A program made the translations under genes and the position numbers. Positions 1 to 51,575 of a DNA stretch of 51,575 bases are shown here, in pieces. The notes beneath the pieces were generated by a model. The model was given only the letters and a program-made list of their open reading frames with translations. It did no database searches and was not told where the DNA came from. Source of the stretch: Sporocytophaga sp. (GTDB taxonomy: Bacteria; Bacteroidota; Bacteroidia; Cytophagales; Cytophagaceae); NCBI RefSeq assembly GCF_017745095.1, contig NZ_JAGHZZ010000030.1, positions 1-51,575 of the forward strand, read 5' to 3'. How positions within the stretch are numbered: the first letter of the stretch is position 1; each line of letters starts with the position of its first letter.

Positions 1-224
1 GAGCTGTCCTAATAATGGGAAGGTTACAAGAACAGATGCATTTGGAATATTAACTTAATCATAAGGAAAGGTTTTAGTGGGCGACAAAATGCGTTCTTTG
101 AGAGGGCTGGCTATGGTATAGTCATTTCATAAACTCAATAGAACAAAGTCTGGTTTGAGAGTGTCTTCTCTTTGGAAACCCCGAGTGAAGGGGAAAACGA
201 GAAATTGGAAAGAGCAGAATATAA
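1..224. other. Window edge, no gene assigned
   Basis: No complete gene is visible. Short open frames run in from the left edge on the plus strand and stop at about positions 53 and 58, so this could be the tail of a truncated CDS, but nothing in them is recognisable. Bases 40-55 are identical to bases 9384-9399 and the flanks are loosely similar, so this edge may carry part of a diverged repeat or gene relic. Confidence 0.3.
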
Positions 225-677
225 TTAATTTACTTTTTTAAGATAGGTCATACCTGTCTTCCTGGCAAGAAAAAATAAAGTATCTATTTCCTCCATAAGT
301 TGCAGACTCTGCTCAATAGCACTTGTATAAACAGGTATTAATCTTTTTAACACATCTTTCCTTATTTCGAAAGCTATCATAATATCAGTAGCCTGGATGT
401 TGGAAGCCGCAAGATTATAATTGTTTTTTCTCCAGTTTTCAAAAGAATCAAGAATATTGTCAAAGCCTTTATTAATTGAAAGGTCCTTTAAAAATTTTCC
501 GAAACTTTTGGTGAAAAGTTCATTAATTTCTTTTTCTGTATGAAGTCCTAATTTATCAATAATTTGCCCATGATGCTCCCTTGCTGCTTCAATGTTCAAA
601 TGTACGGCTTCTTTTAAATGCCCTTTTTCAAGTAAGAAAGCTGCAAAATTCTTAAGGTTTTTAATTTTATCAATCAT
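225..677 (-). CDS. Hypothetical helical protein, 150 aa
   Basis: I do not recognise this family. The 150-residue product has no signal peptide and no membrane segment. It is rich in Lys, Glu, Leu and Ile and looks all-helical and cytosolic. Runs such as KGHLKEAVHLNIEAAREHHG near residues 18-37 resemble helical-bundle sensor or regulatory modules, but no catalytic motif can be seen. The ATG at 675-677 is the only sensible start and the stop is TAA at 225-227. The upstream region has no clear Shine-Dalgarno sequence, which is normal for this phylum. The next gene at 1066 points the other way and is separated by nearly 400 bases, so this appears to be a monocistronic unit. No function is assigned. 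Confidence 0.7.
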   Translation of the reverse strand: MIDKIKNLKNFAAFLLEKGHLKEAVHLNIEAAREHHGQIIDKLGLHTEKEINELFTKSFGKFLKDLSINKGFDNILDSFENWRKNNYNLAASNIQATDIMIAFEIRKDVLKRLIPVYTSAIEQSLQLMEEIDTLFFLARKTGMTYLKKVN

Positions 678-1065
678 AAAGTTGTATTAAGATAAGGATA
701 AAATTTGATTTATGGTGAAAAAGCTTTTATAAGACCAGATGATTTTCCGAATACACCATCAATCAATCGCATCTTAATAAATGATATTTTAATCGATGTA
801 ATTGGATATTAGTTCTATTCTTCAAATGTCTAATCCCCGATCTATATGGAACTTAAATTGAATCCTTCCGGGGAACTTATTGCTGATTCATCTATGTAAT
901 TTATTCTCACTTTATCCACACTATTCCTATAAAAATTACAATGAAAGAGGGTTCATTACCAGATGTTTAATTTTCCCTGATTGATCAATGAGCTTACTGA
1001 TTTTAATGTTGAACCGGCAAAGGAGATAGCATGTTCATTATGCATGATGAGTTGTGAAATGAGAT
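678..1065. other. Divergent intergenic region, nothing identified
   Basis: This 388-base AT-rich stretch separates two divergent genes and presumably holds both promoters. I found no exact TAnnTTTG element. The only dyad of note is a 10-bp palindrome around 980-989 built on TTGATCAA. No credible small ORF or RNA was seen. Confidence 0.4.
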
Positions 1066-1941
1066 ATGAGAAGACTAGAAAATAAAGTAGCTATAGTTAC
1101 AGGAGGGGGAACGGGAATCGGAGAAGCTATTGCCAAACGGTTTGCACAGGAAGGTGCAAAAGTAGTAGTATGCGGCTTTCCCGAAGATCCGGTAAGTGAT
1201 ACGGTTAAATATATAAAAGACGAAGGTGGGGAAGCTGTGGTGTTCAAAGGAGATATCTCAGAAGAATCAAATGCAAAAGCATGTATACAGACTGCTATAG
1301 ATAGTTTTGGGAAGCTTGATATTCTGATCAACAATGCGGGAGTATTTCCGGAGATCAATGAATTAACAAACTATTCAAATGAAGCATTCAGGTACCTTGT
1401 CAAAAACAATATCGAATCGGTATTCATGATGACGAAATATGCTTTACCTGAACTTCAAAAGAGTAAAGGAAATATAGTGTCAGCAGGTTCAGAAGCGGGT
1501 AAGATAGGAATAGCTGATAATACTCCTTACGGAGGAACAAAAGCTTTTATCCATGCATTTATGCGCGGAGTTGCTATTGAACAAGCCAGACATGGCGTAA
1601 GAGCTAATTGTGTTTGTCCTGGACCGATAAATACTTCCTGGTTGAATACAGATGAAAGCGGCGTTACTGAAGAAATGGTAGAGTCTTTTGTGAATGCAAC
1701 TGCATTAGGAAGAAAAGGAACACCGGAAGAAATAGCCAATGTATATCTGTTCCTTGCATCAGATGAAGCTTCTTATGTTACAGGTGCGCTTTATTCAGTT
1801 GATGGAGGTGTGACTATAACTAAAGGTAGTGTTGGAGTCATGGCAGACAAGAGTTTGAAGAAAGAACCTAAGGGAACTGTTAGACTTGAGCATCAGCAGA
1901 TAGGCGCGACATATATACGAGAGCCAGTAGGAAAAAAATAA
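1066..1941 (+). CDS. SDR-family NAD(P)-dependent oxidoreductase
   Basis: This is a classical short-chain dehydrogenase/reductase. The Rossmann dinucleotide motif TGGGTGIG is at residues 12-19, NNAG at 89-92, the catalytic Ser at 142, and the YxxxK pair at Tyr155/Lys159. The conserved Pro-Gly of CVCPGPINT follows. At 291 aa it is about 40 residues longer than a minimal SDR. The extra part is a C-terminal extension after the canonical VDGG end, rich in Lys and Glu and ending in REPVGKK. The substrate cannot be told from sequence; glucose/alcohol-type dehydrogenases and acyl-carrier reductases share these motifs. The ATG at 1066 places the first beta strand correctly. It stands alone and is followed by a strong hairpin at 1989-2019. 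Confidence 0.93.
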   Translation: MRRLENKVAIVTGGGTGIGEAIAKRFAQEGAKVVVCGFPEDPVSDTVKYIKDEGGEAVVFKGDISEESNAKACIQTAIDSFGKLDILINNAGVFPEINELTNYSNEAFRYLVKNNIESVFMMTKYALPELQKSKGNIVSAGSEAGKIGIADNTPYGGTKAFIHAFMRGVAIEQARHGVRANCVCPGPINTSWLNTDESGVTEEMVESFVNATALGRKGTPEEIANVYLFLASDEASYVTGALYSVDGGVTITKGSVGVMADKSLKKEPKGTVRLEHQQIGATYIREPVGKK

Positions 1942-1988
1942 AAAGAATCATGAGAAGGCTTTGAAATTTAATATGGCCTTATTTATTG

Positions 1989-2019
1989 TGTGTGCCCTGT
2001 CTTCCAGACAGGGCACACA
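1989..2019 (+). terminator. Perfect 13-bp hairpin after the SDR gene
   Basis: Arms 1989-2001 and 2007-2019 are fully complementary (core GTGCCCTGTC) around a five-base loop. A G-U and two A-U pairs extend the base. There is no long T-run, only AT-rich flanks, so it may act as a bidirectional or weak intrinsic terminator, or as an mRNA 3'-end stabiliser. Confidence 0.7.
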
Positions 2020-2271
2020 TAAATTGATGGAAAGAATACTATAGAGTAACCATTAAAACTTTAGCAGGTTTCTATTGTTCTCTGTATGAATTAAAGATAT
2101 TGATAGTATAGGCTACGATTATATAGCAAACTCTTTTAAAGAGTAACTTTTTATCTTATTCATAAAATCTAGCTGTTAAATGCTTCACAAGTTCAACATG
2201 GTAAAGTTATGTTTTTGAGAGCATGTCTTTCTTTAAATGTTTGGTTTATAGATTTTTGATTTTTTATAATA

Positions 2272-2354
2272 AAGCCTATTAGCCTATGATGCGCCAATAG
2301 ACGTATAGAGTATAAAATAATTAGTATTTTTATTATTACTATTTATATAGGCTT
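2272..2354 (+). promoter_or_regulatory. Leader sequence complementary to the start region of the CotH-type gene
   Basis: AAGCCTAT at 2272-2279, repeated as AGCCTAT at 2281-2287, is the exact complement of ATAGGCTT at 2347-2354, the eight bases directly before the ATG at 2355. The leader RNA could therefore pair with and mask the translation start. The two alternative upstream copies would allow two registers. No protein or ligand site is recognised. The rest of 2020-2271 is AT-rich and shows nothing else. Confidence 0.35.
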
Positions 2355-5300
2355 ATGAAACAAATGTTACTCTTTGCTGCTCTTCTGTTATTGTTCATTC
2401 CTGCTTATTCACAGGTGTTACTGGATGACAATGAGGGTAGTACATCTTTGTCTTTACAATGGTCATCCGGCTTTCTGGTGAGAAATGCTGTAAATCCTTT
2501 AAAGAATGGAAGCAACCAAAGTCCTTTTGTTGCAAAATATACACGTACGAATGCAGCTTATTGCGGATTTGCACTAAAGGCTTCAGCACCTTCCAAAGAC
2601 CTAGGTCCTTATGCGACATATGATGCATCTGCAAAAAGATTTAAGATGGACTTTTACAGCCAGTATCCTGGCACAAAAGTCCAGATTACTATACAAAATA
2701 GTGGAATGGCTGCCGCGGCTGATTTTCCTGTAGGTCGACATTCTGAATATTCAGCTACGTCAACAAAGACTAATGAATGGGAAACACTGGTTTTCAAGTA
2801 TGTCTGGACTCCTGATAAGTCTGTTCCCAATGATGCAGTAGATGAATTTATAATTTTCATACAACCAGGAGATGGAACTGCCTCCGGCAGAACATATTAT
2901 CTCGATAACTTTATGGGACCAGAATCCTTTATACCTGAGCTTTCAGAAATGTTATATGAAGATGCGGAGGCCGTTTCTCTCGTTAATTATAAAAGTACAA
3001 CAGGTGATTTTTCCAAAGGCGTAATTAATCCAGCGTCGAACTCTGTTAATTCAAGCGCTCAGTCCCTGAGATATGTAAGAAGTACTAAGACAGTAGATAC
3101 GGTTATAATGTCGCCTGCTGGCACGATCCACTCACTTAGGCCATTTCTAAATGGAAAGAAAAAAATGACTCTTCAGGTCTATAGTAGCAAAGCAGGTTCT
3201 AAAGTACAATTAAGTTTTCTGGATAAAGACAGTAGATCAGGCACTACTAAAGGTATTCATTCAGTGTTTGAAGCAACTACGAAAAAGGTTAGGGAGTGGG
3301 AAACCCTTTTGTTTGATTATATCCGAATGCCTGATGCGGGAGTGAAGGATACAGAGATAGATGAAATACATTTGAATATTGCCAATGGTTCTACAAAGGC
3401 TGATACTTTTTTTCTTGATAATTTTTACGGACCGGACCTCTTTGTTCCCCAAGGAACTGTAGTACTTCATCTGAACGAAGTGTCAGCTTCAAATTTTAAA
3501 ACAAAAACAGATGAAGATGGTGATGCCTCTGACTGGATTGAAATATATAATTCCGGTGATGGAAGTGCTAATCTTAAAGGATACCGATTGTCTGATGATA
3601 AGCAAAATCCTTCATTGTATAGGCTTCCGGATCTATTTATCTATCCTGGAGATCATATTATTCTATGGGCTTCAGATAAAGATACCGTTTTTCCTTCAGG
3701 TGAAATACATACCAATTTCAAGTTAAGCAATGAAGGCGAGCGCTTGTTGTTGTCCAGTCCTGAAGGTGATACAATTGACTTGTTGAATATTCCGGCATTG
3801 AGTCAGGATATTTCTTATGGAAGGATTACCGGATATTCTGATTCCCTGGGATATTTTTTAACTCCAACTCCCGGAAGTCCTAATATATCGAGTGCTTATG
3901 CAGGGTATGTGAAAACACTTCCTGTATTTTCTATGAAAGGAGGTTTTTATGAAAAACCATTTGATTTGAACCTAACTGCAGTTACTGGTATGGAGATCAG
4001 ATATACTTTGGATGGATCAGATCCTTCTACTGAATCTTCTTTGGTGACAGGGACGTTACCTATAACAAGCAATGCACATGATCCCAATTCACTATCTACA
4101 ATTCGTACTACATATATTAATTATCCACCTTTCTTGGCGCCATCAGACACTATTTTTAAAGCCACAACAGTAAAAGCAAGAGTGTTTAAGGAGGGACTGA
4201 TACCAGGTCCGGTTTTAACAAATACCTATTTTGTTGACGAGAAAGGAAGGAACAGATATTCTCTTCCTGTATGGTCTATTGTGACAGATAGTCTGAATTT
4301 ATTCGATTATGAAAAGGGAATTTATATACCAGGTAAACTTTACGATGATTGGCGTATTAATAACCCTACGGCAATAGTGGAAGGCAATACACCTTCCAAT
4401 TATACACAGAAAGGTGATGAGTGGGAAAAGCCTGTTAGCATTGAGTTCTTTGAACCGGGAAATTTTACAGGAATTCAATACAACGCTGGTATTAAAATTC
4501 ATGGCAACTATTCAAGAGCTAATCCTCAGAAATCTCTCAGGTTATATTTCAGAGACGGATATGGGGCAGATGTACTTAACTATCCAGTTTTCCCTGGACT
4601 TAAAGGAAAAACAACAGGGAAAAAGGTTGATGAATTCAAAAAGATATTACTCAGAAACAGTGGAGGAGATAACTTCTTTTCTTATTTCCTGGATGCACTT
4701 TCTCAAAGTCTTGTCGCTCACACTTCTGTTCTCACAAGTTCATATAGGCCCTCAGTTTTATTTCTGAATGGTGAGTATTGGGGTCTAATAAATATCAGGG
4801 AAAGGTATGATAAGGATTTTATAGTATCCCATTATGATGTAGCGGATGATGATATCGCGATTTTGTCTTTCAATGGAACAATAGAAGAAGGTTCTCAGGA
4901 AGATGCAAATGATTATCTGTCAATGGTGAATTATATTTCAACCAATGATATTACAGATCCTGTTGTTTGGGCATACGCAAGCCAAAAGATGGATATTACC
5001 AACTTCATTGAATATAATATTGCAGAGATTTACTTAAACAATCGTGACTGGCCTGGTAATAATGTATATTATTGGAAAAACAGAAAAGGCAATCCGGCTT
5101 CCTCTTCACCGGGACCAGATGGAAGATGGAGGTGGATATTGATGGATACTGATTTTGGTATGGGCTGGCCATTGGGAGATGTTTATCCTCCAACTTACAA
5201 TATGATTAAGCATGCTACAGCAGAAGGTAATACAGAATGGCCTAATCCTGACTGGGCAACCTTGCTATTCAGAACATTGTTAAAAAATAATACTTTCAGA

Positions 5301-6716
5301 AATGAATTTATTAACCGCTTTGCCGATCATCTGAATAGTTCATTTAAGACCTCAAGAGTGATTGCTAAAATAGATAGTATGAAAGCTGCACTCAATCCTG
5401 AAATGCAGGAACATTATAAAAGATGGCATCCAAATACTTCTTTAAGTTTTTGGGAGGGTAATGTGCAGCTGATGAGGAATTTTGCAAAAGAAAGACCAAT
5501 ATATCAAAGACAACACATAACTGATTTCTTTTCCCTTACAGGAGTGCAGCAAGTAACACTGGATGTAAAGGATAACACGGGAGGAAGTATTAAAATATCT
5601 TCAATAAAAATTGACAGGAATCTTCCAGGAGTAGAAGATGGGGTATATCCATGGACTGGTATATATTTTAAAGATGTACCATTAACCATCACCGCTATTC
5701 CGGATCGAGGATATAAGTTTGCGGGCTGGAACGGTAATCCTTCCTCTGACAGCGATACTACTTTAGTACTTGCTTCAGATACTAAATTGGTAGCGTATTT
5801 TGTGCCATTGGATGAAAATGATAAAATTCCGTTTGCTCACAATCTTGCCAAATCAGATTATGAAATGAAGTATTGGAGTGCCTCCTCAGAAGCGGGAAGC
5901 TACCCGGCTTCTATGATATTTATGCAAACAGATACTATAGACCCGAAGATAGATGTGGAAAGAAATATTCCATATACTTTAGCTTATAATCTGACTAAAA
6001 AAACCAGAATAGAAGGGCTGAACGATGATGGATTCGCTTTCATTAACACAGGTTCTATTTCAGATGAGCCTAATCCCGGACGTGATCTGGGGGCAGCTGT
6101 ACTTGCATTGAAAACAAAGGGATTAGAACAAGCGACGGTATCCTTTACTGCAGGAACAGTTTTACCTAATGATCGTTCATACGGAATCCGCCTTCAGTAC
6201 AGAATCGGAGACAATGGAGCATTTACTGATTTCATGAATAACGGAAATCTTGTGGACTATATAAGAACTGCAGAAGGAGGTAAGTATACCAGATTTGAAA
6301 ACATTCCGCTTTCGGAGGAATTAATGAATCAGGAATACATACAATTGCGTTGGGTTTATTATTATATATCCGGAAACTCAGGCCCAAGAGCAAAACTTCG
6401 TTTGGATGATATATCGGTTAGTGCTCTTCGTCCTTCAGCAGTTGCAGATGCTTCATCTGATCTTAACCAGGTCTCCATCTTTCCTAATCCGTCCAATGGA
6501 AGTTTTACATTTCGATTGTCAAATGAATTCAGGGGTATGATGAATATTGCCGCTTTAGATATAACAGGAAAAACAATTTGCTCAACAGAACTTAACAAAC
6601 AAAGCAAAGAAATATACTGGCATTCGGAATGTGACTTTACAGGTCCTGGTTTTTATTTTCTAAAATGGAGTACAGGAGAAGTTCAGGGATTTGAAAAAAT
6701 AATAGTGAATAAATAA
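2355..6716 (+). CDS. Secreted CotH-type multidomain protein with T9SS sorting domain
   Basis: This 1453-aa exported protein starts with a signal peptide (residues 1-19, ending AYS-Q). Two related beta-sandwich-like repeats (about 20-195 and 200-365) each end in a [YF]LDNF motif and look like carbohydrate-binding modules. A lamin-tail domain follows (about 370-510, with DWIEIYNSG), then a chitobiase-type C-terminal beta domain (about 520-620, YTLDGSDPS). A CotH kinase-like domain (about 640-1070) contains FIEYNIAEIYLNNRDWPGNN and RWILMDTDFG. An InlB-type beta repeat (about 1075-1150, GYKFAGWNGNP) comes next, and the C-terminal 85 residues form a type A T9SS sorting domain (FPNPSNGSF). CotH-family proteins are known as atypical protein kinases in spore coats; whether a secreted bacteroidete version phosphorylates anything is unknown. 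It is monocistronic and ends at a bidirectional terminator. Confidence 0.88.
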   Translation: MKQMLLFAALLLLFIPAYSQVLLDDNEGSTSLSLQWSSGFLVRNAVNPLKNGSNQSPFVAKYTRTNAAYCGFALKASAPSKDLGPYATYDASAKRFKMDFYSQYPGTKVQITIQNSGMAAAADFPVGRHSEYSATSTKTNEWETLVFKYVWTPDKSVPNDAVDEFIIFIQPGDGTASGRTYYLDNFMGPESFIPELSEMLYEDAEAVSLVNYKSTTGDFSKGVINPASNSVNSSAQSLRYVRSTKTVDTVIMSPAGTIHSLRPFLNGKKKMTLQVYSSKAGSKVQLSFLDKDSRSGTTKGIHSVFEATTKKVREWETLLFDYIRMPDAGVKDTEIDEIHLNIANGSTKADTFFLDNFYGPDLFVPQGTVVLHLNEVSASNFKTKTDEDGDASDWIEIYNSGDGSANLKGYRLSDDKQNPSLYRLPDLFIYPGDHIILWASDKDTVFPSGEIHTNFKLSNEGERLLLSSPEGDTIDLLNIPALSQDISYGRITGYSDSLGYFLTPTPGSPNISSAYAGYVKTLPVFSMKGGFYEKPFDLNLTAVTGMEIRYTLDGSDPSTESSLVTGTLPITSNAHDPNSLSTIRTTYINYPPFLAPSDTIFKATTVKARVFKEGLIPGPVLTNTYFVDEKGRNRYSLPVWSIVTDSLNLFDYEKGIYIPGKLYDDWRINNPTAIVEGNTPSNYTQKGDEWEKPVSIEFFEPGNFTGIQYNAGIKIHGNYSRANPQKSLRLYFRDGYGADVLNYPVFPGLKGKTTGKKVDEFKKILLRNSGGDNFFSYFLDALSQSLVAHTSVLTSSYRPSVLFLNGEYWGLINIRERYDKDFIVSHYDVADDDIAILSFNGTIEEGSQEDANDYLSMVNYISTNDITDPVVWAYASQKMDITNFIEYNIAEIYLNNRDWPGNNVYYWKNRKGNPASSSPGPDGRWRWILMDTDFGMGWPLGDVYPPTYNMIKHATAEGNTEWPNPDWATLLFRTLLKNNTFRNEFINRFADHLNSSFKTSRVIAKIDSMKAALNPEMQEHYKRWHPNTSLSFWEGNVQLMRNFAKERPIYQRQHITDFFSLTGVQQVTLDVKDNTGGSIKISSIKIDRNLPGVEDGVYPWTGIYFKDVPLTITAIPDRGYKFAGWNGNPSSDSDTTLVLASDTKLVAYFVPLDENDKIPFAHNLAKSDYEMKYWSASSEAGSYPASMIFMQTDTIDPKIDVERNIPYTLAYNLTKKTRIEGLNDDGFAFINTGSISDEPNPGRDLGAAVLALKTKGLEQATVSFTAGTVLPNDRSYGIRLQYRIGDNGAFTDFMNNGNLVDYIRTAEGGKYTRFENIPLSEELMNQEYIQLRWVYYYISGNSGPRAKLRLDDISVSALRPSAVADASSDLNQVSIFPNPSNGSFTFRLSNEFRGMMNIAALDITGKTICSTELNKQSKEIYWHSECDFTGPGFYFLKWSTGEVQGFEKIIVNK

Positions 6717-6738
6717 AAGGTATTAATGATTCACTAAC

Positions 6739-6774
6739 AAAAAAGACATCATGGAATTTCATGATGTCTTTTTT
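6739..6774. terminator. Bidirectional terminator between convergent T9SS genes
   Basis: Fifteen-base arms 6739-6753 and 6760-6774 (core AAGACATCATG) pair perfectly around a six-base loop. Because the arms themselves are A-rich on one side and T-rich on the other, a U-tract follows the hairpin in both directions. It can end transcripts of both flanking convergent genes. Confidence 0.92.
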
Positions 6775-6790
6775 TTGCAATGGGTATATA

Positions 6791-8227
6791 TTATTGTTTT
6801 ACAAATTTTGTAGCGAATGAACCTTTGGTGGTTTCTACCTTTATTTGATAAAGACCTGCATTTAATCCATCTACCAGAAGTATTTTTTCGGCAAATTCCA
6901 GATTGATGACTTCACCGGTAGTGCTTGTAGCAGTAGCTTTCACGATTTCTCCGGCAGCAGTAACAGATACATTTGTTGCTGAAGGGTTCGGATAAACAGA
7001 AAATGCGGATTCAGTTTCCATTTCAGCTTCTGCAGATCTTAAATTGTTTGAATTAGCCCATCCGTTCCAGAAAGAGTCTGTAAATACAGCTCCCGCATTA
7101 GGATTAAAAGAATAGTTTGAATTGACAGCACCTACAATGATTCTCTCATTGTGAATGTCTATAGCATTTCCCACAGTTACTTTGTCAAGTCTGCCTGTTG
7201 CAGAATTTGTAGCAGGAATGTAAATAGAGCCAATCAGATTAAATGGAGTTCCTTGCAGTTGATAATAGAATACTTTTTCATTGTTTGAAATGATCAGACC
7301 CTGTCCGCTGATAGCAACATTCAGACCAAATCTCATAGGACCAGTCAAAGTCTGGTGAAGCGTCCATGTATTTGTTCCTGATTTTTTGAATACCTGCACA
7401 ATCGGTTCGCCGTTTGAACCAGAGGTTGAAGCTACAGCATGGCTTGCTGTAATGTCTATCTGACTGTAACCATAACCATATGCATTTGAAAGCTGAGCAA
7501 CATTTGTCCAGGTACCATTGTTTAATTTGTAGATGTGAACTTTGGTTCCTCCAGTAACTATCAATTGATCACCTGAAAGTTTTACAACCTTACCAAAGTA
7601 GTCTGCATACTGAAGTCCTGTTACAGGAATCCAGCCTCTGCGCACCCACTGAAGGTAACCAGTTCTCTGAAACATACATACACCACCCGCTGAATTGTCT
7701 TTGCCAGGTGCTCCAACGGCAACCCAATCTCCGTCCGTTGCCACAGCAGCACCGAATTGTAGGTCTGCAACTACATCGTTTGCATCAGGCAAAAGCTGAT
7801 AGTTTAAGGTGGTATGGTATTCGCCGTTGTTTAGTTTGTTCGCAATGATTACAGCACCACAACTTACGCCACCAATAACATAAGAAGGTACACCTGCAGC
7901 TATACATTGCAGGCCTAAAGCTGTATTATTCTTTCTTCCTAATCCAATGCTGGAGCCATTTCCATAAGTATATGTTCTCACATATTGATTATTACTAAAT
8001 AAGCGAATCGTACCGTGGTATGTTCCTGCTCCTCCATTGTAGTAAGTGTTGTTTTCGAACTCAGACGATGCAAGAGTAAGATGGTCGTATACAGCTACAG
8101 CTGATCCAAAGTCATCGATTCTCTCTGGTCTTGGATATGTTAGTTCTGTTGCCGGTACTTGTGCTGATGCTGTTCCTACAGCAAACAGCATCATAATGCT
8201 GAAAATGTTTTTTTTAAGTTTGAACAT
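6791..8227 (-). CDS. Secreted FG-GAP/beta-propeller-like protein with T9SS sorting domain
   Basis: The 478-aa product has a signal peptide (about 1-22, ending TASA-Q). A body of repeated beta blades follows, of the kind DFGSAVAVYDHLTLASS, LQFGAAVATDGDWVAVGAPG and YFGKVVKLSGDQLIVTGG. This pattern (FG.AV......VGAP) is that of FG-GAP repeats, which fold as a beta-propeller. The last ~75 residues form a type A T9SS sorting domain with the YPNPSATNVSV motif. It is probably exported and attached to or released from the cell surface; its ligand is unknown. The next loci upstream are the tRNA array genes on the same strand, and no clear terminator separates them, so read-through into this gene is possible. 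Confidence 0.85.
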   Translation of the reverse strand: MFKLKKNIFSIMMLFAVGTASAQVPATELTYPRPERIDDFGSAVAVYDHLTLASSEFENNTYYNGGAGTYHGTIRLFSNNQYVRTYTYGNGSSIGLGRKNNTALGLQCIAAGVPSYVIGGVSCGAVIIANKLNNGEYHTTLNYQLLPDANDVVADLQFGAAVATDGDWVAVGAPGKDNSAGGVCMFQRTGYLQWVRRGWIPVTGLQYADYFGKVVKLSGDQLIVTGGTKVHIYKLNNGTWTNVAQLSNAYGYGYSQIDITASHAVASTSGSNGEPIVQVFKKSGTNTWTLHQTLTGPMRFGLNVAISGQGLIISNNEKVFYYQLQGTPFNLIGSIYIPATNSATGRLDKVTVGNAIDIHNERIIVGAVNSNYSFNPNAGAVFTDSFWNGWANSNNLRSAEAEMETESAFSVYPNPSATNVSVTAAGEIVKATATSTTGEVINLEFAEKILLVDGLNAGLYQIKVETTKGSFATKFVKQ

Positions 8228-8399
8228 AGATTGATAAATTTTTCGTTCAATTTATCTAGTTCAGTTCAATCGCTTGAATAGTAATTTATAAGGTGGGACT
8301 TTTGCTTTACAAATTCTGCTTATTAATTGATGAAGAAAAAAAGTAAAAAGTAAAAACACTTTAATCTTTAAGCCTTTTAACTTTCCACTTCAAGTCTTG

Positions 8400-8471
8400 G
8401 GTGATTTCGGGACTCGAACCCTGTTCTCTACATTCACAGTGCAGCATTTTACCTGTTAAACTAAAACCACC
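8400..8471 (-). tRNA. tRNA-His (GTG), distal copy
   Basis: Read on the minus strand, the anticodon loop is CTGTGAA, giving anticodon GTG. The anticodon stem is CTGCA/TGTAG with one G-T pair. The acceptor GTGGTTT pairs with AAATCAC, and a G at -1 faces C73, the hallmark of tRNA-His. The T-loop TTCGAGT is canonical, but only three G-C pairs of the T stem form, with an A-G opposition next to them, so the T arm is short or weak. No CCA is encoded. This copy belongs to the most decayed unit of the array, whose tRNA-Gln is deleted. Confidence 0.8.
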
Positions 8472-8477
8472 ATTTTG

Positions 8478-8506
8478 TTTTCCCTCATGGATTCGATGAA
8501 GGGAAA
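8478..8506 (-). pseudogene. Deleted tRNA-Gln remnant
   Basis: Only 29 bases remain of a 72-base tRNA-Gln that is intact at 8700-8771. The acceptor halves (TTTCCCT and AGGGAAA) and part of the T loop are kept. The D arm, anticodon arm and variable region, 43 bases in all, are missing. It cannot work as a tRNA. Its exact position between tRNA-Pro and tRNA-His shows it came from duplication of the intact trio followed by internal deletion. Confidence 0.9.
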
Positions 8507-8507
8507 G

Positions 8508-8583
8508 TCAGTAGGGCAGGATTCGAACCTGCGTGCTCCTCCTTCCAAGGGAGGCTAGATAATCCTGACTCCTATACCTACTG
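8508..8583 (-). tRNA. tRNA-Pro (TGG), distal copy
   Basis: The acceptor CAGTAGG/CCTACTG is fully paired, with C1-G72 and A73 as in bacterial tRNA-Pro. The anticodon stem is CCTCC/GGAGG around loop CTTGGAA (anticodon TGG), and the T arm GCAGG-TTCGAAT-CCTGC is perfect. It differs from the proximal copy (8773-8848) only at D-loop positions. No CCA is encoded. It lies one base before the deleted tRNA-Gln. Confidence 0.9.
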
Positions 8584-8587
8584 ATAT

Positions 8588-8614
8588 AAAAAATTAGCAT
8601 ACTTAGAGTACTAA
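8588..8614 (-). terminator. Weak hairpin plus U-tract between the two tRNA trios
   Basis: On the minus strand TTAG-TACT pairs with AGTA-CTAA around a three-base loop with a two-base bulge, and six T residues follow. It sits where the leader and terminator would be expected in this repeat unit, and the sequence after it (TTTTTTATATCAGTAGG) matches the end of terminator T1. It may be a worn-down terminator that partly limits transcription of the distal trio. Confidence 0.45.
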
Positions 8615-8622
8615 TATTCTTG

Positions 8623-8694
8623 GGTGATTTCGGGACTCGAACCCTGTTCTCTACATTCACAGTGTAGCATTTTACCTGTTAAACTAAAACCACC
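8623..8694 (-). tRNA. tRNA-His (GTG), proximal copy
   Basis: This is the same as the distal His copy, except that the anticodon stem is repaired to CTACA/TGTAG, fully Watson-Crick around CTGTGAA. G-1 and C73 identity elements are present. The short T stem (three G-C pairs, then an A-G opposition) is shared by both copies, so it is probably a fixed property of this tRNA rather than a recent mutation. It lies five bases after tRNA-Gln on the minus strand, so the trio must be processed from one transcript. Confidence 0.85.
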
Positions 8695-8699
8695 ATTTG

Positions 8700-8771
8700 T
8701 TTTCCCTCATGGATTCGAACCATAATACTCTCCTTCAAAGGGAGATGTCCTGCCTTCTAGACGAAGGGAAA
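8700..8771 (-). tRNA. tRNA-Gln (TTG)
   Basis: Acceptor TTTCCCT/AGGGAAA is perfect, with A73. The D arm is GTC/GAC. The anticodon stem TCTCC/GGAGA encloses CTTTGAA, giving anticodon TTG. The T arm is TATGG-TTCGAAT-CCATG with one G-T pair. No CCA is encoded. A single base separates it from tRNA-Pro upstream on the minus strand. It is the only intact Gln tRNA in the window. Confidence 0.93.
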
Positions 8772-8772
8772 G

Positions 8773-8848
8773 TCAGTAGGGCAGGATTCGAACCTGCGTG
8801 CTCCTCCTTCCAAGGGAGGCTAGATAAACCTGGCTCCTATACCTACTG
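8773..8848 (-). tRNA. tRNA-Pro (TGG), proximal copy
   Basis: Acceptor CAGTAGG/CCTACTG, D stem TAGG/TCTA, anticodon arm CCTCC-CTTGGAA-GGAGG (anticodon TGG) and T arm GCAGG/CCTGC all fold cleanly. A73 is the discriminator and CCA is not encoded. It is the first tRNA after leader ORF 1 and terminator T1. Its 5' end starts only about 13 bases after the hairpin, so transcription of the trio requires read-through of T1 unless a promoter hides in that gap. Confidence 0.93.
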
Positions 8849-8861
8849 ATATAAATAAAAA

Positions 8862-8887
8862 AGCCCCTAAGATTTCTCAAAGGAGCT
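8862..8887 (-). terminator. Terminator T1 (putative attenuator) before the tRNA trio
   Basis: On the minus strand AGCTCCT pairs with AGGGGCT around a 12-base loop, followed by a U-tract (TTTTTATTTAT). The one non-Watson-Crick position is U-G on this strand but C-A on the other, so the structure is selected for minus-strand RNA. The 5' arm can pair instead with AAGGGG in codons 19-20 of leader ORF 1. It is paralogous to T2 at 9092-9121; loop and arm lengths are the same and 11 of 12 loop bases match. Confidence 0.85.
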
Positions 8888-8913
8888 CTATGAACATTAT
8901 GGTACATTATAAA

Positions 8914-8985
8914 CTACATAGTATTCCCCTTGATGACTTTCGGCATCTGTTGCGGTTGATGGATATGTAATTGTATTGTTATCAT
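8914..8985 (-). CDS. Leader peptide 1, 23 codons, rich in Gln/His/Pro
   Basis: An ATG-to-TAG frame of 23 codons ends 27 bases before terminator T1. It contains Gln at 5, 10, 12 and 13, His at 7 and 9, and Pro at 11 and 15: eight codons for the three amino acids carried by the tRNAs immediately downstream. Thirteen of 23 residues match the paralogue at 9142-9213, including LHI at 6-8 and QQMP at 12-15, and several shared residues use different synonymous codons, which supports translation. GAUG (codons 13-14) can pair with CAUC (codons 17-18), and AAGGGG (codons 19-20) can pair with the 5' arm of T1. I infer a cis-acting leader peptide whose ribosome stalling controls read-through. No clear promoter lies directly upstream, so it may be transcribed from leader 2. 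A tiny secreted or modified peptide is a less likely alternative. Confidence 0.7.
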   Translation of the reverse strand: MITIQLHIHQPQQMPKVIKGNTM

Positions 8986-9091
8986 AATATTGAATGATAT
9001 CTTTTATACTAATTTAAAATTCTTGTATAGGAATTAAATGAGTTTCTCATTAAAGTAAATGATTACCCACTAAGGTACTGATATAAAACAA
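8986..9091 (-). pseudogene. Collapsed tRNA unit between the two leaders
   Basis: Directly after terminator T2 the minus strand reads ATATCAGTA, identical to the lead-in and first bases of tRNA-Pro in the other two units. The similarity then breaks off. Near the far end CAAGAAT followed by TTA matches the tail after tRNA-His at 8611-8622. The simplest reading is a third copy of the unit in which nearly the whole Pro-Gln-His trio was deleted. A small perfect hairpin with arms AATGAG/CTCATT occurs inside it. Confidence 0.45.
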
Positions 9092-9121
9092 AAAGCCCCT
9101 AAGATTTCTCCAAGGGGCTTT
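9092..9121 (-). terminator. Terminator T2 (putative attenuator) after leader peptide 2
   Basis: On the minus strand AAAGCCCCT and AGGGGCTTT form nine perfect pairs around a 12-base loop, followed by TTTTTGTTTT. The AGGGG within codons 19-20 of leader ORF 2 is the same sequence as the 3' arm and can compete for the 5' arm. The loop is nearly identical to that of T1 while the stem differs, as expected of a duplicated attenuator. Confidence 0.9.
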
Positions 9122-9141
9122 CTATATAATATATTTATAAA

Positions 9142-9213
9142 TTACATAACGATCCCCTGAATGCTTTGCGGCATTTGCTGTGTATGGGGGATATGTAATT
9201 TTATTGTTTTCAT
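9142..9213 (-). CDS. Leader peptide 2, 23 codons, rich in Gln/His/Pro
   Basis: This 23-codon ATG-to-TAA frame is paralogous to the one at 8914-8985. It again holds exactly two His (7, 10), two Pro (9, 15) and four Gln (12, 13, 16, 19) codons, although several are at different positions. Its RNA can form a nested hairpin: AUCCCC (nucleotides 22-27) pairs with GGGGAU (57-62), and AAUGC (39-43) pairs with GCAUU (50-54). This would sequester the GGGG that otherwise competes with T2. A ribosome paused at codons 7-11 would open the outer stem, the classic layout of a his- or trp-type attenuator. A promoter-like element lies directly upstream, so the mRNA may be nearly leaderless. Cellular function is inferred from this architecture. 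Confidence 0.7.
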   Translation of the reverse strand: MKTIKLHIPHTQQMPQSIQGIVM

Positions 9214-9217
9214 GTTA

Positions 9218-9248
9218 CAAATGTCGTTAGTTAAATTTTCTTCTGCAA
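9218..9248 (-). promoter_or_regulatory. Putative promoter of the leader/tRNA operon
   Basis: On the minus strand GACATTTG (9218-9225) matches seven of eight positions of the Bacteroidetes -7 element TAnnTTTG. A TTG (9246-9248) lies 20 bases upstream, at the usual -33 spacing. Transcription would start about at the ATG of leader peptide 2. Confidence 0.5.
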
Positions 9249-9597
9249 GAAATTGTTGTAAAATATTTTTAAGCAATTTAATTGTTATTGTTTTTTAATA
9301 GAAACTACAGGAATAATAAAGATTCATTTAGCAAATGTTTTCTGTTTTAAGGAAAATCTTTGTCAACTGACTTTTATGAATGAATTTGGAATATTAACTC
9401 TGTTATATGGTAAGATTTTGGGAAGGAGAAATTCTGGCCTATTGAGGAATTGACAACTCCAGTAGGTGGTAGAAATAAAAAATAATAATACACTACATAA
9501 TGTTTTCAGCTCTTTGATTATTTATTTGTTTTCTTGAAACAAGAATACGATATTCATATTTTTTAATATAATTTTTTAATGAAATATAAAACCGTAT
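9249..9597. other. AT-rich intergenic stretch with a diverged repeat
   Basis: Between the tRNA operon promoter and the lipoprotein gene there is no credible gene. Bases 9384-9399 are identical to 40-55 and similarity continues patchily for about 30 bases on the right, which suggests a relic of a dispersed repeat or gene. A promoter for the gene at 9598 must lie here but no exact TAnnTTTG was found. Confidence 0.4.
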
Positions 9598-10443
9598 ATG
9601 AGAAAAGGATTTTTAATTTACAGTTTTTTACTGATTGTTTTAATATCAGTTTTCGGAGGATGTAAAAAGGATAAGGATGTTGATACTATGCATCCCAATA
9701 ATGGTGTGTCAGAATCTATAAGTTTTTCGCCTGATACTACGGATATTCATATTCTTGAAGGGACTACTTATTTCTTAACGGTTAATTATTATGCATATAA
9801 AGGAATTAAGTCCATTGCAGTCTATAAGATAGAAGATGGAGCAACACATTTGTTTATAGGAAAAAATACTAATGGTTTTGATTCTGAAACAAATGAAAAA
9901 GAGGAGTATGCGTTTGTAGCACAATTGGAGGGCGATTCTGTTGTAACCTATAGGTTTGAAATGGAAGATAAAATGGGAAGAATTAGTTCGAAAATACTGA
10001 TTTTACACGTCTTTCAGGATGAGAATGATAAGAATCATTACCTTAAATTCAAAAATTTGGTTCAGAGTGTACGGTTTATGCCTCACACAGACTATGGCCA
10101 TTATAATCTTGCAGAAAGCAAATACGTTGATTCCGTTAATATTGAAGATGTGGACCTGTTAGATAATACGGGAACTGACCCTTGGATCAAAAAGTGGATA
10201 CCAGGGCCAGGAAGAGAATTAAGAAAGGTGGTAGAGAAAGATCTTGGACGTCTTTCTGTAGAAACTTTGGAAGCTCTCTACAAGAACATCTCACCCATCA
10301 ATGAATCGGATGTGTTAGAAGTAGGAGATAAGTATCTTTTAAGTTACAAAGGAAAGCATTATTTAATTGAAATTACATATGTTGGCGATAAAGGTTCTGA
10401 AAACTGGATGACGTTTGTTTACTTTAATTATTATAAATATTGA
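9598..10443 (+). CDS. Lipoprotein of unknown function
   Basis: The 281-aa product begins with a lipoprotein signal: charged MRKG, a hydrophobic run, then the lipobox-like VFGGC with the acylated Cys at residue 22, followed by KKDKD. Residues about 40-145 have the alternating pattern of one Ig-like beta domain (HILEGTTYFLTVNYYAYKGI and so on, ending in ILHVF). The remainder is mixed and unrecognised. It is probably anchored in the inner leaflet of the outer membrane or in the inner membrane; many Bacteroidetes surface lipoproteins have such an N-terminal Ig module. It is monocistronic, convergent with the gene at 10551, and separated from it by a 13-bp hairpin. No function is assigned. Confidence 0.85.
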   Translation: MRKGFLIYSFLLIVLISVFGGCKKDKDVDTMHPNNGVSESISFSPDTTDIHILEGTTYFLTVNYYAYKGIKSIAVYKIEDGATHLFIGKNTNGFDSETNEKEEYAFVAQLEGDSVVTYRFEMEDKMGRISSKILILHVFQDENDKNHYLKFKNLVQSVRFMPHTDYGHYNLAESKYVDSVNIEDVDLLDNTGTDPWIKKWIPGPGRELRKVVEKDLGRLSVETLEALYKNISPINESDVLEVGDKYLLSYKGKHYLIEITYVGDKGSENWMTFVYFNYYKY

Positions 10444-10503
10444 TTAATACCCCTTGTCCACTCAACTTATTATTTTAAAAGCTTAGAGAGTTCCTTGATA
10501 TAA

Positions 10504-10540
10504 AACCCTCAGGTATCCATATTAAGTATACCTGAGGGTT
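10504..10540. terminator. Bidirectional hairpin between convergent genes
   Basis: Arms AACCCTCAGGTAT (10504-10516) and ATACCTGAGGGTT (10528-10540) form 13 perfect pairs around an 11-base loop. There is no long T-run on either side, but the position between two convergent stops supports a terminator role. Confidence 0.75.
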
Positions 10541-10550
10541 GAATTGTTCA

Positions 10551-11438
10551 TTAGGAGTTATAGGCAAGAGTAAATTCATTGGCAAAATTTTCAAGCTTAG
10601 TTGGACTGAGAGATGGTTGGTGGTTATAAAGGTCTTCAAACATCTTGCCTGTTCTTACAGCAATTCCCATCTCTGTGAATGCATCGGCATGGCTTGCTGA
10701 TAGCCCGGCATTTAAGAGACCTTCTTTCTGCTGTTCATCTGTAAATTCTACCCATGAAAAATCTTTTCCAATTGCTTTACCAAGTACTTGGACAATCTCT
10801 TCTGTTGTTCTGAAATCACTCACGATATATCTAAATGAACTTCCATTAAAATTAAGATGAAGCAATTCATCTATTGCAGTAGCGGCAATATCATTGGTGT
10901 GTACAAGTGGCAGTTTTGCATCACTGTTGCCAAAATTTCCTCCTGCAATCCCCATATTTTTAATTAAGTCTATTTGATTAAACAGGTTATAGAAAAAATA
11001 GGATGGTCTGAGATGTTTTACATTTAAGGCAGGTATCTTATTCAGCATCTTTTCATAGGCAGCCAAAGAATCTACAGGTCCGCAGCCATTTCCTAAATGT
11101 GCTCCAATACTACTTAATGTAACAACATATGGTATTTTATTTACGCGAATAGATGCTGCATAATTGGTAGCTATTTTAAGTTGAGAACCTCTAAGATCAC
11201 TGGTATTCATCAATGGAGGGATCATGGTATATACCACATCAGCTTTTTTAAATGCATCTTTTACAAATTCCGCATCTTCCAGAGAGCCTGTCAGAGCTTT
11301 AGCACCAAGTGCTTCAATCTGTTTGATCTTATTGGCATCGCTGGTGATGATAGTTACATTTTTACCAGCTTTAATAAGATTCTCTGCTATTGGTTTGCTG
11401 ATATGTCCGATTGAACCTGTTATTACATAGTTTTTCAT
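10551..11438 (-). CDS. NmrA-family NAD(P)-binding oxidoreductase (QorB/YtfG-like)
   Basis: The 295-aa protein starts with a Rossmann motif, VITGSIGHISKPIAENL, at residues 4-20. It has the NmrA/atypical SDR pattern: no YxxxK active site, and a VVTLSSIGAHLG segment around residue 105. Members act as NAD(P)H:quinone oxidoreductases or as redox-sensing NAD(P) binders. The divergent neighbour at 11619 is an HxlR regulator, the same arrangement as qorB/ytfH in enterobacteria, where a quinone- or thiol-responsive regulator controls the reductase. This suggests detoxification of electrophilic quinones. The ATG at 11436-11438 directly precedes the first beta strand. Confidence 0.88.
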   Translation of the reverse strand: MKNYVITGSIGHISKPIAENLIKAGKNVTIITSDANKIKQIEALGAKALTGSLEDAEFVKDAFKKADVVYTMIPPLMNTSDLRGSQLKIATNYAASIRVNKIPYVVTLSSIGAHLGNGCGPVDSLAAYEKMLNKIPALNVKHLRPSYFFYNLFNQIDLIKNMGIAGGNFGNSDAKLPLVHTNDIAATAIDELLHLNFNGSSFRYIVSDFRTTEEIVQVLGKAIGKDFSWVEFTDEQQKEGLLNAGLSASHADAFTEMGIAVRTGKMFEDLYNHQPSLSPTKLENFANEFTLAYNS

Positions 11439-11510
11439 AGTAGTCAGTTTTTATAATTGTTGATAGTACAATAGTTAGTAAAGAAATTCTTGACACTTGA
11501 TCCGGATCTT

Positions 11511-11524
11511 TGTAAGTATTTACA
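11511..11524. promoter_or_regulatory. Candidate HxlR operator in the divergent promoter region
   Basis: TGTAA-GTAT-TTACA (11511-11524) is a perfect 5-bp dyad with a four-base spacer, and a related TTGTAAGTA recurs about 40 bases downstream. HxlR-family regulators bind short dyads of this size between divergent genes. TAATATTG at 11597-11604 resembles a -7 element for the regulator gene. Confidence 0.45.
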
Positions 11525-11618
11525 TTGCAATTTTAACTTTTTAGTCTTTATATTGTAAGTAGTTATATTAATCTGATATAGTCATAAAAATCATACTAAT
11601 ATTGTAAATCAATGTATT

Positions 11619-11942
11619 ATGGAAAGATGTGAAATGAGAAATGTTGAAAATTGTCCGGTTACGGCAACTTTAGGAGTAATAGGAGGGAAGTGGAAAATGC
11701 TGATTATTTATATGATCAGTAATGATATTAATCGGTTTGGGAAATTGAGTATGATGCTAAAGGATATCAGCAAACAAATGCTTACCACCCAATTGCGTGA
11801 ACTGGAGCAGGATGGTTTGATAGAAAGGGTGATTTACCCTGAAATTCCGCCGCGTGTTGAATATTTTTTGACACCTAAGGGAAAAGCCCTCGCCCCGGTA
11901 ATGGCTGCCTTAAAAGACTGGGGAAACGAATTTTTGTTATAA
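11619..11942 (+). CDS. HxlR-family winged-helix transcriptional regulator
   Basis: At 107 aa this has the standard HxlR length and signature: CPVTATLGVIGGKWK (residues 13-27), a central DISKQMLTTQLRELEQDGLI helix-turn-helix/wing segment, and PRVEYFLTPKGKAL. Cys13 is the conserved N-terminal cysteine that serves as a thiol or quinone sensor in YodB/QorR/HypR-type members. It is divergent from the NmrA-type oxidoreductase across a 180-base gap with a candidate operator, so it probably represses that gene and itself until the cysteine is modified. No other gene follows it closely. Confidence 0.93.
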   Translation: MERCEMRNVENCPVTATLGVIGGKWKMLIIYMISNDINRFGKLSMMLKDISKQMLTTQLRELEQDGLIERVIYPEIPPRVEYFLTPKGKALAPVMAALKDWGNEFLL

Positions 11943-12028
11943 AAAGTTTCCATTAATGAGGAAATCTAGATAATAAATATTATTTGATTTTTTTTGCTAA
12001 AATGCCTTCTCATAATCTATAAATTTCA

Positions 12029-12036
12029 TACCTTTG
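12029..12036 (+). promoter_or_regulatory. -7 promoter element of the structured RNA
   Basis: TACCTTTG is an exact match to TAnnTTTG and lies five bases before the predicted RNA start at about 12041-12042. No clear -33 element sits at the right distance. Confidence 0.6.
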
Positions 12037-12040
12037 AAGT

Positions 12041-12180
12041 GGCAAGCCCGTGCTGTTGACCATCGATGCTCACGGATATATAAAAAAATCGTTTATCTGC
12101 ACTTGAAAAAGTCACATAACATTTTTTCCAACATAGAAATATGAGCGCGTCAACAGTCTGATATGGGCTTGTCTTTTTTT
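12041..12180 (+). ncRNA. Structured ~140-nt RNA of unknown class
   Basis: The region has all parts of a free-standing small RNA gene: an exact -7 element, a first base that coincides with the base of the closing stem, and a seven-T terminator after it. P1 pairs 12041-12049 (GGCAAGCCC) with 12165-12173 (one G-U). P2 pairs 12053-12060 (CTGTTGAC) with 12149-12156 perfectly. P3 pairs GCTCA (12068-12072) with TGAGC (12142-12146). Inside are hairpins 12073-12099 (CGGATA/TATCTG) and 12101-12112 (ACTT-GAAA-AAGT with a GNRA loop). No frame inside is convincing. It is not SRP RNA (no GGAAGGAAGC-type motif), tmRNA or RNase P by size and motifs. A 6S-type RNA is possible but the branched interior argues against it. 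Confidence 0.7.
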
Positions 12181-12210
12181 ACATTTTCTAATAAAGACTT
12201 CTTCCTAAAT

Positions 12211-12287
12211 AAATAGCAACAGTTTGAGCAGGAGCAACAAGATGTTTCTCAGGAATTGTCTTGCTGTTGCCCAAACTATTGCTATTT
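12211..12287. repeat. Long imperfect hairpin, 32-bp arms
   Basis: Bases 12211-12242 and 12256-12287 pair at 24 Watson-Crick and two G-U positions of 32, with AAATAGCAA at the outer ends. Two C-A oppositions become G-U in minus-strand RNA. No T-run follows. It resembles a miniature palindromic element or an RNA processing hairpin. A separate 15-base palindrome (TTGATGA-A-TCATCAA, 12294-12308) lies next to it. An open frame across this palindrome was not accepted as a gene. The rest of 12309-12641 is AT-rich with nothing further seen. Confidence 0.65.
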
Positions 12288-12641
12288 ACTTAATTGATGA
12301 ATCATCAAGTAGCTTTCCTACACTTGTAGAATATTTCTACATTATTTATTTTTTGCCAAACTTTATTTTACATCCCTTCAATATTATTAATATGCTTATG
12401 TATGAACCTATTAGATGAATGTGCTCTTTTCTTGAATACTGTCTCGTTAAGGGGAAGGTATTATATTAAGAAATTTTAATCGAATTCTAATTTCAAACCC
12501 ACATCAACTCCCTATTTTTCGCTGTTATAATCTAAGTACTAGAATTCTATTTTCTGTATCGGTTTTCTGAAAGACTTAAAGGACTGAAAGGAAATAAAAA
12601 CAATAGTAGCATTCCATAAAAATCAAATATTTATAAAGTAA

Positions 12642-13079
12642 ATGGCTGCAAAATCTATTCTTTATATAGAGGATGATGAGTTAGATGTAATCTGTTTTGA
12701 AAGAGCATTGTTGAAATTTAATCTCCCCATAATTTTCTATACTGCTTATAATGGCATCGAGGCTCTTGAGTTGCTGGAAGGAAAAAATAAAATTTCGATT
12801 CCTGATATCATTGTGCTTGATCTTTCCATGCCCAAAATGAATGGTTTTGAATTTTTAAAGGAGCTGAGGAAGAACACTATTTATGATTCTGTTAGGATAT
12901 TTATTATGACTACTTCGAACGATGACAAAGATAGGATACAGGCAGAGTACTTTAATATTGACGGATATATTATCAAGCCTTTAAACTTCAATGAGAACAC
13001 TAAGAGGAACTCATCTATGGATAATTTCATGCAGTTTCAAATTAATAAAATGCTCGGAAAAGATTTTTCCACTTTATAA
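12642..13079 (+). CDS. Single-domain response regulator (CheY/Rcp1-like)
   Basis: The 145-aa protein is a stand-alone receiver domain. The acidic pocket is E10-D11-D12, the phospho-acceptor is Asp60 in VLDLSMPKMNG, the switch Thr is in MTTS (about 90), and the conserved Lys112 lies in YIIKP. There is no output domain. Receivers of this Rcp1-like type are common in Bacteroidetes and relay signals from hybrid or phytochrome-type kinases. It is convergent with the histidine kinase gene at 13082, with only two bases between the stops, but that kinase has its own OmpR-type partner, so the cognate kinase of this receiver is unknown. Confidence 0.93.
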   Translation: MAAKSILYIEDDELDVICFERALLKFNLPIIFYTAYNGIEALELLEGKNKISIPDIIVLDLSMPKMNGFEFLKELRKNTIYDSVRIFIMTTSNDDKDRIQAEYFNIDGYIIKPLNFNENTKRNSSMDNFMQFQINKMLGKDFSTL

Positions 13080-13081
13080 AA

Positions 13082-14425
13082 TTAAATAGGAAAAATAAGG
13101 GTCACAGAAGTACCTGTGCTGATTACAGAGTTAATTTTCAAAGTTCCACCGTGTAGTTTTATAATTTTATCAGTAAGAGATAGTCCTATTCCAAAGCCGT
13201 TTGCTGAAAGGTTTCTGCGGCTTCTGTAAAATGGTTTAAGGATTTTTGTGAGTTCATCTTTATCTATACCGGATCCTTCATCTCTTACAATAAAACATAT
13301 ATTGGCATATTCTTTAGCATCAACAATTAGTTTTACAGCCTTGTTAGAGTATTTAAATCCATTTTCAATTACATTCATCAGAGCTACTCTTATAAGGTCT
13401 TCATTGCCTGTAATTTCAATTTCACTGAGATCTTTATTGACTTGATTTTCTATTATGAAGGATCTTGAATATTTCCTTTTTAATACATCTTCTTCAAGTC
13501 TATCCAATAAGTATCTGAGATTTACTTTTTCAGAAACCAAACTTTGCTTATCCGCTTGAAGCAATTCCAATAGCTTATTAGACAATTCTGTAAGATTTAA
13601 CGATTCTTCAAGGATTGATTTTAATGTCTCTTTATAAGCTTCCGGAGAACGGTCTTTAAGTAATGATACTTCTATTTCACTTGTGATGGACGTAAGAGGA
13701 GTGCGCAATTCATGAGAGGCATGTGCTATAAATTTATTCTGCTGCTCAAAGGTATCTTCAATTCTGTCAAACATTTGATTAAAAGAATTGGCAAGCTGGG
13801 TGATCTCATCTTTTCCCTTACGCTCAGTTAATCTAAGTCCTGCATGACCTTCCTTAATATTATCTACTTCATGTATAATATCTGAAATAGGTGATAGGGC
13901 TCTTGAAGAAAAAAATCTTCCTGAAAAAAATATGACAATCAGTCCGAAAAGATTACCTGCTACCAATGCAATAGCAAGAAAGTTAATAGCTTCTTTTCCT
14001 TCTATATCAACGGCTGAGGCAGTTATCACATAATTTCCTTTATAATCTAGGCCTACAAATTGCCTTTCTGCTAGAACAAAGGAGTATTTTTTTTCATCTC
14101 TGATCTTTTGTAACTTTTCATCTGGAATTCTAAAATTGATTGTATCATCTTTATAGACAAGGCTATCATTTTTATCGTAGATTCTCACATATTCTTCATG
14201 AAGCGAAGTTAGATAATTGCGTCTTAGTTTTTTTAATAACTCGGCGTTTATCTCATCCACTTCAATAAGAATTTTAGCAGTATACAAAGCTTTTTCCCTG
14301 AGTCGCTTTCTGAAGTTAAATTCCCGGTATTGGCTGAAGGCATAATAGATGCAGACACTGAATAAAACAAGAATACAAAAGACAATTCCTGTAAACTGAA
14401 GTGTAAGCTTGTTTCTTATTTTCAT
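13082..14425 (-). CDS. Sensor histidine kinase of an OmpR-type system
   Basis: I place the start at the ATG 14423-14425, one base after the response regulator's TGA, giving 447 aa. The longer frame would overlap the upstream gene and add 11 poorly placed residues. Order of parts: TM1 (about 10-32), a periplasmic sensor region of about 110 residues, TM2 (about 148-169), HAMP (about 170-225), HisKA with phosphorylated His238 in ASHELRTPL, and HATPase with the N box (NVIENGFKYS), DEGSGID and GFGIGLSL. All catalytic residues are present. It is the third gene of the otsAB-regulator-kinase operon, so its stimulus may concern osmotic or desiccation stress; that link is inferred from context only. 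Confidence 0.93.
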   Translation of the reverse strand: MKIRNKLTLQFTGIVFCILVLFSVCIYYAFSQYREFNFRKRLREKALYTAKILIEVDEINAELLKKLRRNYLTSLHEEYVRIYDKNDSLVYKDDTINFRIPDEKLQKIRDEKKYSFVLAERQFVGLDYKGNYVITASAVDIEGKEAINFLAIALVAGNLFGLIVIFFSGRFFSSRALSPISDIIHEVDNIKEGHAGLRLTERKGKDEITQLANSFNQMFDRIEDTFEQQNKFIAHASHELRTPLTSITSEIEVSLLKDRSPEAYKETLKSILEESLNLTELSNKLLELLQADKQSLVSEKVNLRYLLDRLEEDVLKRKYSRSFIIENQVNKDLSEIEITGNEDLIRVALMNVIENGFKYSNKAVKLIVDAKEYANICFIVRDEGSGIDKDELTKILKPFYRSRRNLSANGFGIGLSLTDKIIKLHGGTLKINSVISTGTSVTLIFPI

Positions 14426-14426
14426 G

Positions 14427-15095
14427 TCAATCTTCCTTAAGAATATAGCCCAGGCCAATGAGTGTGTGTATTAACTTGGGAGTGTAGTTCCTGTCTACTT
14501 TCTTACGAAGATAATTAATATAAACATCAATAATGTTAGTGCCCGTGTCAAAGTTGAGATCCCATACGTTTTCTGCTATGTCTGCTCTGGATAAAACCTT
14601 CCCTTTGTTCTTCAACAGATATTCTAGTAATCCGTATTCTTTCGCAGTAAGGTCAATTCTTTTTCCGCCTCTGATGACGGACTTGGTATCAAGATCTAGT
14701 TCAAGATTTGCTATTCTGTATACTCTGTCGTTATGAACCGGTGGTCTTCTGGATAAGGCTCTGACTCTGGCAAGCAGCTCTCGGAATTGAAAGGGTTTAA
14801 GTAGATAATCATCAGCACCTGCGTCAAGACCGTTTACCTTATCATCAATAGTACCAAGGGCGGTAAGCATCAAAATAGGCGTAGATTTTTGCGCTCTTAT
14901 TTTAGTACAGACATCAATACCATTAATATCAGGTAGATTTATATCCAGTATAATTAATTGATATTCGTGTGATATAGCCAGGTCCATGCCTTCTTTACCT
15001 GTCAATGCGAGATCTGCTGTATAATTGCTGTCTTCCAGACCTCTTTTAAGTACAGAACCTACCTTTTTCTCGTCTTCGATGATAAGGATTTTCAT
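14427..15095 (-). CDS. OmpR/PhoB-family response regulator
   Basis: The 222-aa protein has a receiver domain (E7-D8, Asp51 in ILDINLP, Thr78, Lys100) and a C-terminal winged helix (residues about 125-220, ending IHTLIGLGYILKED) typical of OmpR/PhoB. Its ATG overlaps the stop of otsAB (TAATG, one shared base) and the kinase ATG follows its stop by one base, so all three genes are translationally coupled. It probably controls this operon and other envelope or stress genes; no binding site was recognised. CusR-like regulators share this architecture, so metal sensing is also possible. Confidence 0.94.
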   Translation of the reverse strand: MKILIIEDEKKVGSVLKRGLEDSNYTADLALTGKEGMDLAISHEYQLIILDINLPDINGIDVCTKIRAQKSTPILMLTALGTIDDKVNGLDAGADDYLLKPFQFRELLARVRALSRRPPVHNDRVYRIANLELDLDTKSVIRGGKRIDLTAKEYGLLEYLLKNKGKVLSRADIAENVWDLNFDTGTNIIDVYINYLRKKVDRNYTPKLIHTLIGLGYILKED

Positions 15096-17305
15096 TAAAA
15101 CAATTTTTGTGTTTTTTCAGTGATTTCAGATAGGATAGTCCTTATACCTGAATTTACTCCCTGAATATATTGAGGAAGTGTGTATTTGGCTGCAGACAGA
15201 GATGAACCAATTTTTATAGTATAAGCATGTTCTGGCATTTCCTTGAACATATCTTCATCTGTCCAGTCATCACCAGCAGCAAGGATAAAATCAAAATGAG
15301 CCTTAAGATACTTTTTAACGGCTCTGCCTTTATTAATCAATGCACTTTTGATTTCAACCACTTTATTACCCTCTAAAACAGACAGTCCCATGTTTGTGGT
15401 CAGATATTGAAGATAGTCCAGCAGTTCCTTTTTTCTGGCATTGGAGAGATCATCATCGGCTTTTCTGTAATGCCAAACAAGGGAGTGTTCTTTTTCTTCG
15501 ATAAATGTTCCCGGTGTTTTTTCAACGAAGTGATTGAGAAGTGCAGATAATTCTTTTTTCCATTCATCATTAAGTTGAAACATCATTTTCCAATTCTTTT
15601 CTCTTCTCATCCACAATCCATGTTCTGCAATGATGTCCATATTAAAATGACCAAACCACTCATTCAATGTTTCCTTATTCCTTCCTGAAATAATTACTAC
15701 TTTGAGATTTTTAATAGCGCATAGTTTGGTCATTATATCATTTAGATCCTTGTCTGGTTTGGCGTGTTCAGGTTTATTCTGAAAGGAAACCAGCGTGCCA
15801 TCATAATCTAGGAATAATATTCTTTTCTTGGAAGAATTAAAATCTGAAATAACTTTGTGTTTTAGCTCCGGGGTAAGCCTCTTCATGGCCAGTTCTTCTT
15901 GCTTCTGTACAATCTCTTCCATTGATTTTAGAAATATAGATGTCCACTTTGAAACATCATATTTTCTAAGAAGATATTGCATTTCAGACATTCTTCTCTG
16001 TTGTTCATCAAATGGCATGCATAAAGCGGTCTTTATCGCATTGGCACATTCTTCTATGTTGTATGGATTAATTACCAATGCATCTGAGAGTTCTTTTGCA
16101 GCACCTGCCATTTCACTGAGAATCAATACCCCCGTTTCATCATTACGGCTTGCTACATATTCTTTGCAGACTAGATTCATTCCATCTCTTAAAGGAGTAA
16201 TCAGTGCTACATCACTTAATTTATAAAATGCAGAGAGGGATTGAAGTGGATAAGATCTGTAAAAATAAAGGACAGGAGTCCAATTTACTGTGCGGTATTT
16301 GGAGGTGATATTGCCTACCAGCTCGTCTATCTCCATCTTAAGATTCTTATACAGCTGTACCTTTTCCCTTGAAGGTACAACGATCATCAGCAGTGAGACT
16401 TTTTCTCTGAATTCAGGATTTTTCTCGAGAAAATTATCAAAGGCCTTCAATCGCTCCGGGATTCCCTTAGTATAATCGAGTCTGTCAATGGAAAGAATGA
16501 TCTTAACATCCTGAAATTGTTTTCTATGCAAGCCTACCTGTCTTTCGGTAGATTTTAGCATAGATGTTTCCCAGTATTTAAAAAAGTCTATTCCTAAGGG
16601 AAAAGCATCTACTTTGAATATACGTTCTTCAGCCCTTACCGTACCCATTTTATTTTCCATTCCCAATATCCTTTGAATAGAAGTAAGAAAGTGCTTTACA
16701 TCATCATGCGTGTGAAAGCCGATAAGATCAGCTCCTGTAACGCCTTCAAGTATCTGTTCTCTCCATGGAAGTATTCTGAAGATTTCATATGAAGGAAAAG
16801 GGATATGTTGAAAATAGGCAATTTTTGCTTTGGGTAATTTTTTTCTAATAAGTCCAGGTAATAGCAATAGGTGGTAATCATGAATCCATATGAAATCTTC
16901 TTCTCCTGCATGCTTAAGCACCTCGTCACAAAAGATTTCATTGACTTTTTTATATACTTCCCATTGTTCTTCATGGCAGGAGGTATATGTGGGAAAAGAA
17001 TGAAACAAAGGCCAGAGTGTGGTATTGCTAAACCCTTCATAAAATTGGTTTACATCATTATCATTTAAGAAAATTGGTATAAGTCTTTGTTTTTCAAGAC
17101 TTGATTTGATATCATCGGTATTTTCATGAAACCCTTCAAGAGAAAAACCTGCCCAGCCTATCCATACTGAGTTCATGTCTTTGCTGGCACCGGCAAGTCC
17201 AGTGGCTAGTCCACCAGGACTAGGTGTGAAAACTACCTTATTGTCTTTTCTGCTTAATGTTACAGGAAGACGGTTTGAAACAATAATTGTCTTTTCCATC
17301 TGCAA
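15095..17305 (-). CDS. Bifunctional trehalose-6-phosphate synthase/phosphatase (OtsA-OtsB fusion)
   Basis: The 736-aa cytosolic enzyme makes trehalose from UDP-glucose and glucose-6-phosphate in two steps. The N-terminal GT20 synthase (about 1-470) shows SNRLPVT, the PGGLATGL loop, DYHLLLLPG, FQHIPFPS, DRLDYTKGIPERL and LRDGMNLVCKEYVA. The C-terminal HAD phosphatase (about 500-730) shows FLDYDGTLV (nucleophile Asp and acid Asp), ISGRN, AEHGLWMR and the metal-binding GDDWTDEDMF. Synthase-phosphatase fusions of this length are common in Bacteroidetes. An ATG two codons further in is an equally good start. Its stop overlaps the start of the downstream OmpR-type regulator, which is unusual and suggests that trehalose synthesis is co-expressed with a dedicated two-component system. 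Confidence 0.96.
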   Translation of the reverse strand: MQMEKTIIVSNRLPVTLSRKDNKVVFTPSPGGLATGLAGASKDMNSVWIGWAGFSLEGFHENTDDIKSSLEKQRLIPIFLNDNDVNQFYEGFSNTTLWPLFHSFPTYTSCHEEQWEVYKKVNEIFCDEVLKHAGEEDFIWIHDYHLLLLPGLIRKKLPKAKIAYFQHIPFPSYEIFRILPWREQILEGVTGADLIGFHTHDDVKHFLTSIQRILGMENKMGTVRAEERIFKVDAFPLGIDFFKYWETSMLKSTERQVGLHRKQFQDVKIILSIDRLDYTKGIPERLKAFDNFLEKNPEFREKVSLLMIVVPSREKVQLYKNLKMEIDELVGNITSKYRTVNWTPVLYFYRSYPLQSLSAFYKLSDVALITPLRDGMNLVCKEYVASRNDETGVLILSEMAGAAKELSDALVINPYNIEECANAIKTALCMPFDEQQRRMSEMQYLLRKYDVSKWTSIFLKSMEEIVQKQEELAMKRLTPELKHKVISDFNSSKKRILFLDYDGTLVSFQNKPEHAKPDKDLNDIMTKLCAIKNLKVVIISGRNKETLNEWFGHFNMDIIAEHGLWMRREKNWKMMFQLNDEWKKELSALLNHFVEKTPGTFIEEKEHSLVWHYRKADDDLSNARKKELLDYLQYLTTNMGLSVLEGNKVVEIKSALINKGRAVKKYLKAHFDFILAAGDDWTDEDMFKEMPEHAYTIKIGSSLSAAKYTLPQYIQGVNSGIRTILSEITEKTQKLF

Positions 17306-17414
17306 GAATTAACTTTAATAATACGCCTTAGGTTTCTACAGAAAATTAAAATACAATTAGAATTCCTTTAGCAAGGATAGGGAATAGGGTGAAAAAAATG
17401 TGATCTAAAAGTAA

Positions 17415-17455
17415 AACAGCCCATTCCGGCCAAAAAGAAGTAGAAATGGACTGTT
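17415..17455 (-). terminator. Terminator after the cytosolic yceI gene
   Basis: On the minus strand AACAGTCCATT pairs with AATGGGCTGTT (the one mismatch is U-G in RNA) around a long loop, followed by TTTTACTTTT. It ends the dioxygenase-yceI transcript before otsAB. Confidence 0.6.
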
Positions 17456-17463
17456 GTATATTG

Positions 17464-17976
17464 TTATGCTTGTTGCTGATATTGTACTTCAGCAGTAATA
17501 GCAACTTCATCACTAACCAGAAAGCCTCCTGTTTCAAGGGTAGCATTCCAATTGATACCCCAATCTTTTCTGTTAATTTTACCGGTTACGGTAAAACCTG
17601 CCTTGGTATTACCCCATGGATCTTTAGCCACACCACCAAATTCTACATTTAGCTTCACTGGCTTGGTAATACCAGCAATCGAAAGATCTCCTTCCAGTGT
17701 AGATCCATCAAATTTTTTACCAGTGAAAATTAATTGAGGATGTTTTTCAGCATTGAAGAAATCAGCTGATTTTAAGTGTCCGTCTCTTTGTTCGTTACCA
17801 GTATCAATAGAGGAGAGGTCCGCTGAAAAATTAATTTTCGCTCCTTTAAAATCATCACTTGAAGTTTCAACTTCAGATGCAAAAGACTTAAAATGTCCTT
17901 TCACATTATTGATCATAAGGTGTTTTACCTTAAACCCAATTTCGCTATGCACAGGGTCAAGAATCCATTTTGCCAT
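17464..17976 (-). CDS. YceI-family protein, cytosolic form
   Basis: At 170 aa this is a complete YceI domain: WILDPVHSEIGFKVKHLMI at the start, DLSSIDTGNEQRDGHLKSADFF in the middle, GDLSIAGITKPVKLNVEF, then GFTVTGKINRKDWGI. YceI proteins form a lipocalin-like barrel that binds isoprenoid or polyprenyl lipids. There is no signal peptide, unlike the paralogue at 18945. It begins 25 bases after the dioxygenase gene on the same strand, so the two are probably one operon. A role with quinone-like lipids or oxidative stress is inferred from the family. Confidence 0.93.
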   Translation of the reverse strand: MAKWILDPVHSEIGFKVKHLMINNVKGHFKSFASEVETSSDDFKGAKINFSADLSSIDTGNEQRDGHLKSADFFNAEKHPQLIFTGKKFDGSTLEGDLSIAGITKPVKLNVEFGGVAKDPWGNTKAGFTVTGKINRKDWGINWNATLETGGFLVSDEVAITAEVQYQQQA

Positions 17977-18000
17977 AATTGTATGTTTTTTAAAAAGTTT

Positions 18001-18876
18001 TTAATTAGTAAGTTTAACTGATGTCATTGATATAGACCCTAATTCTGTCTTATCATTAAACAGCATAGGCGTTTCTTTGTCCTGTTTTAAGCCAAGTACA
18101 TAAAGCAATGGCATATAATGTTCAGGACTAGGTACTGCCAGTTGTACTTCTTTCCCTAGTAAATGATAATTAATCAGGGAATTGTGATTGTTTTCCAGTA
18201 TCAGTTTTTTGACCTTTTCATTCGCTTCAATTGCCCAGTCGAAACCTCCCTGAGTGTTCCAGTCAGCTCGATGAAGGTTATGCACAATATTGCCGCTTCC
18301 CATGATAAGAATTCCTTTTTGCCTTAATACAGAAAGATCCTTTGCCAATTCATAGTGCCATAAGGGATCCTTAGTGTAATCCATGCTCATTTGAATGACA
18401 GGTATATTTGCTCCCGGATACAAATGCGTAATAACACTCCAGCTTCCATGATCCAACCCCCAGTTGTGATCTGACTGAACAGATGTTTTCTTTACAATTC
18501 CTTTTACATCATCAGCCAGTTCAGGACTTCCCGGAGCGGGATATTGAAACTCATGTAATTCTTTTGGAAAACCACCGAAATCATGAATGGTTTTAGGTTT
18601 TGCCATTGCGGTAACAAAAGTACCCTTTGTTTCCCAGTGTGCAGATATACAAAGAATTGCTTTAGGTGTAGGAAGGCTTTTTCCGGCATCCTGCCATCCC
18701 TTGGAAAATTCATTTTGTTGCAAGGCATTCATAGGACTTCCATGGCCAAGAAATAAAACGGGCATGGTTTCCGTGGATTCAAATTCCGAAGTGAGTTTAT
18801 TGAGTTCTTTAAGATTCATAGCTCCTCCCGCGAAAGGCATTAATGCTAGTATTTTTAAGAAATCTGTCCTGTTCAT
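18001..18876 (-). CDS. DODA-type (LigB-family) extradiol dioxygenase, YgiD-like
   Basis: The 291-aa protein matches the YgiD/4,5-DOPA dioxygenase group. Metal ligands are His45 in LGHGSPMN, His80 in SAHWE and His199 in NIVHNLH, and the acid-base His143 lies in LDHGSWSV. Family members cleave catechol rings next to a hydroxyl, using a non-heme metal. Residues 1-20 form a hydrophobic N-terminus (FLKILALMPFAGGAMN) that may be a signal or membrane anchor, as in many Bacteroidetes homologues. It is first in an operon with the cytosolic yceI. The true substrate is unknown. Confidence 0.9.
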   Translation of the reverse strand: MNRTDFLKILALMPFAGGAMNLKELNKLTSEFESTETMPVLFLGHGSPMNALQQNEFSKGWQDAGKSLPTPKAILCISAHWETKGTFVTAMAKPKTIHDFGGFPKELHEFQYPAPGSPELADDVKGIVKKTSVQSDHNWGLDHGSWSVITHLYPGANIPVIQMSMDYTKDPLWHYELAKDLSVLRQKGILIMGSGNIVHNLHRADWNTQGGFDWAIEANEKVKKLILENNHNSLINYHLLGKEVQLAVPSPEHYMPLLYVLGLKQDKETPMLFNDKTELGSISMTSVKLTN

Positions 18877-18900
18877 AATAGATGGAATTATGTAAGGAAA

Positions 18901-18936
18901 AAAAAGAGGGCTGATTTATTTGTCAGCCCTCTTTTT
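18901..18936 (-). terminator. Intrinsic terminator after the exported yceI gene
   Basis: AAGAGGGCTGA/TCAGCCCTCTT forms 11 pairs around an eight-base loop, and the minus strand continues with eight T residues. It separates the exported yceI gene from the dioxygenase gene downstream. Confidence 0.93.
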
Positions 18937-18944
18937 GTTTCTGC

Positions 18945-19535
18945 TTATTTTGCAGCTACCAGGTCGACATTCAATTCGAAGTCGTCGTTGATTGCTTTGT
19001 CTCCAAGGTTATCGAAGAAGCTACCTGAGCCATATTTGATATCATATAGAGTTCTGTTCACAACAATTTTAGCTTTAGCTTTGATTTGATTTCCTACAGT
19101 CTGGATAGTAGCAGGGAATTCAAGCTCTTTAGTGATACCTTTGATAGTTAGGTTTCCTTTAACGTTGTACTGATCTTTACCAGTAGATGTAACTTTAGTA
19201 ATTACAAAAGTTGATTTAGGGAATTTTGCAGTAGAGAAGAAATCATCAGATTTTAAGTGTCCTACAAATTTCTCATTGTAACCAGCATCTGCAAGGTCAG
19301 TACAAGTCATAGAGTTCATATCGATAGTGAAAGAACCACCTGTGAAAGTTTTACCGTCAGAGATAAGTTTTCCATCAGCAATGTTGATTCCACCTGTGTG
19401 CTCACCAGTTACTTTTTTGCCAAGCCATACTACTTTGCTTTGTTTTGCATCTACTTTGTATTCTGTTGTTCCTGCAGTGAAAGCCATTGCTAAAAAGGCG
19501 AAAATTACTGCAACAAAAAGACCATTACGTTTCAT
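18945..19535 (-). CDS. YceI-family protein, exported form
   Basis: The 196-aa protein has a signal peptide (about 1-21, MKRNGLFVAVIFAFLAMAFT) and a YceI lipocalin-like domain: TEYKVDAKQSKVVWLGKKV, GSFTIDMNSMTCTD, VGHLKSDDFFSTAKFPKSTF and GNLTIKGITKELEFPA. It probably binds an isoprenoid-type lipid in the periplasm. The gene is monocistronic: a strong terminator follows, and upstream lie an exact -7 element (TAACTTTG) and two FNR-like boxes, so it is likely induced when oxygen is low or by a related Crp/Fnr signal. Three copies of TTTAGGTTT (19543-19570, plus strand) lie between promoter and start. Confidence 0.93.
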   Translation of the reverse strand: MKRNGLFVAVIFAFLAMAFTAGTTEYKVDAKQSKVVWLGKKVTGEHTGGINIADGKLISDGKTFTGGSFTIDMNSMTCTDLADAGYNEKFVGHLKSDDFFSTAKFPKSTFVITKVTSTGKDQYNVKGNLTIKGITKELEFPATIQTVGNQIKAKAKIVVNRTLYDIKYGSGSFFDNLGDKAINDDFELNVDLVAAK

Positions 19536-19604
19536 AGTTTTGAATTTAGGTTTTAGGTTTATTTAGGTTTAATAATTACTTTATTTTTCAATGATTTATT
19601 AACA

Positions 19605-19672
19605 CAAAGTTATATTAATTGACTCCTTATTTCCATTGATCTGGATTAAGAAAATTCGTTGATTCAGATCAA
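19605..19672 (-). promoter_or_regulatory. yceI promoter with two FNR-like boxes
   Basis: On the minus strand TAACTTTG (19605-19612) is an exact -7 element. TTGAT-CTGG-ATTAA (19636-19649) has nine of ten FNR consensus bases and is centred 37.5 bases before the last G of the -7 element, which puts it near -42. TTGAT-TCAG-ATCAA (19659-19672) is a perfect FNR palindrome 23 bp further upstream. Confidence 0.7.
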
Positions 19673-19689
19673 TTTTTGTTATTATACCA

Positions 19690-20340
19690 TCAGCTTTTCG
19701 AAAAATGAATTTTAAAGCACCCTGATTCCGGAGTATTATTTCTTCTACACAATTGTATAAGAATTAGCATCATACTCTCAAGTGTCCTGCTTGTACTCAG
19801 GTTGCCAGCCAGTTGCGGTACCATTCCAGATTCTTTTATCAGAGCGGAAACTGTAGCAACAGCAATTTCATCGTCTCCAGCTAAAAAACAATCTGCATTC
19901 ATTTGATTTTTGAAATCTGAAGGAAAGATTGTATTAAATGCCTTTACAACTTTTGAATAAGGAAGGTATTTCTGTAACTCTTCAGCAGCGCTTGAGAATG
20001 GAGAGGTTAGTAATTTACTTTTATCCTCATTCAGCGGATTGATAATGCTAATAACAATTTTTCCGGTTACTACATCTTTAATATAATCCGCAACTTCTTC
20101 CTGTACTTCATAAGCCACCGCAGGAATAATTACATCAGCTTCCCATGAACCTTCATGAATACAATTCAATATTTCAATATTAGCATTTGGCAATTCTGAA
20201 AAAATAGCATCGTAAGTCTTATGACATTTTTCAGAATCCTTATCCATTAACAGAATATGATGGCCGCTTGCTGCAAGGCTTTGTGAAAGTGCCGAGCCCA
20301 TTGCTCCTCCGGCTCCGATAACTGCAATGGTCTTTTTCAT
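19690..20340 (-). CDS. NADPH-dependent F420-reductase-like NAD(P)-binding protein
   Basis: The 216-aa product starts with the Rossmann motif VIGAGGAMGSALSQSLAASG (residues 7-26), followed by the adenine-ribose-binding LLMDKD. Further in are NPLNEDKS and ELQKYLPYSKVVKAFNTIFPSDF, the signature of the NADP oxidoreductase/coenzyme F420-dependent family. In non-F420 bacteria such proteins act on unknown redox partners. It has its own promoter (exact TATCTTTG) preceded by FNR-like dyads, so it appears to be regulated together with yceI and the cbb3 locus rather than being in an operon with the regulator gene 109 bases upstream. Confidence 0.85.
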   Translation of the reverse strand: MKKTIAVIGAGGAMGSALSQSLAASGHHILLMDKDSEKCHKTYDAIFSELPNANIEILNCIHEGSWEADVIIPAVAYEVQEEVADYIKDVVTGKIVISIINPLNEDKSKLLTSPFSSAAEELQKYLPYSKVVKAFNTIFPSDFKNQMNADCFLAGDDEIAVATVSALIKESGMVPQLAGNLSTSRTLESMMLILIQLCRRNNTPESGCFKIHFSKS

Positions 20341-20375
20341 CTGTGCTTGTGTTTAAATCATTTAAATTTATAACA

Positions 20376-20443
20376 CAAAGATAGGGCATGTCGGTGGTTC
20401 GGGACATTGACCTGCATCAAGAAAAAGCATTGATGCAAGTCAT
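20376..20443 (-). promoter_or_regulatory. Promoter with FNR-like boxes before the F420-reductase-like gene
   Basis: TATCTTTG on the minus strand (20376-20383) is an exact -7 element. TTGAC-CTGC-ATCAA (20407-20420) is a nine-of-ten FNR box whose centre is 37.5 bases before the last G of the -7, the same distance as at yceI. A second half site, TTGAT (20430-20434), completes a larger dyad, TGCATCAA/TTGATGCA, which could double as a terminator of the upstream regulator gene. Confidence 0.65.
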
Positions 20444-20449
20444 AAAATT

Positions 20450-21031
20450 TCAGGAACTTGAAGCTTGCTTTTTTCTTATTCTGCTGATTGTTTCAGGCTT
20501 AATTCCCAGAAAAGATGCAATCATATGTTGAGGCACCCGCTGCACGAGATCCGGGTATGTTTTTAGCATGCGCATATACTTTTCTTCGGCAGTATTGGTA
20601 ATGGTAGAGAGCAATCTCTTGTGCATAGCAACAAAACTTCCCTGAATCAACAACCGGAAATAACGTTCGAACTTTGGTATATGCTCAAACAGCTTATCCT
20701 GAGATTGCTTATCCAATAAAAGTATTTCGGTATCCTCCAGTGCATCTATATTGTATATAGCCTCCTCACAGGTAAGAAAGCTGTTCATGTCGGTAATCCA
20801 CCAATCTTCAGGAGCAAATTGTATTATATGTTCTTCTCCCTTATCATCAACGGAATAGGACCTTAATAATCCTTTAGTAACAAAAGCAACATATTCAGAG
20901 ATATCTCCGGCCTGCAGCAAATATTGCTTTTTTCTGAGTTTTTTAGGAATAAAGAGCGTCTTACAAAAAGCTTTATCTTCTTCTGTAATCTCAATTTTCC
21001 GTTCTATATTTTCAAATAATAAATCAAACAT
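20450..21031 (-). CDS. Crp/Fnr-family transcriptional regulator
   Basis: I choose the ATG at 21029-21031 (193 aa), which gives the standard start MFDLLFENIERKIEITEED. The frame can be extended by 54 residues but that part is not family-like. A cyclic-nucleotide-binding-type beta roll (about 20-110, LLQAGDISEYVAFVTKGLLR) is joined by a helix to a helix-turn-helix (about 155-190, MIASFLGIKPETISRIRKK). The recognition helix carries E-T-I-S-R, the residues with which FNR contacts TTGAT. There is no four-cysteine Fe-S cluster set, so it is more FixK-like than a direct oxygen sensor. FNR-like boxes precede several genes within 6 kb, and I infer that this protein acts on them. Confidence 0.9.
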   Translation of the reverse strand: MFDLLFENIERKIEITEEDKAFCKTLFIPKKLRKKQYLLQAGDISEYVAFVTKGLLRSYSVDDKGEEHIIQFAPEDWWITDMNSFLTCEEAIYNIDALEDTEILLLDKQSQDKLFEHIPKFERYFRLLIQGSFVAMHKRLLSTITNTAEEKYMRMLKTYPDLVQRVPQHMIASFLGIKPETISRIRKKQASSS

Positions 21032-21272
21032 TGTAAATGAATTGTCAGGTAAGTAAACTTCCCGAAGCCGCAAAAAAGCAAAAAAAACCTTATTTTCTAA
21101 ATTTATTATCTGATGGTTACCCAAGAAGATTTTTGACAATATTTTTTTATTGATAATCAGCGATTTGTGAGAGTAACTTTCAATGCCCAGCATTAAACTG
21201 CCAGTTTGCTTTTCGGTTTCTTTTCGGTGTGATTTAAAAAAACAATTCTAAAATACTTTACTTTGTTCCATA

Positions 21273-22406
21273 ATGGAAAGGTTGATTTGTGCGTTTGTGT
21301 TCATTTTTATGATGAACAATTCTTTTATATGTCTTAGTCAGGTGAGGGATAGCACAGTTGTAAAAGATACATCAGAATTTTCATTCTGGGGTTTTGTAGA
21401 TATTTATTATGGTTATAACTTTAATATACCTCCTTCACGTGTAGTTGGTGAGCTGGTGACAGGCAATAGCTTTCTATATTCTCACAACAGACATAATGAA
21501 TTTAACCTAAATAATGGAATTGCAGGTGTTGATTATCTAAATGATAAGGTTCGCGGAGTTCTGGCGCTTCAAGCCGGTACTTATGTACAATATAATTACG
21601 CAAATGAACCTGTAATGCTTAGGTATATATATGAAGCTTATGGTGGGTATCAACCAATAAAGAACTTATGGATTGACGCCGGTATTTTTACTTCTCACAT
21701 AGGATCAGAAAGCGCCATATCCTCTGAAGATCTTACTTTATCAAGGTCCATGATGGCAGATAATACACCTTACTATGAGACTGGTGTCAGAGCATCATAT
21801 GATATTAATAATAAACTAAAAATTAATGGTCTTATTTTAAACGGATGGCAAAACATAACTGATCATAATAAAAATAAGGCCTTAGGAACACAGGTTCAAT
21901 TCAAACCTATAGAGAATTTACTATTGAATTACAGCACTTTTTATGGGAAGGAATCCGGAGCATACGAGCAAACTATTGGAGTGATAAACACAGATTCTTT
22001 ATCGACACGAAGGTTCTTTAATAATTTATATTGTCAAGCCAACCTGGCAAAATTTAATTTGTTATGTTCTTTTGATATTGGTTTTCAAAAGAAAAGGAAA
22101 GTTGCAGGCAGTTACATATGGTTCAATCCAACTTTAATTTTGAATTATTCAATTACTGAAAAAATTAGCGCAGTGGCCAGATGCGAATATTATAGTGATA
22201 AAAACGGTGTCATAATTTATACCGGAACACCGAATGGCTTTCAGACAATTGCCGGTTCTTTTGGCCTTAATTTCAAGTTAGCGGAGTATTTATTATGGAG
22301 AATAGAAGGGAAGATTTTTGAATCGAAAGACAAAGTTTTTCTTACTAAAGATAATCAGTCTGATAAAAGTGTATTGCTATTATCTTCTGTTGCGATAAAG
22401 TTTTAG
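21273..22406 (+). CDS. Outer-membrane beta-barrel porin (OmpL/BBP2-like)
   Basis: The 377-aa protein has a signal peptide (about 1-23, ending CLSQ) followed by alternating amphipathic strands with aromatic girdles, for example FWGFVDIYYGYNFNIP, GVLALQAGTYVQYNY, WIDAGIFTSHIGSESA, and ends in VLLLSSVAIKF, a typical final barrel strand with terminal Phe. It fits the putative beta-barrel porin-2 (OmpL-like) family. It probably forms a diffusion pore for small solutes. A TTACTTTG element (21258-21265) close to the ATG implies a very short 5' leader. It is divergent from the Crp/Fnr regulator gene but has no FNR box at the expected distance. Confidence 0.85.
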   Translation: MERLICAFVFIFMMNNSFICLSQVRDSTVVKDTSEFSFWGFVDIYYGYNFNIPPSRVVGELVTGNSFLYSHNRHNEFNLNNGIAGVDYLNDKVRGVLALQAGTYVQYNYANEPVMLRYIYEAYGGYQPIKNLWIDAGIFTSHIGSESAISSEDLTLSRSMMADNTPYYETGVRASYDINNKLKINGLILNGWQNITDHNKNKALGTQVQFKPIENLLLNYSTFYGKESGAYEQTIGVINTDSLSTRRFFNNLYCQANLAKFNLLCSFDIGFQKKRKVAGSYIWFNPTLILNYSITEKISAVARCEYYSDKNGVIIYTGTPNGFQTIAGSFGLNFKLAEYLLWRIEGKIFESKDKVFLTKDNQSDKSVLLLSSVAIKF

Positions 22407-22505
22407 TAATCCTCTTTATATGATCCTTTCTTTATTAGCTCAATATTACTGAATTTGAATCCAAAATGATCTGTAACATTTGATTGGTTCAGAGGTTTTT
22501 CAAGT

Positions 22506-22721
22506 ATGAAAAATTATAAGCTATCTGTCATCTTTGTTACCCTTTATCTCTTTGTATTTACCGTTCTATCCAGGATGGATATTGAATTAGAGATCATGCT
22601 TTCGCTTTTCTCATTATCTCCGTTTCTTATTTTGTGGATGGTATATTCCGTACTGAAATATGGCAAACATTCCGGTAAGGCTTTAAATGAGCGGGAATGG
22701 GGATATGAGGACAGAGTCTGA
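22506..22721 (+). CDS. Small two-TM membrane protein, 71 aa
   Basis: Two hydrophobic helices (about 6-22 and 29-50) are followed by a charged tail, VLKYGKHSGKALNEREWGYEDRV. Small proteins with this WGYxD-type ending are common next to respiratory genes in Bacteroidetes, but the function is unknown. It is likely a real gene: it starts with ATG, has a normal coding pattern and is packed tail to tail with the OsmC gene, four bases apart. Confidence 0.75.
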   Translation: MKNYKLSVIFVTLYLFVFTVLSRMDIELEIMLSLFSLSPFLILWMVYSVLKYGKHSGKALNEREWGYEDRV

Positions 22722-22725
22722 CCAA

Positions 22726-23184
22726 TCAGGTTCCGGTTTTCTTTCCCGCCTTATTTAAGTATTCAAAAATAGGGTGAATCTCTATATTGATTTTTAAAGC
22801 TCTTCTTGAAGGGCAGGCAGTTTCTGCTTCATCCAGGCATCTCTGAGCTAGCAGGAAAGAACTGTTATTTTTTAGCTTAACTATTGGTCTGATCAGAATT
22901 TCTTCAGTTGTAAACTTTTCTGCTTTTTTTTCAAGCTTAACAAAACACTGGCTTTGATATGATATTACTTCAAGGTTATTTTTCTCCGCTATTTCCAGAA
23001 AGGTTGTCATAAAACAAGAAGAGACAGATGCTCCCAGCAACTGTTCTGGAGTCCACTGGTTCTTTTTCTCACTAGGTGTTTCTAATGGAGAGAAAACCTT
23101 TATCTCATCAACTCCATGTGAGGTAAGGAATCCAGCTTTTTCTGATTTCCAGGACAGATCTATTTCATAGAAGTATTCTTCCAT
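22726..23184 (-). CDS. OsmC-family peroxiredoxin-like protein
   Basis: The 152-aa protein carries the two conserved cysteines of the OsmC/Ohr family: one in LLGASVSSCFMTTF (about 57) and one in ETACPSRRAL (about 124). Such proteins reduce organic hydroperoxides as head-to-tail dimers. The YeaO/YhfA-like spacing does not separate OsmC from Ohr with certainty. An exact -7 element (TATATTTG, minus strand 23205-23212) precedes it. It is divergent from the cbb3 locus and shares its upstream region, where an FNR-like box lies. Confidence 0.88.
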   Translation of the reverse strand: MEEYFYEIDLSWKSEKAGFLTSHGVDEIKVFSPLETPSEKKNQWTPEQLLGASVSSCFMTTFLEIAEKNNLEVISYQSQCFVKLEKKAEKFTTEEILIRPIVKLKNNSSFLLAQRCLDEAETACPSRRALKINIEIHPIFEYLNKAGKKTGT

Positions 23185-23204
23185 TGTTGTAATAATTTAT
23201 GTTT

Positions 23205-23212
23205 CAAATATA
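23205..23212 (-). promoter_or_regulatory. -7 element of the OsmC gene
   Basis: TATATTTG on the minus strand exactly matches TAnnTTTG and lies 20 bases before the ATG at 23184. Confidence 0.6.
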
Positions 23213-23257
23213 AGTTATTGTGCAACAGCCAGTGATGACATATATTATCTGAAAAAC

Positions 23258-23300
23258 TGATATTTGTCATTTATCCCCTTTTTAAAATCGAGTTCCTTTG
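23258..23300 (+). promoter_or_regulatory. FNR-like box and promoter of the cbb3 locus, first gene
   Basis: TGAT-ATTT-GTCA (23258-23269) is an FNR-type dyad. TTCCTTTG (23293-23300) matches seven of eight -7 positions. The dyad centre lies 36.5 bases before the last G, the same class II geometry as at yceI and the F420-reductase-like gene. The reverse complement of this exact 12-mer occurs before ccoS at 26174. Confidence 0.65.
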
Positions 23301-23315
23301 TTCAAAATAAAATGT

Positions 23316-23789
23316 ATGAAAAAACAAGGATATAGGGGAATTATGCTCTTACTTATATTTTTATGGGCCGGCATGATTCTGGGCATTTCATTTCTGGAAG
23401 CTCCTCTTAAATTTCAGGCTCCTAATGTTACTCTTGGAATTGGCTTGGGTATCGGAAGATTGGTTTTTGGTACACTTAACAAAATCGAGCTGCTATTTTC
23501 ATTTCTTCTTATTGTATTCAGTTTCATTACAAGACCTCCGGTTAAATTCAGATATCTCTTTGGGTTGCTATGTATAATCCTTCTCTTTCAAACCATCTGG
23601 CTGCTACCGGCGCTTGATGAACGAGCACAGATTATTATAGATGGTGGTATACCTTCAGAGAAATCACCTCACATGATTTATGTGGTTGCGGAGATGATTA
23701 AGTTAATAAGTTTGATTTCAGCCGGAATTATACTTTTTAACAATAGCATGAAAATGATTCAAAAGGAGGGACTATGGAAAGCATCGTAG
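23316..23789 (+). CDS. Four-TM membrane protein upstream of ccoI
   Basis: The 157-aa protein, counted from the ATG at 23316 (an upstream TTG is less likely because it lies too close to the promoter), has four predicted membrane helices with a short connecting loop (LDERAQIIIDGG). I do not recognise a named family. The C-terminus overlaps the ccoI start by 16 bases, so it is translationally coupled to the copper ATPase. Co-regulation with the oxidase locus suggests a part in respiratory assembly or in a membrane-anchored stress function, but there is no direct evidence. Confidence 0.8.
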   Translation: MKKQGYRGIMLLLIFLWAGMILGISFLEAPLKFQAPNVTLGIGLGIGRLVFGTLNKIELLFSFLLIVFSFITRPPVKFRYLFGLLCIILLFQTIWLLPALDERAQIIIDGGIPSEKSPHMIYVVAEMIKLISLISAGIILFNNSMKMIQKEGLWKAS

Positions 23790-26170
23790 AGCAACATGAA
23801 GTTAAATGTTATCATTGTGGAAATGAATGTGAAAGTTCTAATATTAAGATCGACTCCAAAATCTTCTGCTGCAATGGCTGCAAAAGCGTTTACGAAATCC
23901 TGGACTCCAATCTTCTTTGCGATTATTATTTTCTGGATACTAGTAATCCCGGAAATAAAATTGAAGATGCTGGTAAATCAAAATATGCTTTTCTTGATGA
24001 AGAAACCATCCTTACAAAGGTATTGGATTTTCAGGAAGGAAATACATTCGGCGTTACGTTTTATGTTCCGTCCATCCATTGCAGCTCTTGCATATGGCTA
24101 CTGGAAAATATGCAAAAGATTCATCCCGGTATCATAACATCCAATGTCCACTTTAGGAAAAAAGAAATCAATATTCAGTTTAATAAAAAGATAACATTAA
24201 GACAACTTGCTGAACTACTATCTTCGCTGGGATATGCTCCGGTTATAAATTTTAACGGAAAAGAAATCAACAGGAAAACTGTAGACAAAGCTCTTTTATA
24301 TAAGATAGGTATTGCAGGCTTTTGCTTTGGAAATATCATGATGCTAAGCCTTCCTGAGTATTTATCAGTTTCTGATAAATTTTCAGGTGATATCAAAGGA
24401 TTGTTTATATTCTTAAGTCTGTTCCTTTCTCTTCCTGTATTCATCTATTGTGCATCAGATTATTTTGTCAGTTCCTGGAATGCAATCAAAACAAGAACAG
24501 TCAATATTGATCTACCAATTGCGTTGGGAATCATTGCCGCCTTTTCACAAAGCATCTATGAAATTTATACAGGCAAAGGACCTGGTTATCTGGATTCTTT
24601 GTCAGGATTAGTATTCTTTCTTCTGATAGGAAAATGGTATCAGAAGAAAACTTATGAGGCTCTTTCATTTGAAAGAGATTATAAGTCTTATTTCCCATTG
24701 GCTGTTACTAAAATTGAAAATGGCTCTGAACGCTATGTAACATTGGACAAACTAAAGGCAGGTGATACCATTTTGATTCGTAATAAAGAAATAATACCTG
24801 CTGACGGTTACATTTTAGAAGGAACTGGAGTCATTGATTATAGCTTTGTCACAGGCGAATCTAATTTGACTACAAAAGAAACTGGACAAAAGGTGTTTGC
24901 AGGTGGAAGACAGGATGGCCCAGCTGTTAAAATTATTACCAGTAAGGTAGTTTCAGAAAGTTACCTTACTCAGTTATGGAACAAAGACAATGCAACTGAT
25001 AAACTTAATGGCCTTGTTGAATTTACCAACAGAATTGGAAAATATTTTACCGTCGCTGTTTTGTTTATCAGTTTAGGTTCTTATGTCTATTGGGTAGGGA
25101 AGGATCCTGGTATTGCGTTGCATGCCGCAGTATCTGTCCTTATTATTTTTTGTCCTTGCATTTTTGCACTGGCCATCCCCTTTGGTTTTGGAAAAGCAAT
25201 GAACATATTGGGAAGAAATGGTCTGTTTTTAAAAAATACTGAAACCATTGAAAAGCTTGCTCATAACGATTCAATTGTTTTTGATAAAACAGGAACGATT
25301 ACCACTACTGAAAATCCTGAGGTTTCATTTGCAGGAGCACTTACCAATACAGAATCAGGAATGATAAAGGCCCTTGTTAAAAATTCAACCCATCCGCTTT
25401 CCAGAAGTATATATAATTATCTTAAAGTGGATACCTCTATAAAACCTGATTCCTTCGTCGAAATACCTTCTCAAGGAATAAGGGGTATGTTTAACAACAT
25501 TGAAGTCATTGCTGGAACAGCCGACATTGTAGGTGTTCAGGTCAATAAAGATACCGAAATGGTCTCCGGTTCTAAGGTATATGTAAAGATCAATAATCAG
25601 GTCAAAGGTTATTTTGTATTCAGAAACAGCTATCGAAAAAGCTTTGAACAGATATCAGGTATATTAAAAAAGAAATATACGCTTCACCTTCTCAGTGGAG
25701 ATAATGATTCTGAGAGGAGCTATTTGAGTAATTACTTTTCATTGTCTAATCTACACTTTAATCAGACTCCACAGAGTAAGCTTGATTATATAAAAAAGCT
25801 GGGTAAAAATGAGAAAGTAATGATGATAGGAGATGGTCTGAATGATGCAGGTGCTCTGCAACAAAGCAATTGTGGTATCAGCATTACAGAGAACTGCGGG
25901 AATTTTTCTCCTGCCTGTGATGCGATATTGGATGCTTCAGCATTCTCTCGTCTGCCGGTCTTTCTGAAATATGCAAAAGCCTGCGTAAAATCAGTTTATG
26001 GTAGTCTTGCCATTTCTCTTTCCTACAATGCAATAGGATTGTATTTCGCAGTTCAGGGCTTATTAAAACCACTTGTAGCAGCTTTATTAATGCCAATTAG
26101 CTCTGTATCAGTGGTGTTATTCGTAACTATTATGAGCGGCCTTTGGGCAAAAAAATATGGACTCAGATAA
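23774..26170 (+). CDS. Copper-translocating P-type ATPase for cbb3 oxidase (CcoI/FixI)
   Basis: The 798-aa pump supplies Cu for cbb3 oxidase assembly. N-terminal parts are a cysteine-rich metal-binding domain (C12, C15, C32, C33, C36) and an HMA domain with C103-SS-C106. Eight membrane helices follow, with CPC at 460-462. Cytosolic motifs are TGES (360-363), the phosphorylated Asp504 in DKTGT, HP in STHPLS, and GDGLND. Length and the double N-terminal metal site match CcoI rather than CopA. The start ATG has a textbook AAAGGAGG at 23762-23769, which is rare in this phylum and probably serves reinitiation after the overlapping upstream gene. Confidence 0.95.
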   Translation: MESIVEQHEVKCYHCGNECESSNIKIDSKIFCCNGCKSVYEILDSNLLCDYYFLDTSNPGNKIEDAGKSKYAFLDEETILTKVLDFQEGNTFGVTFYVPSIHCSSCIWLLENMQKIHPGIITSNVHFRKKEINIQFNKKITLRQLAELLSSLGYAPVINFNGKEINRKTVDKALLYKIGIAGFCFGNIMMLSLPEYLSVSDKFSGDIKGLFIFLSLFLSLPVFIYCASDYFVSSWNAIKTRTVNIDLPIALGIIAAFSQSIYEIYTGKGPGYLDSLSGLVFFLLIGKWYQKKTYEALSFERDYKSYFPLAVTKIENGSERYVTLDKLKAGDTILIRNKEIIPADGYILEGTGVIDYSFVTGESNLTTKETGQKVFAGGRQDGPAVKIITSKVVSESYLTQLWNKDNATDKLNGLVEFTNRIGKYFTVAVLFISLGSYVYWVGKDPGIALHAAVSVLIIFCPCIFALAIPFGFGKAMNILGRNGLFLKNTETIEKLAHNDSIVFDKTGTITTTENPEVSFAGALTNTESGMIKALVKNSTHPLSRSIYNYLKVDTSIKPDSFVEIPSQGIRGMFNNIEVIAGTADIVGVQVNKDTEMVSGSKVYVKINNQVKGYFVFRNSYRKSFEQISGILKKKYTLHLLSGDNDSERSYLSNYFSLSNLHFNQTPQSKLDYIKKLGKNEKVMMIGDGLNDAGALQQSNCGISITENCGNFSPACDAILDASAFSRLPVFLKYAKACVKSVYGSLAISLSYNAIGLYFAVQGLLKPLVAALLMPISSVSVVLFVTIMSGLWAKKYGLR

Positions 26171-26173
26171 AAG

Positions 26174-26185
26174 TGACAAATATCA
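26174..26185 (+). promoter_or_regulatory. FNR-like box before ccoS
   Basis: TGAC-AAAT-ATCA is the exact reverse complement of the box at 23258-23269. The position expected for the -7 element (37.5 bases from its centre, ending at 26217) holds only a poor match, and TTAATTTG at 26231-26238 is better. The start is therefore uncertain, but activator-dependent promoters often have weak -7 elements. Confidence 0.5.
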
Positions 26186-26254
26186 TTTTTCGGGTTGTTT
26201 TACCTCATTCTTCCCTGACTACTTTACGCATTAATTTGTATTAAACAATAAGCA

Positions 26255-26425
26255 ATGAGTGTACTGATCATACTTGTGATTTTCAGCCTGCTGGTAGCAG
26301 GATCGTTTCTGGGAGCCTTTATATGGGCTATCAGAGACGGACAATACGAAGACGACTATTCTCCATCTGTAAGGATGTTATTTGACTCAAAAAAAACAGA
26401 AATAAAACATAAAAGTAACAAGTAA
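26255..26425 (+). CDS. cbb3 oxidase assembly protein CcoS
   Basis: This 56-aa gene is short but clear. One N-terminal membrane helix (LIILVIFSLLVAGSFLGAF, residues 4-22) is followed by the CcoS signature WAIRDGQYEDDYSP and a basic tail. CcoS is needed to insert cofactors into the catalytic subunit in proteobacteria. Its TAA ends one base before the ATG of ccoNO, so the genes are coupled. The position between ccoI and ccoN is the classical one. Confidence 0.93.
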   Translation: MSVLIILVIFSLLVAGSFLGAFIWAIRDGQYEDDYSPSVRMLFDSKKTEIKHKSNK

Positions 26426-26426
26426 T

Positions 26427-28553
26427 ATGCACTTAGAACGGTTTTCATACGACAATGCAATCGTCCGGAATTTTGCCTTTGCAACAATGATCTGGGGAGT
26501 CATAGGAATGCTCGTCGGACTTACGGCAGCACTTCAACTCGCTTTTCCAGCTTTGAACTTCGGACTTGAGTTTACTACATTCGGAAGGATCCGGCCATTA
26601 CACACCAATGCCGTAATCTTCGCATTTGTGGGAAATGGAATTTTTACAGGTGTATATTACTCCTTACAAAGACTCTGTAAAACAAGAATGTTTAGCGATT
26701 TGCTAAGCCAAATCAACTTCTGGGGATGGCAGCTGATCATCCTTTCTGCAGTACTTACATTGCCACTTGGTTATACAACCAGCAAAGAGTATGCTGAACT
26801 GGAATGGCCGATAGATATTGCAATCACTCTTATCTGGGTTGTTTTCGGATGGAATATGTTTGCTACTATCCTTAAAAGAAGAGAGAAACACTTATATGTA
26901 GCTATCTGGTTTTACATTGGAACCTTCGTTACAGTCTCAGTATTGCACATTGTGAATTCATTTGAGCTTCCTGTAACTTTTATGAAAAGTTATTCCTGGT
27001 ATGCAGGAGTTCAGGATGCTCTGGTTCAATGGTGGTACGGACATAATGCTGTTGCTTTCTTTCTGACTACTCCATATTTGGGACTTATGTATTACTTTGT
27101 TCCGAAAGCAGCAAACAGACCAGTATATTCTTATAGACTTTCAATCATACACTTCTGGGCATTGATTTTCTTGTATATCTGGGCAGGTCCTCACCACTTG
27201 TTATATACCGCTCTGCCTGATTGGGCACAATCACTTGGTGTTGTATTTTCAGTAATGTTGATAGCCCCTTCGTGGGGTGGTATGCTGAATGGACTACTTA
27301 CTTTGAGAGGTGCTTGGGATAAGGTACGTGAAGATGTAGTGTTGAAATTCATGGTGGTAGCATTAACATGTTATGGTATGGCTACTTTTGAAGGTCCGAT
27401 GCTTTCTCTTAAAAATGTAAACGCTATAAGTCACTTTACAGACTGGACAGTAGCACACGTACACGTTGGGGGCTTGGGTTGGAACGGATTTCTGACATTC
27501 GGAATGTTATATTGGTTGTTCCCGAAATTATTCAGAGTAGAACTATTTTCTAAAAGACTTGCCAATTTCCATTTCTGGATCGGGTCATTAGGAATCATTT
27601 TCTATGCACTTCCAATGTATTGGGCTGGTTTTACCCAAAGTTTGATGTGGAAAGAATTTACAGCAGAAGGACTTTTAGCATATCCTAACTTCCTTGAAAC
27701 TGTAACTCAGATAAAAACAATGTACATGCTGAGAGCACTTGGTGGAGCGATGTTCATAGTAGGAACAGTTGTGATGTGTTATAATTTATTTATGACAGCC
27801 AAACAAGGTTCATTTGTCGCTAACGAGGAGGCTGAAGCTCCTGCTATTCATAAAGAAGTAAGTGAGGAAAATGAGCACTGGCACAGATTGATTGAACGAA
27901 GACCTGTTCAGATGATGGTACTTAGTCTTGTAGTAATTCTGATAGGCGGAATTGTGGAGATGATACCGACATTCCTGGTAAAATCAAATATTCCGACTAT
28001 TGCAAGTGTAAAACCTTATACAGCACTGGAACTTCATGGAAGAGATCTCTACATCAAAGAAGGATGTAATAATTGTCACTCTCAAATGGTACGGCCATTC
28101 AGATCAGAGACTGAAAGATATGGAGAATACTCCAAAGCCGGTGAGTTTATTTACGATCACCCACACCTTTGGGGCTCAAAGAGAACCGGACCGGACATTC
28201 ACAGAGTAGGAGGCAAATATCCTGATTCATGGCATTATAATCACATGCTTGATCCCGAAAGTATGTCACCAGGTTCTATCATGCCTCCTTATCCATGGTT
28301 GTTTGAAAACGAAATAGACACTAATTCTACTGCAGGAAAAATAACTGCAATGAGGCAACTAGGAGTGCCATATCCAACTGGTTATGAAGCTCAGGCTAAT
28401 AATGACCTTATAAAACAGGCAAATGAAATCTCAGCAAGGCTCAAGGAGTCAGGTGTTAAAACCAAGAGTGAGAAAGAAATTATAGCGCTTATAGCTTATT
28501 TACAAAGATTAGGTACTGATATTAAAGCAAAACCATTAGCTCAGGATAACTGA
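26427..28553 (+). CDS. Fused cbb3 cytochrome oxidase subunits I and II (CcoNO)
   Basis: The 708-aa protein joins the catalytic heme-copper subunit to its c-type cytochrome subunit. The CcoN part (about 1-470) has twelve membrane helices and His ligands in PLHTNAV, WYGHNAVAF, GPHHLLYT and HVHVGGLGWNG. The CcoO part (about 490-708) has one membrane anchor and heme c site C547-NN-C550-H551 followed by SQMVRPF. GSIMPPYPW supplies the axial Met region. The fusion is typical of Bacteroidetes. It reduces O2 with high affinity in the cytoplasmic membrane. Confidence 0.97.
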   Translation: MHLERFSYDNAIVRNFAFATMIWGVIGMLVGLTAALQLAFPALNFGLEFTTFGRIRPLHTNAVIFAFVGNGIFTGVYYSLQRLCKTRMFSDLLSQINFWGWQLIILSAVLTLPLGYTTSKEYAELEWPIDIAITLIWVVFGWNMFATILKRREKHLYVAIWFYIGTFVTVSVLHIVNSFELPVTFMKSYSWYAGVQDALVQWWYGHNAVAFFLTTPYLGLMYYFVPKAANRPVYSYRLSIIHFWALIFLYIWAGPHHLLYTALPDWAQSLGVVFSVMLIAPSWGGMLNGLLTLRGAWDKVREDVVLKFMVVALTCYGMATFEGPMLSLKNVNAISHFTDWTVAHVHVGGLGWNGFLTFGMLYWLFPKLFRVELFSKRLANFHFWIGSLGIIFYALPMYWAGFTQSLMWKEFTAEGLLAYPNFLETVTQIKTMYMLRALGGAMFIVGTVVMCYNLFMTAKQGSFVANEEAEAPAIHKEVSEENEHWHRLIERRPVQMMVLSLVVILIGGIVEMIPTFLVKSNIPTIASVKPYTALELHGRDLYIKEGCNNCHSQMVRPFRSETERYGEYSKAGEFIYDHPHLWGSKRTGPDIHRVGGKYPDSWHYNHMLDPESMSPGSIMPPYPWLFENEIDTNSTAGKITAMRQLGVPYPTGYEAQANNDLIKQANEISARLKESGVKTKSEKEIIALIAYLQRLGTDIKAKPLAQDN

Positions 28554-28561
28554 TTCTCGAT

Positions 28562-28768
28562 ATGTTAAAATTTGTAAAATATCATATGGCATCCATCACA
28601 GATATAGAGATATATCCTATCATTTCGTTTGTCATATTTTTTCTGTTCTTTCTTGGAGTATTGATGCTCGTTTTCAGATCGGACAAGAAGTTTATGTCTA
28701 AAATGGAACAGATGCCCCTGGAAGATTCAATCTTAGCAAAAGGTGAAAACAATGAAGAGAATATTTAA
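28562..28768 (+). CDS. cbb3 oxidase small subunit CcoQ-like
   Basis: The 68-aa protein has a single membrane helix (IYPIISFVIFFLFFLGVLML, about 19-38) and an acidic tail (MEQMPLEDS), the layout of CcoQ/FixQ. It lies eight bases after ccoNO and overlaps the start of ccoP. CcoQ stabilises the oxidase complex. Sequence conservation in the family is low, so the assignment depends on position and size. Confidence 0.88.
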   Translation: MLKFVKYHMASITDIEIYPIISFVIFFLFFLGVLMLVFRSDKKFMSKMEQMPLEDSILAKGENNEENI

Positions 28769-29597
28769 AGATTTTATCAATATGAAATCCATACTTGCCC
28801 TGCTTTTTGTTTTAAGTCCGTTTATTTCAAAAGCTGATGCTGTAGGATCAGCTCCTCAGTCAGCGGATATGTTCAGTATCATAATACTTGTGATACTTGT
28901 ATTGATAACTCTTGTTCTGCTATATATACTTTTTACATTAAAAGTATTTCTGGATCATGCTAAGCCTAAGGCATCTGCGGAACCGGTAATGTCAGGTTTT
29001 TTAAAGAAGCTTACAGATACTGTTCCATTAGATCAGGAAGAAAGTATCCTAACCGACCATGTTTACGATGATATCAGGGAGCTTGACAATAACCTTCCTC
29101 CATGGTGGAAATACATGTTTTATGCAACAATTGTATTCTCCTTTGTCTATATCTACTACTACCATTTTAATGAAAATGGTCAGTTACAGATAGAAGAATA
29201 TACGGAGGAACTTGCTGTGGCTGAGAAGGAGAAAGAAGCCTATATGAAGCTGGCAGCTAACAGCATTGATGAAACAAATGTTAAGCTGGCGGATATAAAA
29301 GGTATTGAAAAAGGTAAAGGCTTGTTCGTTCAAAACTGTGCTGCTTGTCACGGCGCTTCAGGTGAAGGCGGAGTAGGACCTAATCTGACAGACCCATACT
29401 GGCTGCATGGGGGTGGAGTAAAGAATGTATTTAAAACTATTAAATACGGCGTGCCGCAGAAGGGAATGATTTCCTGGAAAGCTCAGTTAAGTCCCTCTGC
29501 AATTCAGGAAGTAGCAAGTTACATTATAAGCATTCAGGGAAGTAATCCTGCAAATGGTAAAGCTCCTCAGGGAGATAAGTACGAAGGAAAAGAGTAA
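28752..29597 (+). CDS. cbb3 oxidase diheme-type subunit III, single-heme form (CcoP)
   Basis: From the ATG at 28752 the protein has 281 aa; a GTG three codons upstream is a less likely start. It has an N-terminal hydrophobic segment resembling a signal or membrane helix, a second helix (about 34-60), a third helix (about 118-137, after the conserved LPPWWKYMFY) and one cytochrome c domain with C196-AA-C199-H200 and GMISW near the end as Met ligand. Proteobacterial CcoP has two hemes; Bacteroidetes forms often have one, as here. It passes electrons to CcoNO. Confidence 0.94.
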   Translation: MKRIFKDFINMKSILALLFVLSPFISKADAVGSAPQSADMFSIIILVILVLITLVLLYILFTLKVFLDHAKPKASAEPVMSGFLKKLTDTVPLDQEESILTDHVYDDIRELDNNLPPWWKYMFYATIVFSFVYIYYYHFNENGQLQIEEYTEELAVAEKEKEAYMKLAANSIDETNVKLADIKGIEKGKGLFVQNCAACHGASGEGGVGPNLTDPYWLHGGGVKNVFKTIKYGVPQKGMISWKAQLSPSAIQEVASYIISIQGSNPANGKAPQGDKYEGKE

Positions 29598-29622
29598 AGT
29601 AAATTAAAATATCATTACCAAA

Positions 29623-31041
29623 ATGGAAAGGTCTGATTTAGCACATGTGAACCAGGATGAGTCTTTCAGAGACTCTATCTCTACTGTTGACAAATCTGGG
29701 AAAAGGATCTGGCTCTATCCAAAAAACTCCAAAGGAAAGCTGACGAATTACCGCTATTTGCTTTCCTTGCTGTTTATCGTAATGATGATTTCCGGAACCT
29801 TTATTAAAATAGATGGAGAGCCTCTGCTTCTTTTGAATATAGTTGAAAGGAAGTTCATCATTTTGGGAAAGATATTCTGGCCACAAGACTTTCATATATT
29901 TCTGTTGATTATGATAGCTTTTGTTGTCTTCATAGGAATATTTACAATGGTATATGGAAGAGTATTTTGCGGATGGATATGCCCTCAGACTATATTCATG
30001 GAATCCATTTTCAGGAAAATAGAATACTGGATAGAAGGGGACTTCAAAACAAGAGCTGCTCTGGATAAAGCGCCTCTCACTTCTGTAAAGTTTTTTAAAA
30101 AACTATCCAAGCATCTGATTTTCTTCAGCATTTCATTTCTGATCGCCAGTATATTTCTGAGCTATATACTCGGTGTTGAAAAGGTTTTAAAGCTTATGCA
30201 TGAAAACCCTTCAAACCGCCTGGGAATGTTTACTTCTCATCTGGTATTTTCATTTGCATTCTATTGGGTGTTTTCAAGAATAAGAGAACAGGTTTGTACT
30301 ACAATTTGTCCTTATGGCAGATTACAGGGAGTGTTACTGGATAAGAATTCTCTTATTGTTGCCTACGATTATGTGAGAGGAGAGAAACGAGGGAAGTTAA
30401 AAGCGAAAGAATCCCGCAAAGATGCTGGCAAAGGAGATTGTATAGATTGTAATCAATGTGTGCATGTATGCCCAATGGGGATCGATATTAGAAACGGAAC
30501 TCAGATGGAGTGCACTAACTGTACCGCCTGCATTGATGCGTGCAACTTTATGATGCGCAGCGTGGGTTTGGCAGAAGGTCTTATCAGAATGGACTCGGAA
30601 GCGGGGATTGCAGAAAGGAAACCATTTAAAATTACTGCTAGAATTGCAGTATACACTGGAGTTCTGATTGTTCTGATTGGATTTATATTCACCTTATTAT
30701 TGATGAGGGCAGATGTAGAGACAAGTATATTGCGTACTCCGGGCGTTTCTTATCAGGAGCTTCCTGATAATAAAGTCAGCAATCTCTATAATATAAAGAT
30801 GATCAATAAGACAAGTAAAGATATTAAAGTCAAGATAAAAGTATTATCAGATGACGGTGAAATAAAACTTGTTGGTAAAGAGCCGGTGATACCTTCTCAG
30901 GGAACAGCTGAGACAGCTGCTTTTATAGTACTAGACAAAGCTGACATTAAAAAGGTTAAAACTAAAATAAAAATTGGAGTCTATTCGGATGGTAAAGAAC
31001 TGGAAACTTTAACAACCAGTTTTATCGGACCTCTCAACTGA
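29623..31041 (+). CDS. cbb3 oxidase accessory protein CcoG (4Fe-4S)
   Basis: The 472-aa membrane protein has five or six helices, the C116-GWIC-P motif and CTTICPYGR (about 225). It has two ferredoxin-type clusters (C273, C276, C279, C283 and C297, C300, C303, C307) and a C-terminal Ig-like domain (about 365-472). CcoG is a cupric reductase that helps deliver Cu(I) to the oxidase, working with CcoI. It follows ccoP by 25 bases in the same operon. Confidence 0.95.
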   Translation: MERSDLAHVNQDESFRDSISTVDKSGKRIWLYPKNSKGKLTNYRYLLSLLFIVMMISGTFIKIDGEPLLLLNIVERKFIILGKIFWPQDFHIFLLIMIAFVVFIGIFTMVYGRVFCGWICPQTIFMESIFRKIEYWIEGDFKTRAALDKAPLTSVKFFKKLSKHLIFFSISFLIASIFLSYILGVEKVLKLMHENPSNRLGMFTSHLVFSFAFYWVFSRIREQVCTTICPYGRLQGVLLDKNSLIVAYDYVRGEKRGKLKAKESRKDAGKGDCIDCNQCVHVCPMGIDIRNGTQMECTNCTACIDACNFMMRSVGLAEGLIRMDSEAGIAERKPFKITARIAVYTGVLIVLIGFIFTLLLMRADVETSILRTPGVSYQELPDNKVSNLYNIKMINKTSKDIKVKIKVLSDDGEIKLVGKEPVIPSQGTAETAAFIVLDKADIKKVKTKIKIGVYSDGKELETLTTSFIGPLN

Positions 31042-31071
31042 CAACTTTATACTTCAACAAACATTAAAAAT

Positions 31072-31506
31072 ATGAGCTGGGGATATAGAATTACGATACT
31101 TACACTAGGCTTTGTAGGTTTCATGACATTTCTGGTTATCAGTGCCTTCAGGCAGGACTTTGATCTTGTTACTGAAGACTATTACGGAAGAGAATTGCAG
31201 TTCCAGAATCAGATTGAAAAGCAAACCAATCAAATGCAATTGAAGGATTCTCTCAGCTGTATTGTATCAGACAATAATGTGATCATCAAATTCCCAGATG
31301 AATTAATACAGAATAAAATATCCGGTGAAGTATTATTCTTCAGACCTTCAGATGCTAAGAAAGATGTTAAAAGACCTATCAATTCCAATAATGGTGTAGA
31401 GGTCTTTAGGAAGGAATTATTTCAGAAGGGATATTACAAAGTACAGGTGGATTATAGTTCTGGCGGGAAAAAGTATTACTACGAAAAGTCAATCATAATC
31501 AGTTAG
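31072..31506 (+). CDS. FixH/CcoH-family membrane protein
   Basis: The 144-aa protein has one N-terminal membrane helix (ITILTLGFVGFMTFLVISAF, about 7-26) and a soluble beta domain with the family motif DLVTEDYYGRELQFQNQI (about 32-49). FixH/CcoH stays associated with the cbb3 complex and is required for its assembly. The gene order ccoG-ccoH is conserved in most cco loci. Confidence 0.93.
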   Translation: MSWGYRITILTLGFVGFMTFLVISAFRQDFDLVTEDYYGRELQFQNQIEKQTNQMQLKDSLSCIVSDNNVIIKFPDELIQNKISGEVLFFRPSDAKKDVKRPINSNNGVEVFRKELFQKGYYKVQVDYSSGGKKYYYEKSIIIS

Positions 31507-31510
31507 TATT

Positions 31511-32203
31511 ATGTTTTACGCAGCATTTATAATCGGTCTCGTAAGCAGTCTGCATTGCTTAGGTATGTGTGGGCCACTGGCATTTGCTTTGCCAGTGAGG
31601 ACAACTAACAAATGGAATAAACTGTTCAAATACCTCTTGTACAACTTAGGAAGGATACTTACTTATGCCTCATTTGGATTAGTATCTGGGCTTATTGGTA
31701 AAGGTTTTGTTGCAGTAGGCTTACAGAAGGTACTGTCTGTCAGTGCAGGAGTTCTGATTATTATGACAATTTTCTTCATCTACAATCCAATTAAGATAGG
31801 CTTGTTCAATCAATTAACAAATTCTATTAATCAAAAAGTAAAAGCAGGTTTTCAAAAGTATTTCCAGAATTCAAGCTTCACTTCATTATTTATATTAGGT
31901 GTTTTAAATGGTCTGCTTCCTTGTGGTGTTGTATATATAACATTGTTAAGCGCAATTGCAACAGGAGATTCAATATCTGGTGCAATCTACATGATGTTGT
32001 TTGGATTGGGTACTATGCCTATGATGTTGGCAGTAGGGCTAACAGGAAACATTTTAAGAGAAAAAATTAAACCTGTCTTTTTTAAGATAGTACCATTAAT
32101 TGGATGCATAGTTGGAGTAATGCTTGTTATGAGAGGGCTTAATTCCAGTGCTTCCTCAAACGTTACAATACACAGTTGTTGTCACAGTCAAACTTGTCAC
32201 TAA
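31511..32203 (+). CDS. Sulfite exporter TauE/SafE-like protein of the cco locus (CcoH2-like)
   Basis: The 230-aa protein has six or seven membrane helices and the signatures SLHCLGMCGPLAFAL (about 14-28) and LNGLLPCGVVYITLL (about 134-148), with the conserved Cys pairs of the SafE/DsbD-like cco accessory group. The tail HSCCHSQTCH (221-230) is a His/Cys cluster likely to bind metal. Such proteins are present in many cco operons and are thought to act in copper handling or cytochrome maturation. It starts four bases after ccoH. Confidence 0.9.
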   Translation: MFYAAFIIGLVSSLHCLGMCGPLAFALPVRTTNKWNKLFKYLLYNLGRILTYASFGLVSGLIGKGFVAVGLQKVLSVSAGVLIIMTIFFIYNPIKIGLFNQLTNSINQKVKAGFQKYFQNSSFTSLFILGVLNGLLPCGVVYITLLSAIATGDSISGAIYMMLFGLGTMPMMLAVGLTGNILREKIKPVFFKIVPLIGCIVGVMLVMRGLNSSASSNVTIHSCCHSQTCH

Positions 32204-32207
32204 GAAT

Positions 32208-33572
32208 ATGGACATGGAAAGAAATGATCTTATCAGAAAGTACAATGTACCAGGGCCAAGGTATACCAGTTATCCGACTGTGCCATACTGGGACAACGAT
32301 TTGTTCCATCAAGAGAAATGGCAGGAGGAAATCATCAAATCTTTTTGCAATGATAATGAAGAAGTAAGCCTATATATACATCTACCATATTGTGAAAGCC
32401 TTTGCACATTTTGTGGTTGCAATACAAGAATTACTGTCAATCATGATGTGGAGATTCCATACATCAATGCAGTATTAAAAGAATGGGCATTGTATTTAAA
32501 GCTCATGAAGAAAACTCCGGTTATTAAAGAAATTCATTTAGGAGGTGGTACACCAACATTCTTTAAACCAGAGAATCTCAAAAAGCTTATTGATGGAATA
32601 CTTGATACCTGCTTAACCGCACCAGAAGCAGAGTTTGGATTTGAAGGGCATCCCAATAATACAACGGAGCAACATCTGCAAACACTCTTTGATTTAGGTT
32701 TTAGAAGAGTAAGTTTCGGTATACAGGATTTTGATCCTGTTGTGCAACATGCCATTCACCGTATTCAGACCTATGTCAGCGTTAAAAGTGTGACAGAAAT
32801 GGCAAGGAGAATAGGGTATACTTCTATAGGATATGATATTATATATGGTTTACCATTTCAAACCATTTCCGGAATAGAAGACACAGTGCATAAAGTAAGG
32901 CAATTGATGCCGGACCGTATTGCATTTTACAGCTATGCACATGTACCCTGGATAAAGCCAGGACAGAGAAAGTTTTCAGAAGCTGATCTTCCTTCAGATG
33001 AAACAAAAAGAAATTTATATGAAAGAGGAAGAGATCTTTTGGAGCAAGCTGGTTACATAGAAATTGGAATGGATCACTTTGCTCTAAAGTCAGACTCTTT
33101 GTATAAGGCTTCTGTTAATAAGACTTTGCACAGAAACTTTATGGGTTATACTAGTCAATATACTTCAAGATTGATAGGGCTTGGTGTTTCTGCTATCAGC
33201 GATCTATGGGGGGCATATGCTCAAAATGTCAAAGTTGTGGAAGAATATATTGAGAAAGTAAATGAAGGTAAAATACCAGTGTTTAAAGGACATATTCTGA
33301 GCAATCAGGATATGATCATAAGACAACATATACTCAATATTATGTGCAAGTTTTATACAAGCTGGTCGAGTCCTGGGGAACAATCCATTGGCTTGTATGA
33401 TGGAATCGGAAGGATGAAAGAATTAGAACAGGATGAGCTTATAAAGTTTGGATTGTATTCTCTGGAGGTAACTGAAAAAGGAAAGCCTTTCATGAGAAAT
33501 ATTTGTATGGCTCTTGATGCAAGGATGCATGCGACGTCAGTCAAAGAAGTAAAGTTTTCCAAGGTAGTTTAA
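32208..33572 (+). CDS. Oxygen-independent coproporphyrinogen III oxidase HemN
   Basis: I take the ATG at 32208, four bases after the preceding stop, giving 454 aa; the frame continues upstream but overlaps the SafE-like gene. The radical SAM motif is YCESLCTFCGC (about 60-70: Cys spacing CxxxCxxC plus the fourth Cys), preceded by YTSYPTVPYW. GGGTPTFF and the glycine-rich EFGFEGHPNN follow. It makes protoporphyrinogen for heme under low oxygen, which fits its place in a cbb3 operon. HemN-like methyltransferases (HutW) lack these N-terminal residues. Confidence 0.96.
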   Translation: MDMERNDLIRKYNVPGPRYTSYPTVPYWDNDLFHQEKWQEEIIKSFCNDNEEVSLYIHLPYCESLCTFCGCNTRITVNHDVEIPYINAVLKEWALYLKLMKKTPVIKEIHLGGGTPTFFKPENLKKLIDGILDTCLTAPEAEFGFEGHPNNTTEQHLQTLFDLGFRRVSFGIQDFDPVVQHAIHRIQTYVSVKSVTEMARRIGYTSIGYDIIYGLPFQTISGIEDTVHKVRQLMPDRIAFYSYAHVPWIKPGQRKFSEADLPSDETKRNLYERGRDLLEQAGYIEIGMDHFALKSDSLYKASVNKTLHRNFMGYTSQYTSRLIGLGVSAISDLWGAYAQNVKVVEEYIEKVNEGKIPVFKGHILSNQDMIIRQHILNIMCKFYTSWSSPGEQSIGLYDGIGRMKELEQDELIKFGLYSLEVTEKGKPFMRNICMALDARMHATSVKEVKFSKVV

Positions 33573-33661
33573 AGTGTGTATTGATTTAAAGCAATCTCAA
33601 ATTTAACAAGTAAATCAAAGATCTCCCTCTAGGTGAAAGTTGTCAATTTAAAGAATCTTCT

Positions 33662-33792
33662 TTTGTCATATTGAGCTTGCGAAATATCTGAGCTATCCTA
33701 AATAATGAAAATTTAGCTATCTGTAAAATTGGTGACTGATAAAGCAAATTATTTGCTAGCTATCAGATCCTTCGCGGGCTCAGGATGACAAA
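33662..33792. repeat. Palindromic dispersed element ending in TTTGTCAT/ATGACAAA
   Basis: The ends are inverted: TTTGTCATATTGAGC...GCGAA (from 33662) and TTCGCGGGCTCAGGATGACAAA-type (to 33792), with inner segments GAGCTAT/TAGCTATCAGATCC. Elements with a TCATCCTGAGC...GATCCTTCGC core are known to me as abundant dispersed palindromes in Bacteroidetes genomes. There is no ORF inside. This copy sits between hemN and the desaturase gene. No second copy was found in the window. Confidence 0.7.
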
Positions 33793-33860
33793 GAAAACTG
33801 TTGCTCTTCTTAAGAGGGATTTTACCCTATATTATAAATTGAATTATTAAACTTAATTAT

Positions 33861-34607
33861 ATGATTATATTGTATTTCTTTCTGGCGCATTGGTATCTTT
33901 CTTTGTTTGCCCAGACTTTCTTTCTACACAGATATGCTGCTCACCAGATGTTTACTATGAGTAAGACGTGGGAGAAAGTATTTTACGTCATGACCTTTAT
34001 ATTCCAGGGATCATCTTATTTAAGTCCTTATGCATACGGGGTTATGCACAGATTACATCATGCATATGCTGATACGGATAAAGATCCACATTCTCCTTCC
34101 TATTCCAAAAATCTTTTTGATATGATGTGGAAGACAAAAAATATTTATAATGATGTATTAAACCACAGAGCGAATATTGAAGAAAAGTTTACAAAAGGGG
34201 TACCATACTGGGGATTTATAGAAAAGCTTGGAGATACATGGGCTGTGAGAATTGGATGGGGGGTATTATATACTTTGGTTTATATGGAATTTGCAACTGC
34301 CTGGTGGATGTATTTGCTGCTGCCAATCCACTATTTAATGGGGCCAGTACACGGTGCAATCATTAATTGGTTCGCACATAAATTCGGATATGTGAATTTC
34401 AAGGTTTCAGACACTGCTAAAAACTTGCTTCCATTTGATTTCCTTATGATGGGAGAGAGCTATCATAATAACCACCATAAGTTGGGTGGTAGAGCAAACT
34501 TCGGTGTTAAATGGCATGAGTTTGATCCAACTTATCCAGTTATAAAGCTCCTCAATTTTATCGGAGTAATAAAACTTAAACTGAATAATGACTTAAATTA
34601 TATGTGA
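33861..34607 (+). CDS. Acyl-lipid/acyl-CoA delta-9-type fatty acid desaturase
   Basis: The 248-aa membrane enzyme has the three His boxes of the desaturase family: HRYAAH (about 24-29), HRLHHAYAD (about 65-73) and YHNNHH (about 204-209). These hold the di-iron centre. About four membrane helices flank them. It introduces a double bond into saturated acyl chains using O2 and an electron donor. The truncated globin gene follows with a one-base gap; pairing of an O2-using desaturase with a globin suggests the globin supplies O2 or electrons, but this is an inference. Confidence 0.92.
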   Translation: MIILYFFLAHWYLSLFAQTFFLHRYAAHQMFTMSKTWEKVFYVMTFIFQGSSYLSPYAYGVMHRLHHAYADTDKDPHSPSYSKNLFDMMWKTKNIYNDVLNHRANIEEKFTKGVPYWGFIEKLGDTWAVRIGWGVLYTLVYMEFATAWWMYLLLPIHYLMGPVHGAIINWFAHKFGYVNFKVSDTAKNLLPFDFLMMGESYHNNHHKLGGRANFGVKWHEFDPTYPVIKLLNFIGVIKLKLNNDLNYM

Positions 34608-34608
34608 T

Positions 34609-34989
34609 ATGGTAACGGACCGATTAAAGGATATTACATCTGAAGAAGATGTAAAACTTATGGTAGATTCCTTTTACGAAAAGGTGAACAAAGATGAGTT
34701 GTTGTCATATGTTTTCAATGACTTTTCAAAGGTAAACTGGGAGAAACACCTTCCTAAAATGTATCAATTCTGGAATTATCTTTTATTAGGAATACATGAA
34801 TATAAAGGACGACCATTTCCCGTTCACACTCAGTTGCCAATTGAATCCAAGCATTTTGATACCTGGGTTCGACTGTTTAAGTCCAATATAGATGAACGGT
34901 TTTCAGGTCCTGTTGCTGACATGGCAAAAGTAAAAGGCGAACAGATTGCTCTTACATTTCAGTATCGCATGGGATTGTTGGAGGATTAA
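34609..34989 (+). CDS. Group III truncated hemoglobin
   Basis: At 126 aa, with the motifs VDSFYEKVNKDELLSYVFND at the start, PVHTQLPIESKHFDTWVRLF (proximal His in SKHFDTW) and a compact C-terminus, this is a group III truncated globin. The distal pocket residues include WEKHLPKMYQFW. Group III globins bind O2 or NO and are poorly understood. It is coupled to the desaturase gene and followed by an intrinsic terminator. Confidence 0.9.
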   Translation: MVTDRLKDITSEEDVKLMVDSFYEKVNKDELLSYVFNDFSKVNWEKHLPKMYQFWNYLLLGIHEYKGRPFPVHTQLPIESKHFDTWVRLFKSNIDERFSGPVADMAKVKGEQIALTFQYRMGLLED

Positions 34990-35014
34990 GGGGATATTAT
35001 ACTTTAAAGTTGAG

Positions 35015-35046
35015 TAGCCAATTCTATAAAGGATTGGCTATTTTGT
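35015..35046 (+). terminator. Intrinsic terminator after the globin gene
   Basis: TAGCCAAT (35015-35022) pairs with ATTGGCTA (35033-35040) and is followed by TTTTGTTTTTT. Confidence 0.92.
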
Positions 35047-35372
35047 TTTTTGAATTAATATTTTATTGGGTATGATTATTTATTATTTTTATGTTAAACA
35101 ATTGAAATTCTGCTTACGAAAAGACGAAAGGTAATTGAAAGATTTTCTTGAGATTTAGCAAAGAAGATTGGTATTCAGATTTATGATTTTGAAATTTTTT
35201 AGTGATTTTCAATAAAGTAAAATTATATTTTACATTTATTGTGTCATGGTTTACATATTTTTTAAAATGCGAAATAAATAATCATTTCATACAGTCAGTT
35301 ATATATTTTATTATTAATAGAAATTTTATTGTATCTCTCTAAGCTTCAATTTCGTTAGTATAAAACTATATC
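35047..35372. other. AT-rich intergenic region, nothing identified
   Basis: About 326 bases of very AT-rich sequence lie between the globin terminator and the OmpA-like gene. No exact TAnnTTTG, no credible small ORF and no strong hairpin was seen. Confidence 0.4.
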
Positions 35373-37280
35373 ATGAAATATTTATCTACACTTTTTATTT
35401 TTCTTTATTCTCTTGTAAGTCAGGCACAATCGCTGAAAGTTCCGGAGGATGTTTATGGTTTGAAGAATCCTGTACAAGATCAGGGAAAAGCATGTACATC
35501 CTGTTTGCAAGTGCTTATGCAGAAACCGGCAGATGTAGAGTTCGGGTTTACAGTGCAGGACAATGATATCTATTTTATCCTCACAGATTCAAGGTGGCTT
35601 GAATTGCTTTTTAATAAATCATATGATGGTATTGCAGTTGATATCGTCAGCAGAGACCTTTATTCATGCAAAATTAAAGGCAACAGGGCCAATAAGCATT
35701 GGGCTTACGATGGTTACTTGATGGAACCGGTATACTGGAAAGACTTTAAGAAAACTACATTGATAGATGAGAAAGGGTTTGTTTTTGTAAAAGTTGGCAC
35801 CATTCCGGACGAACTGGCAGGTAAAGAATTAGAGTTTAATCTGCTGCTTATCAGTAACAAATATGTATGTCACATCAATACCTTCTTCAGTGTTCCCTGG
35901 GATAGATGGGGACTTCTTGAGATGGGGCTCTTCATGGACACTATTCCTTCCAAAGCGACAGCAGGTGAAAAGGAATTGACATCTGAAAAATATCAGGTAT
36001 TTAGCAAAAGTATGAAGTTTGAAGTACCTTTTGAAAAGAATAAATATGAATATGCACCTTCTGATATCAAAGCACTTACAGATTCTTTAAAACTTAATGA
36101 TTACGAAATTAAGGATATTCAAATCAGAGCATATTCATCAGTAGAAGGTCCTGAGAAAATAAATATAGAATTGCAGGAAAAGAGAGCGGAAAGTATAATC
36201 CGGATTTTGCAAGGTTACCAGACTGAAAAGATCAATAAAGATGTACAAGCTTCTGAAAACTGGGTGGAATTCCTGGAAGATATTTCAGACTCTAGGTTTT
36301 CGTATTTGAAATCATTAAGTAAAGAAGAAATAAAACAAAAACTTGAGGACAAACAGCTGACAGATCAATTGGAGCCCATATTGAAAGACCATCGCAAAGC
36401 GATTTTAATGATAAATCTTGAGAAAAAAATTAAAATGGGCGATGATCCTGAAAAGTTAAAAGCTTCCTTTGAAAAAGCCATTATTGATAAGAATATTGAG
36501 GAAGCAAAAGCAATTCAGGAAGTTATCTTTTCCAAAATAAGGAATAAATCCCTGCCACAGGATTATATGCAATCTATAAAAATACCTGAGACATATACTT
36601 ACGGATCTCTGTTGTTTGAATATGCAATTTTTAATTATCAGGAAAATGAGACAGATCTTTATACAAGTATCAGGCTTTTTGAAAAGCTTCAATTACTTAT
36701 GCCTGGTAACAAAAATATCAGATATAACCTAACTGCACTTAAAATCAGATCCTGGGTTTATAGCCAGGGAGGTATAGATCCTGAAGAATTACGAAGTGAA
36801 ATAATGGCTTTGCAGAAAATGGGGATTGAGCAAACTCTTATTAAAAGAATGCTCATTAATTATCATATTATCCGCAGTGAATATCAGATCTCTCTGAAGA
36901 ACTATGCTGAAAAGGACAAGTCTGTAAAATATATTCAAGCTCAATATTCTACACTGGTCGCCAATGAAAATGACGCATTGAATCTTGCAAGGTATTTTTC
37001 CAGTTATAGTAAGCTAGACTGGGCAGAAAAGGTTCTTTTGAAATATGTGAAGAAAGTAGATGTTAATGAAGATGTCTTATTTTATTATCTAAATCTTACA
37101 ATTGTCGATAGTAAAAAAACAGCTTCGCAGGAATACCGCACGATTATGCTAAACGCGATCAATATCAATAAAGAAAGGTTTTGTAAGATCTTTAATTCAG
37201 CTGCCAATGGGGGGATTACTTTTCAGCTTTTAAAAGATCAGTACCTGAAAAATATGTATTGTGAAGGTTGTGAAAAGTAA
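35373..37280 (+). CDS. Secreted protein with OmpA-like central domain
   Basis: The 635-aa protein has a signal peptide (about 1-18, ending SQAQ). Residues about 220-300 look like an OmpA/MotB peptidoglycan-binding domain: PSDIKALTDSLKLNDYEIKD then IQIRAYSSVEGPEKINIELQ and EKRAESIIRIL. The N-terminal part has two cysteines in CTSCLQ (about 42-45), and the C-terminal half is alpha-helical, TPR-like, ending CEGCEK with two more. It is probably a periplasmic or outer-membrane-associated protein. No known homologue was recognised beyond the OmpA-type motif. The small gene at 37318 follows and may be co-transcribed. Confidence 0.8.
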   Translation: MKYLSTLFIFLYSLVSQAQSLKVPEDVYGLKNPVQDQGKACTSCLQVLMQKPADVEFGFTVQDNDIYFILTDSRWLELLFNKSYDGIAVDIVSRDLYSCKIKGNRANKHWAYDGYLMEPVYWKDFKKTTLIDEKGFVFVKVGTIPDELAGKELEFNLLLISNKYVCHINTFFSVPWDRWGLLEMGLFMDTIPSKATAGEKELTSEKYQVFSKSMKFEVPFEKNKYEYAPSDIKALTDSLKLNDYEIKDIQIRAYSSVEGPEKINIELQEKRAESIIRILQGYQTEKINKDVQASENWVEFLEDISDSRFSYLKSLSKEEIKQKLEDKQLTDQLEPILKDHRKAILMINLEKKIKMGDDPEKLKASFEKAIIDKNIEEAKAIQEVIFSKIRNKSLPQDYMQSIKIPETYTYGSLLFEYAIFNYQENETDLYTSIRLFEKLQLLMPGNKNIRYNLTALKIRSWVYSQGGIDPEELRSEIMALQKMGIEQTLIKRMLINYHIIRSEYQISLKNYAEKDKSVKYIQAQYSTLVANENDALNLARYFSSYSKLDWAEKVLLKYVKKVDVNEDVLFYYLNLTIVDSKKTASQEYRTIMLNAININKERFCKIFNSAANGGITFQLLKDQYLKNMYCEGCEK

Positions 37281-37317
37281 TCAGTTGATTTGCTTTTCTT
37301 TTCTCAATATTGCAAAA

Positions 37318-37665
37318 ATGAAATTTAAACTTGAAAGCCGGACAATAGAGGTAAAAGAAAATTGTGTTCAGCTTGAATTGGATTATGCAGTAATTCCTGA
37401 TCACAAGGTTATAGTTTTCCAATATAATAAAATGGTTGATGTAAAGCTTGAGCATTTCAAATGGTCAAGCTGGGTCTTCTGGGAGATGGCTAATGATGAA
37501 TATGTAGCTGAAAATAAATTGATCATTAGATACATAAAAGAAGATGGTCAAATTAATAAAAGGGAGATAAATCTAAATTTACCAAAAGAAAAGGCAGAGG
37601 AGTTGCTGGAATTAATCCAAATGGCAAGGAAAAGGTATTCAGTAAATTCAAATCATGGTTTGTGA
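37318..37665 (+). CDS. Small protein of unknown function, 115 aa
   Basis: I choose the ATG at 37318; the frame can be extended 19 codons to a GTG at 37261, but that part overlaps the previous gene. The product has no signal peptide or membrane helix. Its pattern (alternating beta strands with a C-terminal helix KAEELLELIQMARKRY) resembles a small PH-like or beta-sandwich fold. No family is recognised. Confidence 0.65.
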   Translation: MKFKLESRTIEVKENCVQLELDYAVIPDHKVIVFQYNKMVDVKLEHFKWSSWVFWEMANDEYVAENKLIIRYIKEDGQINKREINLNLPKEKAEELLELIQMARKRYSVNSNHGL

Positions 37666-37844
37666 TGCATGTGTTAGAGTAAATACTGACTGGTATTGAT
37701 ATTTGGTTTATTTATAAAATATAATTTAAACTGTAGTTAATGTATTGATAATAAGTGTGGTATATTTATTTAATTATATCGATACTATTTGTTTTTTTAT
37801 ATAAGATTCTTCCTTATTTTCAGTCCAAACTAAAAATTATAAAT

Positions 37845-37852
37845 TAAATTTG
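37845..37852 (+). promoter_or_regulatory. -7 element of the repeat-protein operon
   Basis: TAAATTTG matches TAnnTTTG exactly and implies a start near 37858, about 36 bases before the ATG at 37894. Confidence 0.55.
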
Positions 37853-37893
37853 CGTTTAATTTTTTATCAAATATTAATAATAAAGGGGCATCT

Positions 37894-40800
37894 ATGTTTA
37901 ATAAAAATTTTTTAATCCTGCTTTGCTGTATATTTTGGCAAAGCCTTACTACTGTAGCACAAGAGAAAAAATTCATCATCAATTCTGCTGAAATCATCAA
38001 CGAGGGAGTTTCCTTGCATGATGAAGGTAAGTTTAAAGAGGCTATCGAGAAATTTAAAGAGGTCGACAGAAATGACACCAATTATGTTTGGGCTCTTGCT
38101 GAGCTTTCCCTGACATACATAGCTGATTCTCAATTTGTACAAGGGATCAAGATTGCAGATGAAGGTTTGTCGTACAATTCAAAAAGTGAGAATCATTTCT
38201 TTAGAAACAAAGGAGTTGCCTTGGATAAAATGGGCAAAACTGATGAAGCCATAAAGTTAGATGAGGATGCCTTAAAAAAATATCCATGGGATTTTCTAAC
38301 CCGATACAATTGCGCTTTGGCATATGAGAAAAAGAGCCTGTCCAAGTCCATGGCGATGTACAAAGATATTATCGTGAATTACAATCCTTACCACCCTTTA
38401 AGTCATTACAGATTATCAACTATTGCTTCTGACGAAGGTAAACTTGCTCCTTATATGCTTGCCAGCTATATGTATCTTGTACTCAAGCCGGGAGGATCAA
38501 ATGCTTTTGATGTCATTACAAAAATTGAGAAACTTGTAAAAGGTGAAATCAACCTTCCAGAAAATAAAGATAAATCCAATTATAGTTTTGCAGACCTGGA
38601 AACCATCATAGAATCTAAAGTCGCATTGAACAGTAAATACAAGCACAAAGTTAAACTCAATTACCCATTCGTTTCACAAACTCAGCTTTTCCTAGAAAAA
38701 CTAGAATACAAAGCATCTGACACCTCCATTTGGATGCAACAGTATGTTCCATTTTTTGTGGAACTGAATAAGAAAAATTATCTGGAGCCCTTCGTTTATA
38801 CAATGTTATCTGGATTAAATATTCCTGAAGTCCAAAGCTGGCTGAAGAAAAATCAGGCAAAGAAACAGGAGTTTTTTTCTTGGGCATCAAATTATTTGTC
38901 AAAAGATATTGTAAAGAAAACTATTAAAGTAGATGGGAAAGACCAGAAGCTAAGTGCCTGGTATTATGACACGAGATTTATTCACTCTCTAGGTAATTAT
39001 AAAGATGCCCAAAATACTACCAGAACAGGTCATTGGATTTTTTATTATCCGAATACTGTCATCAATGCTGAAGGCAATTTTGATAGCAATGGCAATAAAA
39101 CAGGCGAGTGGAAATATTACTATGACAATGGTAGCCTAAAAGAAATCGAGAGTTATAATGCAGGTAAATCAGAGGGACCCTACAAATTTTACTATCCAAA
39201 CGGGGCAATTAAGTACATCTGTAATATGTCTAATGGAAGTATTGCGGGAGATTTGAAATACCATAACAATGCTGAAGTACTTGAAACTGTTAACTACTTT
39301 AAAGATGATAAACTAAATGGCTCATCCAAAACATATTTCAATAGTGGAAATATCAAAAGTGATGTTAATTTCATTAATGGCCTGAAAGAGGGAAAGAGTA
39401 AGGATTTCAATAATTTGGGAGCCGTTGTGAAAGAAGGGGAGTTTAAAAATGGAAAATATGAAGGTGCTTACAAAACTTACCACAACAATGGCAAGATTGC
39501 TTCAGAGGGTCTTTTGAAAGATGATAAGGAGGAAGGAGTATGGAATCATTATTATGACAATGGGAAACAAGCTGAAGTTTCCAATTTTAAAGGTGGTAAA
39601 ATGATCGGTTCATGGAAAAAATATTCTGAAACAGGTATCCTTCTAGAAGAAAGTACTTATAATGAAAAAGGGAATCAGAATGGTGAACACAAAGTATATG
39701 ATACCGATGGTAAACTTCATTATATTCTTGACTATAAAGATGGTAAGTTAAAAGGAGTTAGATATTTTGATAAGACGGGTAAGCTTATTTCTGAAAATAA
39801 AGAAAAAGGTGGGGTTCTAAAGTTAAAGTCATTATATCCAGATGGAGTAAATATAATGTCTGAAGGAACATACAAAGACGGAGAAAGAGATGGTGTATGG
39901 AAATATTATGAATTAACGGGTGTTGCCACTTCAGAGGAGAATTACAAAGCAGGAGTTAAGAATGGACCTGGAAAAACATTTTATTTAAATGGCAAGAAAG
40001 ATTCAGAGTTTAATTATAAAGATGGGGCACTTGACGGCTTTTACCAAGGATTTTATACAAATGGTAAAACGTCTTTTGAAGGCTATTATGTCAATGACCG
40101 TAAAGAAGGCTACTGGTACCGTTATTATCCTAATGGCAAAGTGAGCGATGTTTATTATTACCTTAAAGGAGAAGAATATGGGGTTTACGAAGATTATTCG
40201 ACAAGTGGACATAAGCGACTTACAACAGTGCTGAAAGATGGCGTATTCGCTGAAGAAACATTGTTTGATACTACTGGAAAAGCCTACTCCACCTGCGCAT
40301 TAAAATATGGTACAGGAGATTTTATGCAGAAACATCTAAACAGTAAACCTTACGTAAAGGCTAAATTGAAAGGTGGATCATTCCAGGGAGATTATCAAAA
40401 GTTTTATCCAAATGGAAAACTTAAAGAGAAATACAACTACATAGACGGATTAAAACATGGCCCGTCCGAAGGTTTTGCAGAGGATGGAAAACTTGAATTT
40501 AAAGGTAATTTTTATCTGGGTAAGAAATCTGGAATCTGGAAGTATTATTATTCCGATGGGAAGACCTTAAGTTCAATTGGCAAATATGTTGACGGATCCA
40601 AAGATAGTTTGTGGGTATGGTATAATGAAGATGGTACGAAAAACAGTGAATTTACATACAAAGATAATAACCTTGATGGGCAAAACGTTTATTATTCGCC
40701 TGATGGAAAAGACGTTATCTTGTTAAGAAATTTTAAGAATGATGTGCTGGTTTCCTACAATAATATGAAAAACGGTGCTAGTGGTACTCTAATGCCAGTT

Positions 40801-41175
40801 GCAAACGAAACAGCTCAGATTACAGGATATTACAGCAATGGAAACAAAGCCATGGAGTTCACACTGGATAAGAGTATGAGAGAGGGTAAATGCATTGCAT
40901 ATTATTCTTCTGGAAAAAAATGGTATGAAAAATCTTATCAAAGCAGCGAAACTCAAGGGCCAAGAATAGAATATTATGCAGACGGCAAAGTGAAAGAAAA
41001 GGCAGAATTTTTTGCAGATGAGCTAAATGGGCTTAAGACTACTTATTATCCTAACGGAAATATGAGGTCTTCTGAAAATTATATACTGGGCGTTCTTCAC
41101 GGAGTTTCCAGATTCTATGATGTCAATGGAAAACTTGTGAAAGAAAAAAAATACGTGGATGGTTGGACTTATTAA
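37894..41175 (+). CDS. Secreted TPR plus MORN-type repeat protein, 1093 aa
   Basis: A signal peptide (about 1-22, ending TVAQ) is followed by TPR helices (about 28-180; INEGVSLHDEGKFKEAIEKF, then NKGVALDKMGKTDEAIKLDE), a less ordered region (about 190-345), and from about 355 to the end a long run of roughly two dozen repeats. These follow the pattern GxWxxYYxNGxxxxxxxYxxGxxxG, for example TGEWKYYYDNGSLKEIESYN. This is the MORN_2/YwqK-type repeat, known to form extended beta-hairpin solenoids. It may be a surface or periplasmic scaffold. It is first of three linked genes with the transglutaminase-like proteins. Confidence 0.85.
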   Translation: MFNKNFLILLCCIFWQSLTTVAQEKKFIINSAEIINEGVSLHDEGKFKEAIEKFKEVDRNDTNYVWALAELSLTYIADSQFVQGIKIADEGLSYNSKSENHFFRNKGVALDKMGKTDEAIKLDEDALKKYPWDFLTRYNCALAYEKKSLSKSMAMYKDIIVNYNPYHPLSHYRLSTIASDEGKLAPYMLASYMYLVLKPGGSNAFDVITKIEKLVKGEINLPENKDKSNYSFADLETIIESKVALNSKYKHKVKLNYPFVSQTQLFLEKLEYKASDTSIWMQQYVPFFVELNKKNYLEPFVYTMLSGLNIPEVQSWLKKNQAKKQEFFSWASNYLSKDIVKKTIKVDGKDQKLSAWYYDTRFIHSLGNYKDAQNTTRTGHWIFYYPNTVINAEGNFDSNGNKTGEWKYYYDNGSLKEIESYNAGKSEGPYKFYYPNGAIKYICNMSNGSIAGDLKYHNNAEVLETVNYFKDDKLNGSSKTYFNSGNIKSDVNFINGLKEGKSKDFNNLGAVVKEGEFKNGKYEGAYKTYHNNGKIASEGLLKDDKEEGVWNHYYDNGKQAEVSNFKGGKMIGSWKKYSETGILLEESTYNEKGNQNGEHKVYDTDGKLHYILDYKDGKLKGVRYFDKTGKLISENKEKGGVLKLKSLYPDGVNIMSEGTYKDGERDGVWKYYELTGVATSEENYKAGVKNGPGKTFYLNGKKDSEFNYKDGALDGFYQGFYTNGKTSFEGYYVNDRKEGYWYRYYPNGKVSDVYYYLKGEEYGVYEDYSTSGHKRLTTVLKDGVFAEETLFDTTGKAYSTCALKYGTGDFMQKHLNSKPYVKAKLKGGSFQGDYQKFYPNGKLKEKYNYIDGLKHGPSEGFAEDGKLEFKGNFYLGKKSGIWKYYYSDGKTLSSIGKYVDGSKDSLWVWYNEDGTKNSEFTYKDNNLDGQNVYYSPDGKDVILLRNFKNDVLVSYNNMKNGASGTLMPVANETAQITGYYSNGNKAMEFTLDKSMREGKCIAYYSSGKKWYEKSYQSSETQGPRIEYYADGKVKEKAEFFADELNGLKTTYYPNGNMRSSENYILGVLHGVSRFYDVNGKLVKEKKYVDGWTY

Positions 41176-41182
41176 AAGTAAA

Positions 41183-43114
41183 ATGAAGAAATCGGTAAGA
41201 AGGACTTTCCTTGTTTATCTAGCTTTGATTAGTATTCCGGCAAAAATATTTGCACAGGATGCAAATTCGTTATCCAAACAATATCCTGACGAATTGGCAA
41301 TTTACCTGAATAAAAAGAAATCGATCTTTCTTGATATTCAGGCTGATTCCCTGACCATCAATACAGAAAACTTTTCTGAAATGATCTATCTGAAAGACAA
41401 CGCAAATATTCTTTCAGAGAAGGAAATATACTATTCCGGCATGCTCAAAGTTAGTGATGTGGAAGCTAAGTGTATGATTCCTAAAGGCGATGGAGGCTTG
41501 AAGACTATAAAAGTAACTGATTTTATAGATGAGGATGTTCAGGAAAGAGGTATTTTTTTTAATGATTCAAAGGTTAAAAAATTTATTTACCCATCTCTTC
41601 AAAAGGGAGCAAAATCATCTCTTTTCTACAAAGAGGCCTATCTTGAGCCAAGACTTTTCGGTCCATTCTTTTTCAGTGCAGAAGCATTGTCTTTAAGCTC
41701 TGAATTATCAATTACTTATAATAACAAGATTGAGATTGGCTATAAAATAATAGGAGTGGATGAAAGTGCACTTGAAAAAAGCGAGATTAAAAAAGGTAGT
41801 AAAATAATTACTACCTGGAAAATGAAAAACGTTCCCAGGCTTGAACATGATGCAAATGCTCCCAATATAAGGTATTATGCACCTCAAATTATTGTTTATA
41901 TCAAATCACTTAACCTTAAAAGCGGCACCATTAATTATTCTTCAAATTATAAAGACCTTTATCAATGGACTTATAATCTTGTAAAGGGTATTAATAAGGA
42001 TTCGGAAAAAGAGATCAAAGGGCTTGTCGATTCTTTGCTTGTCGGTGCCAAAACAGACCTGGAGAAATCTAAAAGAATTTTTTACTGGGTGCAGGACAAC
42101 ATCAGATACATTGCCTTTGAAGATGGCTATGGAGGTTTTATACCGAGAGATGCTGAAAAGGTATATAGAAAGAGATACGGAGACTGCAAAGATATGGCAA
42201 ACATAACTTCATATATGCATAAACTTGCAGGCATTCCAGCATATTTGACACTCATTGGTTCAAGAGATATCCCTTATGCTGTTTCTGAAGTTCCTTCAAG
42301 TTGCAACTTCAATCATATGATTGCTACAGTGAAACTTGATGGAAAATACTATTTTCTGGATGCCACTGGTAAATATCAGTTGCATGGACAGCCAACTTCA
42401 ATGATTCAGGATAAAGAAGGGTTGATTGTAATGGGAAAAGATAGTTGTATGGTGCTTAAAGTACCTTTAATCGATAGAAGCAAGAACAAAATTATAGATA
42501 CTGTTCATGTTGATTTTGAAAAAAACAGCTTGAAAGGAAAAGGTAAAAGATATATTGAAGGATATCCTAAAATTACATTTGCACATGTATATGGCAACCT
42601 CGATCAGGAGGATAAGGTAGATTATTTCAATAGCTTTTTATCTAAAGGAAACAACAAATGCAAGGTAACTAATCCTATTGTTAAAAACGCATCTGAAAGA
42701 GAAAAGCCAACTGTCGTAAAGTTCGATTTTCGCGTAGAAGATTACTCTTTAACATCGGGCAAAGAAGTGTTTATTAATTTAAATCTGAACAAAGATTTAT
42801 CCTCTCTCAATTTTGAATCTGCAAATAGAAAGACCGATTTTGAAGAAGATTATAAATATGAAATGACGGAAGTTACTACATTTAATATTCCGAAAGGGTA
42901 TAAAGTAAAATACATTCCTGAAAACAAAAAAGTTAATGAGAAGGACTTTGGTTTTGATATTCAATATGAATTAAAAAAAGATAAGTTAGTGTATACAAAG
43001 AAAATATACATAGACTTTCTTATTCTTAAAATGAATCAATTCCCTACGTGGAATAAGATGATCAAAGAATTGAATAAGGCCTATAAAGAAAACATCTCCA
43101 TCGTAGAAAACTAA
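41183..43114 (+). CDS. Secreted DUF3857/transglutaminase-like protein, catalytic
   Basis: The ATG at 41183 gives a proper signal peptide (MKKSVRRTFLVYLALISIPA, cleavage after AQ) and a seven-base gap from the preceding stop; the upstream ATG at 41159 overlaps that gene and adds eight residues before the signal. The product has 643 aa. An N-terminal DUF3857 beta domain (about 50-240) precedes a transglutaminase-like core: Cys in YGDCKDMAN (about 335), His in NFNHMIATV (about 380) and Asp in FLDATG (about 395). The Cys-His-Asp triad is complete, so it may act as a periplasmic peptidase, amidase or crosslinking enzyme. It precedes a degenerate paralogue. Confidence 0.9.
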   Translation: MKKSVRRTFLVYLALISIPAKIFAQDANSLSKQYPDELAIYLNKKKSIFLDIQADSLTINTENFSEMIYLKDNANILSEKEIYYSGMLKVSDVEAKCMIPKGDGGLKTIKVTDFIDEDVQERGIFFNDSKVKKFIYPSLQKGAKSSLFYKEAYLEPRLFGPFFFSAEALSLSSELSITYNNKIEIGYKIIGVDESALEKSEIKKGSKIITTWKMKNVPRLEHDANAPNIRYYAPQIIVYIKSLNLKSGTINYSSNYKDLYQWTYNLVKGINKDSEKEIKGLVDSLLVGAKTDLEKSKRIFYWVQDNIRYIAFEDGYGGFIPRDAEKVYRKRYGDCKDMANITSYMHKLAGIPAYLTLIGSRDIPYAVSEVPSSCNFNHMIATVKLDGKYYFLDATGKYQLHGQPTSMIQDKEGLIVMGKDSCMVLKVPLIDRSKNKIIDTVHVDFEKNSLKGKGKRYIEGYPKITFAHVYGNLDQEDKVDYFNSFLSKGNNKCKVTNPIVKNASEREKPTVVKFDFRVEDYSLTSGKEVFINLNLNKDLSSLNFESANRKTDFEEDYKYEMTEVTTFNIPKGYKVKYIPENKKVNEKDFGFDIQYELKKDKLVYTKKIYIDFLILKMNQFPTWNKMIKELNKAYKENISIVEN

Positions 43115-43123
43115 ACATCGATT

Positions 43124-45094
43124 ATGAATAAGCTTTTTAAAAAAGTTATCTTTTTAGCTATTTTTTGTAACGCATTAACACTGTTTGCACAAAAGCCAGA
43201 AACTGACAGTTATGATTGGGAGGAAAAGAGGGCAAGGTTTAAGGTAAATGCTGATGATCAGAAAGAGTCTTGTGTTATTTTTAAAAACCATGCTTCTGAA
43301 GAGATCTCTTATAATGAGAAAAATGAACCTTACATTTATTCCGTTCATCACCTTATTGTAGCTGTTAACAATGAGTCAGGAATTGAACAATACAATAAAC
43401 TTTCTATATCATTGGCTAATGTGATGGATATTGTAGACATCAAAGTTAGGTCAATCAGTAAAGACGGGAAAATTATTCTTACGGATAAAAGCCACATGAA
43501 AGAAGTCGAAAACCTGGAGAACAAAGGAGCCTTCAAAGTTTTCGCAGTGGAAGGAGTGGAAGTAGGAAGTGAAATAGAATACATTTATAAACTTAAAAAA
43601 TATCCTGCTAATTCAGGAAGAAGATATATACAATTTCAAAACCCAAGCTACAATTACTCTTTTGAACTTATTGTACCAGAGTTTTTAACCTATGATACTA
43701 AAGTGTACAATGGCAATGCACAGGTTAAAGATACTGTTATTGAAAAGAAAAGACACATATCTCTTAAAGTAAATAAAACCAATGCTTTACCTAAGGAAGA
43801 ATACAGTGACTATTGGGCTAATGTAATGCGTCTCGAATATAAGATTGCCAATAATACAAGTACTGGTAAAACAAAAATTGTGACATTCGCTGAAGCGGCT
43901 AAAAGCATTTATGCCAATACTCATGTTACAGATTCTAAAATTGATAAACAGGTAGACGGACTTTTAAAGAAAATCAAGCTGGACAAATCTGCTTCAGAAG
44001 AAGATAAAATCAGGCTGATTGAAAATCACATTAAGAGTAACTTTATTGTAAATCAAAACGGAGGTAGTGAAAGTTCTCAGATTGACTTCATATTAAAGAA
44101 TAAATTCGGTTCCAAATTCGGAATGACAAGGTTGTTTATTAAACTCTTTGAGAGAGCTGAAGTAAGCCACAGACTGGCACTTTCTAATGATAAGACAAGC
44201 GAACGATTTGACCCTAAGTTTGAATCATGGGATTATCTTGATGAACAACTGATCTACTTTGATAAGCTGGACAAATATATGTCTCCCGTTCAGTTTGAAT
44301 TCCGTTATCCAATGATACCTTCATATTTCCTGGGTAATTATGCCATGGTTATCAAGCCTGTTACAGTTGGTGATTTTACTACAGGACTCAGTGAAATCAA
44401 ACTGATACCTTCAATTGATTATAAGTTGAATCATGATAACCTCATCATCAATCTCGCTGTTGATCTGGAAAATGACAATTCAACTATTTCAATAGAGAGA
44501 AGTTTTAAAGGTTATAAAGCAATGTTTATTCAGCCTTATTACGATTTGATTCCTGAGGATAAGCGTAAAGAGCTATTTGATGAGCTTTTAAAAAGTCAGG
44601 CTAAAGACGGACATGTAAGCAATGTTACAGTAAAAAATGTAGACAAGAACATATCTCCGTATGTTCAGCCAATGCTGATTACAGGTACTTTAAAAAGCGA
44701 TGAACTGATTGAAAAAGCAGGAGGTAAGTACCTGCTGAAAATAGGCGAAATCATCGGGCCACAGAATGAACTATATCAGGAAAAGAAGAGAAACACAGAG
44801 ATCTCTCTGGATTATCCTAATGAATATGTAAGAAAGATAAAGTTCGAGATTCCACAGGGATATAAAATTCCGAATTTAAAAGACCTTAATAAAAACATTG
44901 TTTTCAAAGACGGAAACGAAAATTCCATGGGCTTTACTTCTTCATATAAACAGGAAGGCAGAATTGTAACAATCGATGTGGAAGAATATTACAAAAAGCT
45001 TACTTATCCAATTGAGGTATTTGAGCAATTCAGGAAGGTAATTAATGCAGCAGCAGATTTTAATAAAATTACTCTTGTTCTCGAAAAAGAATAA
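43124..45094 (+). CDS. Secreted DUF3857 protein with degenerate transglutaminase domain
   Basis: The 656-aa protein has a signal peptide (about 1-22, ending LFAQ) and the same DUF3857-plus-transglutaminase layout as the gene before it, nine bases upstream. The catalytic segment has changed: where the paralogue has RYGDCKDMAN, this one has KFGSKFGMTR, so the nucleophilic Cys is gone, and the His/Asp region is replaced by FESWDYLDEQLIYFDKLDKY. It is probably a non-catalytic partner, perhaps regulating or scaffolding the active enzyme. A strong terminator follows. Confidence 0.88.
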   Translation: MNKLFKKVIFLAIFCNALTLFAQKPETDSYDWEEKRARFKVNADDQKESCVIFKNHASEEISYNEKNEPYIYSVHHLIVAVNNESGIEQYNKLSISLANVMDIVDIKVRSISKDGKIILTDKSHMKEVENLENKGAFKVFAVEGVEVGSEIEYIYKLKKYPANSGRRYIQFQNPSYNYSFELIVPEFLTYDTKVYNGNAQVKDTVIEKKRHISLKVNKTNALPKEEYSDYWANVMRLEYKIANNTSTGKTKIVTFAEAAKSIYANTHVTDSKIDKQVDGLLKKIKLDKSASEEDKIRLIENHIKSNFIVNQNGGSESSQIDFILKNKFGSKFGMTRLFIKLFERAEVSHRLALSNDKTSERFDPKFESWDYLDEQLIYFDKLDKYMSPVQFEFRYPMIPSYFLGNYAMVIKPVTVGDFTTGLSEIKLIPSIDYKLNHDNLIINLAVDLENDNSTISIERSFKGYKAMFIQPYYDLIPEDKRKELFDELLKSQAKDGHVSNVTVKNVDKNISPYVQPMLITGTLKSDELIEKAGGKYLLKIGEIIGPQNELYQEKKRNTEISLDYPNEYVRKIKFEIPQGYKIPNLKDLNKNIVFKDGNENSMGFTSSYKQEGRIVTIDVEEYYKKLTYPIEVFEQFRKVINAAADFNKITLVLEKE

Positions 45095-45117
45095 AGTAAT
45101 TTCTTAACGAAAAATTT

Positions 45118-45151
45118 AAAGGGCTTATCCAGTAATTCGGGTAAGCCCTTT
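45118..45151 (+). terminator. Intrinsic terminator closing the repeat/transglutaminase operon
   Basis: AAAGGGCTTA (45118-45127) pairs with TAAGCCCTTT (45142-45151), with extra G-U and G-C pairs inside. The bases downstream are moderately T-rich. Confidence 0.85.
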
Positions 45152-45370
45152 GTGTTGCAATTACTTTTTAAAAAATATTATATTTTAAAATTCTGTCCTT
45201 AAAGGAGTTTAGAATTGTGAATTCTTAATCATTTGAAAATTAAGTAGTTTTTATTAATTTCAATGATGTTTTTAGTATTGGTTTTGCCTGTTTTATTAAT
45301 TAGTATAGAAAAAAAATACTTTATTCTGTAATACAGCGTAATTATCCAGTCTTATTATCTGAAATCAGAT

Positions 45371-45976
45371 ATGTCTGAGGTAGAATTAATAAAAAAGATT
45401 CAAAACAAAGATAAAGCGGCGATAAAGGAATTGTACCTCCGATATTCTCCGGTGATGCTAAGCATTTGTGTGCGTTACTGTGGCAACAGGGAGGATGCCA
45501 AAGATGTAATGCATGAGTGCTTTATCAAAATCATTACTCAAATAGGTAAATATTCCGGCAAAGGAAATTTCGAAGGCTGGATGAAGCGGATAATGGTCAA
45601 TGCTTCTCTTGATTTTTATAAACGTAAACGTAAAAACGAACATATAGAAATTGAAGAGGGACATTTCAGTACTTCTGCTGCTGATGATGATGTATTTTCT
45701 GGAAACAGTATTGATAAGAGAGATGTTGGAGGCAATCCCAATGACCTCATACTTAGAGCCGATTTTAGCAAAGAAGAAATCATTGAAAGTATTTATCAGA
45801 TTCCTGAAAGCTACAGAATCATTTTTAATTTATTCGTCATTGAAAATTATGCTCACCCTGAAATAGCACAAATGCTCGGTATAGAAGAAAATACCAGCCG
45901 AACGCGCCTTTTCAGAGCTAAGGAAATGATTAAAAAAGTATTGCATCAAAAAAGTATCGAACGGTTAGCCAAATGA
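45371..45976 (+). CDS. ECF-type RNA polymerase sigma factor
   Basis: The 201-aa protein has region 2 (about 5-75; ELYLRYSPVMLSICVRYCGN, REDAKDVMHECFIKI, FEGWMKRIMVNASLDFYKR) and region 4 (about 140-195; IYQIPESYRIIFNLFVIENY, HPEIAQMLGIEENTSRTRLF), joined by an acidic linker. The stop overlaps the next ATG by four bases (ATGA), which couples it to a membrane protein that looks like its anti-sigma factor. Confidence 0.93.
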   Translation: MSEVELIKKIQNKDKAAIKELYLRYSPVMLSICVRYCGNREDAKDVMHECFIKIITQIGKYSGKGNFEGWMKRIMVNASLDFYKRKRKNEHIEIEEGHFSTSAADDDVFSGNSIDKRDVGGNPNDLILRADFSKEEIIESIYQIPESYRIIFNLFVIENYAHPEIAQMLGIEENTSRTRLFRAKEMIKKVLHQKSIERLAK

Positions 45977-46614
45977 GTAACGATAATTCACATAGCGAAA
46001 AACTACCTGTAGAAGATCTCTTTCGTGATGTCTTTAGCGATCATAAGGAGACTGTGAATGAAAAAGACGTTGAGCAGTTTTTAGGTCAGTTGGAAGACAC
46101 CGGTTTTTTTGATAAGAATAAAAGAAGACCGCTGTTTATATTTTTTTTAACATCTGTCATAGTTGGCGGAACAATATTCTATTTTACATTACAATTTCAG
46201 AAGGGTAATCAAAAAGCTACCAACAATCGATCCGCTAAAATTTCCGATATACCTGCATCTGGAGCTACAGAGAATTGTGATGAAGAAGATGTGACTGAAA
46301 ATGGTGAAGAATCAAATAGAGAACACAATATAATTCAGAAAAAGGTATCTCAACCTATTTCTGATGTGAGCAATAACTCACAGAATGTTCATCATAAGGA
46401 AACTGCAGTAGATAATCAAGTCCATATTGCAGAACCTGAAATACAGGCAAAAGATACTATTATTACCGATGTAATTCCTGTTCTGCCTGTATCCAAACGT
46501 CAGAAAGACAGCATAAGGATAAAATACATTATACAGGTAGATACAATTAAAACAATAGATTCTCTGAACATAAGAAAACGAAAGTGGGAGAAGATGAAAG
46601 GGAAGAATAAATAA
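45973..46614 (+). CDS. Single-pass membrane protein, probable anti-sigma factor
   Basis: The 213-aa protein has a short cytosolic N-terminus (about 1-50, acidic, VEDLFRDVFSDHKETVNEKD), one membrane helix (about 53-74) and a low-complexity periplasmic region rich in Ser, Asn, Glu and Gln. This is the size and topology of membrane anti-sigma factors, and it is translationally coupled to the sigma gene by a four-base overlap. No zinc-binding anti-sigma motif is seen, so the role is inferred from context. Confidence 0.7.
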   Translation: MSNDNSHSEKLPVEDLFRDVFSDHKETVNEKDVEQFLGQLEDTGFFDKNKRRPLFIFFLTSVIVGGTIFYFTLQFQKGNQKATNNRSAKISDIPASGATENCDEEDVTENGEESNREHNIIQKKVSQPISDVSNNSQNVHHKETAVDNQVHIAEPEIQAKDTIITDVIPVLPVSKRQKDSIRIKYIIQVDTIKTIDSLNIRKRKWEKMKGKNK

Positions 46615-46627
46615 AGACATTTTCTCT

Positions 46628-47536
46628 ATGAAATATTGGTTTTTATTATCGTTGATTTTCTTCTGTTATACTCAGGTTATGTGTCAGGATATCCGCTACG
46701 ACACGACGTATCAGGTGACTTATGAAAATGGGATTAAAGATTCCGTTATAGTGATTTATAAGCGTGTTATCGTCAATGAGAAATTTTATATTGTTGACAG
46801 TACTCAAAAGTACAGGTGGGCATTGGATGCACATGTAGATCCTTTTATAACAGCTTCCAGACTTAAATCATATCATTTCACCTCTCCGGAGATCAATAAT
46901 CATAACAAAGAAGTAAAGTATACAGGACAATCCATCGGATTCAATTTTTATAGTACTGGTAAAATGATTGATATCAGAGTTGGACTGAACTTTTCCAGAT
47001 ATACAATTTCTCTGAAAAGTAGCAGAAATGTATTTACTCAAACGACTACAAAATATCTGGAAAATGATACTCTTGACACTTACTACACAGTTGATGATAA
47101 TGGTCAAATAACTTACTTCTACATTATAGAACCTCAGGAAAAAACCAGAATTGATACTAAAACAGAATTCCAAAATAATTCTGCAATAGGTAAATTTTAT
47201 TATACACAAATTGTTTTGCAGGGTGCATACAAAAGGACAATTAAGAACTGGGATCTATTACTATTTGCAGGTCCTGTAGCCGATATATTAATAACATCAA
47301 GAGGAAATATATTGAATGAAAAAGGAGATAAGGTTTCATCCAGAGAAGTTAGCATTAATAAACCAACTATAAATTTTCAAGCTAATTTACAGACCTGCTA
47401 CCATCTTTCACCCAGAATACAACTTTTTGTAGAACCTTATTTCCAAAAGTTTTTATTCTCATTTAATAAAGAGCAATATGCCCTTTACCCAAGGAATTTT
47501 ATAGGGCTCAAAAGCGGATTAAAATTTTCTCTATAA
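46628..47536 (+). CDS. Outer-membrane beta-barrel-like protein
   Basis: The 302-aa protein has a signal peptide (about 1-19, ending VMCQ) and, from about 95, alternating strands such as YTGQSIGFNFYSTGKMIDIR, IGKFYYTQIVLQGAYKRTI and LFVEPYFQKFLFSF, with a barrel-like C-terminus (FIGLKSGLKFSL). It is probably an eight- to ten-stranded outer-membrane barrel. It lies 13 bases after the presumed anti-sigma factor gene, in the same operon, which suggests it may be part of an envelope-stress or surface sensing unit. Confidence 0.75.
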   Translation: MKYWFLLSLIFFCYTQVMCQDIRYDTTYQVTYENGIKDSVIVIYKRVIVNEKFYIVDSTQKYRWALDAHVDPFITASRLKSYHFTSPEINNHNKEVKYTGQSIGFNFYSTGKMIDIRVGLNFSRYTISLKSSRNVFTQTTTKYLENDTLDTYYTVDDNGQITYFYIIEPQEKTRIDTKTEFQNNSAIGKFYYTQIVLQGAYKRTIKNWDLLLFAGPVADILITSRGNILNEKGDKVSSREVSINKPTINFQANLQTCYHLSPRIQLFVEPYFQKFLFSFNKEQYALYPRNFIGLKSGLKFSL

Positions 47537-47595
47537 TTTTTTGTAACACCTGATTTTTTTTCTGTCTGGTCTATAGAAACTAAAAAGCTACAACT

Positions 47596-50500
47596 ATGAA
47601 AGCGAACTTTTATTCAGTTAAAGATTATGGAATTCACACCTCCCGGTGTTTCATTATCTTCTTTTTATTAATGATTCTTATTAACGGCAGAAGTATAGCT
47701 CAATTAACTATACCTTATCTAAGTGAACCTATTGATGCTTCACTTAAAGACACTGCATACTTCTCCGCCTGTCGTTTTCCATATTCTGTTTCCAATATAT
47801 TGCCAGGAAACAGCGAAACTGTCCAATGGAAAGTTGTCAAAGGAACTGTTAGTATCATGCTGGAGACACAGGCTAATATGCAGGTGAGAGATATAAAAGG
47901 TGATACTGCAATTCTTACATATACCATTTATAATCCGGACAAAGTTGCCAGGTTTATTGATACTCTGTGGTTATTCAAAACAAACAGTCTGCCTTGTTCT
48001 ATTATAGATAGATCGTGGCCTTTGCCTTCTGTAAAATGCGGAGACACTATTACATTGTATTCTAAATTTCCTATAGGCTATAATCACAGATGGACTACCA
48101 CTTCAACAAATGCTGAAATTATTGATGGAGCAACAACTGGTACACTTAAAGTGAAACTTCTTACAGCGGGAAACTTTATCATTAATGTAAATGCTTTTTC
48201 TGCAAATGACTATAATACATTTTTTGATTCTTATGCATTAAGCGTAACTTGTTCAGCACCAACTGTAACACAAGCAGAAGCCGGCCCTAATCAAAACCTT
48301 ACTCCATGTCAGTATCCTTTTACATTGTCTGGAAATGCTCCTGCATCGGGCGAAACGGTAAAATGGGAAGTTGAAACAGGCTCTGCATATATTCAGAATG
48401 AGGATAGTAAAGACCTTAGAATTCTGGATATAAGTAATGGAACAAGGTTAAAATATACAATTACCAGAGGTGATCTAACAAGTATTGATTATGTCAGCAT
48501 TTCGACAGATTCCGTCCTTACAGATAAATGTAATCCGGTTATTAGTAACACAAATCCCAAGTGCGGAGATACAATTTCCATTGATTTCTCATGGAACAAT
48601 CAATTTCAATACATTTTGCAATGGACGACTCCAGATGGCCTTTCTCTTATCAGTCAAACATCCGTAAGTGCAAAGTTTAAAGTATCTATCGGAGGACCAA
48701 TGACTTTACTTGTTTTATTAAAAAGCAACTATAATACTTTTGCAAAGAGAATTTCAATTAATGCTACTTGCCCTCAGACTTCTTTAACTAAAGCTAAAGC
48801 TGGAAGTGATATTTATATATTACCATGTCAGTTTCCTTATACTCTTTCTCCTGAAAGTGTACCGCAATTAGGTGAAACTGCAAAATGGGAAGTTGTTCCA
48901 GGGACAGGAATTGCTTATCTATTAAATGAAAATTCTCCTAAGGCAATATTAACCGATGCCCTGAACGGAACACGTTTGAAATACACAATCACAAATGGAA
49001 GTCAATCTTCTACTGATACCTTAACTGTAAATATTTTGGGCACGCTATGCGATCCGTTTATTTCTAATCGTGCTCCAAAATGTGGTGATACGGTACATAT
49101 TTATTTTAATAACCCGAGCATTGCATCTTATACATTCAAGTGGGAGTTTTCAGGAATAACTCCTTACTATACAACTGATGCAAGTGCAGGTTTAATCATG
49201 ACTAAAACTGGTAATTACCGGATAAATACAACTGTTATATCTCCTCATCAGCTAAATACTGTTACCAATACAATTACATTAAGTTCAACATGCTCGTCTT
49301 CTGTTACACAGGCAAATGCAGGCGAACATTATCAAACAGTAACCTGTAATAATCCCATCTTACAGAACGCAAATAGTCCTGGTCCAAATGAAATGGGTGA
49401 GTGGAAGCTTCTAACAGGTAATGCTGTCATTACAGAAAAAAATAATCCTAAAACAACAATAACAAATGTCAGTTCCGAATTGCTTGTTTTGGTTTGGACA
49501 ATATCAAATGGTTCAGCTTCTTCATCAGATACTATTAGAATCAGTGTAATACCACTTAAAGTAACATTCGTCAATATTAAAAATGCTACATGCAATGAAA
49601 GTGACGGGAGTGTTAAATTGCAGATAAAGTATGGAACATCATTTAATGTAGAGCCTCTGTATTGTCAAGTTACATGGGAAAATGGCTCTTCTGATACCAT
49701 ACGTCGTAATCTTCCATCAGGTAGTTATTACGTTTCGGTAGTTGATAGGGATGGTTGCAAGGCAACAGATACTGTCAGGATTTCAGACAACTGTAATGAA
49801 GTAAAAAGATATAGCGTTGAAGGTAATGTTTACGGAGGAGTAAATTTATATAAAAACGGTCTTGCATTACTTATAAAACAGAATGAAAGTTTTCCTGTTG
49901 CGGTCAATAGTGTTCATGTTAAAAACGGTTATTACAAATTCACAGGAGTAGAAAAAGGAGAATATACCGTATATGTTCTACCTTATAAAGATTCTTTATT
50001 AACTATTCTGGATGACTATTTCTTGCCTACTTATTATGTGAATAAGGTAAGTCTAACAACTGCAAATCCTATTCAGGTAAAAGGCAATACTTACAGTGTA
50101 GATATAAAGCTTGCTGAAAGGAAACAATCTAACATAGGACCTAATAATGTTAAAGTGAATATTGATCCCAAAAATGGATCTCCTATTTCTACATTCCCAG
50201 TGTTATTATTCAATGAGAAAAATGAATTGGTTGATGCAGGTTTCTTTGACGGAACATCAGTATACTTTGATAATTTGGCAAGTGGTAAATATTTTGTGGC
50301 AATGGCTATAACCAATGATGGATACAAAAACTCTGCTTTGTTTGAAGTAAATAACGCACGAATAATTGTTGATGCTGAACTTAAAGACGGAACCGTTACC
50401 AGTACAGAAATTTCAATTGACAACACTATTCGTGCTTTCCCAAATCCATTCAAAGATCAGCTTACTATTGAAATTACAAATGTAACCAGTGAATGCAAGG

Positions 50501-50658
50501 CGAGATTAATTGATCCAATTTCTGTGAAAGAAGTAAAAGTATTCTCAGTCATTTCTGGTCAGAATCTGGTAAACATGGATGATCTTGCTGCAGGGTTCTA
50601 TATACTTCAGATTGAAAATGGAGGTGAAGTTAAAAATGTAAGTATTATTAAACAATAA
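47596..50658 (+). CDS. Secreted repeat protein with SprB-like repeat and T9SS sorting domain
   Basis: The 1020-aa protein begins with a basic stretch and a signal peptide (about 20-36, FIIFFLLMILINGRSIAQ). Four PKD/Ig-like repeats (about 40-190, 225-385, 395-560, 570-655) share the pattern NAGPNQ...PCQFPYTL...GETVKWEV...GTRLKYTI. An SprB-type repeat follows (about 660-735, NATCNESDGSVKL and YYVSVVDRDGC), then carboxypeptidase-like beta domains (about 740-940), and a type A T9SS sorting domain (about 945-1020, FPNPFKDQLTI). SprB is the gliding adhesin of Flavobacterium. This one is likely a surface adhesin-type protein; 60 bases separate it from the barrel gene, so it may belong to the sigma operon. 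Confidence 0.85.
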   Translation: MKANFYSVKDYGIHTSRCFIIFFLLMILINGRSIAQLTIPYLSEPIDASLKDTAYFSACRFPYSVSNILPGNSETVQWKVVKGTVSIMLETQANMQVRDIKGDTAILTYTIYNPDKVARFIDTLWLFKTNSLPCSIIDRSWPLPSVKCGDTITLYSKFPIGYNHRWTTTSTNAEIIDGATTGTLKVKLLTAGNFIINVNAFSANDYNTFFDSYALSVTCSAPTVTQAEAGPNQNLTPCQYPFTLSGNAPASGETVKWEVETGSAYIQNEDSKDLRILDISNGTRLKYTITRGDLTSIDYVSISTDSVLTDKCNPVISNTNPKCGDTISIDFSWNNQFQYILQWTTPDGLSLISQTSVSAKFKVSIGGPMTLLVLLKSNYNTFAKRISINATCPQTSLTKAKAGSDIYILPCQFPYTLSPESVPQLGETAKWEVVPGTGIAYLLNENSPKAILTDALNGTRLKYTITNGSQSSTDTLTVNILGTLCDPFISNRAPKCGDTVHIYFNNPSIASYTFKWEFSGITPYYTTDASAGLIMTKTGNYRINTTVISPHQLNTVTNTITLSSTCSSSVTQANAGEHYQTVTCNNPILQNANSPGPNEMGEWKLLTGNAVITEKNNPKTTITNVSSELLVLVWTISNGSASSSDTIRISVIPLKVTFVNIKNATCNESDGSVKLQIKYGTSFNVEPLYCQVTWENGSSDTIRRNLPSGSYYVSVVDRDGCKATDTVRISDNCNEVKRYSVEGNVYGGVNLYKNGLALLIKQNESFPVAVNSVHVKNGYYKFTGVEKGEYTVYVLPYKDSLLTILDDYFLPTYYVNKVSLTTANPIQVKGNTYSVDIKLAERKQSNIGPNNVKVNIDPKNGSPISTFPVLLFNEKNELVDAGFFDGTSVYFDNLASGKYFVAMAITNDGYKNSALFEVNNARIIVDAELKDGTVTSTEISIDNTIRAFPNPFKDQLTIEITNVTSECKARLIDPISVKEVKVFSVISGQNLVNMDDLAAGFYILQIENGGEVKNVSIIKQ

Positions 50659-50680
50659 AAATCATTTACCAATTAACCTT

Positions 50681-50711
50681 AGCCCCTGTTAACCGCAATG
50701 GGGGCTTTTTT
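50681..50711 (+). terminator. Intrinsic terminator after the T9SS repeat protein
   Basis: AGCCCC (50681-50686) pairs with GGGGCT (50701-50706) around a 14-base loop and is followed by a T-run. Confidence 0.88.
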
Positions 50712-50750
50712 ATTTCAAAGTTATTTAGTTGTGAGTTTTACTTTCGAGAG

Positions 50751-50798
50751 GTAACTAACTTAGTAAGTTACTGATAGGTAGACTGCTGTATTCAGCAG
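50751..50798. repeat. Two small inverted repeats before the second sigma gene
   Basis: GTAACT (50751-50756) and AGTTAC (50766-50771) form an imperfect palindrome, and CTGCTG (50783-50788) pairs exactly with CAGCAG (50793-50798) around TATT. They could be the 3' end of the minus-strand gene at 50857 or an operator. No T-run is present. Confidence 0.35.
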
Positions 50799-50856
50799 AA
50801 CCAGATGGGATTCGTATTAGATGTAAAAAGATTAAAGGATAAATTCTAAATTTATC

Positions 50857-51468
50857 TTACCTGATCATATCAAGCATTTCCATTACTTCAGAATAAACAA
50901 CTTCACTTCGATCCGCAGGAAAGATAAACAAATCAGGTAGGTTCAGACTATCAATGCAAAGGTTATCATTCAAAAATGCTTTAGCCCTGATTAATCTGTC
51001 ATTGACTTCTTCTTCAGGTATCTCCAAAGATATGGCAACTTCTTGCACATTAGCCCTTTCAACTTCAACCATCACATAAACTGATCTTAGTGTTCTCGGC
51101 AAACCATCAACAGCACTTTCAAGAATTTCTTTAAACCCTATATTAGACACTCCAATATCAGGTATACCGCGTTTTTTGAAGGCATTGAAAAAATCCTTAC
51201 TAAACCAACTTGATTTATTAAGCCTCACTGAAATGATACTTAACAAAATTCTTGTAAGCCAGACAGAAAACTCCATATCCTCTTTAAATTGAGATAGTCT
51301 TAAAAAAGCTTTAAGGAAAGTTTCTTTAAGAATATCATCTACGTCTGCATCATGCCTCGTAACTGACCTGGTAATTCTGAAAAGTCTTTGATTATATTTT
51401 TTTATAATTATACCAAAGAGTTTCTTTTCACCATTACGAATTTTATCAATTAACTCAAGCTCCGTCAT
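50857..51468 (-). CDS. ECF-like sigma factor
   Basis: I choose the ATG at 51466-51468 (203 aa), which is preceded by an AAGGGGAA Shine-Dalgarno-like stretch; the longer frame adds 13 unlikely residues. Region 2 is recognisable (LFGIIIKKYNQRLFRITRSV, VDDILKETFLKAFLRLSQF, FSVWLTRILLSII) and region 4 is present (LPRTLRSVYVMVEVERANVQ, EVAISLEIPEEEVNDRLIRA), but both are diverged. Such ECF-like proteins are common in Bacteroidetes and are often active sigma factors of unknown stimulus. Its anti-sigma factor is not in view. The remaining 107 bases to the window edge show no gene. Confidence 0.85.
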   Translation of the reverse strand: MTELELIDKIRNGEKKLFGIIIKKYNQRLFRITRSVTRHDADVDDILKETFLKAFLRLSQFKEDMEFSVWLTRILLSIISVRLNKSSWFSKDFFNAFKKRGIPDIGVSNIGFKEILESAVDGLPRTLRSVYVMVEVERANVQEVAISLEIPEEEVNDRLIRAKAFLNDNLCIDSLNLPDLFIFPADRSEVVYSEVMEMLDMIR

Positions 51469-51575
51469 AATTCCCCTTATACGTGATTGGGAAAAATATG
51501 TAACCATATGTCAAAAAATATTTGTCTTTTAAACCATAGTTTACACGTGCCAAATAGGAGAGTAACGACCATGAT

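Follow-up and report, generated by a model that had tools for sequence, protein, structure and literature searches.

Why should a small tRNA operon be preceded by two short open reading frames (ORFs) that are rich in codons for the amino acids of its own tRNAs? The question is raised by a locus of Sporocytophaga sp. within the stretch of 51,575 nucleotides that was analysed here (the window), in which two 23-codon ORFs on the minus strand, each with its own intrinsic terminator, lie upstream of tRNA-Pro, tRNA-Gln and tRNA-His (Table 1). An initial annotation had described this arrangement from the letters alone and had proposed that the operon is controlled by leader-peptide attenuation.

Layout and codon content

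The two ORFs and their terminators are confirmed in the sequence, and the two His, two Pro and four Gln codons that had been counted in each ORF are exact in both leaders. Terminator 2 does lie upstream of tRNA-Pro, but at 15 nt from the stem end rather than at about 13. A partly deleted second Pro-Gln-His copy downstream of the first (8583-8399) was absent from the initial annotation. Terminator-like hairpins with T-runs lie at 9116-9096 and 8883-8864; five terminator-like sites were found on both strands of 2.1 kb, compared with 1.1 (sd 1.3) in shuffles, and leader plus terminator gave fold z-scores of -4.9 for unit 1 and -2.5 for unit 2.

Table 1. Positions of the elements of the tRNA locus in the window.
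Feature	Position	Strand	Remarks
Putative promoter block	9214..9269	-	conserved; -33-like TTG 9248-9246, -7-like ACATTTG 9224-9218
Leader ORF 1	9142-9213	-	MKTIKLHIPHTQQMPQSIQGIVM; control codons His 7, 10; Pro 9, 15; Gln 12, 13, 16, 19
Segment 2, unit 1	9152..9160	-	UCAGGGGAU, codons 18-21; partner segment 1 or terminator 5' arm
Terminator 1	9090..9124	-	segments 3:4, GCCCCUUGGAGAAAUCUUAGGGGC and U run; -18.4 kcal/mol
Leader ORF 2	8914-8985	-	MITIQLHIHQPQQMPKVIKGNTM; control codons Gln 5, 10, 12, 13; His 7, 9; Pro 11, 15
Segment 2, unit 2	8925..8932	-	CAAGGGGA, codons 18-21
Terminator 2	8857..8889	-	-14.1 kcal/mol
tRNA-Pro(TGG)	8772..8848	-	anticodon loop CTTGGAA (A37)
tRNA-Gln(TTG)	8699..8771	-	anticodon loop CTTTGAA
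tRNA-His(GTG)	8622..8694	-	anticodon loop CTGTGAA
Second tRNA-Pro(TGG)	8507..8583	-	
Second tRNA-Gln, remnant	8477..8506	-	internal deletion
Second tRNA-His(GTG)	8399..8471	-	

Taken alone, the His, Pro and Gln codon content of the leaders is only moderately unusual. The chance probability of at least eight such residues among 22 is 0.0015 per leader, and in a sample of short ORFs from the same genome, in which some loci overlap, this count was reached by five of the 539 ATG ORFs of 18-30 amino acids, two of these being leaders 1 and 2 (3/537 of the remainder). The case is therefore carried by conservation, folding and the comparison with phages.

Conservation in Sporocytophaga and the order

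Both units are retained in three of the four Sporocytophaga genomes searched (G000, G001 and G003), and neither leaders nor operon were found in the fourth (G002). The three loci share no neighbouring genes within the 5-7.5 kb compared. In these three genomes the leader and terminator of each unit are retained, as are almost all control codons, including all eight of leader 1, whereas the remaining leader residues are variable. The operon of G003 has five tRNA-Pro and no tRNA-Gln, and Gln13 of its leader 2 is replaced by Pro. Upstream of leader 1, the three genomes are similar over approximately 60 nt and dissimilar farther upstream; this block is what we take to be a Bacteroidota-type promoter, and an ATTTG-like box also occurs shortly 5' of the ATG in several phage leaders. 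As the block ends 4 nt upstream of the ATG, the mRNA of leader 1 may be leaderless.

A covariance model built from the six units and run on 390 genomes of the order gave matches of 150-165 bits in G000, G001 and G003 only. Weaker matches (at most 44 bits) were inspected at 27 loci (L069-L095). By eye most of them are ordinary terminators that read AAAGCC..GAGAAATC..GGCTTTTT, and the shape of the terminator is thus in itself widespread in the order. Searched for elsewhere in the same genome, the leader region gave weak short matches only. An origin from a His operon was considered and rejected, with no ATG ORF of 8-40 amino acids carrying at least three His found at hisG in four genomes of the genus. 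A His-rich leader with a terminator was seen elsewhere in the order (L091, genome G014).

Alternative folds and the position of the control codons

The elements of an attenuator are found together at this locus. The putative leader ORFs are short and hold the regulatory codons, an intrinsic terminator stands between leader and genes by sequence and folding, and the downstream genes fit the amino acids that would be sensed, in that leader residues match their tRNAs. The remaining element, an antiterminator that excludes the terminator, was obtained by folding the truncated transcript in 6/6 units (antiterminator -12.9 to -17.0 kcal/mol, terminator -14.1 to -18.4 kcal/mol), but not in the full transcript, which at equilibrium mostly favours the terminator, so that the switch must be kinetic. 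The exclusive 2:3 and 3:4 pairings of the initial annotation are thereby supported, and its segment able to pair with either the terminator 5' arm or an upstream segment was reproduced at codons 18-21. Against a synonymous-codon null, 2:3 pairing gave values of 0.07 and 0.13 for the window units and of 0.0005-0.04 for the other four.

When a ribosome was placed codon by codon, with 9 nt masked past the A-site codon, the antiterminator was predicted to form with the ribosome at any position as far as codon 15, in part at codon 16 and no longer from codon 17 onward; 14 of the 16 control codons of both leaders fall at or before codon 15. A 15-nt footprint instead puts the switch edge at codon 14, so that Pro15 drops out. 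The truncated transcript without a ribosome is mainly 2:3 in five of the six units, hence shut-off in the absence of translation is not predicted.

A supplementary tRNA set of phage type

Ordinary tRNA-His, -Gln and -Pro genes are present elsewhere in the genome with no terminator close upstream, and the window operon is not the main tRNA supply of the cell. The same pipeline, applied to sampled loci of this genome, gave 26 tRNA operons, of which three have a terminator close upstream and only that of the window has a matching leader; the other two (tRNA-Arg(ccg) and Tyr-Gly-Thr) were discarded as candidates, their ORFs being devoid of cognate residues. A search of the genome with the tRNA operon (E up to 0.01) matched the operon alone, and 44 phage records matched it, including 26 of Pseudomonas, seven of Cellulophaga and four of Bacteroides. 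The tRNAs of the window have phage-type anticodon loops, and in bodies and loops they are closer to phage tRNAs than to the cell's own. A tRNA-Pro with this loop is found in four genomes among the 390 of the order, and three of the four are Sporocytophaga; of 80 viral loci examined among the matches listed, 78 are tRNA-Pro. Additionally, the tRNA-Pro and tRNA-His of one phage locus (L243) resemble those of the window. Judged by sequence, the locus is thus a chromosomal tRNA set of phage type beside the ordinary tRNAs, an aspect overlooked in the initial annotation. Pfam searches of nine flanking ORFs (1066-17305) gave no prophage context, a result from Pfam only that is compatible with a small remnant; eight are ordinary (SDR, CotH, FG-GAP/T9SS, NmrA, two-component, trehalose) and one is without a Pfam match.

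Leader and tRNA units in phages

The tRNA region of Cellulophaga phage phi4:1 (NC_021788.1, 83203-91263) has the same unit plan as the locus of the window, with three units of leader, terminator and tRNA block. Each of its leaders, which were picked by hand, contains every non-Met amino acid of its block. The leader of unit 1 (MKIQRLHLQELEQPIISGGTGV) by eye resembles those of the window, leader 2 lies within gp075, and gp076 is another ORF. Whereas the block of the window is Pro-Gln-His, a phi4:1 block reads Pro-Glu-Gln-His-Leu-Leu-Arg, and in the leaders of phi4:1 and L243 Glu, Leu and Arg codons are present in addition, in line with tRNA-Glu, -Leu and -Arg in the array. Similar leaders with non-matching codons, which would have spoken against the proposal, were not seen in L243 or phi4:1.

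Among 1361 non-redundant tRNA clusters on viral contigs, a terminator was found in 106 and a terminator with an ORF in 91. Leaders were called blind to amino acids as the longest ATG ORF, a rule that probably missed the leader of L196. Leader residues matched their own tRNAs with an excess of 129.3, compared with 0.2 (sd 20.5) under permutation (z 6.3; 0/2000), in a test of 91 leaders that depends in part on the discovery, as the first matches were made in tRNA-Pro loci included in it. The match persisted in 85 leaders without shared 6-mers (z 5.85), for 23 of 25 leaders the own block gave a better fit than its sister blocks did on average (p 2e-5), and cognate residues made up 457/1433 before the computed switch point and 58/303 after it (61 leaders, p 6e-6). 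The codon-tRNA match claimed for the window thus extends to the main viral sample, but significance was not reached in a second sample (n=16; z 1.25; 561/5000 permutations as good). GC-rich leaders (n=43, e.g., L139) gave no group signal (z 0.63). Only 28/91 leaders exceed expectation by at least two residues, hence a good number of the ORFs that were called blind may be something other than leaders.

The Arg codon family tracks the anticodon in AT-rich leaders and phi4:1, a subset picked post hoc (11:1 and 3:11, p 0.0005), and in all 85 leaders the corresponding counts are 18:13 and 5:12 (p 0.07); Leu and Ser codons do not track the isoacceptor. Five viral stretches share the tRNA-Pro D-arm of the window, and a leader was found in L243 only and in none of L719-L722. 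The crAss001 arrays have no leader-terminator units. Compared with named phages, the leader region matched in pieces of at most 10% of the query among the matches listed, and this similarity search gave nothing for three leader regions of phages.

Proposed mechanism and alternative explanations

We consider the locus to be, with a probability of about 0.78, a phage-type tRNA operon copied into the chromosome and controlled by two serial ribosome-mediated attenuators that sense a shortage of particular charged tRNAs. The layout, codon content, conservation, exclusive folds, control-codon position and phage relatives are observed or computed, and from these we infer leader translation, ribosome stalling and terminator read-through. 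The attenuation proposed initially thus gains support from folding, from three of four genomes and from the main viral sample. Transcription would begin just upstream of leader 1. A ribosome undelayed at the His, Gln and Pro codons would cover segment 2, the terminator would form and no tRNA would be made. If the ribosome waits at a control codon, segment 2 would stay uncovered and pair with the 5' arm of the terminator, and the polymerase would continue; leader 2 would then repeat the test before read-through into tRNA-Pro, -Gln and -His. As the leaders are written in the codons of the downstream tRNAs, the set should turn on when those tRNAs run short. Back-up tRNAs with altered anticodon loops would be made once the ordinary tRNA-His, -Gln or -Pro are lost or blocked, possibly by an anticodon nuclease that cuts tRNAs during phage infection or toxin attack.

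A plain sensor of His, Gln or Pro starvation, with the extra tRNA as a side effect or scavenging aid, is an unlikely but serious alternative, as its mechanics equal those of biosynthetic attenuators such as the his and trp leaders. The putative His-rich leader of L091 and the indifference of Leu and Ser codons to isoacceptor fit it too. However, a starved cell would gain little from extra tRNA, which would not relieve a missing amino acid, so tRNA loss fits the logic better; some phage leaders also hold six to eight amino acids at once, and Arg codons track the isoacceptor in AT-rich leaders. We likewise hold it improbable, to a similar degree, that the locus is a relic that worked in a donor phage and is decaying without present function in Sporocytophaga. 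Phage-type tRNAs, the truncated tRNA-Gln copy, the differing neighbourhoods and the genome without the operon would be expected of a relic, but the retention of leaders, terminators and nearly all control codons amid variable residues, and the amplified tRNA-Pro of G003, would not. Much less probable is that the leader serves transcription-translation coupling or acts as a peptide in trans; trans roles are known for leader peptides, e.g., peTrpL (PMC7298713), but such functions predict no codon match to downstream tRNAs across unrelated leaders. Chance, that is short AT-rich ORFs with fortuitous His, Pro and Gln codons ahead of ordinary read-through terminators, is the weakest reading and already disfavoured. 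The few other short ORFs of equal content and the non-significant small second viral sample speak for it, but the presence of two units, their recurrence in three genomes, the alternative folds and the match in the main viral set speak against it.

Relation to known systems and implications

T-box riboswitches sense tRNA charging, act on a terminator and bind tRNA directly. The locus is proposed to share charging-dependent control of a terminator, direct tRNA binding being the property of the T-box, and an Rfam search of 7800-9900 with a cut-off of E 1 gave no T-box match. The his and trp attenuators, as modelled in PMC1183508, have in common with the locus a short leader ORF, regulatory codons ahead of the switch point and a choice between terminator and antiterminator. 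They differ in that the proposed attenuator of the window controls tRNA genes, has two units in series and reads the three amino acids of its own tRNAs (up to eight in phage leaders). According to the parts consulted of PMC10264068 and PMC11555353, phages make up for tRNAs depleted by host defence with tRNAs of their own that have altered anticodon loops or are extra copies, and leader-peptide control of these arrays is not described there; the window array, in contrast, appears to sense the depletion. Leader-attenuated tRNA genes were not found in the literature searched, consistent with the initial statement that no case was known.

On balance, we lean toward a wider reading in which phages (probably of Bacteroidota), and bacteria with captured arrays, carry leaders that sample the codons of their own block, so that destruction of host tRNA by any nuclease would bring out resistant replacements block by block without a protein regulator. 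This could be tested in phi4:1, which has Cellulophaga baltica as its laboratory host. If true, the regulatory loop would close on tRNA supply itself, and the leader would be a record of the tRNAs that a phage expects to lose, hence leaders could predict which tRNAs are attacked by host defence.

Window operon and its conservation

Past two 23-codon leader ORFs, the minus-strand operon holds tRNA-Pro(TGG), tRNA-Gln(TTG), tRNA-His(GTG). The trio is then repeated, with an internal deletion in the second tRNA-Gln. The count of two His, two Pro and four Gln codons per leader in the initial annotation is correct for both ORFs. This content has a P of 0.0015 per leader, and five of 539 short ORFs sampled from the same genome hold at least eight His/Pro/Gln, two of the five being the window leaders; the composition alone is only moderately rare. 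The unit of leader and terminator is present in three of four genus genomes, namely this one, G001 (where it lies across two contig ends) and G003. Leader 1 reads MKTIKLHIPHTQQMPQSIQGIVM, MTTIKLHIPHTQQVPQSIQGIIM and MTTIKLHIPHTQQMPQSTQGIIM in these genomes, respectively, and leader 2 MITIQLHIHQPQQMPKVIKGNTM, MTTIQLHIHQPQQMPEDIKGNTM and MATIQFHIHQPQPMPKDIRGNTM. Across the three, other residues vary while the His/Pro/Gln codons are kept, the sole control-codon change replacing Gln by Pro in G003. The G003 operon comprises five tRNA-Pro (anticodon loop TTTGGAA, thus T32), one tRNA-His and no tRNA-Gln, with repeated spacers between the amplified tRNA-Pro. Codon differences among the leaders are not mostly synonymous, a pattern to be expected when it is the codons that are conserved and not a functional peptide. 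The surroundings of the G001 and G003 copies (5-7.5 kb retrieved) have no ORF of at least 70 aa in common with the window, apart from a single distant match of 39%, while some 60 nt upstream of leader 1, containing TTG and ACATTTG boxes, are similar among copies; promoter, leaders, terminators and tRNAs thus seem to travel as a single unit. Elsewhere in the same three genomes lies another conserved pair, an AT-rich stretch that may be a small RNA and, after it, a terminator shaped like these; the stretch adjoins a gene that by eye looks like peptidyl-tRNA hydrolase.

Features of the window operon, of phage phi4:1 and of other loci (L, fetched locus; G, genome of the order, G000 being the window's own; C, contig)
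Feature	Position	Strand	Leader	Remarks
Window leader ORF 1	9142-9213	minus	23 codons	terminator-like hairpin after
Window leader ORF 2	8914-8985	minus	23 codons	terminator-like hairpin after
G003 operon	L124 2921-3783
phi4:1 leader 1			MKIQRLHLQELEQPIISGGTGV	before Pro, Glu, Gln, His, Leu, Leu, Arg
phi4:1 leader 2			VQLTKTGITVIDKTKGARAYLGDTVIG	GTG start assumed; within annotated gp075; before Ala, Lys, Ile, Gly, Met, Asp, Thr, Val, Arg, Met
phi4:1 leader 3			MKTNYCTYNNSNWSFSYDTGS (start)	before Tyr, Ser, Asn, Trp, Phe and annotated pseudo-tRNA
phi4:1 gp075	L724 4787-4906
AT-rich stretch and terminator	L050, L051, L052 near 1500 (G001 C5, G000 C62, G003 C10)
Tandem tRNA-Cys(gca)	L120 586-796 (G000 C33)
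Candidate his-type attenuator	L091 near 1500 (G014)		MRTNQLHHHHSHTCTQASVE
Array ending in Pyl(cta) call	L316 ~6027-6323		MMKQYSYSSLYLPDYSG

Extra, phage-type tRNAs

Ordinary tRNA genes elsewhere in the genome score 68.0 bits (tRNA-His), 62.9 (tRNA-Gln) and 67.5 (two tRNA-Pro), against 40-55 bits for the window's five tRNAs. No terminator was found within 95 nt before the ordinary His, Gln and Pro operons, tRNA-Gln having one 365 nt upstream. Ordinary anticodon loops are TTGTGGT, TTTTGGT and TTTGGGA (G37) and those of the window CTGTGAA, CTTTGAA and CTTGGAA (C32, A37, A38). Within the order, four of 390 genomes, three of them from this genus, have a tRNA-Pro with the window-type loop. Such a tRNA-Pro is common in IMG/VR (at least 120 stretches; 78 of 80 loci examined, among the matches listed, are tRNA-Pro by ARAGORN). 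Among named phages, 44 records (26 Pseudomonas, 7 Cellulophaga, 4 Bacteroides and others) align with a portion of the tRNA DNA at E of 0.01 or less. The window shares a tRNA-Pro D-arm pattern with five viral stretches, one of which, phage L243, equals it in 23 of 24 letters and also has a similar tRNA-His; before the arrays of the other four no such terminator or leader was found. Judged by sequence, the window tRNAs are an additional, phage-type set beside the ordinary genes. The genome also has two identical, low-scoring tRNA-Cys(gca) genes in tandem.

Folding and switch point

The alternative pairings put forward in the initial annotation can both be folded in all six units of the three genomes, the G-rich segment at codons 18-21 pairing either backward into the leader (1:2) or forward to the terminator 5' arm (2:3). 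Energies are -12.9 to -17.0 kcal/mol for 2:3 and -14.1 to -18.4 kcal/mol for the terminator. In folds of transcripts ending in the terminator loop, with a ribosome masking one codon after another and 9 nt covered past the A-site codon, 2:3 formed (0.96-1.0) up to codon 15, partially at 16 and not from 17; covering 6, 12 or 15 nt moved the partial codon to 17, 15 or 14, and a second, arm-based computation placed the edges at codons 15-20. At 9 nt, the antiterminating side holds all eight control codons of unit 2 and six of eight in unit 1, with the seventh at the edge. Against synonymously recoded sequences, 2:3 gave 0.0005-0.04 in four units but 0.07 and 0.13 for the pair in the window, so that it beats synonymous-codon chance in the four only and not clearly in the window. 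Since computed folding of the full-length transcript mostly favours the terminator at equilibrium, the outcome must hinge on timing, as in known attenuators. A genome of the same order carries a leader and terminator that are probably a his-type attenuator.

Leaders and tRNA blocks in phages

The tRNAs of Cellulophaga phage phi4:1 form three blocks, with a leader and terminator ahead of each; the pseudo-tRNA of block 3 has a GCA anticodon and is read here as Cys. Matches to blocks 1, 2 and 3 number 11, 10 and 1 of 21 for leader 1 (identical in phi17:2), 4, 22 and 1 of 26 for leader 2, and 2, 13 and 16 of 31 for leader 3. For leader 1 the raw difference (11 versus 10) is weak, becoming 4.2 versus 0.6 once expectation is subtracted, and the block 1 matches of this leader fall at 11/13 before the switch point and 0/8 after. 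The hypothetical protein gp075 is probably a misannotated attenuator leader. No units of this plan were found in crAss001.

The L243 array (Pro, Glu, Gln, His, Leu(tag), Arg(acg)) follows a leader and a terminator. This leader, MKTIFLHTQRLQEPEKHSGGIGV, contains the Leu codons CTA/CTT, the Arg codon CGC and codons for Glu, Gln, His and Pro; it looks like a window leader with codons added for three tRNAs absent from the window. Other viral leaders are MKMIRKQIRKQIQGIRKP (start; AGA and mostly ATA codons) with Arg tct, Gln, Ile tat, Lys; MNAININFQDHFDFCDHFDDQQ (start) with Gln, Phe, Asp, His, Cys; MIFNNPFHQQPNFWNPFQG (start) with Pro, Asn, Gln, His, Trp, Thr; and MKNLVNIQPQPQQHPQGC with Pro, His, Gln. 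On the minus strand of phage L746, from the second sample below, MRTINKHKHFSKSSKWFSNK (start) precedes Lys, His, Phe, Trp, MRTILNILVSSSRSSS (start) Arg, Ser and MRTINLNMINVNNTLN (start) Asn, each fitting its own block. Leaders of the type M(K/R)(N/K)LLDIL..DED stand ahead of tRNA-Asp clusters in L427, L442 and L443, and the last tRNA in the L316 array was called as Pyl(cta) and may be a suppressor.

The main viral sample (five pattern scans, at least 582 loci) gave at least 5326 ARAGORN tRNAs and at least 1453 clusters with 150 nt or more upstream, at least 1361 non-redundant. Among the matches listed, a terminator lies shortly upstream of the leading tRNA in 106 clusters, 91 of which also offer an ORF, picked by length alone. 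The comparison of codons with tRNA identity foreseen in the initial annotation held in this sample, the match excess being 129.3 (permuted tRNA sets: mean 0.2, sd 20.5; 0/2000 as high), with 28/91 leaders (21/61 in the strong subset) at least two residues above expectation and z 5.85 for the 85 without shared 6-mers; control clusters without terminator (400 of 848) gave z 1.53 (52/1000). It was not significant in the smaller second sample (n=16, z 1.25, 561/5000 permutations as good), for which two further scans supplied 218 loci and 387 clusters; of these clusters 371 were new, 25 had a terminator and 16 an ORF as well. Pooled, z is 6.56 (n=107), with 7.45 for AT-rich 5' regions (n=64) versus 0.63 for GC-rich ones (n=43), so the signal resides in AT-rich phages, perhaps Bacteroidota phages. 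Where a locus has more than one unit (22 survey leaders and three of phi4:1), the own block beats the sister-block mean in 23/25 (p 2e-5), and in the 61 strong leaders cognate residues are 457/1433 before the switch point versus 58/303 after (p 6e-6). In AT-rich leaders plus phi4:1, the Arg codon family tracks the anticodon family (11:1 vs 3:11, p 0.0005; p 0.07 in all 85 leaders), Ile codons do so weakly (p 0.047), and Leu and Ser codons do not.

Interpretation

No earlier description of leader-peptide attenuation of tRNA genes was found in the open-access literature, which is no proof of novelty. There, 'phage tRNA' together with 'leader peptide' occur in a sole paper, on E. coli small RNAs. 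A 1980 paper reportedly deals with transcriptional control of the T4 tRNA operon. Neither 'tRNA gene' nor 'phage' occurs in the main text of Naville and Gautheret, 2010 (PMC2965389).

We consider it probable (about 0.78) that the window operon is under ribosome-mediated attenuation, which would sense shortage of particular charged tRNAs and release back-up tRNAs. The signal would be the tRNA rather than the amino acid, because extra tRNA is no help to a cell short of amino acid, because Arg codons tend to follow the isoacceptor, and because the window tRNAs have altered anticodon loops, which have been reported in phage tRNAs presumed to escape anticodon nucleases (PMC10264068). Loss of the m1G37 modification, which the window's A37 tRNAs could not carry, may be another trigger. 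This estimate, like that for the broader reading below, takes into account that isoacceptor matching weakens when all leaders are counted and that four of the five tRNA-Pro relatives are without leaders. On that broader reading, which we favour by a modest margin over its negation, phages, probably those of Bacteroidota, and bacteria adopting their tRNA genes may run their arrays as self-sensing modules.
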